Below, one piece after another: positions 1 through 64,000 of a stretch of 64,000 nucleotides of DNA. The notes below the pieces were generated by a model. It ran no database searches. It had not been told where the DNA came from and saw nothing but the letters and a program-made list of their open reading frames with translations. The translations under genes and the position numbers were made by a program. How positions within the stretch are numbered: the stretch's first letter is position 1; the number at the start of each line of letters is the position of its first letter. The stretch comes from an uncultured Lachnospiraceae bacterium (lineage in GTDB: Bacteria; Bacillota; Clostridia; Lachnospirales; Lachnospiraceae): the NCBI GenBank assembly GCA_947570615.1, contig CANOVJ010000008.1, forward strand, positions 1 through 64,000, written 5' to 3'.

Positions 1-147
1 ACGGAGGCGGCGGTGATGGAGGCTGTGAACAGCTTCCATGGGAAAAAGACCATGATCATCATAGCCCACAGATTAAATACCATCGAAAAGTGCGATATTA
101 TTTATAAGGTGGAAAATGGGAAGCTGGTGGAGACCAGCTTACGGTAG
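1..147 (+). CDS. ABC exporter ATP-binding domain, C-terminal end (partial)
   Basis: Only the last 48 codons are present; the gene begins before the window. They match the end of an ABC-exporter nucleotide-binding domain: TEAAVMEA follows the usual Walker B/D-loop, and IIIAHRLNTI is the H-loop with its switch histidine. The segment is very similar in wording to the ends of the exporters at 19511 and 54048, so it is probably a third paralogue of the same MsbA/PglK-like family that flips lipid-linked glycans. The stop at 145-147 is followed closely by a fucosyltransferase-like gene, the same order seen after the exporter at 54048. Family is well supported; substrate is inferred. Confidence 0.85.
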   Translation, partial: TEAAVMEAVNSFHGKKTMIIIAHRLNTIEKCDIIYKVENGKLVETSLR

Positions 148-204
148 AAAGCTTTTATGCGAAGAGATACGGCAGATAACAGGACGCGTTCTGAGGGCGC
201 GAAG

Positions 205-1260
205 ATGGGAGCGGGTATGGTCGGAACGGAATTTTTAGATGGTCAGGGACTGGGAAATCAACTGTTCTGTTATGTCACAGCCAGGGCAGTGGCGCAGGAA
301 AACGGGTACGCCTTCGGGACAGCGGGGCAGGAGTGCTTTGCAGTGAATATTCACAGTAGCCGGGGGATGTATTTCATGGACGTGGATCTCGGGTATGCCA
401 TTTCACAGGAGGAAAAGAAAAGCTTTAACATATATCAGGACGCAGAGACGCGATTGTATACAGGAAACTCCAGACATGACATGGAGCATGGATGCTATAT
501 TGCCGGGGCGGATGAAAAGATACATCAGGTGGAGGATAATACCCTGATCTATGGAAATATGCAGGATGAATCCTATTTCATCAGCCATCTGGAAGAGGTG
601 AAGCAGTGGCTTAAGGTGAAACCGGAGTATGATTCCATGGAGTACAGTAAGGAAAATCTCTGTATCATCAATATGCGTGGCGGTGAGTATACCGGAAGTC
701 CGGAGCTGTTTATCGATAAGAAATACTGGATCCATGGTATTAAAGAAATGAAAAGAATACGACCCGATATGGAATTTATGATTGTAACGGATGATGTGGA
801 GGCGGCGGGAAAAATGCTGCCGGGGATCCCGGCGTACCATTTTGATATCGGAAAGGACTATGTGACCATAAAGAACGCGCACTATCTGCTGCTTTCCAAC
901 TCCTCCTTTGCCTGTCTGCCGGCGCATACCAGCGAAACGCTCAGGTTTGCCATTGCACCCAAATACTGGGCAAGACATAATGTTTCCGACGGATACTGGG
1001 CATCGGAGCAGAACATCTACAGCCTGTTTCATTATATGGACAGAAAGGGCAGAATTTTCAGCGCGCAGGAATGCAGGAGGGAACTGGAAGAATACAAAAA
1101 GCATTCTGCCAGATATGCCAGGAGAAACTGCAGACCGGGGAGGGTGAGATATTTTTTCCAGAATATAAGAAGACGGCTGGTGTATGGCTGGTTTTTCTCA
1201 AAAAAGGTCTGGCGGGCGTTTCTCAGACGGACAGGCCTGGGTATGGGAGGGAGCATATGA
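205..1260 (+). CDS. GT11-like (alpha-1,2-fucosyltransferase-like) glycosyltransferase
   Basis: The product has the GT11 N-terminal signature GLGNQLF, a central INMRGGEY stretch in place of the usual HxRRGDY donor-binding motif, and a NSSFACLPA stretch where GT11 has NSTFSWWGA. It is therefore a divergent member with changed catalytic-region residues, and the donor need not be GDP-fucose. The open frame extends up to ATG 157, but that has no clear ribosome site. ATG 205 is preceded by GAGGG at good spacing, and ATG 217 (right before the conserved domain) is also possible. About 351 aa, cytoplasmic. Its TGA overlaps the ATG of the next gene (ATGA), so the two are probably translationally coupled. 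Confidence 0.75.
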   Translation: MGAGMVGTEFLDGQGLGNQLFCYVTARAVAQENGYAFGTAGQECFAVNIHSSRGMYFMDVDLGYAISQEEKKSFNIYQDAETRLYTGNSRHDMEHGCYIAGADEKIHQVEDNTLIYGNMQDESYFISHLEEVKQWLKVKPEYDSMEYSKENLCIINMRGGEYTGSPELFIDKKYWIHGIKEMKRIRPDMEFMIVTDDVEAAGKMLPGIPAYHFDIGKDYVTIKNAHYLLLSNSSFACLPAHTSETLRFAIAPKYWARHNVSDGYWASEQNIYSLFHYMDRKGRIFSAQECRRELEEYKKHSARYARRNCRPGRVRYFFQNIRRRLVYGWFFSKKVWRAFLRRTGLGMGGSI

Positions 1261-2021
1261 GTAAATTATGGCTTCCCAACATTACCCTTGCCGCCATGAC
1301 GAGTGTCAAAGTATATGAGACGGTTAAGGCGCTGGAGTACAGTATGCGGGGGATCGAGTTCGGGGAGGTGGTGCTGATCACCCACCGAAAGCCCCTGGGG
1401 CTTCCCGCGTCGATCACCTACAGACACACCTCCAGGCTGAAGGATATCGACTGCTTTAACTACAAGGTAGCCTACGAGCTGGGGCAGTACATCCGGACCG
1501 ATTATGTACTGCTGGTTCACTACGACGGGTTCGTGGTGCATCCCGAAAAGTGGCGGAAAGAGTTCCTGGACTACGATTACATCGGTTCCCCGTGGCCGGT
1601 GCCGGAGCCGGGAAAGCGGCACTGCTATCATGATATCTACGGGAATCTGTGCCGGGTGGGGAACAGTGTTTCTTTGCGGAGCAAAAGGCTTCTGGATTTT
1701 CCCCAAAAGGCAGGACTTGTCTGGGAGCGGGATGAGGAAGGATTTTATAATGAAGATATTTTCCTCTGCTGTAGAAATAAACACAGGCTTGAGGAGGCGG
1801 GTATGAGGATCGCTCCCATGGAGGTGGCCAGGTATTTCGGACATGAGCATCCGGTGCCGGAGGTGCTGGAGGTGGACGCGCCCTTTGTCTTTCACAAATG
1901 GTGGGGAAGAAACGCGCAGTATCCGGTTTTTCAGAATCCATGGACGAGGAGATGGCTGAAATTTAAGGACACAGTGAGGCCGTTTCTGTTCTGGAGATAT
2001 TTTGCAGGGGGTGGGAAATGA
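1257..2021 (+). CDS. DUF5672 family putative glycosyltransferase
   Basis: Start ATG 1257 overlaps the previous stop and has GGGAGGG just upstream; the frame is open further up but that part is a shadow of the neighbour. The 254-aa product shows DUF5672 hallmarks: an N-terminal LPNITLAAM segment followed by VKVYETVKALEYS, then HYDGFVVHP with W and YDYIGSPWP, and a late NEDIFLCC segment. DUF5672 proteins occur in glycan clusters and are regarded as GT-like, with aspartates that may bind nucleotide sugar or metal; the exact reaction is not known to me. It overlaps the next gene by 4 bases. Family confident, activity inferred. Confidence 0.75.
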   Translation: MSKLWLPNITLAAMTSVKVYETVKALEYSMRGIEFGEVVLITHRKPLGLPASITYRHTSRLKDIDCFNYKVAYELGQYIRTDYVLLVHYDGFVVHPEKWRKEFLDYDYIGSPWPVPEPGKRHCYHDIYGNLCRVGNSVSLRSKRLLDFPQKAGLVWERDEEGFYNEDIFLCCRNKHRLEEAGMRIAPMEVARYFGHEHPVPEVLEVDAPFVFHKWWGRNAQYPVFQNPWTRRWLKFKDTVRPFLFWRYFAGGGK

Positions 2022-2965
2022 TATATGACTGTATTCCCTTTTTTAACGAGCTGGATATTCTGATGCTCCGGCTCCATATACTGGATCCGATTGTGGATAA
2101 ATTTATCATTGAGGAGGCCACGGTTACTTTTTCCGGGCATCCCAAGGAGCTGTGTTTTGAAAAAAACAGGGATATGTTTTCGGAGTTTCTGCCGAAGATA
2201 GAGTATATCGTTGTGGATAATTCTCCCACAGACACCACCACTCATCTCCGGGATAAGTTTCAGAAAAACGCGCTGATCAGGGGGCTCGAGAAGGCGTCCG
2301 ATGAGGATATGATCATTTTAAGCGATGTGGATGAGATCCCCGATCCGAAAGCCATTGAGCGGATCGCGGCGGACTTTGATCCGGATAAGATTTATCATCT
2401 GGCCCAGAGAATGTTTTACTGTTATATTAATATGGAAGAAATGTCAGGGAATCTCCTGTCCATTACCGGCGAGTTCCCAGGGGTGGAACGGAGGCTGTGG
2501 CTGGGGAGCAAGGTATTTGGAAAAAGAAGCATTCCGGGAGACGGGATTATTCAGCTTCGGGAGGCCAGCGTCACGGACGAAAACGCGGTCAGGGTGGCCG
2601 GCGGGGGATGGCATTTTGGATATATGGGCAGCAGACAGGAGGCGGACGTCTCCCGGAGAATCGGGACAAAGGTGGTGGCAGCGGCCCATCAGGAGTATAA
2701 TAATGAGGATACCCTGAAGGAAGCCAGGGACAGGCTGATCCTGGGGCAGGATATTTTTGGAAGGGACGCCAGGTTTGAGCGGGTGGAGATTGATGCCAGC
2801 TATCCCGAGTATCTGCGCTCCCATCTCGAGGAATACAGACATCTGATCATGCCGCCCGTAAGCAGGGGGAAGCGCATGGCGACCATGATTTCCATGAAAA
2901 GCCGGCATTTTTGGAGAAAAGTCACCAGAAGGGCAGGACGCATGCTGGTCAGGAGAGAAACCTGA
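2018..2965 (+). CDS. GT17-like glycosyltransferase (beta-1,4-GlcNAc transferase family)
   Basis: The N terminus reads YDCIPFFNELDILMLRL, then DKFIIEEATVTFSGHPK, and later LSDVDEIPD. These are the conserved blocks of glycosyltransferase family 17, whose eukaryotic members add bisecting GlcNAc; bacterial members sit in polysaccharide loci. DVDE is the probable metal/nucleotide-sugar site. 315 aa, no membrane segment, basic C terminus rich in Arg/Lys that could touch the inner membrane surface. It starts inside the end of the DUF5672 gene (ATGA-type overlap), consistent with a tight operon. Donor and acceptor cannot be read from the sequence. Confidence 0.8.
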   Translation: MIYDCIPFFNELDILMLRLHILDPIVDKFIIEEATVTFSGHPKELCFEKNRDMFSEFLPKIEYIVVDNSPTDTTTHLRDKFQKNALIRGLEKASDEDMIILSDVDEIPDPKAIERIAADFDPDKIYHLAQRMFYCYINMEEMSGNLLSITGEFPGVERRLWLGSKVFGKRSIPGDGIIQLREASVTDENAVRVAGGGWHFGYMGSRQEADVSRRIGTKVVAAAHQEYNNEDTLKEARDRLILGQDIFGRDARFERVEIDASYPEYLRSHLEEYRHLIMPPVSRGKRMATMISMKSRHFWRKVTRRAGRMLVRRET

Positions 2966-2983
2966 ACAGATAAGGGGTTGAGG

Positions 2984-4009
2984 ATGGAGAAATATAAAAT
3001 CAGCATCATCGTCCCGGTCTACAATACACAGCAGTACCTGAAAAGATGTGTGGACACTCTGACCGGCCAGACATACCGGCAGCTGGAGATCCTGCTCATC
3101 GACGACGGTTCACGGGATGAAAGCGGACGGCTCTGTGATGAGCTGGCCCTGGGAGATGAGCGGATCCGGGTGATCCATAAGGAAAACGGCGGCCTGATCT
3201 CGGCGTGGAAACGCGGCGTCCGGGAGAGCCGGGGAGAGTATCTGTGCTTTGTGGACAGCGACGACTGGATCGATGCGGTGATGCTGGAGGAGATGACGGC
3301 TTATCTTTCGGGAAATCCCAGGGAGATTGTGGCCAGCGATTATGTGATTGAGAGGGACGACGGAAGACGCCAGTATATGTGGCAGAGGCTTTCGCCGGGG
3401 GAATACGACAGAAAGGCCCTGGAGGAGAGAGTCATCCCTTATCTGCTGGGGCAGGAACACCGTTATGTGACCATATCCCGGTGCATGAAGCTGATTGCCA
3501 GAGGGCTGATCGAGGAGAACTGTAAGTACAGTGATCCTGAAATTCGCATGGCGGAAGACACTACCGTGATGCTTCCCTCCCTGATCGACTGTGACAGGCT
3601 GGTAATCATGGATCATAAGGCATACTATCATTACCTGTATGTGGGAAGCTCCATGGTTCATAACTATGACAGAGGGCTGTATGAGAATCTGCTGTTGCTG
3701 CGAAAAATAACCAGGAAGATCGTGGAAGATAAATTTGAAGGAAAAGAACGGGCCGATATGCTGAAGAAAGCGGACCAGGAGCATATTTTCATGCTGCTTC
3801 TGGCACTCAAAAACGAGGCCAGAGGGAATCCGGCGGGCTACAGAAAGAATATTTTTTCCATTTGCAGGCAGGAGGAAGTAAGGAAACTCTGCCGCAGCAC
3901 ACGGGTGGAGATCAGGGAAAAGGCCAATAAACTGCTTTACCTGGTTTTAAGACATCCCGATGAGATCACCGTCAGGCTGTTGCGTCTGGCAATGATTATA
4001 TATTATTAA
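2984..4009 (+). CDS. GT2 family glycosyltransferase
   Basis: A 341-aa GT-A enzyme: ISIIVPVYNTQQYLKRCV at the N terminus, IDDGSRDESG for uridine binding, and FVDSDDWID as the DxD metal site. In place of the common SxARNxG motif it has LISAWKRGV, a variant known from GT2 enzymes that stand beside Wzx/Wzy systems. A TTG at 2978 is in frame, but ATG 2984 is better placed after AAGGGG. No membrane anchor is evident except a hydrophobic last turn. It probably transfers one sugar to the lipid-linked repeat unit; linkage unknown. Confidence 0.85.
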   Translation: MEKYKISIIVPVYNTQQYLKRCVDTLTGQTYRQLEILLIDDGSRDESGRLCDELALGDERIRVIHKENGGLISAWKRGVRESRGEYLCFVDSDDWIDAVMLEEMTAYLSGNPREIVASDYVIERDDGRRQYMWQRLSPGEYDRKALEERVIPYLLGQEHRYVTISRCMKLIARGLIEENCKYSDPEIRMAEDTTVMLPSLIDCDRLVIMDHKAYYHYLYVGSSMVHNYDRGLYENLLLLRKITRKIVEDKFEGKERADMLKKADQEHIFMLLLALKNEARGNPAGYRKNIFSICRQEEVRKLCRSTRVEIREKANKLLYLVLRHPDEITVRLLRLAMIIYY

Positions 4010-4050
4010 ATGATGGGTCCGGGCGTGGGAGCAGAGGAAGGAGGAGTCGG

Positions 4051-5055
4051 ATGGACCGGGAGGAGAAGGACATACCCTTAATCAGCGTAATCGTTCCGGT
4101 TTACAACGGACAGGATACGCTGACGGCCTGCGTGGAGAGCATTGAAAGACAGACCTACGAAAATCTGGAGATCATTCTTGTCAATGACGGCTCCACGGAT
4201 GATACCGCCGCCGTCTGTGTCAGACTGCGGGAGTCCTTTGAAAATCTCCATGTGATCACCACTGAGGGAGCGGGGGTATCCGCCGCAAGAAACGCAGGGA
4301 TCGACGCCTCAACGGGAGGGATCCTCACCTTTGTGGACGCGGATGACCGGTTGCGTCCCAAAACGTTACAGGTGTTATATGAATGCCTGAGAGATACAGG
4401 AAGCGACATGGCGGGGTGCGGTTTTTTCACCTGGGAGGCGGAGGAAGGCTGGGAGGGCTTTCTGAAGGAAAAGTACCGGATCCGCCGGCCGCGGGAGTAT
4501 ACGCCCGGCGCGTATCTGAGAGAACAGCTTTTAAAGGGCAACAGCAGATGCTGGAGTAAGCTTTACCGGCGCGCGGCCATCGGGGAGCTGCGGTTTTCGG
4601 AGGAGCTCAGTATCGGTGAGGACATGCTCTTTTTGCTGCGGCTTCTTCCCTTTCTAAGAAAAATTGCGGAGACGGACTATCCGGGCTACGGATATTTCCA
4701 GAACCCTGAGGGAGCCATGAACAGGGAGTTTGTTCCGCGGTATATGGATCAGATCACCTGCTGGGAGCTTGCCAGAGAGGATGCTCTTAAGATGGATCCC
4801 TCCCTGGCGGCGCAGACGGCGGCGCTGGTGATGGTGGGGATCATGCTGACGGCGGGAAAGCTGGCGGAGCTGTCCTTCCGGGAGAGAAGAAAGCAGAAGG
4901 AATACGTCAGAATCTGCCATGAAAAGCTGAAAGAGGAAATCGGAACGCCGGGAGCCTGCCAGGAGCTGCCGGAGGGCTATTCGTTCAAGGTGCAGATGTT
5001 TCTGGCCATGCCGCGAATTTATCTGCTTCTGTATCATCTGCACAAATACAGATAA
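4051..5055 (+). CDS. GT2 family glycosyltransferase
   Basis: Typical GT2 fold of 334 aa: ISVIVPVYNGQDTLTACV, then VNDGSTDDTAAV, GAGVSAARNAGID and FVDADDRLRP as the DxD. The start ATG 4051 lies behind GAGGAAGGAGG. The C-terminal part has the helical extension common in capsule GT2 enzymes and ends in a hydrophobic stretch near YLLLYHLH. It is the second of two adjacent GT2 genes, separated by about 40 bases, and followed by the pyruvyl-transferase-like gene, so it likely acts in the same repeat unit. Confidence 0.85.
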   Translation: MDREEKDIPLISVIVPVYNGQDTLTACVESIERQTYENLEIILVNDGSTDDTAAVCVRLRESFENLHVITTEGAGVSAARNAGIDASTGGILTFVDADDRLRPKTLQVLYECLRDTGSDMAGCGFFTWEAEEGWEGFLKEKYRIRRPREYTPGAYLREQLLKGNSRCWSKLYRRAAIGELRFSEELSIGEDMLFLLRLLPFLRKIAETDYPGYGYFQNPEGAMNREFVPRYMDQITCWELAREDALKMDPSLAAQTAALVMVGIMLTAGKLAELSFRERRKQKEYVRICHEKLKEEIGTPGACQELPEGYSFKVQMFLAMPRIYLLLYHLHKYR

Positions 5056-5097
5056 ATATCATGCGTTATTATAAAGAAGAAAGACGGGAGGCCGGAA

Positions 5098-6297
5098 GTG
5101 AAAACGGATAAGATTGTCATGTATATGCATGCGGGCAGCGGCAATCACGGCTGCGAGGCCATCGTAAACAGCCTCTGCCGCATGATCGGCGAAAAGGTGG
5201 TACTGATCAGCTATTTTGGGGAGGAGGATAAAAAGTATTCCCTTCCTGAGCTGTGTGAGATCAGGGGAGAGCGTCGTTTTCAGGAGCACAGGCTGGCGCA
5301 TGCTCTGTATTATGTCTACAGAAGGCTTACCGGGGACGGGGAGAGCTTTATCAGATACCGCTATGGGGATGTGCTGCGGGGACATGCCGTTCCTCTGGCC
5401 ATTTCCATCGGCGGAGATAACTACTGTTACGATACAATGCTGGGGGATCTGCGCCTTGCAAATTCCGCTTTTAATCAGAGAGGGACACGGACGGTGCTGC
5501 TGGGCTGCTCCATTGAGCCGGAGAGTCTTGAGCGGGAGGATATTGTAAGGGATCTGATGAAATACCATACGATCATCGCCAGGGAGAGCATCACTTACGG
5601 GGCGCTTAAGGAGCTGACGAGGAGATGGGAGGGAGAGGATCCGCGGATTCTCTGCTTTCCGGATCCCGCCTTTACCCTGCCCGGAAAGGAGCGTCCTCTG
5701 CCGGAGGGGTTTGCGCCGGGAAACACGGTGGGAATCAACGTCAGCCCCATGATCCAGGAGAAGGAGGAGAAGGCGGGGATCACCATGGAGAGCTATAAGA
5801 CTTTGATCTGTTTTATCCTGGAGCGGACGGATATGCAGATTGCCCTGATTCCTCATGTGGTCTGGGAGAGAAACGACGACAGAAAGCCCATTCGGGAACT
5901 GTATGAGGCCTTTCGGGATACGGGGCGGGTGGTCAGGATCTCTGACGGAACCTGCCAGGAGCTGAAAGGGGATATTGGCCGATGCCGTTTCTTTGTAGGG
6001 GCCCGGACCCATGCCACCATCGCGGCATATTCTTCCTGCGTCCCCACACTGGTGGTGGGATATTCGGTGAAGGCCAGAGGGATCGCCCGGGATTTGTTCG
6101 GGCAGGAGGAGAATTACGTACTTCCGGTGCAGAGCCTTAAGAGACCGGATGAGCTGGCGGAGAGCTTTTCATGGCTTCTCTCCCATGAAAAGACGGTGAA
6201 GGGCCGTCTCATGGAAATAATGCCGGGATATCAGAAGCGCGCCTTTGGGACAGGGGAAGAAGTGGACAGATTATGGGAAGAGTGCAGTCGGCGGTAA
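5098..6297 (+). CDS. Polysaccharide pyruvyl transferase family protein
   Basis: 399 aa starting at GTG 5098 after GGGAGG. The N terminus HAGSGNHGCEAIV, a central SIGGDNYCYD and a late GARTHATIAAYS match the polysaccharide pyruvyl transferase (PF04230) family, a GT-B-like fold. Members such as CsaB add a ketal pyruvate from phosphoenolpyruvate to a sugar, giving the polymer negative charge; others in GT loci act as GT-like proteins. It overlaps the flippase gene by 25 bases. Family assignment is firm; whether this one uses PEP is inferred. Confidence 0.82.
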   Translation: MKTDKIVMYMHAGSGNHGCEAIVNSLCRMIGEKVVLISYFGEEDKKYSLPELCEIRGERRFQEHRLAHALYYVYRRLTGDGESFIRYRYGDVLRGHAVPLAISIGGDNYCYDTMLGDLRLANSAFNQRGTRTVLLGCSIEPESLEREDIVRDLMKYHTIIARESITYGALKELTRRWEGEDPRILCFPDPAFTLPGKERPLPEGFAPGNTVGINVSPMIQEKEEKAGITMESYKTLICFILERTDMQIALIPHVVWERNDDRKPIRELYEAFRDTGRVVRISDGTCQELKGDIGRCRFFVGARTHATIAAYSSCVPTLVVGYSVKARGIARDLFGQEENYVLPVQSLKRPDELAESFSWLLSHEKTVKGRLMEIMPGYQKRAFGTGEEVDRLWEECSRR

Positions 6298-7793
6298 GAA
6301 ATATATTTTTTGGCCAGATCGGAAATTTCATGACCCAGATCCTCAATTTTGTTCTTCGGACCATCTTCATCAGGCATCTGGGGGACACCCTAAACGGTGT
6401 GAACGGGCTTTATACCAGTATTCTTTCCGTGCTTTCCATGGCGGAGCTGGGGATCGGCACGGCACTGAACTACAGTCTGTATAAGCCGGTAGCGCAGGGG
6501 AATATTGAGAAGATCAAATCCTATATGCTTCTGTACAGAAAGGCGTACCGCATCATCGGTATTGTGGTGGCGGTGATCGGGCTGGCGGTTTCTCCGTTTC
6601 TGCGCTTTCTGGTGCGGCAGCCCCAGGGCGTGTCGGTGAGGGATCTGACCCTGTATTACTTTATTTTTCTGTTTAATACGGTGAGCACGTACTTTGTGGC
6701 CTACAAATACAGCCTGGTGAACGCGGAGCAGAAAAACTATATCCAGACCAATATTCTCACGGTGACCAAGATGATCACTGTCTCTTTGCAGATTATCGTG
6801 ATCCTTGCCACCGGAAACTATTATATTTATCTGCTGACGGCGGCGGTGGTGGAGCTCTTGCAGAAAATCTTTGCAAGCCGTTATCTGGACCGCCGATATC
6901 CTTATCTGCGGGATAAAAATGTGGAGAAGCTCTCCCGGCAGGAGACCGGCGAGATCGTTACGAAAACCAGAGCGCTGGTGTTCCACAGGGTGGGGGATGT
7001 GGCCAGACTCCAGACGGACAGCATGATTATCTCCGGATTTATCAACGTCACCTTAAGCGGCTTTGTGGACAACTACAATCTGGTGCTTAACTCTGTGGCC
7101 AATGTGGTGAACATAATTTTTAACTCCGTACTCTCCAGCTTCGGCAATCTCTTTGCCACCGAGACCAGGGAAAGACAGTATCAGATCTTTAAGGTGTACC
7201 GCTTCGCGGCCTGCTGGATCTATGGATTTACGGCGATCGGCTTTTCCATGCTGCTCACGCCCCTGATCGAAATCTGGCTGGGCGGGGCCAAAACCCTTGG
7301 TTTTTCCGTTGTAATATGTATTTTGATTGATTATTATCTGAAAGGTGATAGAATTGTATTATCAAACTTTAAAACGGCGGCCGGTGTGTTCGAGCAGGAC
7401 AGGTATCTGGCGCTGATCCAGGGGGCGGTGAATCTGGTGATCTCCATTGTTCTGGTGCGTCGTGTGGGCCTGGTGGGAGTATATATCGGGACCATCGTAT
7501 CGGGGCTGATTGCCAATGTGACCAAGCCGGTGATCATTTACCGGGTGATTCTGGATCAGCCGGTGAAGGGATATTTTGTGGACTCCGCAAAGTACATGGC
7601 GGCGCTGGCGGCGCTGTTCGGGGTACTTGCGGGAGTAAAAAGTCTGGTGATGCCTGTGGTGAGCGCGGGCTCCTTTGCGGTGATGTTTGTGATTATCTGC
7701 GTGACGTTTAACGGCGTCTTCTGGCTGCTGTTTGGAAGGACGCAGGAGTTTGGGTATCTGTGGGGGATTGTCCGAAGAAAAATAAACAGGTAG
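6273..7793 (+). CDS. Wzx-like polysaccharide flippase (MOP superfamily)
   Basis: 506 aa with about 12-14 hydrophobic segments and the opening of the polysaccharide biosynthesis protein family: RNIFFGQIGNFMTQILNFVLRTIFI, with short charged loops and GVNGLYTSIL. These proteins flip undecaprenyl-linked repeats across the cytoplasmic membrane. ATG 6273 lies inside the previous gene with GGGAAGAAG upstream. Being the only MOP flippase in the window, it probably pairs with the Wzy-like genes at 11339 and 12516, while the ABC exporters serve other glycans or the same one in parallel. A short AT-rich patch near 7310-7370 is inside the coding frame. Confidence 0.85.
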   Translation: MGRVQSAVRNIFFGQIGNFMTQILNFVLRTIFIRHLGDTLNGVNGLYTSILSVLSMAELGIGTALNYSLYKPVAQGNIEKIKSYMLLYRKAYRIIGIVVAVIGLAVSPFLRFLVRQPQGVSVRDLTLYYFIFLFNTVSTYFVAYKYSLVNAEQKNYIQTNILTVTKMITVSLQIIVILATGNYYIYLLTAAVVELLQKIFASRYLDRRYPYLRDKNVEKLSRQETGEIVTKTRALVFHRVGDVARLQTDSMIISGFINVTLSGFVDNYNLVLNSVANVVNIIFNSVLSSFGNLFATETRERQYQIFKVYRFAACWIYGFTAIGFSMLLTPLIEIWLGGAKTLGFSVVICILIDYYLKGDRIVLSNFKTAAGVFEQDRYLALIQGAVNLVISIVLVRRVGLVGVYIGTIVSGLIANVTKPVIIYRVILDQPVKGYFVDSAKYMAALAALFGVLAGVKSLVMPVVSAGSFAVMFVIICVTFNGVFWLLFGRTQEFGYLWGIVRRKINR

Positions 7794-7803
7794 GAGGATT
7801 GCG

Positions 7804-8859
7804 ATGCTGGAAATGGTAAAAGAGGCGGAACACGAGCTGCTTCACTATCCGGAGAGAAGTGCGGGATACTATATCAGAAGAAGGCTTAAGATGATCATGG
7901 GCAGGGGAGCGGAACCTGTCGATAAGATCAACTGGCCAAACGGGCTTCTTGCCAAAGGACTTGCCGATTACTATATGACGCACAAGAGCTCCGAGGAGGC
8001 CAGGGGAATCCGCGAGACCCTCCAGACCTGGTATGACGGGTGGATCAAAGGCGGCCATAAAATGTATTATCTGGACGATGCGCTCAGCGGCATGGCGCTG
8101 ATCGATCTGCACGAGATCACCGGGGAGGAAAAATACAAACAGGCAGCGGATGAGATAGCCCGTTTTCTGGCCTACCACATAACGGATAAGGCGGGAAGTC
8201 TTCCCTACCGGCCGGGGCAGAAGAACGGCTATGTTTTCGCAGACAGTATCGGGATGATCTGCCCTTTTCTGTCCAAATACGGCAGTACATACGGGGATGC
8301 CAAATCCATTCATCTGGCGGCCACGCAGATTCAGAATTTCATCGATTTTGGAATGGATGCAAAGAGCGGTCTGCCTTATCATGGCTACCAGTTTGACAGC
8401 GGCGTCAAGTATGGCATTATCGGCTGGGGCCGGGCGGTAGGATGGCTGATGATGGGAATGTCGGAGAGCCTTGCCTTTATGGAGGAGGGAAATCCCGACT
8501 ATGAGTTCATCAAGCAGATTTACCGCCGGCTGGTGGACAAGGTGGAGTCCTATCAGCTGGAGAACGGGCTTTACTGCTGGCAGCTTGTGGCCAGGGAGGG
8601 GCCTGTGGATACCTCCGCTACGGCCATGATCCTTTATTCGATTGCCCAGTCCCTGAATATGAAGGTGCTGATCGGGATCCATAAATCCCGTATGCTCAGG
8701 GGAAGGGAAGCCCTGTTGGGTATGGTGAAGGAGGGAAAGATTGAGAACGCTCTGGCGGAGTGCCAGGGATTTTCCATGTATCCTCAGGTATACGGGGCGT
8801 ATCCCTGGGTGCTGGGGCCGGCGTTGTCGTTGTTTTCCATAACATCTGAAGGGAAGTAA
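7804..8859 (+). CDS. GH88/GH105-like (alpha/alpha)6-barrel glycoside hydrolase
   Basis: The start follows a perfect AGGAGG. The 351-aa product has repeated helical hairpins ending in DDALSGMALIDLHE, an Asp in the FADSIGMICPFL segment and GWGRAVGW at residues 207-214, which correspond to the conserved D..D and WxRGxGW elements of unsaturated uronyl/rhamnogalacturonyl hydrolases. I see no signal peptide, so it would be cytoplasmic. In a biosynthetic cluster such an enzyme might trim or recycle uronic-acid intermediates, or be a diverged protein with another role. Family 0.75; the exact reaction is open. Confidence 0.72.
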   Translation: MLEMVKEAEHELLHYPERSAGYYIRRRLKMIMGRGAEPVDKINWPNGLLAKGLADYYMTHKSSEEARGIRETLQTWYDGWIKGGHKMYYLDDALSGMALIDLHEITGEEKYKQAADEIARFLAYHITDKAGSLPYRPGQKNGYVFADSIGMICPFLSKYGSTYGDAKSIHLAATQIQNFIDFGMDAKSGLPYHGYQFDSGVKYGIIGWGRAVGWLMMGMSESLAFMEEGNPDYEFIKQIYRRLVDKVESYQLENGLYCWQLVAREGPVDTSATAMILYSIAQSLNMKVLIGIHKSRMLRGREALLGMVKEGKIENALAECQGFSMYPQVYGAYPWVLGPALSLFSITSEGK

Positions 8860-8861
8860 AA

Positions 8862-10415
8862 ATGAGATTTCATGGCTTGTCAGAAAAAATAACCTACAGG
8901 AAAATGGCTCCTGCACTGGTGGGAGTCTTCCTGATCTCGCTTCTTCCGATTTTGTATTGTTCCTTTTTTGACTATGCTACAGGCGACGATCTGTGGGAGG
9001 GCGCTGCCGCGCACAGGGTGCTGGTGAACGGGGGAACGGTCAGAGAATTTATAATGGCGGTATATGAGTGGGCAAAGGGGGATTACCTGGGATGGGAAGG
9101 CAACTGGTTTTCGATTATTCTGTGGTGTCTTGAGCCGAGCATCTGGGGAGAGAAGGTTTATTGCATCACGCCATGGATTTCCATTTTATTTCTGTGCGGA
9201 GGAACGTGTTATTTCCTGAGATATTTTCTGAGAAAGCATTTGGGGTGTAACAGATCTGTGTGGATCATTATCTCCGTTCTGGTATGCTTTTTTTCTGTTC
9301 AGTACATGCCGTACATCAGAGGCGGGATTTTCTGGTATACAGGCATGATTAACTATGTGGTTCCATATGGCCTGTGCCTGGCGTCTTTTGTCTGGACAGA
9401 CAGGTATTTTGAAAGTGGCAGAAAGCGTTATCTGATTTTCACCGCTGTGTTTTTTTCCTGTCTGGGAGGAATGGGCTATATTCCCATAGTGCTTGCATTT
9501 GAAATACTGTTGATGATGATTATATATAACATGTGCAGTCATAAACGTGAAAAGGTAATCCGGGCATTCTGGATGCTGATACCGTTGGCACTTTTGACGG
9601 CGGGATTTATATTCAGCGCTCTTTCCCCGGGGAATGCCGTCAGAGGAGGGGAAAGCTATCATTTCAGTGTGGCGCGGGTTCTGACAACTGTTCTGGAGAG
9701 TGTGGGGCAGGGATTTTTTGGGGCGTGGGGCTGGTTTCTGTCCGTAAGGCCGTTGATTCTTGTAGTTCCACTGTCAGTGATAATGCTCTGGGAACAGACA
9801 GACATCAGCAGGGTCAGATGTAATTTTGATCACCCTGTATGGGCGATTCTGATCCTGTTTTTGATTTCCTGCTCCGTATATGCTCCAGGAATTTATGCAG
9901 AGTCAGAGGTCTCAGGAGGTGTTCCGGATACCATTTATTTTATATTCTTATTAACCCTTATGATGGGGATCATTTATCTGACCTGCTGTATAAAAAAGGC
10001 CGCGATAGAAAGAGGATGGAGGGTTCCGGACCGGAAATGGACGGGCAGACTTCGCATTATAATTATTCTGGGGGAAACTCTGTTTTGTATCATTGCGGGG
10101 AAATATCTGATTGGAAATATGACCGGTTATATCTGCTTTGATTTCATCAGGAGCGGCCAGCTCCGTGATTTTGAGTATCAGATGCAGGAACGGCTTGCGG
10201 TGCTCCAAAATCCGGAGATTACTGATGTTGTTTTGCCGGAAATGAACAATGAACAGGGACCGTTTATGCATATGGCTCTTATGCCCGATCCGAATGCTTA
10301 TACCAACCAGGCGACGGCGAGATTTTATGGTAAGGAATCGGTGACGGCGATTCCCAGGGAAGAGTATTACGAATTATATGGAAGACCGGGGGAGATAACG
10401 GATGATAATCATTGA
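8862..10415 (+). CDS. DUF6056-like polytopic membrane protein (putative GT-C glycosyltransferase)
   Basis: 517 aa, about 11-12 membrane segments. After the first segment comes a YATGDDLWEG loop with adjacent aspartates D42-D43, then WEGNWFSIILW; this arrangement is that of DUF6056, a family resembling GT-C enzymes that use polyprenyl-phosphate sugars on the outer face. The C-terminal 90 residues form a soluble extracellular tail. Two related proteins occur at 25544 and 36568 with the same DD near residue 40-43. It overlaps the GT11 gene by 14 bases. Family likely; enzymatic role is inferred from topology. Confidence 0.7.
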   Translation: MRFHGLSEKITYRKMAPALVGVFLISLLPILYCSFFDYATGDDLWEGAAAHRVLVNGGTVREFIMAVYEWAKGDYLGWEGNWFSIILWCLEPSIWGEKVYCITPWISILFLCGGTCYFLRYFLRKHLGCNRSVWIIISVLVCFFSVQYMPYIRGGIFWYTGMINYVVPYGLCLASFVWTDRYFESGRKRYLIFTAVFFSCLGGMGYIPIVLAFEILLMMIIYNMCSHKREKVIRAFWMLIPLALLTAGFIFSALSPGNAVRGGESYHFSVARVLTTVLESVGQGFFGAWGWFLSVRPLILVVPLSVIMLWEQTDISRVRCNFDHPVWAILILFLISCSVYAPGIYAESEVSGGVPDTIYFIFLLTLMMGIIYLTCCIKKAAIERGWRVPDRKWTGRLRIIIILGETLFCIIAGKYLIGNMTGYICFDFIRSGQLRDFEYQMQERLAVLQNPEITDVVLPEMNNEQGPFMHMALMPDPNAYTNQATARFYGKESVTAIPREEYYELYGRPGEITDDNH

Positions 10416-11298
10416 GGTGGCAGGCGGACTCGGAAATCAGTTGCAGCAGTATGCGCTGTACAGGAAGTTTTTGAGCCTTGGGAAGCAGGCCAGACTGGAT
10501 ATTTCGTGGTTCAGGCAGGAGCGTCAGGGAAAAATACCGGCCAGGCGGGAGCTGGAACTGGATTACTTTGAGGGACTGGATTATCAGGTCTGTACGCCGA
10601 AGGAGAAGGCGGCACTGACAGGAGGGGATGGTCTTGCAGGAAGGCTCAGAAGAAAGCTCTGCCCGTCTGCCGTCCATCATTTCAGAGAAAGCCGGATGTA
10701 TCATCCGGAGCTGCTTGAGTATGATCAGATGTATGTCAGCGGTTATTTTGCATGTGAAAAGTATTATGCCGATATTCTGGAAGAGTTGAGGGAGCAGATC
10801 AAATTTCCGGAAAGCGGTAACGTTCTCAATGCGGAAATGGCAGCGAGGATGAACAAAACGGAATCTGTCAGCGTACATGTACGCAGAGGAGATTATCTTG
10901 ACCCTGTGAATGCAGAAATGTTTGGAGATATCTGTACAGACGAATATTATGCCGGGGCGGCGGATGTTATAAGAAAGCACTGCCGGAATCCTCATTTTTA
11001 TCTGTTTTCGGATGATCCGGCTTATGCAAAAAAGCATTTTAAGGGGAGCGAGTATACCCTGGTTGATATTAATCGTGGAAGAGACAGCTTTTATGATATG
11101 TGGCTGATGAGCAACTGCCGGCATAATATCTGTGCCAACTCCACCTTCAGCTTCTGGGGGGCGAGACTGAACAGGAATGCCGATAAGATTATGATCAGGC
11201 CGACGATCCATAAAAATTACCAGGTCTTTGAACGGAGAGAAATGGAAGAGCTGTGGCGGGGATGGCGTTTTGTGAGTCCGCAGGGAAGAGTATTTTAG
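10402..11298 (+). CDS. GT11 alpha-1,2-fucosyltransferase
   Basis: 298 aa with all three canonical GT11 blocks: EVAGGLGNQLQQYAL at the start, SVHVRRGDYLD in the middle (donor phosphate-binding arginine) and NSTFSFWGARLN near the end. The length equals bacterial FutC/WbiQ-type enzymes. It would transfer L-fucose from GDP-fucose in alpha-1,2 linkage, usually to galactose; no GDP-fucose synthesis genes are in this window. Unlike the diverged relative at 205-1260, the catalytic motif is intact. The start is inside the preceding gene, so the two are co-translated. Confidence 0.9.
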   Translation: MIIIEVAGGLGNQLQQYALYRKFLSLGKQARLDISWFRQERQGKIPARRELELDYFEGLDYQVCTPKEKAALTGGDGLAGRLRRKLCPSAVHHFRESRMYHPELLEYDQMYVSGYFACEKYYADILEELREQIKFPESGNVLNAEMAARMNKTESVSVHVRRGDYLDPVNAEMFGDICTDEYYAGAADVIRKHCRNPHFYLFSDDPAYAKKHFKGSEYTLVDINRGRDSFYDMWLMSNCRHNICANSTFSFWGARLNRNADKIMIRPTIHKNYQVFERREMEELWRGWRFVSPQGRVF

Positions 11299-11338
11299 CT
11301 GTTTCCGTGTGGCTGAGCAGACAAAAGCAGAGGGACAG

Positions 11339-12511
11339 ATGAGAGAAAAGGGAAGTATTTTTACAAAGGCGGCGTACATTTTTTTTTACGTGGGCGTGAT
11401 CCTGGAAGTGCTGGTGGTGATCGTTGACAAAAGTGCTTACACAAATCCGATAGAAGGCCGTTTGTTTCAGGTGACTTTTTTACTGTTTCTGATGAAGATA
11501 TGGCTGACCAGGTATTCCCGGAGAGAGTATCTGACAATCGTTCTGTTTTGCCTGGTGGGATCGGTTTCCTATTTTGTGACAGGGCGGAACGAAGTGATCC
11601 GGCTGGTGGTATTTGCCGCGGCCTGTAAGGATGTGGATATGGACAGATGCCTGAGGATGGTATTTTATATGACGCTGGTGGGCTGTGCGGCCATTATCCT
11701 GCTGTCGGTAACCGGAATTTTTGGCGCTGTTTCTCTGACACAGGAATATGGGCGTGGCGGTGTGGAGACCAGATATACGCTGGGTATGGGGCACCCGAAT
11801 GCATTGCAGTGTATGGTGTGGGCGCTTACGACGCTGGGCTTATATTTATATGGAAACGGCATAAAGTGGTATCATTATCTGATTGTGCTGGCGGTTAATA
11901 TTTTCTTTTTCCTGCTGACAGATTCGAAGACAAGCCTTCTGGTAACGCTCTGCACGATGGTACTGGCTTACATGGCCGGGGACCGGAGAATGCCTGGTGT
12001 AAAAAAGGCGGGCGCATGGATTGGGGCGGGGATCATGGTTATCAGCATCGGGATTTCTGTGGCGATTGCCTGCAGCGCATACCGGGTATACAATTATGTA
12101 TGGCATGGAGACAGAACGCCGATTACCAGATTTTATGCATGGCTGAATGGGGTCCTGAATGGAAGGATACGGATCCTGGTGGAAAACGACGGGTTCGAGG
12201 GGACAGTTTCCACCTGGCGTATTTTTTCCAGACCGGAGAATAATTATTACTTTGATATGGGATGGATCCGTCTGTTTTACTGGTATGGAATCATTCCGGC
12301 CTGCATTTTTATTGCAGTTTTGCTGGTGATGATGCTTTACTGTTACAGAAAGAAACAGTATCTGGCGATTATGCTGATAGCTTCTTTTGCACTTTACACT
12401 GTGATCGAAGCGCATGCGGTATCGGTTTATCTGGCGAGAAACTATGTGTTCTTTCTGATTGGGATGTTCTGGTGCCCTCTGATCGCGCAGAAACAGGAAG
12501 GAAAAGGGTGA
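11339..12511 (+). CDS. O-antigen polymerase/ligase-like membrane protein (Wzy-like)
   Basis: About 390 aa, 10-11 hydrophobic segments and a large hydrophilic loop near residues 240-300 (DGFEGTVSTWRIF, NNYYFDMGWI), the topology of Wzy polymerases and WaaL ligases. The motif GMGHPNALQCMVW resembles HPN-type motifs seen in Wzy proteins of Firmicutes. ATG 11339 is preceded by AGAGGG; an in-frame GTG at 11309 is less likely. A run of nine T residues at 11379-11387 lies 14 codons into the gene and could slip. A second gene of the same kind follows directly, with a similar GYAHPN motif, so the pair looks duplicated and diverged. Confidence 0.75.
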   Translation: MREKGSIFTKAAYIFFYVGVILEVLVVIVDKSAYTNPIEGRLFQVTFLLFLMKIWLTRYSRREYLTIVLFCLVGSVSYFVTGRNEVIRLVVFAAACKDVDMDRCLRMVFYMTLVGCAAIILLSVTGIFGAVSLTQEYGRGGVETRYTLGMGHPNALQCMVWALTTLGLYLYGNGIKWYHYLIVLAVNIFFFLLTDSKTSLLVTLCTMVLAYMAGDRRMPGVKKAGAWIGAGIMVISIGISVAIACSAYRVYNYVWHGDRTPITRFYAWLNGVLNGRIRILVENDGFEGTVSTWRIFSRPENNYYFDMGWIRLFYWYGIIPACIFIAVLLVMMLYCYRKKQYLAIMLIASFALYTVIEAHAVSVYLARNYVFFLIGMFWCPLIAQKQEGKG

Positions 12512-12515
12512 GGCC

Positions 12516-14090
12516 TTGGGAAAGTGCAGAAAAGAATGTAAGGTAAAACTCTCTGAGCTGTGTTTTTATATTTTTTTTGTATCGCTTTTGTTTGCCAAGG
12601 GAATAGGGCTGTATGACGGACAGACAAAGTTTAAAATCTTTTTTGTCATAGCGTTGGCAGGCTGGGCAGGAAAAATGCTTCTGGAACGGTATTCTGTCCG
12701 GGAAGCGCTTCTGAGCATCGCTTTGGTGCTTCTGGGAGGGGGGATCTATCTCGTATCACGTGAAAAGGGAGCGCTGATTGTTATTTTATTACTCTGTGGA
12801 ATGAGAAATATGGATATCAGAAGAGTTTTCAGGGTAGGAGCAATTACCTGGGGAATATCTTTTGGGACATTGTTTGTACTTACATCATTGCATGTGGTTG
12901 ACAGTGCGTTTAAGGTGCATGACAGGCTGGGAATGGGGAGAGTAATCAGATGGAATCTGGGATATGCCCATCCCAACGTGCTGCATATTTCTTATCTGGT
13001 TATGATTTGCTTTGTTGTATATTTATTACAGGACAGGCTCCGGCTTTACCATTTACTTTTGCTGGAGGCGGGCAACCTGTACGTTTTCATGTTTTCCCTC
13101 AGTACGACAGGTTTTCTTGTGTCCACAGCCTGTCTTGTTCTGGTTTTTTACTGGAAGCTGAGAAAACGTTTAGGCCGGGTGGAACAGATTTTAATACAGC
13201 TTTGCCTGCCGGCATGTCTGTTTTTATCCTTCGGGGCGCCGCTTCTGTTTGAGGGAAAGCTGTTCGATGTATTAAACCAGGCTTTAAATACGCGTCTGGC
13301 ACTTTCAAAATGGTTTTTGCAGAATCAGCCGGTTAAACTTCTGGGAGTGGATACTACCACAATTGTGACTGCGCTTCGAACGATGGATAATTCTTATGTG
13401 TTTGCGCTGATCACATATGGATGGGTATTCTTTGTATTTATTATGATATGTTATTTTGACACAGTCTGTCGCAGGAGCGTGAGGCAGGACGGGATGGCGT
13501 TATGCCTGATCTTGTCCTGCCTTGTGGCGGGTATAACGGAACCCTTTCTGTTTAATACTTCTTTTAAGAATATATCGCTCTTATTCGTCGGGGCGGAATT
13601 GTCTGACAGAATGCAGGGGGATGGAAGGAAGGTTCTGGATCTGGGACAGGACAGGAGCATTACCATAGGGCTTCCGAATTTCTCTGGCGTGTGTGTCGGT
13701 GTTGGAAAACGAATTTACAGATATCTCCCCGGGCTTGTTGTGCTTTCTGTGGCAGGAGCGATGCTGGCTGGAATAATTGTATCTCATAGATTTGCTGAAC
13801 CTGAGCGATATCTTTTGCCGAGGAAGGCTTTTGAGTACACAGACGACCTGGAGGAAAGCTATTATCTGAAATCAGAGGATGATATTCCTCAGGCAGGAGA
13901 CAGCGTTATGGGATTTGAATCTGAGAATACGGAGATGGTTGCATTTAAAGGAAATATAGCCAGGATGGAACAGTTCAGGAATACGGTGGCGAATGGAGCG
14001 ATGGCCGGAGTATTAATATTTATCGTGGGTTGCGGCCTGCTGTTTCTTAAAACGAAAAATATGGATGGAAAACTGACAGATGAAAAATAA
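12516..14090 (+). CDS. O-antigen polymerase/ligase-like membrane protein with C-terminal extension
   Basis: 524 aa from a TTG start (GGAAAAGGG 8 bases upstream; no nearby ATG). The first 370 residues carry 9-10 membrane segments and GYAHPNVLHI, like the preceding Wzy-type gene. An additional tail of about 130 residues follows, with two further membrane segments around residues 410-430 and 495-512 flanking an extracellular stretch of about 65 residues (ERYLLPRKAFEYTDDLEESY). That sandwich recalls Wzz-like chain-length regulators only in topology; no sequence motif proves it. It ends 11 bases inside the GT26-GT4 fusion gene. Confidence 0.68.
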   Translation: MGKCRKECKVKLSELCFYIFFVSLLFAKGIGLYDGQTKFKIFFVIALAGWAGKMLLERYSVREALLSIALVLLGGGIYLVSREKGALIVILLLCGMRNMDIRRVFRVGAITWGISFGTLFVLTSLHVVDSAFKVHDRLGMGRVIRWNLGYAHPNVLHISYLVMICFVVYLLQDRLRLYHLLLLEAGNLYVFMFSLSTTGFLVSTACLVLVFYWKLRKRLGRVEQILIQLCLPACLFLSFGAPLLFEGKLFDVLNQALNTRLALSKWFLQNQPVKLLGVDTTTIVTALRTMDNSYVFALITYGWVFFVFIMICYFDTVCRRSVRQDGMALCLILSCLVAGITEPFLFNTSFKNISLLFVGAELSDRMQGDGRKVLDLGQDRSITIGLPNFSGVCVGVGKRIYRYLPGLVVLSVAGAMLAGIIVSHRFAEPERYLLPRKAFEYTDDLEESYYLKSEDDIPQAGDSVMGFESENTEMVAFKGNIARMEQFRNTVANGAMAGVLIFIVGCGLLFLKTKNMDGKLTDEK

Positions 14091-15981
14091 ACTTCGTTAT
14101 TGTAATATTATGAATACGAATATCAATGTCACGAACATGCGGGAGACGGTGGATTATCTGGTTGCGAATCTGGAAGAACTTCGTGGAAATTATATTTGTA
14201 TTTCCAATGTGCATACAACCGTGATGTCATATCGGGACAAAAATTATAATAAGGTTCAGAACAGCGGGGCGATGGCGCTGCCGGATGGAAAGCCTCTGTC
14301 TATTGTCTGCCGCAGGAGAGGGTTTTACGATGCCGCAAGAGTACCGGGACCGGATTTAATGCCGGAGATATTTAAGGCCTCAAAAAAGCACGGCTTCAGA
14401 CACTATTTTTATGGCGGTTCGCCTGAAACATTGAAGCAGCTGAGGATTCGGCTTGAGAAAAGTTATCCGTGGTTGAATATTGTGGGGATGTATTCGCCGC
14501 CGTATCGTCCGCTTACGGAAAGGGAGGATGAGGAAGCAATCCGGAATATTAACAGAACAGAACCGGATTTTATATGGGTGGCATTGGGAGCACCGAGACA
14601 GGAGGAGTGGATGTACGCCCATCGATTAAAGGTAAACGGGGTGATGCTCGGGGTGGGAGCTGCTTTTGATTTTCTTGCGGGGACCGTAAAGAGAGCGCCG
14701 ACATGGATGCAGGAATGCTGCCTGGAATGGCTATACCGGCTTGTACAGGATCCCAGGAGACTGTTTCCCCGTTATATTTCCACGAATGTGACTTTTCTGG
14801 TAACGACAGCGCTGGAAAATCGTGAATACAGAGTCAGAAATAAATCGAAGAAGGTGGCAATGATCGGGCATAAAAGGATTCCTTCCAGGGAGGGCGGCGT
14901 AGAGATTGTGGTGGATGAAATAGCCACCCGGCTTATCAGGAGAGGATATCATGTGGATGCGTATAACCGTTCAGGATACCATGTTTCGGGGAAGCAGTTT
15001 GATGAAAAACGGGGAAAGGTTTATAATGGTGTGCGTCTGCTGACGATTCCTACATTTAAAAGCAGCAGCTTAAATGCGATCGTTTATTCTTTTCTGGCAA
15101 CATTAAGGGCTCTGCCCGGAGGATATGGTGTACTGCATTATCATGCAGAGGGCCCCTGCGTGATGATTGGGCTACCTAAATTATTTGGAAAGCATGTTGT
15201 TGCCACGATCCATGGCCTTGACTGGCAGAGAGCCAAATGGGGAAATCTGGCGACAAGGGTGCTGCTGTATGGGGAGAGAAAGGCAGCGTTGAAGGCGGAT
15301 GAAATAATTGTATTATCCCGCAATGTGCAGGACTATTTCAGAGAGCAGTATGGCAGGGAAACCGTATTTATTCCAAACGGAACAGAGAGGCCCCAATTTC
15401 GGCCGGCCAGAGAGATCCATGAGAAATATGGCCTGGATAAAGGCGGTTATATCCTTTTTCTTGCAAGACTGGTGCCGGAAAAGGGAGCGCACTACCTGAT
15501 CGAAGCGTTTAAGCTTCTGAAAACAGATAAGAAGCTGGTGATTGCGGGCGGTGAGAGTCATGCGGCGGAATATATGGAGAAAATTCACCGGTATGTGGAG
15601 GCTGATGAAAATATCATTATGACAGGCTTTGTGCAGGGAAGGATACTGGAGGAGCTTCTCTCGAATGCGTATCTGTTTGTACTCCCCAGCGATGTGGAGG
15701 GAATGGCAATGAGCCTGCTTGAGGCCATGAGCTATGGGAATTGTTGTCTTGTCAGCGATATCCCTGAGAACCTGGAGGTAGTTGAGGATAAGGCCCCCTG
15801 CTTTAAAAAGGGAAGTGTGGAGGATTTAAAGGAAAAGCTGGAATATTTACTCGAAAATGAAGCGGCGAGAGAGGGATACAGAGCGAACAGCGCGCAGTTT
15901 ATCTGTGAGAAATATAACTGGGAGGATGTAGTGGATAAGACGATACAGGTATATGAACAGGTCAGTGGAGAAGGTCGATAA
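14080..15981 (+). CDS. Fusion of WecG/TagA/CpsF (GT26) and GT4 glycosyltransferases
   Basis: 633 aa with two complete enzymes. Residues ~1-240 are a WecG/TagA/CpsF (GT26) domain: ISNVHTTVMSYRD, ALPDGKPLSIV (the catalytic-region Asp), FYGGSP, WVALGAPRQEEWM and GVGAAFDFLAGTVKRAP. Residues ~258-630 are a GT-B retaining GT4 enzyme with a DUF1972-type start, MIGHKRIPSREGGVE, and the E-x7-E pair E540/E548 in DVEGMAMSLLEAM. GT26 members add the second sugar to an undecaprenyl-diphosphate primer, so the fusion may carry out two consecutive early steps. The linker around 240-257 is short and basic. No frameshift or stop separates the domains. Confidence 0.88.
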   Translation: MKNKLRYCNIMNTNINVTNMRETVDYLVANLEELRGNYICISNVHTTVMSYRDKNYNKVQNSGAMALPDGKPLSIVCRRRGFYDAARVPGPDLMPEIFKASKKHGFRHYFYGGSPETLKQLRIRLEKSYPWLNIVGMYSPPYRPLTEREDEEAIRNINRTEPDFIWVALGAPRQEEWMYAHRLKVNGVMLGVGAAFDFLAGTVKRAPTWMQECCLEWLYRLVQDPRRLFPRYISTNVTFLVTTALENREYRVRNKSKKVAMIGHKRIPSREGGVEIVVDEIATRLIRRGYHVDAYNRSGYHVSGKQFDEKRGKVYNGVRLLTIPTFKSSSLNAIVYSFLATLRALPGGYGVLHYHAEGPCVMIGLPKLFGKHVVATIHGLDWQRAKWGNLATRVLLYGERKAALKADEIIVLSRNVQDYFREQYGRETVFIPNGTERPQFRPAREIHEKYGLDKGGYILFLARLVPEKGAHYLIEAFKLLKTDKKLVIAGGESHAAEYMEKIHRYVEADENIIMTGFVQGRILEELLSNAYLFVLPSDVEGMAMSLLEAMSYGNCCLVSDIPENLEVVEDKAPCFKKGSVEDLKEKLEYLLENEAAREGYRANSAQFICEKYNWEDVVDKTIQVYEQVSGEGR

Positions 15982-15987
15982 AGAATT

Positions 15988-17196
15988 ATGAAAATATTGA
16001 TGGTAAATAAATTCCTGTATCCAAATGGCGGTTCGGAAACATATGTTTTGCGTCTGGGAGAAGAACTTCAAAGACAGGGGGACGAGGTTCAGTATTTTGG
16101 AATGGAGGACAGGCGAAACGTTGTGGGAAACCGGGTACAGAGCTATACCTCCAACATGGATTTTCACTCAGGTAAAATTTCGAAGCTGTTGTATCCGTTT
16201 AAAATTATTTATTCCCGGGAGGCAAGAAGGGCGATTCGCAGGGTACTGGAGGATTTCGGACCGGACGCAGTGCATCTGAATAATTTTAATTTCCAGATTA
16301 CACCGTCAATTCTGTATGAAATACGTAAATACGAAAAGAGAGCAGGAAAACCAGTCAGAATCATTTTTACAGCCCATGATTATCAGTTATTGTGTCCTAA
16401 TCATATGATGAGATGCTATAAGTCGGAAAAGAATTGCAGCAAATGTATTTTGGAGGGATACGGAAACTGTATAAAAGAAAAATGTATTCACGGGTCAACT
16501 GTAAAGAGTATCCTGGGAGCGGCGGAGGGGTGGATATACCGTGTCCTGAGAACTTATCGTAAGATAGATGTGGTAATCTGCCCCAGTATATTTATGGAGA
16601 GGCAGATGGAGCGGCACCCTGATTTGAGGGGAAGAACGGTGATGCTCCATAACTTTACGACAGTTACTGCACCGGAAAATGGCGATTTACCAGAAAAAGG
16701 AGATTATGTCCTTTATTTTGGCAGATATGCAAGGGAGAAAGGGATGGAGACTTTACTGAGCGTATGTGAGAAGCTTCCTGCAATCCCTTTCGTATTTGCG
16801 GGATCCGGCCCCTGTGAAGAACAGATTAATGGGATTGGGAATATTAAAAATATGGGATTACTGACAGCAGAATCATTGAGACCGATTGTCAGGAAGGCAA
16901 GGTTCAGCATTTATCCCTCAGAGTGGTATGAAAACTGTCCGTTCTCTGTGATGGAATCCATTCAGTACGGGACGCCGGTGATAGGAGCGGACATTGGCGG
17001 GATACCGGAACTGATTCGGGAAGGCGTAACGGGGTTGGTGTTTCCCAGCGGTGATGAGGAGCAATTGAAGGTCAGGATTCAGGAATTATGGGATGATGAA
17101 AATAAACTTATGGATTACAGCAGGAACTGCTTAAAATTCGGCTTTACCCCGGCAGATGAGTACGCCCGGCTGGTAAAACAGTATTATGCGCAGTAA
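15988..17196 (+). CDS. GT4 glycosyltransferase with cysteine-rich insert
   Basis: 402-aa GT-B enzyme. N terminus MKILMVNKFLYPNGGSETYV holds the GGSE acceptor/phosphate loop; HLNNFNFQ and TAHDYQLLCPN follow. Between residues ~130 and 170 there is a cluster of eight cysteines (C..C..C..C pattern LLCPN, RCYK, NCSKC, GNC, KC), a feature known in some GT4 enzymes and possibly metal binding. The catalytic E315/E323 pair is in YENCPFSVME. It starts 7 bases after the fusion gene. A retaining hexosyl transfer is likely; the sugar is unknown. Confidence 0.87.
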   Translation: MKILMVNKFLYPNGGSETYVLRLGEELQRQGDEVQYFGMEDRRNVVGNRVQSYTSNMDFHSGKISKLLYPFKIIYSREARRAIRRVLEDFGPDAVHLNNFNFQITPSILYEIRKYEKRAGKPVRIIFTAHDYQLLCPNHMMRCYKSEKNCSKCILEGYGNCIKEKCIHGSTVKSILGAAEGWIYRVLRTYRKIDVVICPSIFMERQMERHPDLRGRTVMLHNFTTVTAPENGDLPEKGDYVLYFGRYAREKGMETLLSVCEKLPAIPFVFAGSGPCEEQINGIGNIKNMGLLTAESLRPIVRKARFSIYPSEWYENCPFSVMESIQYGTPVIGADIGGIPELIREGVTGLVFPSGDEEQLKVRIQELWDDENKLMDYSRNCLKFGFTPADEYARLVKQYYAQ

Positions 17197-17224
17197 TTTT
17201 AGGGATGCATAATACTTTTAGTTG

Positions 17225-17233
17225 TGCTACAAT
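17225..17233 (+). promoter_or_regulatory. Weak extended -10 promoter candidate
   Basis: The 85-base spacer between two GT4 genes contains TGCTACAAT, an extended -10 (TGn plus a 5-of-6 TATAAT match), 49 bases before the next start. No good -35 lies 17 bases upstream. It could give a low internal transcription start. Confidence 0.3.
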
Positions 17234-17281
17234 GCGTAGATAGAGGCTTGGGGTAAGTGAATAAAAGGGATAAGGATAACA

Positions 17282-18343
17282 ATGAGGGTGACTTTTGTAA
17301 TACCAAGTATGTCCGGAGGGGGTGCGGAAAGGGTTATTTCCATTCTGGCAAATGAGCTGACAAAGAGAGGAATGGAGATAAGTATACTGATGACGGCCGG
17401 TAATGAATGTGCGTATGAGCTTGATCCTGCCATCGAAGTGATCCAGATGGGAGAACGCACAGGCGGCAGTATGAGGAAACGTTTAAGCAGACTGCATAAG
17501 ATGCGTGGATATCTGAAAACCCACAGGAATGATATTCTGGTTGCATTTGAACCGGATGCCGCCTTCTGGTGCAGTATAGCAAAGGCAGGGCTTCATATTC
17601 CGATGATCTCTTCGGAAAGAAATGACCCTGCATCGTTTGGAAATAGCAGAGCCAGAAAGATTGCCTATGAACGTTCGGAGCAGATTGTATTTCAGACGGA
17701 AGAAGCCAGGGAGTTTTTTTCGGCGCGGATCAGAAAGAAAGGGCGGGTTATTCCTAATCCTATTGGGGAGAATCTTCCTTTGCCTTATACGGGAAAACGA
17801 AAAAAGACAGTGGTCTGTGTTGGAAGATTTGAGAAACAGAAAAATCACGGGGCTTTGTTAAAGGCATTTGCCGCATTTGTAGGGAGGTATCCGGATTATA
17901 CATTACACTTATATGGTAAGGGGAGTCTTGAGGAGAGTCTCAGGGAACTGGCAACCCGGCTGAATATAGAAGGAAAGGTAATTTTTGAAGGATTCAAAAA
18001 TAATGTTCTACATGAGATACGGGATGCAGGTATGTTCGTATTATCTTCTGATTATGAGGGAATCTCAAATTCTCTTCTGGAGGCGATGGCGATCGGGGTG
18101 CCGGTTATCTCAACGGATTGCCCCTGCGGCGGATCAAGGCTCTGTATTGAGGACGGAGTTAACGGATATCTGGTTCCGGTGGACGATGTGCCATCCCTTT
18201 CAGCGGCTATGGCTCGAATGGCAGCAGATGAGGAGGCTGCTGTCCGAATGGGCAGAAAGGCGATTGGAATACGAAATATTTTTTCTGTCGATCATATCGT
18301 CAGCCAGTGGACAAAGTTGCTGAATGAATTAGAAAAGAGATAA
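17282..18343 (+). CDS. GT4 family glycosyltransferase
   Basis: 353 aa: VTFVIPSMSGGGAERVI at the N terminus (GGGAERV phosphate loop typical of GalNAc/Gal transferases such as PglH/PglJ relatives), VGRFEKQKNH at the start of the C-terminal Rossmann domain and the catalytic E259/E267 in DYEGISNSLLEAM. A CPCGG stretch (residues ~280-284) lies in the nucleotide-binding region, as in PglA/PglH-type enzymes. ATG 17282 comes after AAGGATAAC. It is followed 14 bases later by another GT4. Likely an alpha-hexosaminyl or galactosyl transferase, donor unproven. Confidence 0.87.
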   Translation: MRVTFVIPSMSGGGAERVISILANELTKRGMEISILMTAGNECAYELDPAIEVIQMGERTGGSMRKRLSRLHKMRGYLKTHRNDILVAFEPDAAFWCSIAKAGLHIPMISSERNDPASFGNSRARKIAYERSEQIVFQTEEAREFFSARIRKKGRVIPNPIGENLPLPYTGKRKKTVVCVGRFEKQKNHGALLKAFAAFVGRYPDYTLHLYGKGSLEESLRELATRLNIEGKVIFEGFKNNVLHEIRDAGMFVLSSDYEGISNSLLEAMAIGVPVISTDCPCGGSRLCIEDGVNGYLVPVDDVPSLSAAMARMAADEEAAVRMGRKAIGIRNIFSVDHIVSQWTKLLNELEKR

Positions 18344-18357
18344 AACAGAGGATAGAA

Positions 18358-19500
18358 ATGCGCTTTTTATATATTGCACCCAGATACCACACAAATCAGG
18401 CCCCTGTTATGAAGTATCTGACCCAAAATGGACATAAGGTCTGCTTTATCAGTCATTATCGGGGGAAAATAGAGGATTATTCTGTTGTTCAGCCAGTTAT
18501 TCTGGGATATGCAAAATTGTTTTATATCTGGGAAAAGTTTTATGTCAGTATCCTGAACAGAAATAACAGTAAAGCGGTGGACATGAAACTGAAATTCGGC
18601 TTTCCTCCCGTGAGAAAACTGAGAAAAGAGGTAAAGAAGTTTGCCCCGGATGTTATGATTATACGGGAACGTTCCGTGTATTCAATTATTACCTGTCTGG
18701 CCTGCAGAGGAATGCACATTCCCATGATTCTCTATAATCAGAGTCCGCTTTGGGAGGAGACGATAAAAAATGACCCGGCCCATAAAATTGTAAGGGCGCT
18801 TCTGCCGAAAGTCAGAATGACTCCGGTGAAGGGGACGGAAGACAGAGACTGTGTAAAAGAGGAAGGAGCTGTATTTATTCCCTTCGTGATAGAACCGCGG
18901 GAAAGGGCGCGGGACAAACAGTGGTTTCAGAAGGAAAACGTAAATATTCTGTGTATTGGTAAATATGAAAAGCGAAAAAATATCCGGATGTTGTTGGAAG
19001 TGTTTGAGGAATTACATGTGAAGTATGCGTTGTCCCTGACAATTGCGGGGGAATGTAGCAGCCGTTTTCACAGAGAGTACAGGGCACAGCAGGAGACTTT
19101 TGTAAAGGAACATGATTTGCAGGGAGAAGTGACGCTGCTGCAGAATCTGGGACGTCAGGAAATTGAGGAATTATACAGAAAGACAGATCTGTTTGTTCTG
19201 CCAAGTACAGATGAACCGGCTTCCGTCTCGCAGCTGGAGGCGATGGCTTTTTCTGTACCTGTGATCTGTAGTGATAAGAATGGAACGGCATGTTATGTGG
19301 AGAGCGGTGTAAATGGATATCTCTTTCAGGATAATCAGAAAAAGTCTCTGAAGGAGGAAATGGAAAGAATGGTGGCGGACAGGGGAAAAATGACACAGAT
19401 GGGAGAAAACGGTTATGAATACATAAAAGATAACTGTAGTTTTTCCCGGTATTACGATGGAATATTACAATGTATGGACAGGATAAAAAAGCAGGAGTGA
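18358..19500 (+). CDS. GT4 family glycosyltransferase
   Basis: 380 aa, GT-B fold. N-terminal MRFLYIAPRYHTNQAPVMKY, a central basic region, then NILCIGKYEKRKNIRMLLEV opening the C-terminal domain and TDEPASVSQLEAM carrying E286 and E294 of the E-x7-E site. The N-terminal domain is divergent, so the acceptor is probably unusual. AGAGGAT precedes ATG 18358. It ends 10 bases before the ABC exporter, suggesting that it acts late in building the glycan that exporter moves. Confidence 0.84.
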   Translation: MRFLYIAPRYHTNQAPVMKYLTQNGHKVCFISHYRGKIEDYSVVQPVILGYAKLFYIWEKFYVSILNRNNSKAVDMKLKFGFPPVRKLRKEVKKFAPDVMIIRERSVYSIITCLACRGMHIPMILYNQSPLWEETIKNDPAHKIVRALLPKVRMTPVKGTEDRDCVKEEGAVFIPFVIEPRERARDKQWFQKENVNILCIGKYEKRKNIRMLLEVFEELHVKYALSLTIAGECSSRFHREYRAQQETFVKEHDLQGEVTLLQNLGRQEIEELYRKTDLFVLPSTDEPASVSQLEAMAFSVPVICSDKNGTACYVESGVNGYLFQDNQKKSLKEEMERMVADRGKMTQMGENGYEYIKDNCSFSRYYDGILQCMDRIKKQE

Positions 19501-19510
19501 GGATAATAAA

Positions 19511-21283
19511 TTGATCAGACAGTTGGCATATATATTTAAACGCAGAGATAAATTAAAAATTTTCGTGCTGTTTATTATGGCGTTAATCGGCAGTCTTCTG
19601 GAGTGTGTGGGAGTCAGTATATTTATGCCTTTTGTAAATGTCCTGATGGACACTTCTGAAATCCATACGAATGAATATCTGTCATTTTTATACAACAGAT
19701 TTTCTTTCCATACGGATCAGGGCTTTCTGACTGTAATGGCAGGGGTTATCATGCTGATATTTGTAGCAAAGAACCTTTATATGATATTACAAAAATATGC
19801 CATATATCGTTTTTCCTATAATACACAGATGAAGATTTCCACGAGACTGCTGAAGGCATATATGAGCGAGCCCTATACCTTTCATCTGAACAAAAATGTC
19901 TCTGTGCTGCAGAGAAGCATGCAGGAAGATTCGGAGCTGTTTACAAGAGCCATTATACATTTTATGGAGCTTGTGGTGGAAGTCATGGTCTGTATCGCGC
20001 TGGGATCATATCTGCTGTATGTGAGCAAGTCCATCACGGTTATTATTGTCAGTCTGCTGATTATCTGTATTGGAACTTTCACTTTTACTGCAAGAAAATA
20101 TGCCAGAGGTTATGGGAAAAAGTGCCAGGGATATAAAGCAAAAATTTATCAGTGGATGAATCAGGCGCTGGGAGGAATAAAGGAAATAAAGATTCTGAAC
20201 AGAGAGAGCTACTTTATCCGTTCTTATGAGAGTTATTTTAAGAAATTTGCAAAGGGACAGCGCATTAACAGGCTGCTTGGCGTGATGCCCAAATATATTG
20301 TGGAGATGGTGAGCATAAGCGGGATGCTTTTTGCCATTATGATTAAGATGAACTATGGAAGGAAGGATATTGTAGAGTTTATTCCCCAGCTGGCGGCATT
20401 TGCGGTTGCGGCATTCAGGCTTTTGCCGGCAGTGGGAAGAATTAATGAGCATGTGACGGATATCATGTATGCCTCATCATCGATCGAACTGGTCTATAAT
20501 GATCTCAAAGCGATAGAGGACATACAGAAACAGGATACGGCGGAGGAAAACGGCGAATGGAGTTTTGAGAAGGAAGTCGTCATAAAAAACGTGTGCTACC
20601 ATTATCCGAATGTGGATGAGAATGTGCTGGAATATGCCAGCTTTACGATCAAAAAGGGACAGACGGTTGCGCTGATCGGGGAATCCGGCGCGGGAAAGAC
20701 AACCATGGCTGATATTATTCTGGGATTACTGGAACCGCAATATGGGAAAATTAAGGCAGACGGCATGGATGTGTTCAGGAATATGGACGCATGGCATAGC
20801 GAGATAGGTTATATACCGCAGATGATTTATCTTTCGGATGACACAGTTCGGAATAATGTAGCGTTTGGTATCGAAGATGCTGAGATAGACGATGAGGCGG
20901 TGATTGAGGCTTTAAGGAAAGCGCAGCTTCTGGAATTCGTGGACGGCCTTTTAGATGGAATCAAAACGATGGTGGGGGATCGGGGAATCCGACTCTCCGG
21001 TGGACAGAGGCAGAGGATCGGAATTGCCAGGGCATTATATTGTGATCCTCAGATACTGGTTCTGGACGAGGCTACTTCTGCCCTTGATAATGATACGGAA
21101 TCGGCGGTGATGGAGGCGATTGAAAACCTGCGTGGAGAGAAGACGATAATTATTATCGCTCACAGACTGACGACGATTCAGAATGCGGATGAGATTTATG
21201 CAGTCGAGGGAAGGAAGCTCGTGAGGAAGAGTAAGGAAGAGGTATTTTCAGGTGACGTGTTAAATGAGAAACGGAAAGCATAA
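19511..21283 (+). CDS. ABC exporter (permease-ATPase fusion), PglK/MsbA-like glycolipid flippase
   Basis: 590 aa from TTG 19511 after AGGAGTGAGG. Residues ~1-310 have six membrane segments; the rest is an ATPase with Walker A GESGAGKTT at 390-398, signature LSGGQRQR, Walker B ILVLDEATSALD and the H-loop histidine in IIIAHRLTTI. Such half-transporters work as dimers and in glycan loci flip lipid-linked oligosaccharides (PglK type). The N-terminal opening ECVGVSIFMPFVNVL resembles that of the paralogue at 54048 (ELLGASVVIPVIQAV). It overlaps the next gene by 20 bases. Confidence 0.88.
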   Translation: MIRQLAYIFKRRDKLKIFVLFIMALIGSLLECVGVSIFMPFVNVLMDTSEIHTNEYLSFLYNRFSFHTDQGFLTVMAGVIMLIFVAKNLYMILQKYAIYRFSYNTQMKISTRLLKAYMSEPYTFHLNKNVSVLQRSMQEDSELFTRAIIHFMELVVEVMVCIALGSYLLYVSKSITVIIVSLLIICIGTFTFTARKYARGYGKKCQGYKAKIYQWMNQALGGIKEIKILNRESYFIRSYESYFKKFAKGQRINRLLGVMPKYIVEMVSISGMLFAIMIKMNYGRKDIVEFIPQLAAFAVAAFRLLPAVGRINEHVTDIMYASSSIELVYNDLKAIEDIQKQDTAEENGEWSFEKEVVIKNVCYHYPNVDENVLEYASFTIKKGQTVALIGESGAGKTTMADIILGLLEPQYGKIKADGMDVFRNMDAWHSEIGYIPQMIYLSDDTVRNNVAFGIEDAEIDDEAVIEALRKAQLLEFVDGLLDGIKTMVGDRGIRLSGGQRQRIGIARALYCDPQILVLDEATSALDNDTESAVMEAIENLRGEKTIIIIAHRLTTIQNADEIYAVEGRKLVRKSKEEVFSGDVLNEKRKA

Positions 21284-22859
21284 GGGAGTAAAGAATTTCT
21301 GTATTATAGCGGCGATACTGGTATATATCCTGGTGGGGGCAGGAATATACAGAGACTATGGGCTCTCGTCTGATGAACCGACAGAGCGCATAAGTACGCT
21401 TGTCAATGTGAAATACCTGATCAGTCTTTTCGATCAGGACAGGGCTTCAGAAATGGAAGTGCCGGATCTGATGACATATGACGACAGATATTACGGCACC
21501 CTTTTACAGATGCCCACCATGATTTTGGAGATTGGGCAGAGGAGTCTGAGGGAGATTTTTTACGGCAGACATTTGTATACCTTCATTCTCTGTGTGGCAG
21601 GCTATGCAGCATTTTTCTTTCTGTGCAGGATGCTGTTTCGGTCGGAGATGACAGCGTTTCTGGCAACTGCGATGGTTGCATTGTATCCCCGTTTTTTTGC
21701 GGAGCAGTTTTATAATATTAAGGATATGGTTTTTGTGTCTGCGTTTATGATATCCATGTTTGCCACAGTGAAACTGATTGAGAGCAGATTCAGGTGGAAA
21801 TGGCTTATCGCTTTTACAATATCAGCTGCAGTTTCCACAAATGTAAGGATAGTTGGAATTATTTTTCTGATCCTGATGCTGGGATATCTTCTGATGGATT
21901 TCTGTGCGGCGGGACTGCTAAAACTAAAGGGTTATGAGGCGCAGTGCAGAAGGCCGGCCCTGTGCGGCATGGTGATGGTTTTTTTATATATCATATCCTT
22001 TGTGGTAATGTTGCCCGCGACATGGGAGAACCCGTTGAAAAATGTTCCGGAAGTCTTTTCCAAATTCTCGCAGTTTGATAAGTGGGATTCAACCATTGTT
22101 TTTATGGGAGAAGTCATTGGGAAGTCGGAAATCCCATGGTATTATATACCGGTATGGATGTTGATATCTTTACCGTTATGGTATATTCTTTTGTTCGTTA
22201 TAGCAGTGGTTATCAGTCTCTTACAGGTGGGAGGCCACATCCGAAGGCAGGAAAATCTTCTGTATCTGGTTCTTTCCAGATACAGATACCATGTCTGGTG
22301 TGCTTTGCTTATTGCGATACCGTGGTCTGGCATCGTATTTATGCATTCTACTTTATACAATGGATGGCGGCACTGTTATTTCTTTGTACCCCCGCTGGTT
22401 TTATTTTCCATGTTTGGAGTAAATCATATTCTGAAAAGAAGTAAGAAACTATTCGGATTTGTAGCTGCGATTATATTGACTGGTTTAATTATTCAGATTG
22501 GATGGATCTGGAATTATCATCCGTATGAGATGGTATATTTGAACAATTTTGGAAAATCCTTTGGCGCGGATTTTGACAGAGATTACTGGCATATGGCGAC
22601 GCTGGATGCATTCAGATTTATAGAAGATAATGAAGAGAGTAAAAAATTCTCTGTAGGGACTTCAGGGCATGAATTATATATGTATATGCTGGAGGATTGG
22701 GAGAGAGACAGGATCGAAGAGGCAGAAGAACCGTTATATTATATAGAGACATACAGGGGGAAAGTCGGTAACGGTTGGGAAAAGGAAGGCTATAAAGAGA
22801 TAAAATCTATAATTATAGATAATTTTAAAATATTAACGATTTACAAAAAGAAGGAATAA
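21264..22859 (+). CDS. GT39-like polytopic glycosyltransferase (GT-C)
   Basis: 531 aa, about 11 membrane segments. The first outer loop contains GLSSDEPTER with D37-E38, the place of the catalytic acidic residue in GT-C enzymes (ArnT, PMT, GT39 family). The sequence around residues 145-160, FFAEQFYNIKDMVFVSAF, is typical of this group, and a soluble outer tail of about 70 residues ends the protein. It would transfer a sugar from a polyprenyl-phosphate donor to the exported glycan or a protein. It begins inside the ABC-exporter gene, so both are co-translated. Confidence 0.78.
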   Translation: MRNGKHKGVKNFCIIAAILVYILVGAGIYRDYGLSSDEPTERISTLVNVKYLISLFDQDRASEMEVPDLMTYDDRYYGTLLQMPTMILEIGQRSLREIFYGRHLYTFILCVAGYAAFFFLCRMLFRSEMTAFLATAMVALYPRFFAEQFYNIKDMVFVSAFMISMFATVKLIESRFRWKWLIAFTISAAVSTNVRIVGIIFLILMLGYLLMDFCAAGLLKLKGYEAQCRRPALCGMVMVFLYIISFVVMLPATWENPLKNVPEVFSKFSQFDKWDSTIVFMGEVIGKSEIPWYYIPVWMLISLPLWYILLFVIAVVISLLQVGGHIRRQENLLYLVLSRYRYHVWCALLIAIPWSGIVFMHSTLYNGWRHCYFFVPPLVLFSMFGVNHILKRSKKLFGFVAAIILTGLIIQIGWIWNYHPYEMVYLNNFGKSFGADFDRDYWHMATLDAFRFIEDNEESKKFSVGTSGHELYMYMLEDWERDRIEEAEEPLYYIETYRGKVGNGWEKEGYKEIKSIIIDNFKILTIYKKKE

Positions 22860-22914
22860 AAAACGAATCCTGATAGATGAATCAGTATCAGAGACAGGTA
22901 GGGCAGGACGGAAA

Positions 22915-25506
22915 ATGAAAAAGAACTGGTTTTTTATTGTCATAATGCTGGGAGTTGTTGTTATTTTTTTAAATCGATATGTATATTTAGCGGTGCCTGT
23001 CGTCTCACATCCGGATTCACAGGTTTCCTTTGGTACGCAGGATGAGGTTATGGAGCAGACCTGGCAGCCGGAGATAAAAGAGATTACGGGAATCAGCATC
23101 CCTTATTATGCGCAGGACAGTTTTACATGTGATGTAAAAATGGCAGTCTTTTCTGACGACTATTCGGAGGTATTAGTGGAAGCCGTACAGAAAGACCGTG
23201 CTTTTTTGGCTGAAGAATCGGGAAATATTGATTTCAGATTCGAAAGGACAGCGCTGATCCAGGGAGAGCGATATCGCATACAGGTATCCCTTGTAAATGC
23301 GGAGGAATCAGGCACATTGCAGATTGCTTCCGGAAGTAATTATGGAGGGTGCAGTATTGCAGACAGAGAGGTGGGACAGGCTGTTGCCCTTACGATTACT
23401 TTTGCCAAGTTTTCCAGAGTATTCTGGCTTATGGCGGTGTTGTTTCCTTTACTGTCCTTTTCCCTGCTGTTCATGACTGTAACGGGAAAGAAATGGGAGG
23501 AGACGGTCGGGGTTTCCTTATTTCTGGAAGGAATAATATTGTATTGCTTTGGATGCGCAGAGCATCTGGTATGGGGAATAAATGCGATATACATTCTCGC
23601 GGCCGCAGGTATACTTCTGGCAATGCTTCTCTTTAACCGGAAGCGGCTGGAACTGAAATCTTATCTCTCTGCGGGGCTGTGGATTTATATGGTAATGTTC
23701 GCTGTTATCATCGTCTGCAATAATGGCGACTGGCTGGGATACAGGGACGAACTCCGACACTGGGGAATAGCCGTCAGGGATATGTTTTATTTTGACTCAT
23801 TCGCAAAGCATGCGGGAACGACGGTGATTCTGCCAAGATATCTGCCGTTTGCCACCTTGATAGAGTATCTGTTTGAATATATGAATGGGATGTTTAACGA
23901 GAGTATTCTGTTTATATCTTATCACACAATGCTGTTAAGTGTACTGATTATATTGTGCAGGCCTTTGCAGGGAAAAAGTGGTATAAGGAGAATTTTTCCT
24001 GTTATGTCCCTGATGATATGCGTTCCTGTTATTTTCTTTAATAATATATCCAACAGTATAATGGTAGATTCCCTGCTTGCAGTAATCGTGGCTTATATTT
24101 TAATATGTTATTATTCGGACAAAATGACATGGTTTAATATGATGAGGATTTCGACCGCTTTGGTAGCGCTTACGCTGACCAAGGACATGGGACTGGTTCT
24201 GGGGGGACTGACCGTATTGATCATGTTGGGCGACAGTCTGTTGATGCAGATTAAAGAGAAAAATGTAAGTCTGAAAAAGCTTATGTATCCTGTTCTGTGC
24301 GGAATACTGGTTTTGGCGGTATATTTCAGTTGGCAGGCATATCTGAGTATTCCGACGGAGAGCGACAGTAAAGCGACAGTACAGGCGCAGGAGAGCGGGT
24401 TGCCTGGGGCATCAGAGATAGAAGATACATCAGCATCAGACGGAATGCAGGGGATGCAGGATGTGGGAGGGGGCGCCGATTCAGCTGTACAGGCAGGAAA
24501 TGCGGGGACGGTTTCCACGTCAATACGGGCAAGCAACGTTACATTGGGCGGCCTTTTACAGGTGATAAAAGGAGAAGGAGAAGAATATCAATATCAGGTA
24601 ACAAGAAATTTCCTTGTAGAGCTGTTTGACGGAAAAACTTATTCATTTGGTTTTTTTTCATTTTCATTTGCTGATCTGCTTGCGCTCCTTGCACTTTTTG
24701 TTTTTTCACTGGGGTATTTTGGATACTGGCAGGTGGATAAAACGAGAATGTATGTTTTTGGAGGTTTATTTTTTATAATGGGCGTCTGTCTGTGTGCCTT
24801 TTTGCAGGTTATGTACTGGTTCAGTTTTTCCATGTATGAAGCGTTGGAGCTAACCTCTTTCAGCCGGTATCTGGGGCCGTTTATCTGTGCTCTTATTATT
24901 GTGACCCTGTATTTAGTATTTAAGAGGGCATACGATGAAAAAAACAGCTTAAAGTGGTCAGGGTATTTGATGTCTGTAATAGCATTTTTTCTGGTGGTCG
25001 CAATGCCGACAGAGGGAATTGTGGTTGAGGGGAAGGACATAGAGGGCAATACTACAGATGAAATTACTTATGGACATAATGAGATAGCTGAGATTCTTCG
25101 CAGTGTAGGACGCAGAGGTGAAAGAGCTTTTTTTATATGTAGTAACAGCGACGGATATTCCGAATATGTGTTTCGAAATACGGTTTGTCCGATCTTTTCT
25201 GAGCATGATTACTGGAATACGGTATCGACGCAGGAGCTTTTCCAGGAACAGTATATATTGTATGGGAATGATAACATTGATGATAATGGCGCCTGGATTT
25301 TTCCGACAGAGGAATGGAAAAACGAATTGAGAAAATGTCAGTACCTTGTTATATTTCATGCGGATGAGTTGTTTTGCCGTTCATATGCCGAAGTATTGGG
25401 CAGCTCAGTAGAAATTGAGGATGGCAGTGTATACCGTGTTATAATTAACGGGGCGAATGTTTCCTTAGAGTTTATTGGCAGGACGGGGATAAAGGGCTGG
25501 CATTGA
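22915..25506 (+). CDS. Large polytopic membrane protein, GT-C-like
   Basis: 863 aa. After one N-terminal membrane anchor comes an outer domain of about 140 residues that looks beta-rich, then more than 10 membrane segments. YRDELRHWG (D278-E279) between segments resembles the catalytic acidic loop of GT-C enzymes, followed by PRYLPFATLIEYLFEYMNG. A low-complexity Ser/Ala/Gly/Asp insert lies at residues ~480-545 and a soluble C-terminal domain ends the chain. I do not recognise a named family; topology and neighbours suggest an extracytoplasmic sugar transferase or polymerase. Confidence 0.62.
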   Translation: MKKNWFFIVIMLGVVVIFLNRYVYLAVPVVSHPDSQVSFGTQDEVMEQTWQPEIKEITGISIPYYAQDSFTCDVKMAVFSDDYSEVLVEAVQKDRAFLAEESGNIDFRFERTALIQGERYRIQVSLVNAEESGTLQIASGSNYGGCSIADREVGQAVALTITFAKFSRVFWLMAVLFPLLSFSLLFMTVTGKKWEETVGVSLFLEGIILYCFGCAEHLVWGINAIYILAAAGILLAMLLFNRKRLELKSYLSAGLWIYMVMFAVIIVCNNGDWLGYRDELRHWGIAVRDMFYFDSFAKHAGTTVILPRYLPFATLIEYLFEYMNGMFNESILFISYHTMLLSVLIILCRPLQGKSGIRRIFPVMSLMICVPVIFFNNISNSIMVDSLLAVIVAYILICYYSDKMTWFNMMRISTALVALTLTKDMGLVLGGLTVLIMLGDSLLMQIKEKNVSLKKLMYPVLCGILVLAVYFSWQAYLSIPTESDSKATVQAQESGLPGASEIEDTSASDGMQGMQDVGGGADSAVQAGNAGTVSTSIRASNVTLGGLLQVIKGEGEEYQYQVTRNFLVELFDGKTYSFGFFSFSFADLLALLALFVFSLGYFGYWQVDKTRMYVFGGLFFIMGVCLCAFLQVMYWFSFSMYEALELTSFSRYLGPFICALIIVTLYLVFKRAYDEKNSLKWSGYLMSVIAFFLVVAMPTEGIVVEGKDIEGNTTDEITYGHNEIAEILRSVGRRGERAFFICSNSDGYSEYVFRNTVCPIFSEHDYWNTVSTQELFQEQYILYGNDNIDDNGAWIFPTEEWKNELRKCQYLVIFHADELFCRSYAEVLGSSVEIEDGSVYRVIINGANVSLEFIGRTGIKGWH

Positions 25507-25543
25507 TGGAGGAGAGAATAAGGATTAAGGGGGAGGAAGGTCG

Positions 25544-27013
25544 ATGAAGGCAGGAACGAAAGCGCTCCGGGATAATCTGGGATATGTGGTTTCGGTATTT
25601 ATTCTGGGAATAAGCTGGATACCATATCTGGTCAGTACATTTTATGTACTACCCTGCAGTGATGATTTTGGGATGGCCAACAGTATGATAGCTCTTGGCG
25701 GCCACAGTGTAAAGAATGTATTTCAGAATGTAAAGCAGGTGTACTTTAACTGGCTGGGTACTTATTCAGGAAAAGCTTTTTCCTCATTTTTTGACCCATT
25801 AGGACGAGTAGGGGTACAGGGGAACAGAGTTTTTCTGTTCTTTTTAAGTATTTTATTTGTTTTATTGACAGGCACATTGTTTTTTGCGTTTTTCTCATTT
25901 CATGAGGGGATAAAGAAACAATACATCTGTCTTCTGGTGTCAGTTTGTCTGGCAATGTGTTTTAATTGCAGGGTTCTTACGCAAATTCTGTTCTGGTTTA
26001 CAGGGGGCGCAGAGTATACGCTTCCGGCCCTGTCGGGATTTGGGGGTATTATATGTCTGCTATTATCATTCAGAGCGGTAAGGAAGAGAAGGAAATTATG
26101 TATGATCTCCCTGGGAGCTGTTCTGGGAGTAATTGCCTGTGGTGGTAATCTTCAGGTGTCGGGATTTGTATGCTATGTTTTTCTGATATTCCTCTGTTAC
26201 AGTGTGTGGAAGAAAAGGAATCAGTGGGCATATGCGATTGCCTTTGTTATAACCTTTTCAGGGGCCCTGCTCAATGCGGCGGCTCCGGGGAATTATGTCA
26301 GAAAGAGTGTTATTGAAAGCGACATATCCATGTTCAGGGCGATGTTTTATGCCATGCTGGCTGTTTTGGAGGAAATTAAATATATATTTTCCTCTTCGTA
26401 TATACCATGGATGCTGTTGGCACTCATGATTTTGAACTTTTTCTTTCTTCCGGTCATTTATGAAAAGCTATACCATCCGGTTTTGATTGGTGCAACAGTT
26501 ATTTCCGCGTGGCTGGTTTCTGTATTTCCGGTATGTTATGGATATGGAAGCAGTCTGTTAATGGACAGAGGAAAAGAATTACTGGATGTTTTTATAGTAA
26601 TTGGCCTGTGCCTTCAGGTTAACTGTATTACAAACTGGATGAAGAAAAAGCATGTCAGCCTGCGGAAAGAGAGTCTGCTCACAATCACATTGCTGGCTTT
26701 AATCAACATTGGCTATCAGCAGGCTCAGATGCCGGTTTCTCAAATGCCAGGTCTGATCTGCTTATTCCAGCTTGCATCGGGGGACTTAAAGGAGTATCAT
26801 GATGAATGGGAAAACGTACTTAAGCAGATAGAGGAAAGCAGGGATACAATCGTTGAGGTCCCGATCAGGAAATCGATTTATGAAATAAAAAGCATCGTCA
26901 GGTCTCCGGGAATGACGGATGAGTTTGAGGACTGGCATAACATGGCAATCGCTTCCTTTTATGGGAAAGAAAAGGTACGTGTGATTATACGGGAGAATGA
27001 AGAGAGTGAATAG
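25544..27013 (+). CDS. DUF6056-like polytopic membrane protein (putative GT-C)
   Basis: 489 aa with about 11 membrane segments. LPCSDDFGMANSM after the first segment holds D40-D41, followed by a NWLGTYSGKAFSSFF stretch, the pattern of DUF6056 and of the proteins at 8862 and 36568. The central loop has FWFTGGAEYTLPAL, close to the FWYTGMINYVVPYG of the 8862 protein, so they are true paralogues. GGGGGAGGAAGG precedes ATG 25544. Assumed to transfer sugars from polyprenyl-phosphate donors outside the membrane; not proven for this family. Confidence 0.7.
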   Translation: MKAGTKALRDNLGYVVSVFILGISWIPYLVSTFYVLPCSDDFGMANSMIALGGHSVKNVFQNVKQVYFNWLGTYSGKAFSSFFDPLGRVGVQGNRVFLFFLSILFVLLTGTLFFAFFSFHEGIKKQYICLLVSVCLAMCFNCRVLTQILFWFTGGAEYTLPALSGFGGIICLLLSFRAVRKRRKLCMISLGAVLGVIACGGNLQVSGFVCYVFLIFLCYSVWKKRNQWAYAIAFVITFSGALLNAAAPGNYVRKSVIESDISMFRAMFYAMLAVLEEIKYIFSSSYIPWMLLALMILNFFFLPVIYEKLYHPVLIGATVISAWLVSVFPVCYGYGSSLLMDRGKELLDVFIVIGLCLQVNCITNWMKKKHVSLRKESLLTITLLALINIGYQQAQMPVSQMPGLICLFQLASGDLKEYHDEWENVLKQIEESRDTIVEVPIRKSIYEIKSIVRSPGMTDEFEDWHNMAIASFYGKEKVRVIIRENEESE

Positions 27014-27016
27014 AAC

Positions 27017-28713
27017 ATGAGGCGTGAAGACAAACAGGTATTATTCCTTTTTTTAGCGGCGGTTGTTGTATATGGGATTATAGTTTCTTTTTTTACATCA
27101 ACAGTTCATATTGATGTAGATGAGGAGCTATATGTTGCATTAGCGAGATCGTTTCATTATTGCAGAAGATTTGAGTATAATGGTCAGATCCCAAATTATA
27201 ATTGTGTATTGTACCCGATGCTTATCTCACTGGCTTATTATGTTTATTCCCCAGGTCGTATTCTTTTTGTGATGAGAATGTTTGGGGTTACAATTTTATG
27301 CTCGTCAGTTTTTCCAATATACCTTCTGGCAAAACAGATTCTCAAAGACAGGAGGAAAGCTGTTTTGCTGAGTAGTTTTCTGATGATAATGCCATATATG
27401 TTTGACAGTGCATATCTGATGCAGGAAGTGTTGAATTATCCACTTTTTATATGGGCAGTATATTTTATTAATTCTTTTTATGACAATGAAAACGATGCCG
27501 GGAAAAATAAGTATCTTGTATACGGGGCAGTTCTTTCAGTTTTATGTGTTTTTACCAAAACTTATATGTTTTTTTTACCTGTTACAGTAAATCTCTGCGC
27601 TCTTTATTATATGAAGGGGAAGGCGGACAGAAAAAGGAATATCATCGGCATTGTGCAGTATGATATGCGCAGCGTTACTTGCAGGAATATATTTGGCTAT
27701 ATATGCAATTAACGGATTTGAAAGAGGAACAAATCATTATTCGAATCAGTTTTCCAGTTTGTTTCCAATCGGTTGGGATACACTTATTTACGGGACGTTG
27801 GGAGTTCTGGTTTATGCCGCTCTTTTTATAATTAATACAGGAATCATTCCCTCAGCTGTTATGTTATATAAATGGAGAAGAAAAGAGGAGCGGTCCTGGC
27901 TGTATTTTTTTCTGATAATATCGTGCCTGTTTCTGATAATTGAGATTGTTTATATGATTGTACTGACTGAAGAAGGAACCGGGATGCTGCCACATAAATT
28001 TTTATTTCGTTATTTTCAAATATTTGTACCAATACTTTTAATTCTGTTTTTAGATTACAGGGGTGAGATAAAGAAATATAATATACTCTGTTCCACCCAA
28101 ATTCGGACTATTGCAGCCGTCAGTCTTTGTACAGCGTTGGGGTATTTCATCTGTATGAAAGGAGATACCAGACAGGCGATCATGGCATGGACGGACACTT
28201 GTTTCTGTTTATAGAAAATGTTACAAAATACGTTATACCCCATGCGGATGTTATATGTATATTGGTACTACTGGGGGGATGGACAGGGAGAGGGAACGGT
28301 AAAAGAACAGTGAATATTGATATTGTAATGAAAACGGGAATCGTCTGTATTGGTCTTTTGTGGATCATACAGGCAATACAGTTGCCTTCAATACACTTGC
28401 AGATGGGAGCAGCATACATAAAGATGGAATAAAAATAGCAGAATATATGAATTCTGAGAACTGTGAAGGCATCTATTATATTTATGATAATATGGAAGAA
28501 AAAGAAAGTTATCTGAGAAATTTCTATGGTTATGTAATACAGCCATATCAGAAAATGGCTAGAGAAGATATAGGGGAAACTGTGAAAGTGAATGTTGACA
28601 GGGAATTGTTGTTTTTATTTCCGAAAGAATCAGAAGTAAAGAAGAAAGCGAATAATTTTGAAGAGATAGATTTGCACACGGAGAAGCTGTCTGTCTGTGT
28701 CTGGAACGGGTAG
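27017..28713 (+). pseudogene. Frameshifted GT-C (GT39-like) membrane glycosyltransferase
   Basis: A gene of about 565 codons is spread over all three frames. It opens with a membrane segment and VHIDVDEELYVALARSF (acidic GT-C loop), reads to about 27650, continues in another frame through more membrane segments (AALLAGIYLAIYAING, then FFLIISCLFLIIEIVYMIV) to about 28200, changes again (VTKYVIPHADVICILVLLGG), and a last time near 28360-28400 for the outer C-terminal domain (KIAEYMNSENCEGIYYIYDN). Three separate frame changes argue for real decay rather than one reading error, though reads should confirm. No long homopolymer lies at the junctions apart from a 5-A run near 27631. This is among the most AT-rich parts of the window. 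Confidence 0.75.
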
Positions 28714-28750
28714 ACGTGTGCGTAGATGTTGAATATGTTAAACGACAGAG

Positions 28751-29470
28751 GTGAGTTTGATTAAAAAGTACAGAAATGAGTGGAAATATTGTTGTACGGA
28801 AAAGGATCTGGGTATAATAGAGCAACGTCTGGCTGCGATAATGGAGAGGGATTCTAATGCGGATGCCGGGGGGAAATATGAAATTCACAGCCTTTATTTT
28901 GATGATTATAAGGATACCTGTGCAAAAGAAAACGAGGCCGGAATATCTGACAGACTAAAATACAGAGTTCGCTATTATGGGAGTGGATATGATTTTTTAA
29001 AGCTGGAATGTAAACAGAAGAAGGATGGCCGATGTTATAAGGAAAGCTCTCCACTTTCCCTGCAGGAATATCAGAAAATAGTAGATGGAGACACAGAGGA
29101 ACTTTTCTGGCAGACGAATGATCCATTACTTAAACGGTTCTGTGCAGGAAGTCTCTCGCGGAGGCTTCTTCCCAGAGCGATTGTTGACTATGAAAGAATT
29201 GCTTATGTGGAGGAAATCACCAATGTACGCATTACGCTGGATATGAACATTTCTGTGTCAGATGAGTATTCGTACTTTCTGGATGGCACTTATATGCGAT
29301 ATCCGGTTCTGGATAGGGGAAGACATGTATTGGAGGTAAAATTTGATTATATTTTACCGGGATATATAAGACATATAATTTCGAATCGGAATCTGATTCA
29401 GTCAGCGTTTTCGAAATATTATTTAGGAAGAAAAATATTGCAGGGGACAGGGAAGCAGAGATGGATGTGA
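28751..29470 (+). CDS. VTC-domain protein (polyphosphate polymerase-like)
   Basis: 239 aa from GTG 28751. The order of conserved basic/acidic strands matches the VTC domain (PF09359) tunnel: RNEWKYCC, IHSLYFDDY, RLKYRVRYYG, FLKLECKQKKDGR, VDYERIAYV, and LEVKFDY. In yeast Vtc4 the tunnel makes polyphosphate from ATP with a metal; bacterial stand-alone proteins are annotated as polyphosphate polymerase domain proteins. No membrane segment. It overlaps the DUF4956 gene by 10 bases and precedes CotH, a gene triad that recurs in bacteria. Function in a glycan locus is inferred, perhaps supplying phosphate for surface modification. Confidence 0.85.
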   Translation: MSLIKKYRNEWKYCCTEKDLGIIEQRLAAIMERDSNADAGGKYEIHSLYFDDYKDTCAKENEAGISDRLKYRVRYYGSGYDFLKLECKQKKDGRCYKESSPLSLQEYQKIVDGDTEELFWQTNDPLLKRFCAGSLSRRLLPRAIVDYERIAYVEEITNVRITLDMNISVSDEYSYFLDGTYMRYPVLDRGRHVLEVKFDYILPGYIRHIISNRNLIQSAFSKYYLGRKILQGTGKQRWM

Positions 29471-30129
29471 TTAAATATACAATTGAGAATATCGGGAATT
29501 CGTATGGGAGCTCAGCGTTGCATACTACGGTTATCTTATCGGTTCTTCTGATGGTGCTTGTTTTGAGCATATATGAATTTATTGTCTACAGACTGGTTTC
29601 ACACAGAGCCTTTTATAACAGGTCGTTTAATATCTGTATTGCAGTATTGCCATTTTTTATTGCTACAATTATTTTGTGTCTGCAGTCAAATATTGTGATC
29701 ACATTAGGGACGATAGGGGCACTGGCGATTCTGCGCTTCAGAACTGCGGTGAAGGATCCTGTGGACATGCTGTATCTGTTGTGGTCGGTGCACACAGGAA
29801 TCGTTTGCGGATGTCAGTTGTATGAGGTTGCGGTATTGACTTCACTTACAGTGACCATCGTGCTGATTGTACTGGAACATATATCCGTTGGCAGAAAACC
29901 CTTTGTACTTGTTTTGCACTGCGCTGAAAAGAATGAGTCCGGTATTATAAAAAGGATAAGTGAGAATACCGGGAAATATCGTGTCAAAAGCAGAAATTTT
30001 ACAGGTAAGGGGCTGGACATGGTGATAGAGATATCTGTAAAATGCCCTGAGAAGCTGACAGAAAGTCTCCGGGAAGCCGGTGTGGAAAAGTTTTCTGTCC
30101 TGGAGTATGACAGTGAAGATATATTGTAA
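29461..30129 (+). CDS. DUF4956 membrane protein
   Basis: 222 aa with four membrane segments in the first 140 residues, then a cytoplasmic ferredoxin-like domain. The conserved core TLGTIGALAILRFRTAVKD is the hallmark of DUF4956, which regularly stands beside VTC-domain and CotH genes. Its job is unknown; the topology suits a membrane partner or channel for the polymer made by the VTC-domain protein, as membrane Vtc subunits do in yeast. It starts within the preceding gene and is 14 bases from CotH. Confidence 0.85.
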   Translation: MDVIKYTIENIGNSYGSSALHTTVILSVLLMVLVLSIYEFIVYRLVSHRAFYNRSFNICIAVLPFFIATIILCLQSNIVITLGTIGALAILRFRTAVKDPVDMLYLLWSVHTGIVCGCQLYEVAVLTSLTVTIVLIVLEHISVGRKPFVLVLHCAEKNESGIIKRISENTGKYRVKSRNFTGKGLDMVIEISVKCPEKLTESLREAGVEKFSVLEYDSEDIL

Positions 30130-30143
30130 ATGGATGTGGATGA

Positions 30144-32159
30144 ATGAAAAGAAATTTATGTACGGCTGTCCTTGCGCTATCCATGATCGTGGGAGTTTAC
30201 CTTGTATGCTTTCGCGAAAGTGCCGGACACTATTCAGAATATGCAGTCGATGAAGAGTGGATCGAAAATGTCACGGAAGGGCGGACGGAAACGACAGATT
30301 TAATTTCTGAATTGATTTTTAATGAACAAACGCTTATATTTGATAATGCGACCGATACTTTCTTTTATTCTCTTATTGAAGGTGATTTGAAGGCCGATGA
30401 TCCTGTTATAAAAGTAAAAAGCGAAAATGCAGACGTAAAAATTGGATTTTTATCAGAAAGAATATCGGAAGATGGGATAAGAGATAACCGGTCGATTATG
30501 GTTATGGCTTACACTGACAGGACGTATTGCCGGTATTTTCTGAAATGTACAACATTGCCGCTTATGAGTATAGAATGCCAGGAAGAGATATCGGATGATG
30601 CTGTTGAGATGAAACTGACGGTATTCGATAATCGGCGGAATGCGGTGAACAGAGTGATATTCTCAGATGGAGAAATTCATATCCGGGGTGGCAGTACAAG
30701 GGAGTTCCCCAAAAAGGGATATCGTATTTCGCTGAAACAGAAGTCGGTGGGAGATAATATCCGTTCAAATCATGTTTCACTTTTAGGAATGCGTCAGGAT
30801 GACGATTGGCTGTTGTACGCAGGATATAATGATCAGGAGAAAATCAGAAATGTTTTCTCCTCCAATTTGTGGAAATATACCTGTGGAACGGACAATTCCC
30901 GGGGAACAGATACAGGTATGGAGTATAAATATCTGGAACTGTTCATCAATCATGAATATTGGGGATTATATGCTTTGGGGTATCCAATTGACGAAAAACA
31001 GTTGGAGATAAATGGAGAAAAGGGAGATCAGGTTTTATATAAAAAAATAACCTGGGCCAGTGAGGAGGCACTGCGGTTTTCTGAATCCGGAAATATTGAT
31101 GGTTATGAGATAAAAAGCAGCACGAGAGTCGATGGAGAAACAGAGGATCTGACAGGAGACTGGTCTCTTTTATCAGAGTATTACAATAAATTATATCAGT
31201 GTCCTGATGACAATGACATGCTGTATTCCGGAATAGATATAGATAATGCCATAGATATTTACCTGTTTTTTAATCTCATACAGGGACATGATAATGTCAG
31301 AGGCCCCTTGATTAAAAATCTTTATATGACGATAACCAACGAGCATGACAGACTGACGGCATTATATTCTCCCTGGGATATGGATATCACCTGGGGGAAT
31401 ATGTGGACAGAGGATGTAATGGCGAATAAAGTTATTCCTTATGGTATGCCAGTGGATGATAACTGTATCATGGAAAGCGGATATTTAAATCAGTTATTGG
31501 ATAATGGAGATGATTTAATATGGGAAAAAGTATTTCGGAAGTACCGTCGATTACGGGAGACTGGCTGGTCAGAGGAAAATATTAATTCCATGCTGGATGA
31601 ATATGAGGCGGATATTTATGGTTCCGGTGCATATGCAAGGGAGATGGAGCGGTGGACGGAGGGAACTTATTCGGGTATTGTCAGTCGGCTGGATGTTTTC
31701 AGGGATTATGTCATGAAACGTTTACATGAGACAGACCTGTATTATGGAAGACTGGAGGTTCTGTCCGATGAAAATGCCCTTATCAGACGCAGCGCTCAGT
31801 ATAAGGGGTTCCGTGAAAGTAGATTTATTATAGAGATTAATGACAGAGATCTGCTGAATAATGCGGATTATGTGGAACTGTTTGAGTACATTGGAGTTGA
31901 CAGTTCTTTAATCACAGGAGAAATACGTTTTGCCATCGTGAACCCGGCAGAGGGAAAGTGTGAGTATCTCTCTGCGCTGGAGGATGGTATGGAGACCTGT
32001 GGGGGAGTAATCTCCTTTTCGGATAACAGAGAGGAGGAAAATGCTTATACGATATGTCTGGAGGGGCTTCCCTGTCTGCGAGTAACAGATTTGCCAGCGA
32101 GCGGGATAAGGATGATTTTTGTTAAGGATAACAGAGCGAGGGCGTTTGATTTTTACTGA
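30144..32159 (+). CDS. CotH-family protein kinase-like protein, exported and membrane-anchored
   Basis: 671 aa. Residues ~7-24 form a signal anchor, so the rest lies outside the membrane. EIHIRGGSTREFPKKGYRISL-like blocks begin the CotH domain (around residues 175-200), followed by LELFINHEYWGLYAL (about 263-275) and PWDMDITWG with D412 and D414, the metal/catalytic aspartate pair of this atypical kinase family. CotH of Bacillus phosphorylates spore-coat proteins. Here, next to VTC and DUF4956, it may phosphorylate cell-envelope proteins or glycans. The ~170 C-terminal residues past the kinase domain are unassigned. Confidence 0.85.
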   Translation: MKRNLCTAVLALSMIVGVYLVCFRESAGHYSEYAVDEEWIENVTEGRTETTDLISELIFNEQTLIFDNATDTFFYSLIEGDLKADDPVIKVKSENADVKIGFLSERISEDGIRDNRSIMVMAYTDRTYCRYFLKCTTLPLMSIECQEEISDDAVEMKLTVFDNRRNAVNRVIFSDGEIHIRGGSTREFPKKGYRISLKQKSVGDNIRSNHVSLLGMRQDDDWLLYAGYNDQEKIRNVFSSNLWKYTCGTDNSRGTDTGMEYKYLELFINHEYWGLYALGYPIDEKQLEINGEKGDQVLYKKITWASEEALRFSESGNIDGYEIKSSTRVDGETEDLTGDWSLLSEYYNKLYQCPDDNDMLYSGIDIDNAIDIYLFFNLIQGHDNVRGPLIKNLYMTITNEHDRLTALYSPWDMDITWGNMWTEDVMANKVIPYGMPVDDNCIMESGYLNQLLDNGDDLIWEKVFRKYRRLRETGWSEENINSMLDEYEADIYGSGAYAREMERWTEGTYSGIVSRLDVFRDYVMKRLHETDLYYGRLEVLSDENALIRRSAQYKGFRESRFIIEINDRDLLNNADYVELFEYIGVDSSLITGEIRFAIVNPAEGKCEYLSALEDGMETCGGVISFSDNREEENAYTICLEGLPCLRVTDLPASGIRMIFVKDNRARAFDFY

Positions 32160-32193
32160 GTATACTACGGCATTGAAGGTGAGGGAGGCGGTT

Positions 32194-32904
32194 GTGCTGA
32201 AGATACTGATAATTATTCCGGCATTTAATGAGGAGGGGAGCATAGAACGGGTAGTCAATGACCTGACAGAAAGATTTCCACAGTATGATTATCTGGTCGT
32301 CAACGATGGTTCAACAGATGGCACAAAAGATATATGTAATGGAAACGGATATCATGTGGTGAATTTAATCGTAAATATGGGAATCGGGGGGGCTGTTCAG
32401 ACAGGATATCGATATGCCGTAAACAACAGGTACGATATCACAGTGCAGATCGATGGAGATGGACAACATGATGTATCTTATCTGGAGGAGATGATTCGCC
32501 TTATCGAGGATGGGAGAGCAGATATTGTTATTGGTTCCAGGTTTCTTGGGACAGAAGGCTTTCAGTCAACCAGACTGCGAAGGACCGGCATCGTATTTCT
32601 CAGTATGCTGGGAAAGATTCTTACAGGCGTCCGGGTTCGGGATATTACAAGCGGATATCGGGTGGTCAATTCAAAATTTATACACATATTTGCGCAGGAT
32701 TATCCGGCTGATTATCCGGAACCTGAGGCAATGGTGATTGCGGCGGTACACGGAGGGCGAATATTGGAATATCCAGTGGTGATGCGGGAGCGAAAAACCG
32801 GGGAGAGTTCTATAACCATAAAAAAGTCGGTTTATTATATGTGTAAAGTTACACTGGCAATGATTATTCGAAGAATAAGTTTTGGAATCCGGAGGCAAAA
32901 ATGA
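32194..32904 (+). CDS. GT2 DPM1-like polyprenyl-phosphate sugar synthase
   Basis: 236 aa from GTG 32194, five bases after GAGGGAGG; an upstream in-frame extension overlaps cotH and lacks a site. IIIPAFNEEGSIERVV, VVNDGSTDGT, MGIGGAVQTGYRYA and QIDGDGQHD are diagnostic of the dolichol-phosphate mannose/glucose synthase group. It would load a hexose on undecaprenyl phosphate at the inner face, supplying the GT-C enzymes of this locus. No C-terminal membrane segments; instead a DUF2304 protein with membrane helices follows with a 4-base overlap. A 7-G tract at 32386-32392 lies inside the gene. Confidence 0.9.
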   Translation: MLKILIIIPAFNEEGSIERVVNDLTERFPQYDYLVVNDGSTDGTKDICNGNGYHVVNLIVNMGIGGAVQTGYRYAVNNRYDITVQIDGDGQHDVSYLEEMIRLIEDGRADIVIGSRFLGTEGFQSTRLRRTGIVFLSMLGKILTGVRVRDITSGYRVVNSKFIHIFAQDYPADYPEPEAMVIAAVHGGRILEYPVVMRERKTGESSITIKKSVYYMCKVTLAMIIRRISFGIRRQK

Positions 32905-33257
32905 TCCCTGTAACTCTGAGAATTACATTGATATTTGCGGTAATAAGTTACTTTGTTTTTATTTTGTACTATTTAAAAAACAAAATGCTGGAATTAAAGT
33001 ATACGCTCATATGGCTGGCAGCCGGTCTGGTGATGATCGTGTTAATCGCGTTTCCGGAGCTTCTGATGACGTTTGTCGCTTTCTTCGGAATAGAAAGTAA
33101 TATGAACGGATTATACATTCTGGTTCTGGCATTTATTATCATGACTTTAATGACACTGACATCCATCGTATCGAGACAGAATCTGAAAATAAGAATTCTG
33201 GTTCAGGAGTTGAGCATATTGGAAAAAAGAATTCGGGAACTGGAAAACGGGGAGTAA
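32901..33257 (+). CDS. DUF2304 small membrane protein
   Basis: 118 aa with three hydrophobic segments (about 5-25, 33-52, 65-87) and a charged coiled-coil tail, QNLKIRILVQELSILEKRIREL. This is the DUF2304 layout, nearly always found directly behind a DPM1-like GT2 as here (ATGA overlap). It probably anchors or assists the soluble GT2 at the membrane, replacing the membrane helices that other synthases carry themselves. Confidence 0.9.
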   Translation: MIPVTLRITLIFAVISYFVFILYYLKNKMLELKYTLIWLAAGLVMIVLIAFPELLMTFVAFFGIESNMNGLYILVLAFIIMTLMTLTSIVSRQNLKIRILVQELSILEKRIRELENGE

Positions 33258-33265
33258 TAATAATC

Positions 33266-34465
33266 TTGAAGAAGCTGGTTCAAATAAATACCGTCTGCAA
33301 TACGAGTACGGGAAAACTGATGGGAGATATTCAGCGGGAGGCTGACAGGGAAGGATATAAAACGCTTTCGATTGTAGGAAGACGAAAGGTATTTCCGGAT
33401 CTTCGTTGTGAGCGGATAGGGAATGGATTATCCTTCTGGATCCATGTCGCGGTTAATACTGTTTTTGACAGACAGGGGTATGCGTCATATTTTGCGACGA
33501 AAAGGATCATAAAAATAATACGGAAGGAATGTCCGGATATAATCCATCTTCATAATTTACATGGATATTATATCAACCTTCCATTATTGTTTTCATATCT
33601 GACAGAGGAATATCATGGAAAAGTATTCTGGACATTTCATGATTGCTGGCCCTTTACAGGACATTGCGCGTATTTTACGGCTGTCGGATGTGATAAGTGG
33701 AAAAAAGGATGTGAAAGGTGTCCGAACAGGAAGGGATATCCTGTCAGCTTGATTGCAGATGCGTCGAGGAAAAATTACGCTGACAAGAAAAGGATGTTTA
33801 CCAGTCTGAAAAATTTTACGGTCATTGTTCCGTCTGAGTGGATGGCGTCCATGGTCAGAAAATCCTTTTTTGGAGATTATCCGGTTGAGGTTGTGAGCAA
33901 TGGGGTAGACCTGAATGTATTTTCATGCACCAGGCCCTCAGAAAGTCTGTATGATAAATATAATATCGACAGGAAAAAGAAAGTCGTTCTGGGAGTTGCG
34001 AATGTCTGGGATGCCCGTAAGGGGATGCCGGATTTTCTGGCGTTGGCAAAAGTAATACCCGATGATTATCAGATTTTTCTGGTAGGCTTGTCGGCGCTGC
34101 AAATGAGAAGGCTTCCTGGGAATATAACGGGGATACGCAGGACAGGGGACAGAAAGGAGCTTGCGGCAATTTACTCCGCGGCGCATGTTTTTATTAATCC
34201 ATCGCTTGAGGAATCCTTTTCTCTTGTCACAGTAGAAGCGATCGCCTGTGGCACGCCGGTAATTGTCCTTGATACAAGTGCGGTCAGGGAGCTTGTCTGC
34301 GAAGAGAATGGCATCGTCTTAAGGCACCATAGTGGAACAGATTATCTGGAGGCGATCAGGGAGCTCGAGCGAAGGGATCTGTCGGGAGAGAAGATTTCAC
34401 AGACCGCGAGAAAATATAATTCGAATAAATTTGCCGAAAGAATTATTGAGCTGTATAGAAGCTGA
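33266..34465 (+). CDS. GT4 glycosyltransferase with CPxTGHC-type cysteine motif
   Basis: 399 aa, TTG start at 33266 after GGGGAG. It has a divergent N terminus (VQINTVCNTSTGKLMGDI), then HLHNLHGYYIN, and FHDCWPFTGHCAYF with VGCDKWKKGCERCPN. That cysteine block (WPxTGHC...C..W..GC..CP) is characteristic of a GT4 subgroup including WcaC-like colanic acid enzymes. ESFSLVTVEA holds E316/E324 of the catalytic E-x7-E. Likely a retaining galactosyl-type transferase; donor unproven. It follows the DUF2304 gene by 8 bases. Confidence 0.87.
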   Translation: MKKLVQINTVCNTSTGKLMGDIQREADREGYKTLSIVGRRKVFPDLRCERIGNGLSFWIHVAVNTVFDRQGYASYFATKRIIKIIRKECPDIIHLHNLHGYYINLPLLFSYLTEEYHGKVFWTFHDCWPFTGHCAYFTAVGCDKWKKGCERCPNRKGYPVSLIADASRKNYADKKRMFTSLKNFTVIVPSEWMASMVRKSFFGDYPVEVVSNGVDLNVFSCTRPSESLYDKYNIDRKKKVVLGVANVWDARKGMPDFLALAKVIPDDYQIFLVGLSALQMRRLPGNITGIRRTGDRKELAAIYSAAHVFINPSLEESFSLVTVEAIACGTPVIVLDTSAVRELVCEENGIVLRHHSGTDYLEAIRELERRDLSGEKISQTARKYNSNKFAERIIELYRS

Positions 34466-34477
34466 AATGAGAAGAGC

Positions 34478-35389
34478 ATGAGTAAAATAGCGGTGATACT
34501 TGTAAATTACAATGGAAAAAAATATAATGACAGTTGCATCGAGTCCGTCCTTCACAGTAAGGTTTCCTGTGAACTGGAAGTAGTTATAGTAGATAATGCG
34601 TCTACGGATGGCTCTCTGGAGCTCTTATGTGATAAGTGGGGATCAAACGGTCAGGTAACGATTATCGCCCTGAAAACGAATTATGGATTTTCCAAAGCCA
34701 ACAACGCCGGGATCGAGCGAGCCGAAAAGAATGGGGCGGAGTATTTTCTGTTGTTGAATAATGATACGGAAATTGCAGAGGATACCATAGAAAAAATGGT
34801 GCGTCTTCAGAAAAAAAACAGTGCGATTGTTGTTCCAGGAATTGTTTATGCAGATCAGCCTGACCGTATCTGGTGCGCGGGCGGATATTTTAGCAGAGTC
34901 ATCTGGAAGCCTGTACAAAGGGGTTTGAATCAAAAGGATATGGGCCAGTTTGCGCAGAGTGAGCAATGCAGCTTTGCCAATGGATGCTGCGTACTTCTGT
35001 CAGGAGAAATTCTGCAAAGACTTGGGAAGCTTGATGAAAGATTTTTTCTTTACTATGAGGATGTAGAATACAGTCTGCGGGCCAGGCAGAAAAAGATACC
35101 GATATGGTATTGCGCGGATGCGGTGGTTCATCATAAGGTAAATGGGTCAACGCTGGGAAATGAAAGGCCGGACAGTGCGTATTATATCACGAGAAACTGG
35201 CTTTTGTGCAATCGTATTTATATGAAGTATCGTTTCCCTGTGTTTCTGCTTTATTTTATACTTAACAGAGCCGCATGGCTTTTAATATGGTTATTAACGG
35301 GCAGAGTTGCAAATGCGCTGGCTGCAATGGAAGGAGTTGTGGATTACAGAAAGAGAATAACCGGTCAATATTCGAAGAATAGTTTGTAA
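34478..35389 (+). CDS. GT2 rhamnosyltransferase-like glycosyltransferase
   Basis: 303 aa GT-A enzyme of the WbbL/rhamnosyltransferase group: IAVILVNYNGKKYND, IVDNASTDGSLEL, NYGFSKANNAGI, LLNNDTEI as the DxD site and FFLYYEDVEYSLRARQ as the ED acceptor/base motif. A C-terminal hydrophobic segment (VFLLYFILNRAAWLLIWLL) may anchor it. dTDP-rhamnose genes are not in this window, so the name shows family, not proven donor. Its stop overlaps the -35 element of the internal promoter at 35384-35412. Confidence 0.87.
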   Translation: MSKIAVILVNYNGKKYNDSCIESVLHSKVSCELEVVIVDNASTDGSLELLCDKWGSNGQVTIIALKTNYGFSKANNAGIERAEKNGAEYFLLLNNDTEIAEDTIEKMVRLQKKNSAIVVPGIVYADQPDRIWCAGGYFSRVIWKPVQRGLNQKDMGQFAQSEQCSFANGCCVLLSGEILQRLGKLDERFFLYYEDVEYSLRARQKKIPIWYCADAVVHHKVNGSTLGNERPDSAYYITRNWLLCNRIYMKYRFPVFLLYFILNRAAWLLIWLLTGRVANALAAMEGVVDYRKRITGQYSKNSL

Positions 35390-35412
35390 AGGTGTTTTGT
35401 TTATGATATACT
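35384..35412 (+). promoter_or_regulatory. Internal sigma-A promoter candidate
   Basis: TTGTAA (35384-35389) and TATACT (35407-35412) are separated by exactly 17 bases, and the -10 is extended by TG (TGATATACT). That is a 4-of-6 and a 5-of-6 match plus the TGn element. Predicted start near 35419, about 19 bases before ATG 35438. It lies in a 48-base spacer and would drive the AT-rich block that begins there. Confidence 0.6.
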
Positions 35413-35437
35413 AACCTGAAGTGGAGCGATGTAGAAG

Positions 35438-36571
35438 ATGAGAGAAAAAAGAGGTTATTATATACATTTTGATGCTCGGAAGTCGGTTGGCGTCAGTAAA
35501 AAAATTGATATGCAGATGCGGGCATTAAGTAATGAGTTTTGTATGGAGGAAATTCCAATAGCTGCCATACCTCGAAACCTGATTTGGCGTATTATCGGGT
35601 TGTTTCCCTTCGCATCTGTTCCAAGAAAGTATGAGGATGCGTGGAAACAGATAGTTGCTCCTGATTTTGTTTACGTAAGAAGAACGGTTGCGGATTTTTC
35701 TTATATGTCATTTTTGCGTCAGCTCAAGAAAAAATATCCGAACTGTAAAGTGATAGTTGAAATTTTTACTTATCCTTACGACAGGGATGACTTCTGGAAG
35801 TGGAATGCGTGGCCTTTTTATATTAAAGAGATATTGAACAGAAAAAAATACAGGATATGTGCGGATCGTTTTGTAACATACAGTGGAGATAAAGAAATTT
35901 TTGGTGTTACGGCTATTCGGACTACCAACGGGGTAGACACCGACCGGATAAAAATGTCTGTGGGAAACTATCATAGGGATAGAATTACCATAATAGGTGT
36001 GGCTTATATGCAACGGCAGCATGGTTATGAGAGGATTATCCGGGGCCTTAAAGATTATTATAAGAAACAGAATATTAGAAAAGAAGTGTATTTATGCTTG
36101 GTGGGCGACGGGCCGGAAAAGAAATACTACCAGAAACTGGCCAGGCAATATAATCTTTTGGATCATGTTCAATTTTACTCTACTGTAATTGGAAAAGAGC
36201 TGGATGAGTTATATGATCAGGCAGATATTGCTCTTGCTTCTTTTGGCTTTTATAAGGCAGGAGTGTATTTTTCCAATTCATCATTAAAAGCGTATGAATG
36301 TCTGGCTAAAGGGTTGCCATTTGCAACAGGGTGCTCCATTTCAGGAATTGATGAAAATTGTCCTTATATGTTTTTATTTCCAAATGACAAAAGTGTGGTT
36401 GATATTTCACAGGTCGTAACCAGATTTGAGAATCTGATCGAAAAGTTTGGGAAAGATAAGTCGGAGCTGGCACGGGAAATACGCGAATACGCTGAGACGA
36501 ATTTCAGCATGGAAAAAGTGATGAAACCTATAATAGATTATATTGGCCGAAATAACGAGGAGCCGACATGA
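35438..36571 (+). CDS. GT-B family glycosyltransferase (GT4-like)
   Basis: 377 aa with two Rossmann-like halves. N-terminal YYIHFDARKSVGVSKKID resembles the loop where GT4 enzymes have GG.S; VDTDRIKM precedes the second domain and CLVGDGPEKKYYQKLA is the common nucleotide-binding segment. The usual E-x7-E is not obvious; the equivalent place reads GVYFSNSSLKAYECLAKGLP, keeping only the second glutamate. It is thus a divergent GT4/GT1 member. It overlaps the next gene by 4 bases (ATGA) and sits right behind the promoter at 35384. Confidence 0.78.
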   Translation: MREKRGYYIHFDARKSVGVSKKIDMQMRALSNEFCMEEIPIAAIPRNLIWRIIGLFPFASVPRKYEDAWKQIVAPDFVYVRRTVADFSYMSFLRQLKKKYPNCKVIVEIFTYPYDRDDFWKWNAWPFYIKEILNRKKYRICADRFVTYSGDKEIFGVTAIRTTNGVDTDRIKMSVGNYHRDRITIIGVAYMQRQHGYERIIRGLKDYYKKQNIRKEVYLCLVGDGPEKKYYQKLARQYNLLDHVQFYSTVIGKELDELYDQADIALASFGFYKAGVYFSNSSLKAYECLAKGLPFATGCSISGIDENCPYMFLFPNDKSVVDISQVVTRFENLIEKFGKDKSELAREIREYAETNFSMEKVMKPIIDYIGRNNEEPT

Positions 36572-37962
36572 AAATAGTTTTAAACGAAAGTACCGGAACG
36601 AGGAGCCAATTGATAAAGAATAATGCTGACAGTCTCCTGATTTTTTTCCTGTACTTTTTTTTGCATTTGTTTATGAAATTTAATCGTTGGGACGATGTGT
36701 TGTATACAACATATTTTGAAACCTATAATTATAATATGTTCAGCTTTATCAGCAGACAATATCAATATTGGACATCCAGAGTTTTTATTGAAGCAGCTGT
36801 TATTTTATTTGGATGGCTGCCGCGAATAATATGGGTTGTAGTAGATTCGTTGATGATCGTGTTATTATATCGTGCCGGAGCTGATCTTATAAAACTCATT
36901 ACCGAGAAACAGGAGGATACTGGATATAAGCAATGTCAGATGTTTCTGTTCTTATGTTTTCCATATGCGCTGATGGCCACGGCAGGATGGCTGACAACAA
37001 CGATTAACTGGACATGGATGCTGGCGCTGCTTGTATATGGCATAAAAGTATTGCTGTATTCCGTTATGGGTAAGAATGAGCGGCAGAATATAGTTAAAAA
37101 CGTAATGTATTGTATAGCGTATATATATGCAACTAATTTTGACGTTGCGGCGATTGTAATGTCAGGGCTACTTATCGTTATATGTGTAGCCTGTATGAAA
37201 TCCTCTGGTTATAGATTCTGTATTGAATATTGGGAAGCTGCCGCTATAACCGTAACGAATCTGCTTTTGTTTGTTATATGTCCCGGAAATTGGGTCAGGA
37301 TGGAACAGGATGCGATTATACACGATACGGCTGACGTGTTAACGCTATCTTTCTGGGGCAAGATCAGGATGGGAATTAACTCAGCGTTTTATCACTATAT
37401 GTCGATACCGAATGTTGTGCTGTTTACTGTCTGTGCAGTTCTGATGACAGCCATCTGGCTCAAAGCTTCAAAAAAAAGCACGAGGATTATAGCATTTATC
37501 CCGATGGGGATTACCGTGGGCTGGACAATTTACATGTTCTTTGCATATACGGTAAAAAATCGAACATTAACATATATATATCCCGATGCTCTGTTTAATA
37601 CAGGCACGGAGACAGAACAGTATCTGGCACTGAGCTCAGCTTTGATCCTGGTAGCGTCAATCTTATATCTGTTGCGGGCGATTATACCGGAAGACAGATT
37701 ATTTATCCCGTTGGCAGTAATACTTTTTATATGGGGCCTTGTTCCCGATATCGTACTGGGTTTTACATCAACAATATCGGCATCCATTCTTCGTGTAGTG
37801 TCTTTTTTGTATCTGGCGTTTATATTTTTAACCTGCGTGGTCATTAAATATTCAGGGATGCTGAAGAATTGTGCTGCCAGAAGGGGAATTATTTTTCTGG
37901 GCATGAGCGGAGCCGCTTTTAATTTAATCCAGATCATACGTCATATAATTGTTTATGGCTGA
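36568..37962 (+). CDS. DUF6056-like polytopic membrane protein (putative GT-C)
   Basis: 464 aa, about 11 hydrophobic segments. FNRWDDVLYTTYFE after the first segment holds D42-D43, followed by WTSRVFIEAAVILFGW, the same plan as DUF6056-like proteins at 8862 and 25544. A third paralogue in one locus suggests that each modifies a different site or uses a different lipid-phosphate sugar. Eight Ts at 36655-36662 are in an intact frame. Starts in an ATGA overlap with the GT4-like gene. Confidence 0.66.
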   Translation: MKIVLNESTGTRSQLIKNNADSLLIFFLYFFLHLFMKFNRWDDVLYTTYFETYNYNMFSFISRQYQYWTSRVFIEAAVILFGWLPRIIWVVVDSLMIVLLYRAGADLIKLITEKQEDTGYKQCQMFLFLCFPYALMATAGWLTTTINWTWMLALLVYGIKVLLYSVMGKNERQNIVKNVMYCIAYIYATNFDVAAIVMSGLLIVICVACMKSSGYRFCIEYWEAAAITVTNLLLFVICPGNWVRMEQDAIIHDTADVLTLSFWGKIRMGINSAFYHYMSIPNVVLFTVCAVLMTAIWLKASKKSTRIIAFIPMGITVGWTIYMFFAYTVKNRTLTYIYPDALFNTGTETEQYLALSSALILVASILYLLRAIIPEDRLFIPLAVILFIWGLVPDIVLGFTSTISASILRVVSFLYLAFIFLTCVVIKYSGMLKNCAARRGIIFLGMSGAAFNLIQIIRHIIVYG

Positions 37963-38001
37963 CGATGGGAAGAGAAGAGGCTGCCTGGTGAAGGGGGCTG
38001 T

Positions 38002-39168
38002 ATGAACGTTTTATTGCTTGGAAAAGCTGATTCTGTATTTACCAGAGATTTCTGCAGATATATTTTAGATTCAGACGAGATGAATACAGTTATTTTATCA
38101 CAGGAATTATCTGAGGAATATAAGCATGATTATGAAATGGAAGGTGTAAGGCAGATAAGGTGGCCGGATGGGTTCTTAAAAGGAGTTCTTAAACGGCCCA
38201 AAACACTGTTAAATTTTTGCAAAACCTGTAGAGAGTTAGAAAAAGAAATTGGATTCGGAAGAGAAATTGATATAATGCATGTCCATTATGTTGAACCTTT
38301 ACATCTGATTTACTTTTTACAGTTTTGGAAGAATGCGAAAAAACGAATATTGACATTTTGGGGCAGCGATATTCTAAGGGCTTCTCGCACAAAAAAAATC
38401 TTGCTCCCTTATTTTTTGAAGGATGCAAATCATATTATTTTTATGATTAAAAATCAGTATGAGTTTTTTCAATCGATATATGGTCATAAATATGATCACA
38501 AAGTCAGGATTATAGATTTTGGTAACAGTTTGATTGATCATCTGGATAAGAACTTGGAATGCCGTTCACGGGAGGAGTGTAAAAGATATTTTGACATGCC
38601 TGTGGACAAAATTATTGTGCATGTGGGGTATAACGCATTCAGGGCGCAACAGCATTTGGAGATGATGGAACGTTTGAAGGAGCTTCCGGAAGAGATTTTG
38701 ATCAAGACAGAGTTTGTTTTCAGCGTAGCATACAGGCAGGATAGCGATTTTGAACGGTATAAGTCCCAACTTATCGATATCATGGATAGAAAAAAGGTGA
38801 ATTACAGATTTTGCTGCGATTATTTACAGGACGAAAAACTTGCGATGTTTCGCCGGACATGTGATATATTTGTATATGGACAAAAAACTGACGCGCGATC
38901 GGAGAGTCCGTTAGAATATGTATATGCCGGGGCTGAGTTTATATGTCCCAGGTGGTTATCGGGCAATTATGAGATACTTGACAGAGCGGAAACAAAATAT
39001 TATATTTATGAGAATTTTGAGGAGCTCTGCAGAGTTTTTGAATCGTGCCTGCAAAGTATGGATGTGTCGTGTGACAGAATAAATAATTTCGGAAGACAAA
39101 AGATCCGTGAAGAAATATCCTGGGATTCTGTAGAGGAGAAATGGGGAGCGCTGTATGAAGGACAGTAA
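38002..39168 (+). CDS. GT-B glycosyltransferase, divergent
   Basis: 388 aa. MNVLLLGKADSVFTRDFCRY opens the first domain, DIMHVHYVEPLHLIY and ILTFWGSDILRAS follow (GSD is typical of GT4-like and Fuc4NAc-transferase-like enzymes), and the second domain contains VHVGYNAFRAQQHLEMME and ARSESPLEYVYAGA. The E-x7-E is not clear. AGGGGG precedes ATG 38002. The last 14 bases overlap the aminotransferase gene, connecting this GT with the enzyme set that follows. Confidence 0.72.
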   Translation: MNVLLLGKADSVFTRDFCRYILDSDEMNTVILSQELSEEYKHDYEMEGVRQIRWPDGFLKGVLKRPKTLLNFCKTCRELEKEIGFGREIDIMHVHYVEPLHLIYFLQFWKNAKKRILTFWGSDILRASRTKKILLPYFLKDANHIIFMIKNQYEFFQSIYGHKYDHKVRIIDFGNSLIDHLDKNLECRSREECKRYFDMPVDKIIVHVGYNAFRAQQHLEMMERLKELPEEILIKTEFVFSVAYRQDSDFERYKSQLIDIMDRKKVNYRFCCDYLQDEKLAMFRRTCDIFVYGQKTDARSESPLEYVYAGAEFICPRWLSGNYEILDRAETKYYIYENFEELCRVFESCLQSMDVSCDRINNFGRQKIREEISWDSVEEKWGALYEGQ

Positions 39169-40099
39169 AAAGAACAGTGACAGGTTGATATGGTTGAATG
39201 GAAAACTTGTACCGGTTAATGAAGCAAAAATTGGTATCTTGTCTCCGACGTCACAATTCGGGGCAAATGTTTTTGAAGGGATACGATGTTATTGGAATGA
39301 GAAAGAACGACAATTATATGCCTTTCGTTTAGATGATCATTATCTCAGACTGGTACGTTCGATGCGCTTATTTGGCCTGAAGAATCCGTACAGTATGGAA
39401 GAATTGAAAGAGTATCTGAAAGAAACGGTCAGAATGAACCACTATAAAGAGGACATTGCAGTACGGCAGACAGTATTTGTGGATGGAATGGGAAGCTGGT
39501 TTTCAACGGAGCCGTTAGGAATGTTTATCGCACCCATTGGGAAAGCAAGAAAAAAAGTACCATTATCTGCAGGTGAGAGAGTTTGTATAAGCTCATGGGA
39601 AAGGATCAGTGAGCGGGATTTGTCGCCGAGAGTGAAAGTGGGGGCGAACTATATTAATAGCAGGGCGGCGTATCTGGAGGCAGTGAATAAGGGGTTTGAC
39701 GCTGCACTGTTTTTAAATCGCATGGGTTATGTGGCAGAGGGGACGGGATCCTGTTTTTTTATGATAAAAGGAAATGAAGTTATTACTCCATCGCTGACAG
39801 ACTCTATATTGGAAAGCATCACCAGAGATACTGTGATCCAAATAGCAAAAGATGAGTTAAAACTGAAGGTAACAGAGCGCCATATTGACCGCAGTGAATT
39901 ATTTATGTGTGACGAAGCCTTTTTTTGCGGGTCTGCGGTTGAAATCAGTCCCATCTCCGCGATAGAGGGTTTCAATGTGGGCGAGGGAAAACCAGGGAAA
40001 TATACAATCGAGATTCATAAAAAATATATAGAGATTGTAGCAGGAGACAATATAAAATATTCGAACTGGATTGAGCCTGTTTATGATTGTGGGGTATAA
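39155..40099 (+). CDS. Class IV PLP aminotransferase (BCAT/DAAT fold)
   Basis: 314 aa. IWLNGKLVPVNEAKIGILS and GANVFEGIRCYWN at the start, RVKVGANYINS with the PLP lysine K161, RMGYVAEGTGSCFFMIKG and EAFFCGSAVEISPI are the conserved class IV blocks; the sequence is nearer IlvE than D-amino-acid transaminase. It transfers an amino group to or from a 2-oxo acid. A biosynthetic ilvE would not sit here, between a GT and an HpaI-type aldolase, so a special substrate made in this locus is likely. It overlaps both neighbours. Family sure; substrate inferred. Confidence 0.88.
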   Translation: MKDSKKNSDRLIWLNGKLVPVNEAKIGILSPTSQFGANVFEGIRCYWNEKERQLYAFRLDDHYLRLVRSMRLFGLKNPYSMEELKEYLKETVRMNHYKEDIAVRQTVFVDGMGSWFSTEPLGMFIAPIGKARKKVPLSAGERVCISSWERISERDLSPRVKVGANYINSRAAYLEAVNKGFDAALFLNRMGYVAEGTGSCFFMIKGNEVITPSLTDSILESITRDTVIQIAKDELKLKVTERHIDRSELFMCDEAFFCGSAVEISPISAIEGFNVGEGKPGKYTIEIHKKYIEIVAGDNIKYSNWIEPVYDCGV

Positions 40100-40103
40100 G
40101 AAA

Positions 40104-40940
40104 ATGGCGTTACAGATGATGTATATTACAAATAATCCTCAGATCGCGCGAATTGCCGAAAAGTATTCGGTGGACAGAGTCTGGATAGATCTGGAGCAGA
40201 TTGGGAAAAAAGAAAGACAGGGTGGCATGAACACCGTTCAATCTGACCATTCCATAGAAGATGTCAGAAGAATCAGGGACAGTATTGAGGGAGCTGCTAA
40301 AGTACAGGTCAGAGTGAATCCGATGCATGGGAACTCACAGTGGGAAATAGATAAGGTGATCTCTTATGGTGCAGATATTATTATGTTGCCCTTTTTTTCC
40401 ACTGTAAATGAAGTCGAACGATTTATTAAAATGGTAAATGGCAGGGCGAGGACTTGTCTGTTGCTGGAGACTATTGGAGCAGAGCAGAACCTGAATGATA
40501 TACTGAAAATCGGAGGTATTGATGAGATCCATATAGGCCTGAACGATTTACATCTGCAATACCATCAGAGATTTATGTTCGAACTTCTGGCAAACGGAAA
40601 AGTAGAAGAGCTTTGCGGCAAAATTGCGGCAGTGGGTATTCCTTATGGCTTTGGAGGTATTGCCAAGCTGGATGAAGGGATGTTGCCGGCCAGACATATT
40701 ATTGCGGAGCACTACCGGTTAGGGTCTTCCATGGCTATTTTGTCAAGGAGTTTTTATGATTCCTGGATAGCGAATGATTTGGAAGAGGTAGAGAGGACTT
40801 TTAAGTATGGTCTGGGAGAAATCCGTGAATATGAGCAGCGCCTACAGCATGAAAGCGCTGTTTTCTTTGAAAAAAATAAAGAGACGGTTATTGAGGAAGT
40901 GAAAGAAATACTGCAAATTATAAATAATAAGAGGAATTAG
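40104..40940 (+). CDS. HpcH/HpaI-type pyruvate aldolase family protein
   Basis: 278 aa. VDRVWIDLEQIGKKERQGG, VRVNPMHGNSQWEIDKVI, ADIIMLPFFSTV, LLLETIGAEQNL and GLNDLHLQY trace the HpcH/HpaI TIM barrel: the E in LLETIGA and D in NDLH are metal ligands in relatives. Such aldolases join or split pyruvate and an aldehyde through a 4-hydroxy-2-oxo acid. ATG 40104 starts the conserved region; ATG 40083 is in frame but inside the previous gene. It lies between the aminotransferase and the LysA-like decarboxylase, a suggestive order of three reactions. Confidence 0.83.
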   Translation: MALQMMYITNNPQIARIAEKYSVDRVWIDLEQIGKKERQGGMNTVQSDHSIEDVRRIRDSIEGAAKVQVRVNPMHGNSQWEIDKVISYGADIIMLPFFSTVNEVERFIKMVNGRARTCLLLETIGAEQNLNDILKIGGIDEIHIGLNDLHLQYHQRFMFELLANGKVEELCGKIAAVGIPYGFGGIAKLDEGMLPARHIIAEHYRLGSSMAILSRSFYDSWIANDLEEVERTFKYGLGEIREYEQRLQHESAVFFEKNKETVIEEVKEILQIINNKRN

Positions 40941-40941
40941 A

Positions 40942-42168
40942 ATGAAGTTAGATTTTGATGTATTAAACAGAATATCCGCAACTTATGGAGATTCCTTTTA
41001 TCTATTGGATACGGATGTCTTTGACAATAATTATTCGGAAATGATACAGGCATTCAGGGATATTTACTCCAATACTAGGGTAGCTTATTCCTATAAGACC
41101 AATTACATTCCCAGGCTCTGCAGGAGAGTAAAGGATATGGGAGGAGCTGCCGAGGTAGTCTCCGAAATGGAGCTATGGCTCGCAGAGAAAATTGGAGTCG
41201 AGGGAGAGGATATCTATTATAATGGCCCTTACAAGAAGGCAGATTATATAGAGAAGCTGCTTTTAAAAGGGGGGCATATCAATATCGATTCCGATTATGA
41301 AGCCGGTATTATTGAAGACATTGCACTTCGAAACCCGGATGTTTTGTTTCGAATTGGCATTCGATGTAATATTAATATTGGCCAGAAGCCTTTGTCCAGA
41401 TTCGGCGTTGACGTCGCGTCGGGAGAATTGAAAAGAATAGTAAAGTATATTAACCAGATTCCCAATGTAAAAGTAAATGGTTTGCATTGTCACATTCCTT
41501 TTCGAACTCTGGAATCCTTTTCCAGAAGGATGGAGTATTTATTTGAAACTTTAAACGATCTTCCTGAAAGCAGATGGGATTATATCAGCCTGGGGGGTGG
41601 GTACATGGGAAAGATTGATGAGCAGTTGGCAAGACAATTGTCATATAATCCCCCCACATTTTCGGAATATGCATCGGTTATAGCAGGAGGAATGAAGGAG
41701 TATTTTGCAGAAAGTGCCCGAAAGCCCAAATTAATTATTGAACCGGGAAGTGCTCTGGCGGCCAACGCAATGAAATATGCCACACGAGTTGTTGACATAA
41801 AGTGCATAGGAGGACATTATATTGCAAATATGGCAGGGAGCTCATTTCAAATAAACCCTGCAGTCAAAAATGTTAACAGACCGGTTGTCGTCTGTCATTC
41901 AAAGGACGAAAACGAATTAAGGGAATTCGATTGCCTGGATATGGCAGGCTATACATGCATAGAAGACGATTATTTATACAGGAACTATCAGGGAAAATTA
42001 GGGAAGGGGGACTTTGCAGTATTTGATAATGTGGGCTCTTACAGTGTGGTGATGAAACCTCCTTTTATTTTGCCGGATGTAGCTGTTTTAGAGCTGCAGG
42101 AGAATGGAAAAGCAGAGCTGATTAAACGTCCTCAGACGGCAGAGGATATATTTATGTATTATTATTGA
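40942..42168 (+). CDS. LysA-like fold III PLP decarboxylase
   Basis: 408 aa. YSYKTNYIPRLC holds the PLP lysine K52; GGAAEVVSEMELWLA, YNGPYKKADYIEK, HINIDSDYEAGII, LHCHIPFRTLESF, SLGGGYMG and EPGSALAANAM follow as in diaminopimelate/ornithine decarboxylases of the alanine-racemase fold. AVFDNVGSYSVVM near the end is the conserved C-terminal block. The housekeeping lysA normally sits elsewhere; here the enzyme directly follows an HpaI aldolase and an aminotransferase and probably decarboxylates (or binds) an unusual amino acid for the glycan. It begins 2 bases after the previous stop. Confidence 0.86.
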   Translation: MKLDFDVLNRISATYGDSFYLLDTDVFDNNYSEMIQAFRDIYSNTRVAYSYKTNYIPRLCRRVKDMGGAAEVVSEMELWLAEKIGVEGEDIYYNGPYKKADYIEKLLLKGGHINIDSDYEAGIIEDIALRNPDVLFRIGIRCNINIGQKPLSRFGVDVASGELKRIVKYINQIPNVKVNGLHCHIPFRTLESFSRRMEYLFETLNDLPESRWDYISLGGGYMGKIDEQLARQLSYNPPTFSEYASVIAGGMKEYFAESARKPKLIIEPGSALAANAMKYATRVVDIKCIGGHYIANMAGSSFQINPAVKNVNRPVVVCHSKDENELREFDCLDMAGYTCIEDDYLYRNYQGKLGKGDFAVFDNVGSYSVVMKPPFILPDVAVLELQENGKAELIKRPQTAEDIFMYYY

Positions 42169-42185
42169 CCGGGGTAGAGTGCGAG

Positions 42186-43148
42186 ATGAGCGAGGATAAA
42201 AAGATATCAATTATTTTGAGCTTTTATAATGAGGAGAGATATCTGAAAAAGGCAATTGACAGTGTTCTGGCGCAGACATATCATAATTTTGAGCTGATAA
42301 TAATTAATGATGGATCAGATGATGGCAGTGAATCCATTGTGAACAGTTATTCAGATGAACGTATAATTTACGAAAAGAATTCTGAGAATAGAAGACTGGC
42401 ATACTCTCGAAATCGAGGACTCGAACTTGCAACAGGTGATTACATTGGTTTTTTTGATGCTGACGATATCATGATGCCGGATAAAATGGAAAAGCAGATC
42501 AGATATTTTAAAGAGCATAGAGATGTAACGCTTATAAGTGGCGGCTATAAATATATGGATGCGGACGGGAATGTGGAAGATGCGGTTATTGTGCCTGAAT
42601 ATAGAAATAACGAACAAATCAGGGCCTATATGTTATATAGAAACTGTATTGCCTGCGCGGGAGCTGCCCTGTTCCACAGGAGTATTATAGAGAAATACAA
42701 TATCCGGTTTGATGAGACAAATATGGCGTCTGAGGACTACAGGTTTTGGATTGATATGCTGCCGTATGCCAATGCAGTGAATTTGGAGGATTGCTTTTTT
42801 TGTTATAGAGTAAATCACGGTTCCAAGTCAGCAGCAATTGTGAATGAGGACAAATCTGCATATGACAGGGAGATAAGAAAACTCCTGGAGCATGCGTGGG
42901 CCCAAAGAGGTTTTCTGCTGGAAGAGAGTGATGTCTCCTTTATGTATGATTTTTTTTATAGGCAGAAAAGAATATGGAAGCTGCCAGATATATGCCGTGG
43001 AATCAGTATATACAAAAGAATAAAGGAGCAGATTCGTGTGTTGCAATTGCGGGAGGGAGAACTAATACTGCGGTATTATAAAAAACAGTGGGCGCGGGGA
43101 TATCAGGTATACTGGCTGATTAAAGGAATAGCGGGCGTGGCAGGGTGA
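42186..43148 (+). CDS. GT2 family glycosyltransferase
   Basis: 320 aa. ISIILSFYNEERYLKKAID, INDGSDDGSE, YSRNRGLELATGDYIG and FFDADDIMMP (DxD) define a GT-A enzyme. A TTG at 42165 overlaps the previous gene, but ATG 42186 stands right before the domain with GGGGTAGAG upstream. The C-terminal half is helical and basic. It ends by overlapping the following surface-carbohydrate gene. Probably transfers a sugar, or the special residue made by the preceding enzymes. Confidence 0.85.
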   Translation: MSEDKKISIILSFYNEERYLKKAIDSVLAQTYHNFELIIINDGSDDGSESIVNSYSDERIIYEKNSENRRLAYSRNRGLELATGDYIGFFDADDIMMPDKMEKQIRYFKEHRDVTLISGGYKYMDADGNVEDAVIVPEYRNNEQIRAYMLYRNCIACAGAALFHRSIIEKYNIRFDETNMASEDYRFWIDMLPYANAVNLEDCFFCYRVNHGSKSAAIVNEDKSAYDREIRKLLEHAWAQRGFLLEESDVSFMYDFFYRQKRIWKLPDICRGISIYKRIKEQIRVLQLREGELILRYYKKQWARGYQVYWLIKGIAGVAG

Positions 43149-43153
43149 AGTGC

Positions 43154-44524
43154 ATGATTGAGTTGGATTTTTTATTTGTTTATGAACATAAGGTGAGAGA
43201 ACTTGAAAATCTTTGCCTCATGAAATATGAATTGGACAGAAGAGGGTACAGGACCAAAATCGTTTATATTGATGATGCACAGAATGCGATGGCCGATACA
43301 CCGATTTATCATGCGAAAGTGCTTTGTACAATGGCATGCTATGACAACTATACTCTTTTCTGGCATAGTAAGGAATTTGTAAAGTTTGAGAAGGTAATTG
43401 ATCTTCAGTGGGAAAATATTGTTTATCCCAAGGATGAGGGCCGGGAGAATGCCTATAAGAATTACCACGGGATCGGCCGGGAGGTGGTTCATGTTTCGTG
43501 GGGACAGCAAAATGTTGATCGTCTGATCAGGGTGGCACATTTAGATAAAAAGAAGGTGAAGCTGACAGGACATGTTGGTATGGATTTTCTGCGGGCTCCC
43601 CTTGGCAGATATTATTTGCCCCGGAAAGAGATTTTATCGAAGTACGATATTCCGTCTGATAAAAAGGTTATTTTATTTGCCTCGCCATACTATGGAGACT
43701 GCCTGACAGAGGAGTATATTGAGGGGATGTGCAAAGCATTTGGAGAAGACTGGAAAGAATATTACAGTTTTATGTGTGCATCTCAGCGGGAAGTTCTTAT
43801 GTGGTTTCAGAAGATATGTATGGCACATTCTGATCTGGTAGTGATATATCGACCGCATCCGGGGCATCCGAGTGCTATGGCGCAGGAGCTGTCAGAAAAA
43901 TTTAGCAACTTTCGAATAATATCGGCAGAATCTGTTAAACAATGGATTTTAATCTGTGACAGGATATATACAGGGAACAGCTCGGTGGTGGTAGAGGCTT
44001 TTTTTGCAAAGAAGATGTGTAATCTTTTGTTCCCGTTTCCGACAACACCGGGATTTGAGTTGAAACTGATCTCTGAATCCTGTAAAATTAAAACATATGA
44101 AGAATTCAGCGAGTCAATATACGAAGAGCATGGAGATTTCCCGACGCCTGATAAAAGTATTGAGGATATTTATCTGATAGACTGGAAGACACCCAATTAC
44201 ATAAAGTTTGCAGACATGGCGGAAGATGTCTGGCGGGACAGATACTATCAGCTTTCCAGACGGCAATTGTGGCATTATAAGGAATATAATGCCGGACAAT
44301 ATTTGCAGAGAATCTTTACAGGGATGAAACCGCTGTATAATATATATCTTTCTCTGTTAAAGAATCAGAAGCTGAAATGGCCCGTTCTGGAGCATCAGAG
44401 AGAAGTCCGCAGAAAAACATATGAAAGAATAGCGGAAATTGAGAATGAGCATAAGCATGAGCTTACGAGTGAAATGGAAATTGCAGAAACTATTAACCGA
44501 ATAAAACAGGCCTTGGAAAATTAA
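43154..44524 (+). CDS. Surface carbohydrate biosynthesis protein (GT-B/glycerophosphotransferase-like)
   Basis: 456 aa. The start is either GTG 43145 (overlapping the previous stop) or ATG 43154, which has AGGGTGAAG in front and begins the conserved part. IELDFLFVYEHKVRELENL, HVSWGQQNVDRLI, VIYRPHPGHPSAMAQEL and YTGNSSVVVEAFF resemble proteins annotated as surface carbohydrate biosynthesis proteins, whose second half shares the HPGH and SSVVVEA motifs with CDP-glycerol glycerophosphotransferases and other GT-B folds. The next gene encodes a cytidylyltransferase, so a cytidylyl-activated donor is an attractive guess. Confidence 0.72.
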   Translation: MIELDFLFVYEHKVRELENLCLMKYELDRRGYRTKIVYIDDAQNAMADTPIYHAKVLCTMACYDNYTLFWHSKEFVKFEKVIDLQWENIVYPKDEGRENAYKNYHGIGREVVHVSWGQQNVDRLIRVAHLDKKKVKLTGHVGMDFLRAPLGRYYLPRKEILSKYDIPSDKKVILFASPYYGDCLTEEYIEGMCKAFGEDWKEYYSFMCASQREVLMWFQKICMAHSDLVVIYRPHPGHPSAMAQELSEKFSNFRIISAESVKQWILICDRIYTGNSSVVVEAFFAKKMCNLLFPFPTTPGFELKLISESCKIKTYEEFSESIYEEHGDFPTPDKSIEDIYLIDWKTPNYIKFADMAEDVWRDRYYQLSRRQLWHYKEYNAGQYLQRIFTGMKPLYNIYLSLLKNQKLKWPVLEHQREVRRKTYERIAEIENEHKHELTSEMEIAETINRIKQALEN

Positions 44525-44547
44525 TTAACATTCAGGAGGAGAAGAAA

Positions 44548-45228
44548 ATGAATAGGACGATTACCGCAATTATTCCTGTAAAAGGGAACAGTACAAGATT
44601 ACCGAATAAGAATATTCTGCCTTTTGCGGATACAAATTTACTGCTTCATAAGATTCGACAGCTCAAACAGGTGGAGGAGATCACGGAAATCGTTGTCTCA
44701 TCAGACTCTGATGAAATGCTTGCAATGGGAAGTGCCGAGGGCGTAACAGCGATCAGAAGACCAAAAAAATATGCAGATGAATCAGTGCCTTTTGGAATGT
44801 TCCTGGAGTATATCAGCGACGAGATGCCCAATGAGCATATAATGTGGGCATGTGCTACTTCACCATTGGTAGAACCTTATCTGTATCGAAAAGCCATCAG
44901 ATTATATTTTGAAAAACTGCAAGAAGGATATGACTCGTTGATTACCTGTGATCCATATCAGACTTACCTTATGGATGAAAAGGGGCCCTTAAACTTCAGT
45001 ATGGGGCTTGCTCATAAGAATTCAGAGCAGTTGCCACGATTATATCATTTCACGAATGGGATCAATATTGCGCCTCGTGTTAAGCTTAAAGAGTGGCATT
45101 ATAATTATGGGCCGAAGGCGTATCGTCTGATTATCAACAAAAGGGAGGCGGTAGACATTGACGATATTTATGACTATGAAATTGCCAAAGCTCTGTATAA
45201 GATGGAAGACCCGAATCCAACCATTTAG
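44548..45228 (+). CDS. Acylneuraminate cytidylyltransferase family protein
   Basis: 226 aa after a strong AGGAGGAG site. TAIIPVKGNSTRLPNKNILPF is the nucleotide-binding signature of CMP-NeuAc/CMP-Kdo-type synthetases (R..KN), then VVSSDSDEML, ACATSPLVEP and a final VDIDDIYDYEIA with the conserved aspartates. It would activate a 2-keto sugar acid, or another small molecule, with CTP. The usual partners NeuB/NeuC or KdsA are absent; instead a KdsC-like phosphatase and an HMGL-type aldolase lie 5 kb downstream. Substrate therefore open. Confidence 0.87.
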   Translation: MNRTITAIIPVKGNSTRLPNKNILPFADTNLLLHKIRQLKQVEEITEIVVSSDSDEMLAMGSAEGVTAIRRPKKYADESVPFGMFLEYISDEMPNEHIMWACATSPLVEPYLYRKAIRLYFEKLQEGYDSLITCDPYQTYLMDEKGPLNFSMGLAHKNSEQLPRLYHFTNGINIAPRVKLKEWHYNYGPKAYRLIINKREAVDIDDIYDYEIAKALYKMEDPNPTI

Positions 45229-45254
45229 GTGACGGCAGAAGGCAGGGGGAATAC

Positions 45255-46755
45255 ATGAAGTTGTGAATCAGTGGTTGAAAGAGGGGCCTGCGAATCTTCA
45301 TTTTACTTGTTATGAATATTTCGATTCCGTAGAGTTTTCATCTCTCAGTGAAAGATGCCCTTATATTTCATACCCGGTTGGATCTACGTTTTTAATCTGG
45401 GGGATGGCTAGATTAATGGGAAGAAATCATATAGGCATATATTTTCTGAAACATGTGCAGGCACTGTTCTTCCTGACAGAAACATTATCGTTAGCTTTTT
45501 TCTCCTGCTTTATTCTGACACAAAGAGGATGTAAAGGAAAAACAGGAAGGATAATGGCCTCTGTATTAATAGCAGTTACCTGGATGTATTTGCCAGGAAA
45601 TGCCTGGTATTTATCCAATGTGCTATGGTCGGACCAGCTGGTCATTTTGTATGTCATGCTTTTTATCATGCTTGAGTATATGAATGATATCCTGAATAAG
45701 AGCAGGTTAAAGCTTTTTATAAAGGCGATCAGAACAGGAATTATTTATATGGGGGTCATGACAGATTATTTTTTCTGGATATTCATTTTTTGTGTGACCT
45801 TAATAAAGGCAGTAAGATTTATTCTGATTAGGATGGATTTCAGGACGGCCACAGCGGGGCTATGTGAGTATGTATGGCCTGTTTTTGCGGGGATAGCAAC
45901 CTTTTTGTGGCAGATTTCGTATACAGAGAACTGGTTTTCGGTTTTGAAGAAAAAGTTTATTTACAGGACGGGAGGAACAGCGGAAGGATCTTTGTTCGAT
46001 AATTTCTGCTCCGTGTTCACGGCCGGAAGTACTGTCAGGGGGGGGTGCTGCTGGCTTTCATTTTTCTCTCTGTGCTTCTTCCAGTCATAGAATTGTTAAA
46101 AGGGAGGAAAATAAAAAAAATATTTACGGAGCCGGGGACCGGAATTATTCTGGCAGCCGTGATTGCGCCCTGTGTTCAGATTTTACTTTTTAAAAATCAT
46201 TCTGTGAATCATGAATTTTCAATGGTAAAGCTGGGATGGATTGTCGCAGTTTTTCCGCTCATTTATGCGTTGTATATGCGGTGGATGCATAATGTAGATG
46301 TTAAGTGCCGATTTTTTCAGAATGGTGAAGGCGTCCCGGTTATGTATCTGAGAATGATTATGATGATAGTACTGTTGGCAATTATAATGGGGCAGCCTTT
46401 TTCGACGAAGGATTATCTGAAAAGAATGAATTGGGTAGCTGAGCATAAAATGGAGGAAGCAATTTATAATCTGACAGATTACGATGACTTATGCTTTTCT
46501 TTTGATACAAAGATATCTTATGATGATTCTATGTCCATGGCGGTATCTGAAAAATGTATTTATAAGGTAGAGGATATGGCGGAACTCAAAAAGAAAGTAT
46601 CCCGGACAGAAAGCAGGGTCGATAAAATTTTTTTTGTGATTGATTACACAATGGAAGGTGGAAATGCCGTGCAGGATGGCCTGAAAGCGGCAATGATGGA
46701 ACGGAATGAGCATGTATATGAGGATGATCAGTATTGCATCGTAGGATTACAATGA
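45255..46755 (+). pseudogene. GT-C-like membrane protein gene, N-terminally damaged and frameshifted at an 8-G tract
   Basis: A good ribosome site AGGGGGA stands before ATG 45255, but this reads only three codons to TGA. The homologous-looking frame opens at GTG 45263 with NQWLKEGPANLHF, lacking the first membrane segment and acidic loop expected of a GT-C enzyme, so a 5' deletion is likely. The frame runs through membrane segments to the G run at 46038-46045, where reading continues one frame back as VLLAFIFLSVLLPVIE up to 46755, including more membrane segments and a soluble outer tail. With 9 or 6 Gs the two parts would join to about 497 codons. The final domain matches tails of the other GT-C genes here. 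Confidence 0.72.
46038..46045 (+). repeat. Poly-G(8) tract, possible slippage switch
   Basis: Eight consecutive Gs sit exactly at the frame change of the damaged membrane-protein gene. In the present length the frame reads R-G-G-C-C-W and soon stops; one more G gives R-G-G-V-L-L-A-F and continues for 236 codons. It is the longest G run I saw in the window; runs of seven occur at 32386-32392 and 58300-58306. Confidence 0.6.
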
Positions 46756-46812
46756 AGCTTTGAGGTAGCGGGATATCTGCGAGTATACAGTTAGAAAGAA
46801 GGGGGATTACAA

Positions 46813-49173
46813 ATGAAATCTTTTAAAGGCCATACAAAAGAAATCATTGTCTTAACTGTAGAAATTATTTATATTTTGTCGCTGGTGATCAAATGCTTTG
46901 GAAGCAGTTCTGAGTATATACTGGACAAGAACAGTTTCAGTGGAACGCAAAAGTGGAAGGAGAGGATAGTATATTTTGAGAATGACTCTGTAGGAGTAGA
47001 GACAGAGAAGGCCGGACAGTGCGAAGTTATGACCAGTTCGATACCATTAAAAAGCGGAGCATATAAGCTGGAAGTAATATATGATTCTGTCAGTGATTAT
47101 GATAATGCCAATATAGATAACAGTGCGGGAAAGCTGTGCTTTAGGACAGAAAACGCATCGGTTTTACAGGCATCTGACATTGTTTTGAGCGACGGTATTC
47201 ACAGTATACAATCCAGACTCTGGATCAGGGAAATGTGGGGTGAAAAGGAGTGTGAACTGAAAATATCTGTTATTTACAATGGTTATGGAAGGCTGGCGAT
47301 TAAAAGTATTTCTATTGCTGAAAAAAAATTATACAGAGTGACCAGATGTATTTTTGCCATCCTGTTCTTTCTTGTTATAGATTTTCTGATCGTGATGTTT
47401 GGCAGAAGAAATGGACGGTTCTCAAATGAAAAGAAAAGATTTATTGTAGCAGGGATTTTGGGAATTACATTTTTCTCCAGTATGACTTATCTGGCGGAAT
47501 TCCTCAATCCGGGGCATGACCTGAATTTTCATTTGGGGAGAATAGTGTCGCTGGCCAATGGACTTAAGGAATTTCAAATACCCCATAGAATGCAATTTGA
47601 AATGTTGAATGGTTATGGTTATGCTACGCCTTTATACTACGGAGAGATTTTTTTATTATTGCCGGCGATTTTATATGATCTTTACGTGCCATTACAGACA
47701 GGCTATCAGATATGGGTCGTGATTGTTAATCTGGTTACGGCGTTACTTGGCTTCTGGTGTTTTGAAAAAATAGTGGGCGATTGGAGAAAAGGGCTGTTTG
47801 GAGCGGCGGTATATACACTTTCGGCTTATCGAATAATGGATTTAACAGTGCGTGCCGCGGTTGGAGAGTATATGGCAATGATTTTCTTTCCCTTATTATT
47901 TTATGGGGTATGGAAGTTGTATACAAAGTCTGAGGCGGATAATATTTCTTTTGGAGATTATTTGCCTCTAATTGTATCGGTGACAGGAATAATTAACTCT
48001 CATATATTGAGTTGCGAAATATTGACAGTTTTTATTATATTATTTATGCTGTTTGAATACAGGACTACTTTTAAGAAAAAAATGCTGCTTGCACTGGTAA
48101 AATGTGGAGTATGGATAATTTTTCTTAATTTGTGGTTTGTGATTCCCTTCGTTCAGTCGATGCAGATGAAGGTGGGGGTGACAGATATGGACAGGGTAAA
48201 TATGATTGAAAGGCATGGGGTCTATTTGTCCCAACTGTTTGGTATTTTTCATTCAACTACCGGCGGAAATGTTCCTTCAGGGAGAGTTGGAGAGATGCCG
48301 CTGGCGTTGGGAGTCTCTTTGTGCTCAGGCTTGGTACTGTTTTTGATTGTATATATCATGAGAGAAAAGTGGGATCTATGTTTTGGAAAAGAGATGCGAA
48401 GCGCGAAAATTTGTCTGGCGTTCGGAGTGTTGGCGGTCTTTTTGGCTTCTGATTTATGCAGATGGGATAATCTTATAGCTTTTAACAGGACAATCGCCAG
48501 GCTGGCGGGAATGATAGAATTTCCATGGCGATATCTGGCACCTGCTACGTTGTTGTTTACGGCCATGACGATATGGACTTTGCATATAATTGAAAGTAAC
48601 CTTTCTATAAGAGCATGTAATGTGATAATGGTTTCCATAATAGGTCTGGTAGTTCTTACAGAAGGCTTCTTTATGATGGACTGGACTGATGTACGGGAAG
48701 AAGAACAGGTCTTATCAGAGTCTGATGTAGATATGACAAGATTTTCCAGTTCAGATTATCTGCTGCTGAACACGGACAGAGAAGCATATAAAAACAGAGA
48801 TCTATTATACGGAGACGGAATAGAGAACGCCGAATTTCATTATGATAAAAACGGAAGATATTATTTGAACTGCGATAATCTGAATGAAGAACATTCCTAT
48901 GTGGATGTCCCTGTGCAGGCGTATGATCATTATCATGCCTACCAGAGCGATGGACAAGAACTTGTGGTGGGAAAGGGAGAAAACAATCGGATCAGGATTA
49001 TGGTGCCCGGGAATTATCAGGGGGCAATATGTCTGAGATATGAAGTCCCTGGATTATGGAGAGTATGCGAACTGATTTCGTTTACCACGGCCTGTGCGCT
49101 TTTCTGGAGAATGGCTCTGGAGTGGAGAAACAGGAACAGGAGAGAATATTGTGGACAACATCAAACTACTTGA
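46813..49173 (+). CDS. Large polytopic membrane protein, YfhO/6-PTPS-related GT-C type
   Basis: 786 aa. One N-terminal membrane segment, an outer beta-rich domain (~35-170), then about 12 segments. LNPGHDLNFHLGRI (D236) in the first loop and NGYGYATPLYYGE are typical of the membrane proteins annotated as 6-pyruvoyl-tetrahydropterin-synthase-related or YfhO-like; their plan is that of GT-C enzymes and YfhO of Bacillus acts in teichoic acid glucosylation. The soluble C-terminal tail ends with a last membrane segment near residue 755-775. GAAGGGGG precedes ATG 46813. It overlaps the aldolase gene by 23 bases. Confidence 0.72.
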   Translation: MKSFKGHTKEIIVLTVEIIYILSLVIKCFGSSSEYILDKNSFSGTQKWKERIVYFENDSVGVETEKAGQCEVMTSSIPLKSGAYKLEVIYDSVSDYDNANIDNSAGKLCFRTENASVLQASDIVLSDGIHSIQSRLWIREMWGEKECELKISVIYNGYGRLAIKSISIAEKKLYRVTRCIFAILFFLVIDFLIVMFGRRNGRFSNEKKRFIVAGILGITFFSSMTYLAEFLNPGHDLNFHLGRIVSLANGLKEFQIPHRMQFEMLNGYGYATPLYYGEIFLLLPAILYDLYVPLQTGYQIWVVIVNLVTALLGFWCFEKIVGDWRKGLFGAAVYTLSAYRIMDLTVRAAVGEYMAMIFFPLLFYGVWKLYTKSEADNISFGDYLPLIVSVTGIINSHILSCEILTVFIILFMLFEYRTTFKKKMLLALVKCGVWIIFLNLWFVIPFVQSMQMKVGVTDMDRVNMIERHGVYLSQLFGIFHSTTGGNVPSGRVGEMPLALGVSLCSGLVLFLIVYIMREKWDLCFGKEMRSAKICLAFGVLAVFLASDLCRWDNLIAFNRTIARLAGMIEFPWRYLAPATLLFTAMTIWTLHIIESNLSIRACNVIMVSIIGLVVLTEGFFMMDWTDVREEEQVLSESDVDMTRFSSSDYLLLNTDREAYKNRDLLYGDGIENAEFHYDKNGRYYLNCDNLNEEHSYVDVPVQAYDHYHAYQSDGQELVVGKGENNRIRIMVPGNYQGAICLRYEVPGLWRVCELISFTTACALFWRMALEWRNRNRREYCGQHQTT

Positions 49174-50722
49174 CTGTACATTAAGAGATGGCGGATACAT
49201 CAACGACTGGAATTTTGGTTTCCACACAATCAGGGATATTATCAGGAAGCTGGTAAGTTCAAAGGTCGATTATGTGGAGGTTGGGTTTCTGCGCGACTGT
49301 GAATATGATCGTGACAAGGCACTTTTTAATAACTGTGCGGAAATAGCCCCGGTTTTACCGGACAGACATGATGGCACATGCTTTACAGTGATGGCATTGC
49401 ATAATAAATATAATATTGATAAACTCGAGCCATATGACGGAAAAACTGTCGATGCCATACGGGTAACTTTTCATGATTACGATATCGAAGAAGGCCTTGT
49501 ATTTATCCGGAAAGCAAAGGATAAAGGCTATAAGGTGTTCTGTAACCCGATCAATATTATGGGGTATTCGGATGAGGATATCCTGCGGCTCCTTCAGAAA
49601 ATAAATCAGATACAGCCATATGCGTTCTCCATTGTGGATACCTTTGGCTCTATGATGAAGCCGGATCTGCAGAGAATTTATTCTCTGGTGGAGCATAATC
49701 TTGACAGGTCCATTGTAATCGGGCTGCATTTGCACGAGAATCTGGCCTTATCCTACTCTCTTGCCCAGGAGTTTATCATGATGAAGTCGGCAGAGAGAAA
49801 AAGTGTGATAGACGGCTCCATGCTGGGAATGGGACGAGTTCCCGGAAATCTTTGCATGGAGCTCATTATGGATTATATGAACAGGAGTCAGGGAGGAATC
49901 TATGACGTGAATCCTGTTCTTGATGGGATAGATGACCATATCATGCAGCTGAAAAAGCTGGAGCCCTGGGGATACAGCACAGCATATGCGTTATCGGCAA
50001 AATATAATCTGCACAGGAATTATGCCGAGTTTTTACTGGGGAAGGGACGCTTAAGAGCAAAACAGATCAATCAGATTCTTGCCAGTATAGAAGACAATAA
50101 AAAGACAGCTTATGATGAGCGCTATATAGAACGATTGTATGAAGGGTTTCAGAATCATGAGGTGGACGATAAAAGGCTGTTGGAGAAATTACAACAGCAA
50201 TGGAAGGAAGACGAGATTTTGATTTTGGCGCCGGGAGCAAGTATTTCCAGGCAGCGGGAACGGGTAGAACAGTTTATTTCCCGAAAAAAGCCAATTATTG
50301 TGTCGACGAATTTTATACCGGAGTTTTATGATCAGGATTATGTATTCTGCTCGAATGCCATGCGCTACAGTGCGATGGAGGACAGATGTAAAGAGAACAG
50401 TCTGCTGGTTACATCCAATCTGGTAGGAATTTGTGATACGGAGAATGTGCTGAATTATTCGGATTTAAGTCTTGATGACGCGGGAAAGTGTGATAATTGT
50501 GTGATTATGCTACTGCGGCTGATGGTCAGGCTGGGGAAAGAGCAGGTGTATGTTGCAGGATTCGACGGATATCAGCCAGAGGGTGTAAACTATATTTCCT
50601 CGTACATGGCAAATCAGCACACCAGGGGACTGGAGGAGAATATCCGAAATACGAAGTATGTCTCGGATATTCGAAAAAAAATCAGAGTAAATTTTCTGAC
50701 GGACTCATTGTATGACCGATAA
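49151..50722 (+). CDS. HMGL-type (DmpG-like) aldolase fused to an unknown Rossmann-like domain
   Basis: 523 aa from GTG 49151 after CAGGAGAGA. Residues ~1-300 form a DRE-TIM aldolase: LLDCTLRDGGYINDW holds the R-D metal/catalytic pair, SIVDTFGSM and GLHLHENLALS the metal-binding histidines, GSMLGMGRVPGN the glycine-rich end. Relatives include 4-hydroxy-2-oxovalerate aldolase and other pyruvate or acetyl-CoA aldolases. Residues ~370-520 form a second domain beginning ILILAPGASISRQRERV, with STNFIPEFYDQDYVFCSN and VAGFDGYQPEGVN, reminiscent of DUF115/MptE-like or sialyltransferase-like folds. The fusion, between a CMP-transferase and a KdsC-like phosphatase, suggests synthesis of a keto acid sugar. 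Confidence 0.82.
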   Translation: MDNIKLLDCTLRDGGYINDWNFGFHTIRDIIRKLVSSKVDYVEVGFLRDCEYDRDKALFNNCAEIAPVLPDRHDGTCFTVMALHNKYNIDKLEPYDGKTVDAIRVTFHDYDIEEGLVFIRKAKDKGYKVFCNPINIMGYSDEDILRLLQKINQIQPYAFSIVDTFGSMMKPDLQRIYSLVEHNLDRSIVIGLHLHENLALSYSLAQEFIMMKSAERKSVIDGSMLGMGRVPGNLCMELIMDYMNRSQGGIYDVNPVLDGIDDHIMQLKKLEPWGYSTAYALSAKYNLHRNYAEFLLGKGRLRAKQINQILASIEDNKKTAYDERYIERLYEGFQNHEVDDKRLLEKLQQQWKEDEILILAPGASISRQRERVEQFISRKKPIIVSTNFIPEFYDQDYVFCSNAMRYSAMEDRCKENSLLVTSNLVGICDTENVLNYSDLSLDDAGKCDNCVIMLLRLMVRLGKEQVYVAGFDGYQPEGVNYISSYMANQHTRGLEENIRNTKYVSDIRKKIRVNFLTDSLYDR

Positions 50723-50732
50723 GAGGTGGAAT

Positions 50733-51263
50733 ATGCAGGAGAGAAAATCGCTGAAAGAAATCAGATATCTGATCATTGATGTGGATGGAACGCTGACGGA
50801 CGCAGGTATCTATTATGATGAAAATGGGAACGAGCTCAAAAAATTTTCCACAAAGGACGCGGCGGGCTTTTTTGCGGCCCATAAAGTGGGCATAAAAATA
50901 ATAATTCTTACGGGAAGGGAATGCGCGGCCACGGAAAGACGAATGACAGAGATGCAGGTAGAGCATCTGGTGCAGGACTGCAGGGATAAGGTCAGCTATA
51001 TACGGAAATTTATGAGTGACCATGAGATCCGGAAAAATGAAATTGGATACCTGGGAGATGATCTGAACGATTTGCCGGGGATGGCGTTATGTGGATTTGT
51101 CGGGTGTCCGTCCGATTCCTGTGAGGAGGTAAAAGCGATGGCAGATTATGTCTCTGGTTTCAGAGGCGGATACGGGGCAGTGAGAGATATCATAGAGTTT
51201 CTGCTGAGGGAGCGTGGAGAATGGAAAAAAGCAATCTCAGAAGTTTACGGAGTGGGAGTATAG
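50733..51263 (+). CDS. KdsC-like HAD phosphatase
   Basis: 176 aa. YLIIDVDGTLTDAGIYYDENG carries D16, D18 and T20 of HAD motif I in the exact KdsC/NeuA-HAD wording; LTGRECAATERR is motif II, and YLGDDLNDLPGM motif IV. These cap-less tetrameric enzymes remove phosphate from Kdo-8-P, KDN-9-P or related acid-sugar phosphates. ATG 50733 has AGAGGTGG in front and fits the family length; ATG 50712 overlaps the aldolase gene. No Kdo is expected in a Gram-positive, so another ulosonic acid phosphate is the likely substrate, consistent with genes 44548 and 49151. Confidence 0.9.
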   Translation: MQERKSLKEIRYLIIDVDGTLTDAGIYYDENGNELKKFSTKDAAGFFAAHKVGIKIIILTGRECAATERRMTEMQVEHLVQDCRDKVSYIRKFMSDHEIRKNEIGYLGDDLNDLPGMALCGFVGCPSDSCEEVKAMADYVSGFRGGYGAVRDIIEFLLRERGEWKKAISEVYGVGV

Positions 51264-51279
51264 AGAGGGTAGGAAGCAT

Positions 51280-52326
51280 ATGGGCGGCGCGGCAGATAAA
51301 AATGAAAGATCGGAAATTCTCGCTTTGCTTCGGCAATGTCGGGCACATTACAGAAAAAAGGATTTCCGGCATATTGTTTTGAATGGATATCATAACCCGG
51401 ATTTCCTTGAACTGAACACTTATGGAAAAGAATATACGGGACAAATTATCTATCAGATTGAGGCGTTTGGCTGCGCGGTAGGCTTTTTCGCGGAATTCCT
51501 GTATACTCTGATTCGCCTGTATTTCGCGGCGGAGAGAGGTTTGACTCCTTATGTACACTGGGGGGAGGATTTTCTGTATTATGAGCGGGACGGCATTGAG
51601 AATCAGTACAATGCGTTTCTGCATTATTTCGAACCGGTCTCAGGCGTTGAGGGGATAAATAATGCGGCTCATGTATTGCGGGCGACAGATGATCACATCC
51701 ATGCGGTACAGGATGTATTGGATACACACGGATATGCGGTCACAGAAGAATATATGAACGCATTAAGTAATATGGTCAGGCAGTATATAAGATACAATGA
51801 TAAAACACGTAAATTTCTGGAAGAAGGGTATACGGCCCTGATCGGGGATAAGAAGGCGCTGGCGGTACATTTTCGGGGAACGGATTATCGCAGACAGTAT
51901 AATAATCATCCGGTTTTTGTCACCATCGAGCAGGAAATAGCGAGAGTGCGGGAGATTTTCGGCGGGAAGGACTACGAGGTGATTTTCCTTGCCACGGATG
52001 AACAGGAAGCGGTGGACATTTTCCGGCGGGAGTTCGGCGACGCTGTCAGAGTGTTTGAAGATACATGGCGTTCGGACGGAGGGAACGAATCGGTTGCATA
52101 CAGTCATTCGGACAGAACGAATCACCATTATCTGTTGGGACTGGAAGTATTAAGGGATCAGTATATGCTTACGCGAAGCGCAGGGCTGGTCTGCGGGATT
52201 TCCAATCTGACGCTCTCGGCGAGAATGATGCGCAGGGCGTGGTATGATGCAGATTATGAGGATCTGGTTATACTGGATAATGATCTGTGCCATAATGACC
52301 GTCAGTTTTGCGACGCCACACATTAA
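51280..52326 (+). CDS. Fucosyltransferase-fold protein (GT23/O-FucT-like)
   Basis: 348 aa, ATG 51280 after GGGTAGGAAG. LAVHFRGTDYRRQYNN is the donor-binding HxRxTD-type motif of alpha-1,6-fucosyltransferases (FUT8, NodZ) and protein O-fucosyltransferases; YEVIFLATDEQEAVDIF follows as in that fold, and SAGLVCGISNLTLSARMM is the late G.SN element. It therefore probably uses GDP-fucose or a related GDP-sugar. The N-terminal region has YVHWGEDFLYYE. A distant relative is at 55855. Fold assignment fairly firm; sugar inferred. Confidence 0.72.
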   Translation: MGGAADKNERSEILALLRQCRAHYRKKDFRHIVLNGYHNPDFLELNTYGKEYTGQIIYQIEAFGCAVGFFAEFLYTLIRLYFAAERGLTPYVHWGEDFLYYERDGIENQYNAFLHYFEPVSGVEGINNAAHVLRATDDHIHAVQDVLDTHGYAVTEEYMNALSNMVRQYIRYNDKTRKFLEEGYTALIGDKKALAVHFRGTDYRRQYNNHPVFVTIEQEIARVREIFGGKDYEVIFLATDEQEAVDIFRREFGDAVRVFEDTWRSDGGNESVAYSHSDRTNHHYLLGLEVLRDQYMLTRSAGLVCGISNLTLSARMMRRAWYDADYEDLVILDNDLCHNDRQFCDATH

Positions 52327-52341
52327 TGGAAGCTCGAAAGT

Positions 52342-53004
52342 ATGAAAATAATTGATTATCTCTATGAGTGCTGGTTGAAGTATTCCTATAAAAAGGAAAA
52401 TGAAAAGAAGCGGGTTATTTTTTCGGAGAGCAGTGTGGTCAGTCGGGACTGTGTGTTTGAAGGAAATAATTTTGTGGCGGGCGAACTGCACGGATGCCGG
52501 TTTGGGTATGGCAGCTATATCCACAGAAACAGCGTGCTGAAAAATGTCAGAGTGGGGCGGTTCTGTGCGATCGGGGAGGATGTGAATATCAGATTATTTG
52601 AGCATCCGGTCAGCATGGTGGCGATTTCCCCCTGTTTTTATCGGAAAGAGCATACGTTGAGAACCTTCGTGGATCAGAACTTCTATGAGGATCTGAAAGA
52701 TATGGGGGATGGTTATTCGGTAACTATTGGAAATGATGTGTGGATTGGGCGGGGAGCTTCTGTCAGAAGCGGGGTCAGGATCGGGGACGGCGCTGTGATA
52801 GGTGCGGGAGCAGTGGTGACCAGGGATGTAGCCCCTTATGCAATCGTGGGAGGAGTACCGGCCAGGATAATCCGTTACAGATTTACGCCGAAGCAGATCG
52901 AGGCGCTCCTGAAAATAAAATGGTGGGACAGGCCATGTGACTGGCTGGAGGAAAATGGAAGGTTTTTTGTGGATGTGGATGGGTTTATCGACAGGTTTGA
53001 GTAG
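52342..53004 (+). CDS. CatB-like hexapeptide O-acetyltransferase
   Basis: 220 aa. After a short helical start come left-handed beta-helix repeats: [34 protein letters not shown], and [19 protein letters not shown]-type repeats ending in [20 protein letters not shown]. The loop with [11 protein letters not shown] contains the histidine that acts as base in xenobiotic/capsule acetyltransferases (CatB/XAT, WcaF-like). It would put an acetyl group from acetyl-CoA on a sugar of the repeat unit. 15 bases from the preceding gene. Confidence 0.9.
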
Positions 53005-53029
53005 ATAAATGCGGTTCGCGGGAGGAAGT

Positions 53030-54019
53030 ATGATTTCTGTAATTGTGCCATCCTATAATGTAGCGCCTTATCTCAGGCGCTGTGTCGATTCTCTTGTCGG
53101 TCAGACATACGGGGATCTGGAGATTATCCTGGTGGACGACGGTTCTGAGGATAATACGGGGAAGCTGTGCGACGAACTGGCGGATCTGGATCCTCGAATC
53201 AGAGTGATCCACAAGGAAAACGGAGGCCTTTCAGATGCCAGGAATGCAGGGATTGACATAGCCAGGGGGGAGTATTATTCATTTATTGATGGAGATGACT
53301 TCATAGAGCCTGATACATATGAGGCGATGATGGTGGAGATGAAGGACCCGAATGTGTCGATTGTTTCAGGGGGATTTTTCAATACAGATATCGAAGGATA
53401 CACAAGAATTTTTGTAAGCCCGCAGAGACAGTATCTGACGAAAGAGGAAGCTTTTATGGAACTGTTTGTGGGTAAGAATTATATTACCCAGTCAAGCTGT
53501 AATAAGCTGTTCAGGAGCAGTCTGTTTGAAGGGATAAGATATAAAAAGGGCATTATAAACGAAGATATGGAGATTCTGCCAAGGCTTCTGGACACGGGAA
53601 ACAGCCTGGTTCTCCTGGACAAAGCGGTATATCATTATATAAAAAAGCCGGGAAGCATAACATCCTCGGATTACAGTATTGAGAGGTATAAGGCAATAGA
53701 AATTGAAAGAGAAATCTATTTGATGTGTAAACACAAATATCCGAAGCTGAAACCCTATGCCAGTATATATGAGTTGAAATCGCTGTACGGGATGTTGAAT
53801 AACCTGATGGCGTGCAGGAACCATCAGGAATTTAAGCGGCAGGAACTGGCCGTCAGGCGGAAGATGATAGCGGTATGGCTCCGGTGCAACCGCTGGAAAG
53901 AGGTAAGGGAGACTTACAGAGATAAAATGAAAATTTATTTTCTGACTGCGTTGGCAGGAGTTACCAATCTGGAAAAACTGGTTCGTTTCAGACGGCGAAT
54001 AACCGGCATGAAGGGATGA
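53030..54019 (+). CDS. GT2 family glycosyltransferase
   Basis: 329 aa. ISVIVPSYNVAPYLRRCVD, VDDGSEDNTGKL, HKENGGLSDARNAGID and FIDGDDFIEPD (DxD) mark a GT-A inverting enzyme, related to capsular beta-glycosyltransferases such as EpsJ/CpsI. ATG 53030 is close behind GGAGGAAG and starts the conserved region; ATG 53009 is an alternative. The gene shares wording (CDELADLDPRIRVIHKENGG) with the GT2 at 2984, so both descend from one ancestor. 28 bases before the ABC exporter. Confidence 0.88.
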   Translation: MISVIVPSYNVAPYLRRCVDSLVGQTYGDLEIILVDDGSEDNTGKLCDELADLDPRIRVIHKENGGLSDARNAGIDIARGEYYSFIDGDDFIEPDTYEAMMVEMKDPNVSIVSGGFFNTDIEGYTRIFVSPQRQYLTKEEAFMELFVGKNYITQSSCNKLFRSSLFEGIRYKKGIINEDMEILPRLLDTGNSLVLLDKAVYHYIKKPGSITSSDYSIERYKAIEIEREIYLMCKHKYPKLKPYASIYELKSLYGMLNNLMACRNHQEFKRQELAVRRKMIAVWLRCNRWKEVRETYRDKMKIYFLTALAGVTNLEKLVRFRRRITGMKG

Positions 54020-54047
54020 CGGGGAAAGAAAATCAGGAGAAAACGGT

Positions 54048-55871
54048 ATGCTCAACGAATTGCGAAAGGTGAAGGATGCGCTGGGGAAGCTTGCATTCAT
54101 TCTGAATAAGGAACAGAAAAGATATTGTGTTCTGATGTTTCTGATGTCGCTTGTGGCGGCTCTGTTTGAGCTTCTGGGAGCATCGGTGGTGATTCCGGTG
54201 ATCCAGGCGGTGATCTCGGCGGACGAATTGATGAAACAGCCATATATGCTTCCGTTTATTTCCCTGTTTCACCTGGAGACAAGGATCTCGGTGATCGTTT
54301 TTGTATGTATATGTGTGGGAGTCGTCTATGTTGTAAAAAACATCTATGCTGTGGGATATGCGTGGGCCTCCGCAAAATTTTCGAATAAGATTCGAAGGGA
54401 GCTGGCTGTCCAGGTACTGCAGACCTATATGGGGCAGGGCTATATGTTTTTCGTAGATAACAACTCATCGCGGTTGATCAGAGGAATCAGCTCTGATGTG
54501 AACAGCGTTCAGACGGTAGTGACCCATCTGTTTTCCTTTATGTGTAAAGCGCTGATGATTTTCTGCATGACATTGTTTATCATTGTACAGACTCCGGCTA
54601 TGGCGCTTTGGATGTTGTGTCTGGTGGTATTCTGTTTTGTGGTATCCCAGATGATTTTCAGGAAACCGATGAGACAGTTTGGGGAGTCTTCCAGGGAATA
54701 CGCATTTCGGGCAAGCCGTGCCTCTCTGGAGGCCATTCAGGGGAGTAAAGAGGTACTGGTATTTGGCAGACAGGATTACTTTGTCAACGAATATCTGAAA
54801 AATATGATTGGATTCAATAAAGCGGAAGTGCAGATGTCGGTGGCTTCCGTAGCCCCGGGTTATATGATAGAGGTGGTCTGCGTTCTGGGACTGCTGGGGG
54901 CCATAGCGGTACAGATTATCATGACGGACGGAGCGGGGGATCTGATATCGCAGATGGCGGCTGTTGCGGTCGCCGCCTTTCGTATCCTGCCCTCCCTTGG
55001 AACATTGCTGGGGAATGTGAATGCGATTGTCTTTAATATGCCGGGACTGGCCTGCGCATCGGAAACACTTCATATGGTAAAGGGGCTGGAGCAGGGAAAG
55101 AGAGCCGGGGAGGACAGCAATCTTTCATACAAGGAAGATATCCACCTGAAAAAAGAGCTGGTGCTGTCCCATATTTCCTATTCTTATCCGAGAACGGACA
55201 AAAAGGTGATCGACGATCTGTCCATGACCATATCCCGGGGAACGTCAGTTGGATTTATCGGATCCTCAGGAGCAGGAAAAACCACCCTGGCGGATATCCT
55301 TCTTGCATTGCTGAAGCCTCAGAGCGGCGCTATTTTAATGGACGGGGTTGATATCGAGCGGTTGGGAAGTGTATGGAATCAGGTGATTGGCTACGTCCCT
55401 CAGTCGGTGTATCTGACCGATGCATCGGTACGAAGAAATGTGGCTTTTGGGGTAGACGAGGCCCATATCGATGATGGAAAAGTATGGCAGGCACTGGAGA
55501 TGGCACAGATGAAGGAGTTTGTTCAGAAACTGCCTGAGAGTATTGACACGACAGTGGGAGAGAGGGGAGTTCAGCTTTCCGGGGGGCAGCGTCAGAGGAT
55601 TGCCATAGCCAGGGCACTGTATAATGATCCGGATATTATCGTGCTGGACGAGGCCACTGCCGCCCTGGATAATGAGACCGAAAATGCGGTTATGGAGTCC
55701 ATCGAATCGTTGCAGCGAATGAAAACATTAATTATTGTAGCCCATCGCCTGACCACCATCAGAAAATGCGACGTAATTTATGAGATTGCAGAGGGAAAGG
55801 CAATTCAAAGGAGTAAAGAGGAGGTTCTGGGGATGGAGGGAAACGGAAGTGAGCATGAGAAGGCAGATTGA
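54048..55871 (+). CDS. ABC exporter (permease-ATPase fusion), PglK/MsbA-like
   Basis: 607 aa. Six membrane segments in the first 320 residues; then Walker A GSSGAGKTT at 405-413, signature LSGGQRQR, Walker B IIVLDEATAALD and IIVAHRLTTI with the switch histidine. Very similar design to the exporter at 19511 and to the tail at 1-147. Probably a homodimer flipping lipid-linked glycans to the outer face. The end overlaps the next gene by 17 bases. Three exporters of one subfamily in one locus is unusual. Confidence 0.88.
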   Translation: MLNELRKVKDALGKLAFILNKEQKRYCVLMFLMSLVAALFELLGASVVIPVIQAVISADELMKQPYMLPFISLFHLETRISVIVFVCICVGVVYVVKNIYAVGYAWASAKFSNKIRRELAVQVLQTYMGQGYMFFVDNNSSRLIRGISSDVNSVQTVVTHLFSFMCKALMIFCMTLFIIVQTPAMALWMLCLVVFCFVVSQMIFRKPMRQFGESSREYAFRASRASLEAIQGSKEVLVFGRQDYFVNEYLKNMIGFNKAEVQMSVASVAPGYMIEVVCVLGLLGAIAVQIIMTDGAGDLISQMAAVAVAAFRILPSLGTLLGNVNAIVFNMPGLACASETLHMVKGLEQGKRAGEDSNLSYKEDIHLKKELVLSHISYSYPRTDKKVIDDLSMTISRGTSVGFIGSSGAGKTTLADILLALLKPQSGAILMDGVDIERLGSVWNQVIGYVPQSVYLTDASVRRNVAFGVDEAHIDDGKVWQALEMAQMKEFVQKLPESIDTTVGERGVQLSGGQRQRIAIARALYNDPDIIVLDEATAALDNETENAVMESIESLQRMKTLIIVAHRLTTIRKCDVIYEIAEGKAIQRSKEEVLGMEGNGSEHEKAD

Positions 55872-56949
55872 AGCGAAGGCGCTGGAATTAACAGAGAAGA
55901 TCCTTCCCTGTACCGTGGCGGACAGACTCCTGATAGAGAGGAGAAGAAGAATAAACAGAATTAAAGAGTGCTACCCTTATGCAGTCTTCTTCTCAAAAAA
56001 AAAGTCTTACAAAAAGTATTGTGTTGTCAGATACACCGCACCACAGATGGAACTGATGGCAGCAGGGATACAGTATATATTCTGCTATCATCAGCTGGCG
56101 GCGAGGGGGTACATTCCCATTATTGATATTGAGTACGCATACTCGTACAAACAGGGGAGGCTGGGAGAGGCGAACATATGGGATATGTGCTTTAAACAGC
56201 CGATTACCGCGAAGGAAGCCGCGGGAGAGTCATATGTGCTGGCCGCCGGAGAGCTGTTTTCTTATTCCGATGACGCGCAGATCAGCCTGGATCTGAATAA
56301 TGACAGGGAGGATCATTTTATTCATGTCAGAAAAGAACATTTCAGAGAGTACTATGCAAAGGCTAAGAAATACACGGATCCGATCTGGCAGGTAAAGGAT
56401 GAACTGCTGGATGAACTGGACAGGGAGGTCTGGGATAAGGTTAAGGGAAGACGGGTTCTTGGGGTATTTCTGCGGGAGAACTTCTCAAGAGATGTGATTT
56501 ATGAGGATAACGCCGATAAGGATGTGTACAGTAAACATCCTCTGCTCCCGGGAGTAAAGGAGACCATCAGAATCATAAGGGAGGAATTGTCAGACTGGGA
56601 TTATGAACTGATCTGTCTGTCCACGCAATATGCAAACTCTCTGGAACGGTTTAAGGAGGAATTTGGAGATAAGGTTATCTGTATCGAACGTGAGAGGATG
56701 GATATATATGCTCCTGCGCCGGATAACTGGAGTATGAGCGAGAAAGAAATATATGAAGTGAATCGGGCAAGAGCAGCAGAGCGTGAAGAGAGAATAAAAA
56801 AATACCTGCAGGAGCTTGTGATTCTCTCACGATGTAATTATCTGATTGGGGGAGCATCCTCCGGGATGGTGGCGGCGCTGGTCATGAACGGCGGAAAATA
56901 CGATGATATCTATATTCTTGAGGATGAAAGAAAAACAGGGAGATATTAA
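55855..56949 (+). CDS. Fucosyltransferase-fold-like glycosyltransferase, divergent
   Basis: 364 aa from ATG 55855. CVVRYTAPQMELMAAGIQYIF opens the chain; RRVLGVFLRENFSRD is in the place of the HxRxTD donor motif, YELICLSTQYANSLERF resembles the LATDEQEA block of the protein at 51280, and YLIGGASSGMVAALVM the late GxSS element. So a divergent fucosyltransferase-like GT-B fold is likely, with altered donor residues. It follows an ABC exporter just as the GT11-like gene follows the exporter tail at 1-147. The last bases overlap possible upstream starts of the GT87-like gene. Confidence 0.6.
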   Translation: MRRQIEAKALELTEKILPCTVADRLLIERRRRINRIKECYPYAVFFSKKKSYKKYCVVRYTAPQMELMAAGIQYIFCYHQLAARGYIPIIDIEYAYSYKQGRLGEANIWDMCFKQPITAKEAAGESYVLAAGELFSYSDDAQISLDLNNDREDHFIHVRKEHFREYYAKAKKYTDPIWQVKDELLDELDREVWDKVKGRRVLGVFLRENFSRDVIYEDNADKDVYSKHPLLPGVKETIRIIREELSDWDYELICLSTQYANSLERFKEEFGDKVICIERERMDIYAPAPDNWSMSEKEIYEVNRARAAEREERIKKYLQELVILSRCNYLIGGASSGMVAALVMNGGKYDDIYILEDERKTGRY

Positions 56950-56956
56950 AGAGAAA

Positions 56957-58399
56957 ATGGGTTTGGAGAGGATTGGAGAGGAAGTAAAGATACGGGGTTA
57001 TCTTCTGATAATGTTATTTTTTTCGGTTTGCTTCTATTTTGTATGCATGTTTATCAATCATGATTTTTTTCATGCAATCACGGTTTATCATGATAATGAT
57101 ACTTTTATGGATTGGTGTAATTGTGTGGTATATTACGATGGAAATCCATATATAGAGGGGTTTGGCGGGAATTACCCAGCTATGGCAGTTCTGTTTTTTA
57201 AGATTTTTCGATTGGGGATACCCGGCGAAGTTTTATCGGACGGAGCGTATAACCTGCGCGGGTATCAAATCCCGTGGCTGATTTTCATGCTATATAATGG
57301 CGTTTTAATCTGGATCTTCACCATATCAGTCAGCAGTAAGTTAAAACTGAAGCCTTTCGACAGAAACCTCTTTTTCCTCGTTTTTCTATTCAGCTTTCCA
57401 ACTGTTTTTGCGCTGGAGAGAGGGAATATAATCAATCTGGCCTTTGTCCTGACTGTATTTTTTTATTGCTTTAATGATAATGAAAACAGATATTTGAAGG
57501 AGATCTCTTTTCTGGCGCTGGCGCTGGCTGCCGGGATTAAAATATATCCGGCGGTTTTCGGGCTGCTGTTGCTGAAACAGAAAAGGATCAGGGAATGTAT
57601 AAGACTCACCATCTACGGGATGGTGAGCTTTGTGGGGCCATTCTTTCTGTTTGGGGGATGGAAGGCTGTCCTGTCCTTTATACGGGGGATTCTCTCCTTT
57701 GCGGGTAATCGAGTGGCGAGGGCCGAAGAATTTTCAGAGGAGATGGTGGCATCAGCACAGGCAGGGATACCGGACTCCGGCAGTCTGGCGAATATAAAGG
57801 AGGCGGCTGCGCCTGCCATTATGCCGATGGATTACGGGTATAATTTTTCCTTTAAAAATATATGCAAAATTATTCAGGAAATAATCGGTGTCAGTCTGTC
57901 AGAGAGAATCGTCAGTGTGATACTGATTCTTCTCTGTGTTGTGTTGCTGGTCACGGCCATCAGGACCGGGGAGAGATGGAAGGAGTTATTATGTTATACA
58001 TTGCTGATGGTACTGATACCATCTTTCAGCGGAGCTTATGTTATACTGTTTCTGTTTATCCCTTTTATTGAGTTTTTAAACGGCACGACGGAAAAGAGGG
58101 ACCGGAAAGAGGGCCTGGGCACAGACCTTTTTTTTGCATGGCTTATGTTTCTGCTTATAACGCCCTGGGCGCTGCCTGATATACCGTTTTTTTCAATCAG
58201 AGTCCAGCCCTGCCCGCTGACAGGAAGCTTTCTGGGATATTTTCTGTGCGTTCTGCTGTTGGCGCTCCTGATGCTGTATGAGGGTCTGAGTTGTTTCCTG
58301 GGGGGGCATAAGAGAATGAAAATTGTATGCGGGGCGGCAACGGTAATCCTGCCGGCTATTGGCGCATGCTGTGTTTTTGTGAAAGCGTACAAAATGTAG
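56957..58399 (+). CDS. GT87-like polytopic mannosyltransferase family protein (GT-C)
   Basis: 480 aa from ATG 56957 (in-frame ATGs at 56903 and 56927 overlap the previous gene). About 10 membrane segments. HDNDTFMDWCNCVVYY with acidic residues follows the first segment; FALERGNIINLAFVL and AAGIKIYPAVFGLLLLKQKR are characteristic of the GT87 / alpha-mannosyltransferase PimE-like family that uses polyprenyl-phosphate-mannose. A 7-G tract (58300-58306) lies near the 3' end. Last gene before the promoter at 58417, so probably the end of a transcription unit without a visible terminator. Confidence 0.77.
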   Translation: MGLERIGEEVKIRGYLLIMLFFSVCFYFVCMFINHDFFHAITVYHDNDTFMDWCNCVVYYDGNPYIEGFGGNYPAMAVLFFKIFRLGIPGEVLSDGAYNLRGYQIPWLIFMLYNGVLIWIFTISVSSKLKLKPFDRNLFFLVFLFSFPTVFALERGNIINLAFVLTVFFYCFNDNENRYLKEISFLALALAAGIKIYPAVFGLLLLKQKRIRECIRLTIYGMVSFVGPFFLFGGWKAVLSFIRGILSFAGNRVARAEEFSEEMVASAQAGIPDSGSLANIKEAAAPAIMPMDYGYNFSFKNICKIIQEIIGVSLSERIVSVILILLCVVLLVTAIRTGERWKELLCYTLLMVLIPSFSGAYVILFLFIPFIEFLNGTTEKRDRKEGLGTDLFFAWLMFLLITPWALPDIPFFSIRVQPCPLTGSFLGYFLCVLLLALLMLYEGLSCFLGGHKRMKIVCGAATVILPAIGACCVFVKAYKM

Positions 58400-58416
58400 A
58401 CTCAGATAAAAGATGA

Positions 58417-58445
58417 TTGAGAAATCAGGCAGAGTAGAATATAAT
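58417..58445 (+). promoter_or_regulatory. Strong sigma-A promoter before rfbH
   Basis: TTGAGA (58417-58422) and TATAAT (58440-58445) are spaced by exactly 17 bases: a 5-of-6 -35 and a perfect -10, in the 79-base gap before ATG 58479. Predicted start near 58452; AGAGGAG ribosome site precedes the ATG. It is the best promoter match in the window and would start a separate dideoxyhexose transcript. Confidence 0.75.
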
Positions 58446-58478
58446 AGGATACAATATTATTGACAGAGGAGAAAACAA

Positions 58479-59819
58479 ATGTTTGAGAAAATGAATGAAG
58501 AGCAGGCAAAAGAGCAGATCCTTGACATGGTTAAGGAATATTATACAATTTATCGCAGCCCCCGGAAGCCTTTTCAGGAGGGACAGAATATTCCGTACGC
58601 CTCCAGGGTTTACGACGACGCGGAAATGCGGAATCTGGTTGACAGCGCGTTGGAGTTCTGGCTCACATCCGGAAGATATACCGATCAGTTTGAAAAGGAG
58701 TTTGCAACATACCTGAATGTCAGGTACTGTTCACTGGCCAATTCGGGCTCCTCCGCAAATCTGCTCGCTTTTATGGCGCTTACATCTCCGTTGCTTGGGG
58801 AGCGCAGAATTAACAGAGGAGATGAGGTTATCACGGTAGCGGCAGGATTTCCCACGACGGTTGCGCCGATTGTCCAATATGGAGCCGTTCCGGTATTTGT
58901 GGATGTGACCATACCACAATATAATATCGATACGGACATGCTGAAGGAAGCGCTGTCTGATAAAACGAAGGCTGTCATGATTGCACATACGTTGGGTAAT
59001 CCATTTGATTTAAAGGCGGTGAAGGAGTTTTGTGACAGGAACAATCTGTGGCTGATAGAAGATAACTGTGACGCCTTGGGGTCACAGTATGAGATGAACG
59101 GAAAGTGGTATCTTACGGGAACGGTGGGGGACATTGGAACCTCAAGCTTTTATCCGCCTCATCATATGACGATGGGGGAAGGCGGCGCTGTGTATACGAA
59201 TAATGCGTTGCTGCACAAAATTGTCAGATCCTTCCGTGACTGGGGAAGAGACTGTGTATGCCCTCCGGGGAGGGATAACTTCTGTGGACACCGTTTCGAC
59301 AGACAGTATGGACAGCTGCCGTTTGGGTATGATCATAAGTATGTGTATTCGCATTTCGGTTATAACCTGAAGGCGACGGATATGCAGGCAGCCATCGGCT
59401 GCGCCCAGCTCGAAAAGTTTCCGGAGTTTGTGGAGAAAAGACGGAGTAATTTCATGCGTCTTTATGAGGGACTTAAGCAGCTGGAGGAGTATTTTATCCT
59501 GCCGCAGCCGTGTGAAAATTCCAGGCCCTGCTGGTTTGGCTTTATGCTGACATGTAAGGAAGGAGTGGACAGAAACCACGTGGTTCCCTGTATCGAGGAA
59601 AAGGGAGTACAGACCAGAATGCTGTTCGCGGGAAATATAACCATGCATCCCTGCTTCGACGAGATGCGGAAGACCGGAGAGGGATACCGCGTTGTGGGAG
59701 AGCTGAAAAATACGGACAGGATTATGCGTGATACGTTCTGGATGGGAGTCTATCCGGGAATGACGGACGAAATGCTGGATTATATGGTAAATGCACTAAA
59801 ACAGGCGGTTCAGAAATGA
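58479..59819 (+). CDS. rfbH: CDP-6-deoxy-4-ketoglucose-3-dehydratase (RfbH/DdhC, E1)
   Basis: 446 aa. The DegT-like fold is complete (LTSGRYTDQFEKEFA, NSGSSANLLAF, HTLGNPFDLKAV, EDNCDALGSQY), but the PLP lysine is replaced: SSFYPPHHMTMGEGG has H228 at that place, the hallmark of the E1 dehydratase that uses pyridoxamine phosphate. C259-x-C261-x7-C269 together with C197 are the cysteines expected to bind its [2Fe-2S] centre. With a reductase it removes the C3 hydroxyl of CDP-4-keto-6-deoxyglucose, toward 3,6-dideoxyhexoses. Followed 17 bases later by rfbG; a reductase (E3-type) gene is not seen here. Confidence 0.95.
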   Translation: MFEKMNEEQAKEQILDMVKEYYTIYRSPRKPFQEGQNIPYASRVYDDAEMRNLVDSALEFWLTSGRYTDQFEKEFATYLNVRYCSLANSGSSANLLAFMALTSPLLGERRINRGDEVITVAAGFPTTVAPIVQYGAVPVFVDVTIPQYNIDTDMLKEALSDKTKAVMIAHTLGNPFDLKAVKEFCDRNNLWLIEDNCDALGSQYEMNGKWYLTGTVGDIGTSSFYPPHHMTMGEGGAVYTNNALLHKIVRSFRDWGRDCVCPPGRDNFCGHRFDRQYGQLPFGYDHKYVYSHFGYNLKATDMQAAIGCAQLEKFPEFVEKRRSNFMRLYEGLKQLEEYFILPQPCENSRPCWFGFMLTCKEGVDRNHVVPCIEEKGVQTRMLFAGNITMHPCFDEMRKTGEGYRVVGELKNTDRIMRDTFWMGVYPGMTDEMLDYMVNALKQAVQK

Positions 59820-59836
59820 GCTAAGAGGAAACAAAA

Positions 59837-60910
59837 ATGTTTGATTTATCCTTCTACAGAGGTAAAAGGGTTCTGGTGACAGGACACAGTGGTTTTAAAG
59901 GGGCTTGGATGTGCAGAGCGCTCCTCAAGGCCGGTGCGGACGTAACAGGCTATGCGCTGGAACCTCCGACAGAGCCGGGGCTGTTTCAACTGCTCTCTCT
60001 GGAATCGGAGATGGAGTCGGTGAGAGGGGATATCCGGGATCTGGATGGGCTTAAGAAGACCTTTGAAAACGCCCGGCCGGAAATCGTCATTCATATGGCG
60101 GCGCAGCCAATCGTCAGGGAGTCATATAAAAGGCCGGTATATACCTATGAAGTAAATGTGATGGGAACGGTCAATGTTCTGGAGTGCATCAGGCTGAGTG
60201 ATTCCGTCGTGTCCTTTGTGAACGTTACGACGGACAAGGTGTATAAAAATAAGGAATGGGAGTGGGGGTATCGTGAGAATGAGGAGTTAAACGGATATGA
60301 TCCGTATTCCAATTCCAAATCCTGTTCGGAGCTTGTAACGGAGAGCTATAAGAATTCTTTCCTGGAAGAACGTGAGATGGCGGTTTCCACAATGAGAGCA
60401 GGGAATGTGATCGGCGGCGGTGATTTTGCCAGCGACCGTATCGTCCCGGACTGCATCAGAGCGGCAAAGGAAAACAGAGATATCATAGTCCGCAATCCGT
60501 ATTCTGTCAGGCCCTATCAGCATGTTCTGGAACCGGTTATGGCGTATCTTATGGTAGCGGGCAGGCAGTATGAAGATAAGGCGCTTGCGGGAAGCTACAA
60601 TATAGGACCGGATGACAGTGATTGCTGGGCCACAGGAAAACTGGTTACCCTCTTCTGTTCCCGATGGAATGAAAGAATGAAGACAGGGATTTCATGGAAA
60701 AACGAAAGCGATGGCGGGCCACATGAGGCGAATCTGCTCAGACTGGATTGTTCAAGAATTAAGAAGACTTTTGGCTGGGAGCCCAGATGGAATGTGACCA
60801 CTGCAATGCAGAAAATTATCGACTGGTATGAGGTATATTTCAGGAATGGCGATATTTCCGAACGGATGGACCGGCAGATAGAGGAATATTTACAGACAGG
60901 TGATATATGA
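59837..60910 (+). CDS. rfbG: CDP-glucose 4,6-dehydratase
   Basis: 357 aa, an extended SDR. RVLVTGHSGFKGAWMC is the NAD-binding loop in the form specific to RfbG (GHTGFKG), IHMAAQPIVRESYKRP follows, and Y157-x3-K161 (DPYSNSKS) is the catalytic pair. GNVIGGGDFASDRIVPD is also typical. It converts CDP-glucose to CDP-4-keto-6-deoxyglucose, the RfbH substrate. rfbF, which makes CDP-glucose, is not within the window. ATGA overlap with the next gene. Confidence 0.95.
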   Translation: MFDLSFYRGKRVLVTGHSGFKGAWMCRALLKAGADVTGYALEPPTEPGLFQLLSLESEMESVRGDIRDLDGLKKTFENARPEIVIHMAAQPIVRESYKRPVYTYEVNVMGTVNVLECIRLSDSVVSFVNVTTDKVYKNKEWEWGYRENEELNGYDPYSNSKSCSELVTESYKNSFLEEREMAVSTMRAGNVIGGGDFASDRIVPDCIRAAKENRDIIVRNPYSVRPYQHVLEPVMAYLMVAGRQYEDKALAGSYNIGPDDSDCWATGKLVTLFCSRWNERMKTGISWKNESDGGPHEANLLRLDCSRIKKTFGWEPRWNVTTAMQKIIDWYEVYFRNGDISERMDRQIEEYLQTGDI

Positions 60911-62493
60911 TCAGCGCGTTTTTTTTGAGCTATTGTTTAATGACGTCAGAGGAACGAACAGAAAAATATATAAATGCCGTCGTCGTGTGGACATTATTTG
61001 TTTTTGTCATGACGGAAATTCTCTCCCTGTTTCGAATAATTACTACGCTGAATTTATGGATTTGCTGGCTGGCCCTTGATCTGCTCCTGCTTATTGTGAA
61101 TACCAGGAAGTGCAAAAAAACGGGGTGGAAATGGAAGGATCATCTGCCGGCAGGGCGCCATATAACTGCAGGAAAGACGATCGGTATCATTCTGTCGGTG
61201 GGGATTGTCTATCTTGCGCTGAAGACGACGCCTTATAACTGGGATTCCATGACGTATCATCTGCCGCGTATTTTTCACTGGCTGCAGAACGGCTCTGTGG
61301 AGCATTATGCCACGCATATTGACAGACAGGTGGCCAGTCCGGTTCTCGGAGCATTTGTGAACCTGCATGTATATTCGATGGCAAGTGGAAATGAGTGGCC
61401 GGTTAATCTGCTGCAGTGTTTTTCGTACCTTACCAATGGACTTCTCGTATATCAAATCGCCGCAAAAATAAAGTGCTCAGGGCCGTATTGTGTTATGGCC
61501 GCCATACTGTATTTTTCCATGCCGATTGCCTTTGCAGAAGCGCTCAGCACACAGGTTGACAACTATTCGACGTTGTGGATGCTTTGTTTTGCTTATCTGG
61601 TTCTTAACTTAATGAAGCCGGAGGAGAGGCTTATTATAAGCAGGCGGAATCTGTTCCGCGTCATAATGATCAGTCTGTGCGTCGCGTTTGGATATCTTGC
61701 CAAGCCTTCTGTAGGGATCGGGATGGTCATATTCGCGTTCTGGCTGCTGCTTGTTATGATCAGGCGAAGGGACAGTATTTCAGCGGCAGCGGTTTATGCT
61801 CTGACAGGGGGATGCGTTCTGGCTCTTATACTTGCCCCTGAATTTTACAGGAATATCGTCACGTTTTCTTCGTTTTCCTCGCCGGATGCAGGGCAGAGGC
61901 AGCTGATCGGTTCCTTACACCCAAGGCATGTTCTTGTGAATTTCGTAAAGAACTTTACCTTTAATATGCCGACGGTATGGCTCTATGACAGCTCCTTTAT
62001 TATATGGAAATATGTGATGCGTTTTGCCGGATTGCTGGAGATCGACATTGACAGCCCTGTCATATCGGAGGACGGAAGAGAATTTGTTGTTCGGAATGCG
62101 CAAAACTACGGAAACAGTACGGCGGTAAATCCTCTGATCATATGGCTGCTGATTGGATGTGCGCTCTTATTTTTATTTAAGAACAGAAAAAGACATTTGA
62201 GTGAAGTGAGAAATCAGTATTTTATAGTGGCAGCCTTTTCCTTTCTGTGCTTCTGTGCCGTGCTCAGATGGGAGCCTTTTGTCAGCAGATACATGATATC
62301 CTACCTGGCTGTTCTCTGTCCCGCCGTTGTGGGTCAGTTGGAAATGTTCCTGGAAGGACAGAGTGAGGAGCATCTCAGGAAAAGAGCAGGCATTTTTGCA
62401 ATTATATATTTCCTCTGTATCACAGAGCTGATCGGACTGGTCTGTTACCATGGGCATATTGCAGGGACTCAAAGGCGGAGGAATATTTTGTGA
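60907..62493 (+). CDS. GT39-like polytopic glycosyltransferase, membrane part
   Basis: 528 aa with about 12 membrane segments. TTPYNWDSMTYHLPR (W112-D113) is the acidic outer loop of a GT-C subgroup, followed by FHWLQNGSVEHYATH and LGAFVNLHVYSM. The chain stops right after its last membrane segment (IAGTQRRRNIL). The soluble tail usual in such proteins is encoded by the next frame (62490), so this is either one gene broken by a single-base loss at the 4-T run 62486-62489 or two coupled genes. Perhaps transfers the dideoxyhexose made by the neighbours. Confidence 0.78.
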   Translation: MISAFFLSYCLMTSEERTEKYINAVVVWTLFVFVMTEILSLFRIITTLNLWICWLALDLLLLIVNTRKCKKTGWKWKDHLPAGRHITAGKTIGIILSVGIVYLALKTTPYNWDSMTYHLPRIFHWLQNGSVEHYATHIDRQVASPVLGAFVNLHVYSMASGNEWPVNLLQCFSYLTNGLLVYQIAAKIKCSGPYCVMAAILYFSMPIAFAEALSTQVDNYSTLWMLCFAYLVLNLMKPEERLIISRRNLFRVIMISLCVAFGYLAKPSVGIGMVIFAFWLLLVMIRRRDSISAAAVYALTGGCVLALILAPEFYRNIVTFSSFSSPDAGQRQLIGSLHPRHVLVNFVKNFTFNMPTVWLYDSSFIIWKYVMRFAGLLEIDIDSPVISEDGREFVVRNAQNYGNSTAVNPLIIWLLIGCALLFLFKNRKRHLSEVRNQYFIVAAFSFLCFCAVLRWEPFVSRYMISYLAVLCPAVVGQLEMFLEGQSEEHLRKRAGIFAIIYFLCITELIGLVCYHGHIAGTQRRRNIL

Positions 62494-62813
62494 GCAGAAG
62501 AGAAATAGAGGAGAGTTATAAAGAGATAGTCAATTTTGTTAACGAAGGTGGATACGATAAAATTGGACTGCTCACAGGAGGCGATTCATATGAGTATCCT
62601 CTGGATGCTACGATAAAAAACGGTGTCCGTCTGGAGCATATGAATGTTATGAATGCGACAGGAAAATATGAGAACGCTGATTTTGTACCGGATATCATTA
62701 TTGCAGTAAATTTTGCGCCTGATGAGGTGACGATATGTCATGGCTTTGAATATGAGATAAAAATGGTGGCAGGCGAAGACATCTGTGTATTGGAGAAAAC
62801 TGGAAATCTTTAA
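62490..62813 (+). CDS. Small soluble protein equal to a GT-C C-terminal domain
   Basis: 107 aa from GTG 62490, eight bases after GGCGGAGG, overlapping the previous stop (GTGA). SYKEIVNFVNEGGYDKIGLL followed by GGDSYEYPLDATIK and GVRLEHMNVMNATGKYE looks like the outer C-terminal domain of GT39-like proteins. It has no signal sequence of its own, so if made separately it would stay in the cytoplasm. Adding one base in the T run would fuse it to the upstream gene as RRRNIFVSRREIEESYK. A good ribosome site makes separate translation possible. Frameshift is my favoured reading. Confidence 0.6.
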   Translation: MSRREIEESYKEIVNFVNEGGYDKIGLLTGGDSYEYPLDATIKNGVRLEHMNVMNATGKYENADFVPDIIIAVNFAPDEVTICHGFEYEIKMVAGEDICVLEKTGNL

Positions 62814-62912
62814 GGAGAATTGGGGCAGGTTAGCGAAAGAAATATGGCAATTTATGCAGACTGACCCGTTCCCGGACAGGCAGGGAACAGCAGCAGGCGG
62901 AAAGGCGGATTC

Positions 62913-63845
62913 ATGAATGTTATCATCACAGGACCAACCGGCGCCATAGGGATAGCGCTGATCAGAAAATGTATACAGGAAAAAATATCCGTTCTGGCAA
63001 TCTGCCATAAAGGCTCCGGAAGAGCGGATCATATTCCCAGGAGCCCCCGGGTCAGAGTTCTGGAAGCTGATCTCTCAGAGATCTCAGAGCTTGAAAGTGA
63101 AATTGATGAGAAATATGACATATTTTATCATCTTGCCTGGATGGGAACGACGGGAGAAGCCAGAAATGATATGTATCTTCAGAACCGGAATGTAAAGTTT
63201 ACCCTGGATGCGGTGGCGCTGGCATACAAAGCAGGATGCAGTTTGTTCATAGGAGCCGGCTCGCAGGCTGAATACGGAAGGGTGGAAGGATGCCTTACCG
63301 CACAGACACCGACATTTCCAGAGAATGGATATGGGATGGCCAAGCTCTGTGCAGGTCAGATGAGCAGAGGAGTATGTGAAAAGCTGGGTATGAGACATAT
63401 CTGGGTAAGAATTCTGAGTGTTTATGGGCCGTATGACGGGGAAAACGCTATGATAAGCAGCACTGTCAGGACGTTGGAGGCGGGTGGACATGCTTCGTTT
63501 ACGCCCGGGGAACAGATGTGGGACTATCTGTACAGCAGGGATGCGGCGAGAGCGTTGTTTTTGCTGGCGCAAAAGGGAATTTCAGGAAAAACTTATGTAC
63601 TGGGAAGCGGTCAGGCGAGACCGCTTAAGGATTATATAGAGGAGATTTATCGGGCTGTGGGCGAGACGAATACACAGGCAGGCAGTATCGGGATCGGTGA
63701 TCTGGAGTATGCCCGGAGGCAGGTCATGCATCTGGAGGCGGATATTTCGGAGCTGACCGCAGATACCGGTTTTTTGCCGGAGGTGAAGTTCGAGGAGGGA
63801 ATCAGGGAAATCCTGCGGGTTGCCCGGAGAGAGGCCTGGAGATAA
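62913..63845 (+). CDS. NAD(P)-dependent epimerase/reductase (extended SDR), CDP-dideoxyhexose branch
   Basis: 310 aa. VIITGPTGAIGIALIRK is the nucleotide-binding GxxGxxG; FYHLAWMGTTGEARND, GAGSQAEYGR and the Y-x3-K in NGYGMAKL are the SDR active-site blocks, and RILSVYGPYDGENAMI follows. Standing behind rfbH and rfbG, it may be the last 4-keto reductase or epimerase step (as RfbS/RfbJ/AscF in abequose, paratose, tyvelose or ascarylose routes). Which dideoxyhexose cannot be decided. The 99-base gap before it contains only a short weak hairpin and the ribosome site. Confidence 0.8.
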   Translation: MNVIITGPTGAIGIALIRKCIQEKISVLAICHKGSGRADHIPRSPRVRVLEADLSEISELESEIDEKYDIFYHLAWMGTTGEARNDMYLQNRNVKFTLDAVALAYKAGCSLFIGAGSQAEYGRVEGCLTAQTPTFPENGYGMAKLCAGQMSRGVCEKLGMRHIWVRILSVYGPYDGENAMISSTVRTLEAGGHASFTPGEQMWDYLYSRDAARALFLLAQKGISGKTYVLGSGQARPLKDYIEEIYRAVGETNTQAGSIGIGDLEYARRQVMHLEADISELTADTGFLPEVKFEEGIREILRVARREAWR

Positions 63846-63906
63846 ACGGACAGACACCTTCTATGTGGAAAACATTGCGGGAGTCTGTCAGTCAGGAGGT
63901 GCGTCT

Positions 63907-64000
63907 GTGAAAAAAATCAGCGTTGTGATACCATGCTATAATGAAGTGGAAAATGTAGAGCTGATGGCTATGGCAGTGACCAACGTTTTACAGGAGACAC
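63907..64000 (+). CDS. GT2 glycosyltransferase, N-terminal part (cut by window end)
   Basis: Only 31 codons are present, from GTG 63907 after a perfect AGGAGGTG. KKISVVIPCYNEVENVELM is the opening of the polyprenyl-phosphate glycosyltransferase group (DPM1/GtrB/ArnC-like), with the N-E-x-x-N loop. It likely makes a lipid-phosphate sugar for the nearby GT-C gene. 61 bases after the SDR gene. Confidence 0.8.
   Translation, partial: MKKISVVIPCYNEVENVELMAMAVTNVLQET

Follow-up and report, generated by a model that had tools for sequence, protein, structure and literature searches.

Here, we identified a gene cassette encoding a cytidylyltransferase, an aldolase and a phosphatase that probably produces a 3-deoxy-2-ulosonic acid in CMP-activated form and needs no PEP-dependent synthase for it. 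It lies in a 64,000-nucleotide stretch of DNA from an uncultured Lachnospiraceae bacterium (the window, meaning the whole stretch analysed). This reading rests on gene content, conservation among relatives, presence without NeuB or KdsA, and conserved metal and catalytic motifs. To our knowledge, sialic acids, Kdo and the other keto acids that are activated with CMP are generally regarded as products of one enzyme superfamily, NeuB/KdsA. A first-pass annotation had described a CMP-NeuAc-synthetase-like gene and, further along, a DmpG/HMGL-type aldolase directly before a KdsC-like phosphatase, with neither NeuB nor KdsA in the window, and all of these descriptions held in our searches (Table 1).

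Table 1. Features of the cassette and its surroundings in the window
Feature	Position	Strand	Basis
Predicted glycosyltransferase, TIGR04396 / BFO_1060-like	43145..44524	+	Profile scores below cut-off
Cytidylyltransferase, CTP-dependent, NeuA/PseF-like	44548..45228	+	PF02348 CTP_transf_3
Three membrane-protein-like ORFs	45263-46090, 46045-46755, 46813-49173	+	Reading of sequence
Putative two-domain DRE-TIM aldolase	49151..50722	+	HMGL-like match, PDB relatives
Aldolase C-terminal domain, 172 aa	50204..50722	+	Alignment of 44 members
KdsC / KDN-9-phosphate-phosphatase-like HAD phosphatase	50733..51263	+	TIGR01670
RfbH/RfbG-like genes	58479-60910		

The cytidylyltransferase, whose ATG is preceded by a Shine-Dalgarno AGGAGG, belongs to the NeuA/KdsB family (52.6 bits against PF02348, cut-off 22.6) and scores below the PseF equivalog TIGR03584 (70.6 bits, cut-off 205.7). 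It keeps R17, K21 and D209, which we take to be catalytic residues; among 34 aligned cytidylyltransferases, each with a match to a KdsB or PseF model, K21 is invariant and the other two nearly so. The gene before it encodes a possible transferase of the CMP-activated acid, which narrowly misses TIGR04396 (117.7 bits, cut-off 125) and reaches 97.8 bits against NF046086 (cut-off 200). Homologues of this protein occur in nine of the best 80 of 577 relatives, in eight of them directly before the cytidylyltransferase. BFO_1060 is presumably linked to Tannerella nonulosonic acid transferases. Passages of PMC6120980 and PMC6388019 did not confirm this link. The three ORFs standing between the cytidylyltransferase and the aldolase had no match in a Pfam search, and we do not regard them as part of the pathway. 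Genes without assignment also separate the two halves of the cassette in the close relatives L060, L062 and L064, and no genes separate them in L059, L063, L065, L067 and L081.

The aldolase starts with GTG behind an AGGAGAG site, and the only Pfam family it matched was HMGL-like (PF00682; 63.6 bits, cut-off 29). It carries the TLRDG motif, metal Asp and HxH pair of the DRE-TIM metallolyases, the fold itself being predicted from sequence homology. The metal and catalytic residues of the barrel (R12, D13, H193, H195 and N197), together with E43, R104 and D163, are invariant in all 62 aligned aldolases (the window and 61 of the best 80 loci), and these eight residues are also kept throughout the 70 CMP-paired and the 12 ThDP-paired rows. 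The protein is not a member of the PEP-dependent synthases (NeuB PF03102, KdsA TIGR01362), and it scores far below both models of 4-hydroxy-2-oxovalerate aldolase (46.8 of 286 for TIGR03217 and 57.6 of 229 for PRK08195). In DmpG the His that follows RDG(S/M) is catalytic. The window aldolase has Tyr (Tyr16) at this position, and Tyr is found in 54 of the 62 aligned proteins (His in 7, Phe in 1), and therefore DmpG chemistry is not to be assumed. We presume that the protein is a metal-dependent pyruvate-aldolase-like DRE-TIM enzyme. Its C-terminal domain is less easily placed: faint Pfam resemblances to MptE-like proteins (4 of 44 domains, best E 0.0021) and to CST-I (2 of 44, best E 0.0018) were seen, a PDB search gave no relative below E 0.6, and comparing its profile with those of two MptE-like proteins gave no significant match. 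Among the ORFs of the best 80 loci, no fusion of the aldolase to a cytidylyltransferase, phosphatase, NeuB or ThDP enzyme was found at E 1e-8. The phosphatase passes the KdsC-type subfamily TIGR01670 (131.4 bits, cut-off 106.95); its further matches, to PRK09484 and KDN-9-P phosphatase, are under the respective cut-offs.

Conservation was examined in the best 80 of 577 confirmed aldolase relatives, most of whose genomes are draft MAGs with completeness not given. In 61 of these 80 loci a cytidylyltransferase gene lies directly upstream of the aldolase (within 200 bp); extending the distance to 8 kb on the same strand raises this to 74 loci, and 51 of these genes overlap the aldolase or sit at most 20 bp away. 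When the related loci are counted together with the window, 73 of the 1172 ORFs near the aldolase are cytidylyltransferases, so that this pairing exceeds chance. Homologues of the window phosphatase directly follow the aldolase in 29 of the 80 loci; within 5 kb, a KdsC or HAD_2 phosphatase was matched in 50 of the 74 cytidylyltransferase-bearing loci and none in 24. As a control, 20 loci of barrel-only aldolases were fetched, of which 17 could be counted (L150 had lost the aldolase ORF, and L156 and L157 encode longer proteins), and a cytidylyltransferase was present in none of the 17. The pairing is not restricted to close relatives. A plasmid of the alphaproteobacterial Leisingera caerulea carries aldolase, cytidylyltransferase and HAD genes contiguously (24% identity), one of nine plasmid records with relatives and the only one of three inspected that has the trio. 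Aldolase and cytidylyltransferase also occur together in draft records labelled Akkermansia, Gastranaerophilales, Spirochaetaceae and Bacteroidales. The cassette is thus not confined to Gram-positive bacteria, the setting in which the first-pass annotation had placed the product.

Among the families found in nine or more loci besides the aldolase, those that could be named are transferases, cytidylyltransferases, phosphatases, ABC and flippase proteins, DegT, epimerase-type enzymes and an acyltransferase; among the best 80 loci, 21 were matched by PolyST-like transferase queries, 9 by TIGR04396 and 15 by MptE-type queries. No obvious aldehyde maker was seen among the families present in at least nine of these 80 loci (most smaller families were left without annotation), which fits a housekeeping aldehyde. 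Of two other recurrent families, one (about 700 aa) has only a weak HAD match, and one is an opposite-strand ORF overlapping the aldolase.

With regard to the canonical synthases, no ORF of at least 90 aa in the window matches NeuB queries at E 1e-5, and whole-genome searches for NeuB and KdsA placed neither inside it. In the rest of the draft genome, one NeuB lies at C8:86138-86848, on the same contig and 22 kb past the window end, in a set with its own NeuA and a KdsC-SIS gene, and scores under the cut-offs of the known NeuB and PseI equivalogs. A second one lies on another contig (C10:27898-28620) in a pseudaminic set with its own cytidylyltransferase, which passes PseF TIGR03584 (268.5 bits, cut-off 205.7). 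No KdsA in this draft exceeded the cut-off; the best match (112 bits versus 314) fell on a place on contig C42 that also gave a weak 29.5-bit NeuB match and that we read as a DAHP synthase. The first-pass annotation had named a NeuB/KdsA gene just outside the window, together with a known sialic-acid or legionaminic pathway, as the finding that would speak against it. This is half the case, because a NeuB set does lie 22 kb beyond the window on the same contig, but its NeuB is under the known NeuB and PseI cut-offs. Across the best 80, NeuB occurs in a single aldolase locus; in whole-genome searches a NeuB of at least 148 bits was found in 43 genomes, a KdsA over the cut-off in 8, and neither in 34, of which eight are named isolates (L073, L092, L102, L110, L115, L116, L119 and L121). 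Niameybacter massiliensis and Paenibacillus sp. 32352 are examples of isolates that carry the cassette and in which neither synthase was found. A cytidylyltransferase lies near the aldolase in 33 of these 34 genomes. Since most genomes are draft MAGs, a missing NeuB may be an assembly gap.

A quick aldolase tree was built from 96 rows: the best 80 loci, the window, 7 further loci with a ThDP setting and 8 from the barrel-only fetch. Its 67 rows with either a KdsB-type or a NeuA-type partner imply at least 13 switches between the two, and the pairing is therefore not one single inherited linkage. Partner type is also inherited, with 13 changes versus a mean of 21 and a minimum of 16 for shuffled labels. 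The rows outside this count were labelled both (3), none (5), TPP (12), short (6), long (2) and CDP-sugar (1); the five "none" rows do carry a directly upstream cytidylyltransferase, which clustering had missed, and the single CDP-sugar row is L051, where a ThDP enzyme is present. Six rows are barrel-only, picked by motif pattern, three of which lie on a very long branch. In the tree the window aldolase groups with the cytidylyltransferase-paired proteins, and a different, single clade contains most of the ThDP-paired rows. Taken together, the pairing across the 80 loci, the plasmid, the genomes free of NeuB and KdsA and the two cytidylyltransferase groups support the view that the aldolase belongs with the cytidylyltransferase and phosphatase and occupies the place of NeuB/KdsA. 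The earlier proposal of replacement is supported in part, for gene position and conserved pairing; the enzyme activities and the aldehyde are predicted.

In the route that we propose, the metal-dependent aldolase would form a pyruvate enolate and join it with an aldehyde, for which a sugar phosphate from central metabolism is the likeliest candidate, giving a 4-hydroxy-2-keto acid, namely a 3-deoxy-2-ulosonate or its phosphate. A KdsC- or HAD_2-type phosphatase would then remove the phosphate, and the cytidylyltransferase, judged by its family, would join the acid to CMP, pulling the reversible aldol step forward. Finally, a TIGR04396-, polysialyltransferase- or MptE-type glycosyltransferase may place the acid onto a surface polymer. 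The first-pass annotation had taken the arrangement to imply a new acid, but the acid need not be new; it could be a known one such as Kdo, KDN or a 3-deoxyhexulosonate made by a new route.

The product of the aldolase appears to have another use too, since the same family stands beside a ThDP enzyme without a cytidylyltransferase in 6 of the best 80 loci and in 7 of 20 in a further set. Loci with both aldolase and ThDP enzyme (L042, L047, L049, L051, L055, L057, L058 and L157) mostly lie beside RfbG-/RfbH-like genes. A broader reading, which we offer tentatively and would not expect to hold in full, combines a second, PEP-independent CMP-ulosonic route, built on the two-domain DRE-TIM aldolase, a short-chain, sialic-like acid (five to seven carbons) new as a CMP-sugar, and a ThDP branch that would transfer the aldol-made side chain onto a CDP-3,6-dideoxy-4-ketohexose to give longer-branched, yersiniose-like sugars. 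These ThDP loci and a Desulfobaculum plasmid with rfbH, transketolase halves and a barrel-only aldolase, as well as the RfbH/RfbG-like genes of the window, could also suggest that the aldolase only supplies a 2-keto acid to a thiamine-dependent carboligase, as its paralogues beside CDP-3,6-dideoxyhexose genes would, its adjacency to the cytidylyltransferase being operon crowding. We consider this the least probable explanation, given the position of the window aldolase in the tree; moreover, no ORF of at least 90 aa in the window matched ThDP-enzyme queries at E 1e-5, and the loci of the close relatives L059-L065, L067 and L081 likewise gave no ThDP-enzyme match.

It is unlikely, though less so than the other alternatives, that the window cytidylyltransferase activates the acid of the downstream NeuB or the pseudaminic set while the aldolase contributes another, independent modification of the polymer. 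The NeuB sets on the window's contig and on C10, and the clear NeuB in 43 of the best 80 genomes, are compatible with such an arrangement, but both sets of the window's genome carry their own cytidylyltransferase, the aldolase pairs with two cytidylyltransferase groups, and the pair persists in the 33 genomes where neither synthase was found. A CMP-linked non-ulosonic product, e.g. a phosphonate or another hydroxy acid, seems improbable. Some cytidylyltransferases activate phosphonates and a PEP mutase is present on contig C44 of the window's genome; on the other hand, all 34 scanned partners match KdsB/PseF models, the phosphatase is KdsC-type, and PEP mutase over the cut-off is absent from seven of the eight isolates with the cassette. 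A phosphonate as the general product was rejected, PEP mutase not being general among these isolates.

Many gut and soil bacteria carry a small gene set that seems to produce a sialic-acid-like surface sugar via an aldolase. If true, a widespread cassette independent of NeuB and KdsA would amount to a second route to such sugars in nature, and would mean that annotation misses them in gut Lachnospiraceae and other bacteria. It would also explain what a large aldolase family without an assigned role does, offer a new enzyme for sugar-acid synthesis and lead to a prediction that can be tested in strains with cytidylyltransferases but lacking a synthase. Among the matches listed in searches of the open-access literature, a collection without subscription papers and preprints, none describes a DRE-TIM aldolase that is paired with a CMP synthetase.

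Compared with known systems, the cassette shares its cytidylyltransferase family and KdsC-type phosphatase with the canonical NeuB/NeuA, KdsA-KdsC-KdsB and KDN-9-P routes, and many of its clusters contain sialyltransferase-like transferases as canonical CMP-ulosonic routes do, whereas the presumed former of the C-C bond is DRE-TIM aldolase-like and not a PEP-dependent NeuB/KdsA. With DmpG/BphI (1nvm, 8ih7 and 4lrs) the aldolase has in common the barrel, the TLRDG motif, the metal-ligand His pair and a conserved Asn, and it differs from them in scoring under the family cut-offs, in having mostly Tyr for the His, and in its fused C-terminal domain and polysaccharide context. The closest solved relative by sequence is a "putative aldolase" (PDB 3dxi), which has the same LDCTLRDGGY start but is a single 320-aa barrel without the C-terminal domain. 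NanA, when run synthetically, converts pyruvate and a sugar aldehyde to a 3-deoxy-2-ulosonic acid; unlike NanA, a mainly catabolic Schiff-base lyase of another family, the aldolase described here lies in a biosynthetic cassette.

The window forms one end of the 108 kb contig C8 of its own genome (4.05 Mb, 112 contigs) and carries a long surface-polysaccharide cluster whose main genes lie on the + strand. The cytidylyltransferase, DRE-TIM aldolase and KdsC-type phosphatase that the first-pass annotation had placed in this cluster are real genes, each matched to its family by profile. Their coordinates are listed below together with other features of the window and of related loci.

Coordinates of the cassette and associated features (window positions unless a contig or locus is named)
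Feature	Position	Observation
PLP and aldolase set	39155-42168	Contiguous branched-chain-type aminotransferase, HpcH/HpaI-like aldolase and LysA/FslC-like PLP decarboxylase
TIGR04396-like glycosyltransferase	43145	Directly before the cytidylyltransferase; score slightly below family cut-off
Cytidylyltransferase (PF02348)	44548-45228	Closest models PseF and KdsB, scores far under both cut-offs
Membrane-protein-like ORFs	45263-46755	Two, overlapping, between cytidylyltransferase and aldolase; may be a single split gene
DRE-TIM barrel aldolase	49151-50722	Closest to 4-hydroxy-2-oxovalerate aldolase; C-terminal domain of ~170 residues
KdsC-type phosphatase	50733-51263	Over subfamily cut-off
Sugar genes	58479-60910	DegT and epimerase/dehydratase families by Pfam
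NeuB locus on C8	L005:1601-5588 (about 83.6-87.6 kb)	MptE-like, fused KdsC-phosphatase/phosphoheptose-isomerase-like, NeuB-like and NeuA-like genes
NeuB on C8	C8:86138	22 kb past the window end; flanked by a fused KdsC-SIS gene and its own NeuA
Pseudaminic acid set on C10	L006:8415-12861	PseG-like, PseI and PseF; LysA-like decarboxylase between PseI and PseF
Aldolase paralogue on C43	L042:2869-7150	With ThDP enzyme
NeuB-containing relative	L103:5307-11584	NeuB match, plus contiguous genes for the ThDP enzyme, cytidylyltransferase and aldolase

The set preceding the glycosyltransferase could convert an aldol-derived keto acid into a decoration that is either an amino alcohol or an amine. Going beyond the Pfam families, we read the sugar genes as RfbH-like and CDP-glucose-dehydratase-like members of a 3,6-dideoxyhexose route.

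The cassette is real and conserved, and it is present in many genomes in which neither NeuB nor KdsA was found. Aldolase relatives at E 1e-20 or better occurred in 60 of 150 genomes of the same family (own genome counted). In a first set of 19 full-length relatives and the own C43 paralogue, 13/20 loci contained a cytidylyltransferase, mostly adjoining the aldolase. A subsequent scan of GTDB genomes yielded 577 confirmed relatives, and the best 80 of these, of which the closest were mostly in Lachnospiraceae records, were used for counting. The cytidylyltransferase was directly upstream of the aldolase in 61/80 and within 8 kb in 74/80, and 51 of the upstream genes overlapped the aldolase or sat within 20 bp of it. 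KdsC was directly downstream in 29/80 and within 5 kb in 36/80, HAD_2 was within 5 kb in 18/80, and, of the 74 cytidylyltransferase-bearing loci, 50 had one or the other within that distance. NeuB was seen in only one of the 80 loci (L103). Since the nearest relatives among these 80 have the order TIGR04396-cytidylyltransferase-aldolase-phosphatase, unbroken in L059, L063, L067 and L081, the cassette of the window is the same one, its two halves separated by three ORFs.

Around the aldolases of the related loci and the window, cytidylyltransferases made up 73 of 1172 ORFs. None was present in the loci of 17 barrel-only relatives (323-388 aa), which ties the association to the two-domain form. 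Barrel-only aldolases of ~325 aa (L139-L158) occur widely in the same family of bacteria beside other neighbours, the one in L156 being part of a 746 aa protein. Nine plasmid records had an aldolase relative, and three were inspected. In an organism distant from Firmicutes, Leisingera caerulea, a plasmid encodes a 536-residue aldolase (24% identity), followed contiguously by a gene carrying the annotation 3-deoxy-manno-octulosonate cytidylyltransferase and a HAD hydrolase; the plasmid hits from Desulfobaculum and Legionella adelaidensis lacked such a setting.

The first-pass annotation had seen no NeuB or KdsA, which holds within the window, but a NeuB route with its own cytidylyltransferase and phosphatase lies nearby on C8. 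Searching the own genome with the Pfam NeuB profile revealed two genes with a clear match and a third, weak match. The C8 gene scored under the NeuB and PseI equivalog cut-offs, and the C10 gene is part of a pseudaminic set with PseI and PseF over cut-off and PseG just under; no KdsA exceeded its cut-off in this genome. To assess the INDEPENDENCE of NeuB and KdsA, the PF03102 and TIGR01362 profiles were run against the genome of every one of the 80 loci, split into two batches of 40. A NeuB counted as clear at 148 bits or more was found in 19/40 and 24/40 genomes, and KdsA above cut-off in 6 and 2. In the 37 genomes lacking a clear NeuB the top NeuB match reached about 44 bits or less, or was missing, and these weak matches fell mostly at places scoring about 97-137 bits with the KdsA profile, which we read as DAHP synthases. 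Neither enzyme was found in 34 of the 80 genomes (18/40 and 16/40), many of which are MAGs that may be incomplete. A cytidylyltransferase was near the aldolase in 33 of these 34 (the exception being L108), and a phosphatase within 5 kb in 27. Eight of the 34 genomes belong to named isolates: Mediterraneibacter glycyrrhizinilyticus (L073), Bacillus sp. EAC (L092), Paenibacillus sp. HB172176 (L102), Robinsoniella peoriensis (L110), Niameybacter massiliensis (L115), Proteocatella sphenisci (L116), Paenibacillus sp. 32352 (L119) and Flavonifractor sp. An82 (L121).

The cytidylyltransferases fell into two sequence groups, KdsB-like (43 loci) and NeuA/PseF-like (30, including the window), and both types were next to the aldolase in L080, L099 and L106. 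All 34 enzymes scanned, two of them from the own-genome NeuB sets, matched KdsB or PseF models. On a quick barrel tree, partner type changed at least 13 times over the 67 rows counted, versus a mean of 21 and a minimum of 16 for shuffled labels, implying that it is partly inherited and often switched. That a single aldolase family has paired again and again with either of two cytidylyltransferase groups speaks for a coupling of the two reactions.

A second setting, in which the aldolase accompanies an acetolactate-synthase-like ThDP enzyme, was observed in the remaining 7/20 loci of the first set (the C43 paralogue L042, L047, L049, L051, L055, L057 and L058) and in L157; likewise, all six of the best 80 loci without a cytidylyltransferase had a ThDP enzyme. 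One tree clade takes most ThDP-paired rows, with two KdsB-paired rows (L110, L119) also inside. In several ThDP loci a HAD_2 phosphatase and CDP-3,6-dideoxyhexose genes lie beside the aldolase paralogue: HAD_2 in L042, L049, L055, L058 and L157, and RfbG- or RfbH-like genes in L049, L051, L055, L057, L058 and L157. The Desulfobaculum plasmid carries rfbH, transketolase halves and a barrel-only aldolase. In this setting an aldol-made keto acid might be decarboxylated and then added onto a 4-keto sugar; the product would be a branched sugar resembling yersiniose but with a longer side chain.

3-Deoxy-2-ulosonic acids are the type of acid processed by KdsC phosphatases and NeuA/KdsB enzymes. The aldolase is predicted to join pyruvate and an aldehyde into a 4-hydroxy-2-keto acid, and with a sugar or sugar phosphate as the aldehyde, the product would be such an ulosonic acid. 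Genomics gives good support to the aldolase as the enzyme that builds the skeleton, a role that is, chemically, a prediction. Because no gene family recurring in nine or more of the loci is an obvious aldehyde maker (smaller families being mostly unannotated), the simplest guess is that the aldehyde is a central metabolite. The nearby transferases fit the proposed CMP-acid mechanism: among the best 80 loci, queries matched polysialyltransferase-like proteins in 21, MptE-type in 15 and TIGR04396 in 9. TIGR04396/BFO_1060 may be the family of the Tannerella Pse/Leg transferases. The general protein glycosylation cluster of Tannerella includes putative Pse and Leg transferases, upon whose loss the acid is gone (PMC6388019). 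No report of a DRE-TIM aldolase paired with a CMP synthetase turned up in the open-access library searched.

The aldolase profile could be aligned to DmpG (1nvm) and 3dxi; profile and PDB comparisons gave no identity for the conserved C-terminal domain. The TLRDG motif, the HxH pair, E43, R104, D163 and N197 were invariant in the aligned rows, and a metal-bound pyruvate enolate is therefore likely from sequence. DmpG has a His after RDGS, whereas most members of the aldolase family have Tyr at that position (Tyr in 54 of 62 aligned rows, His in seven and Phe in one), so that, as judged from this alignment, the base differs from that of DmpG.
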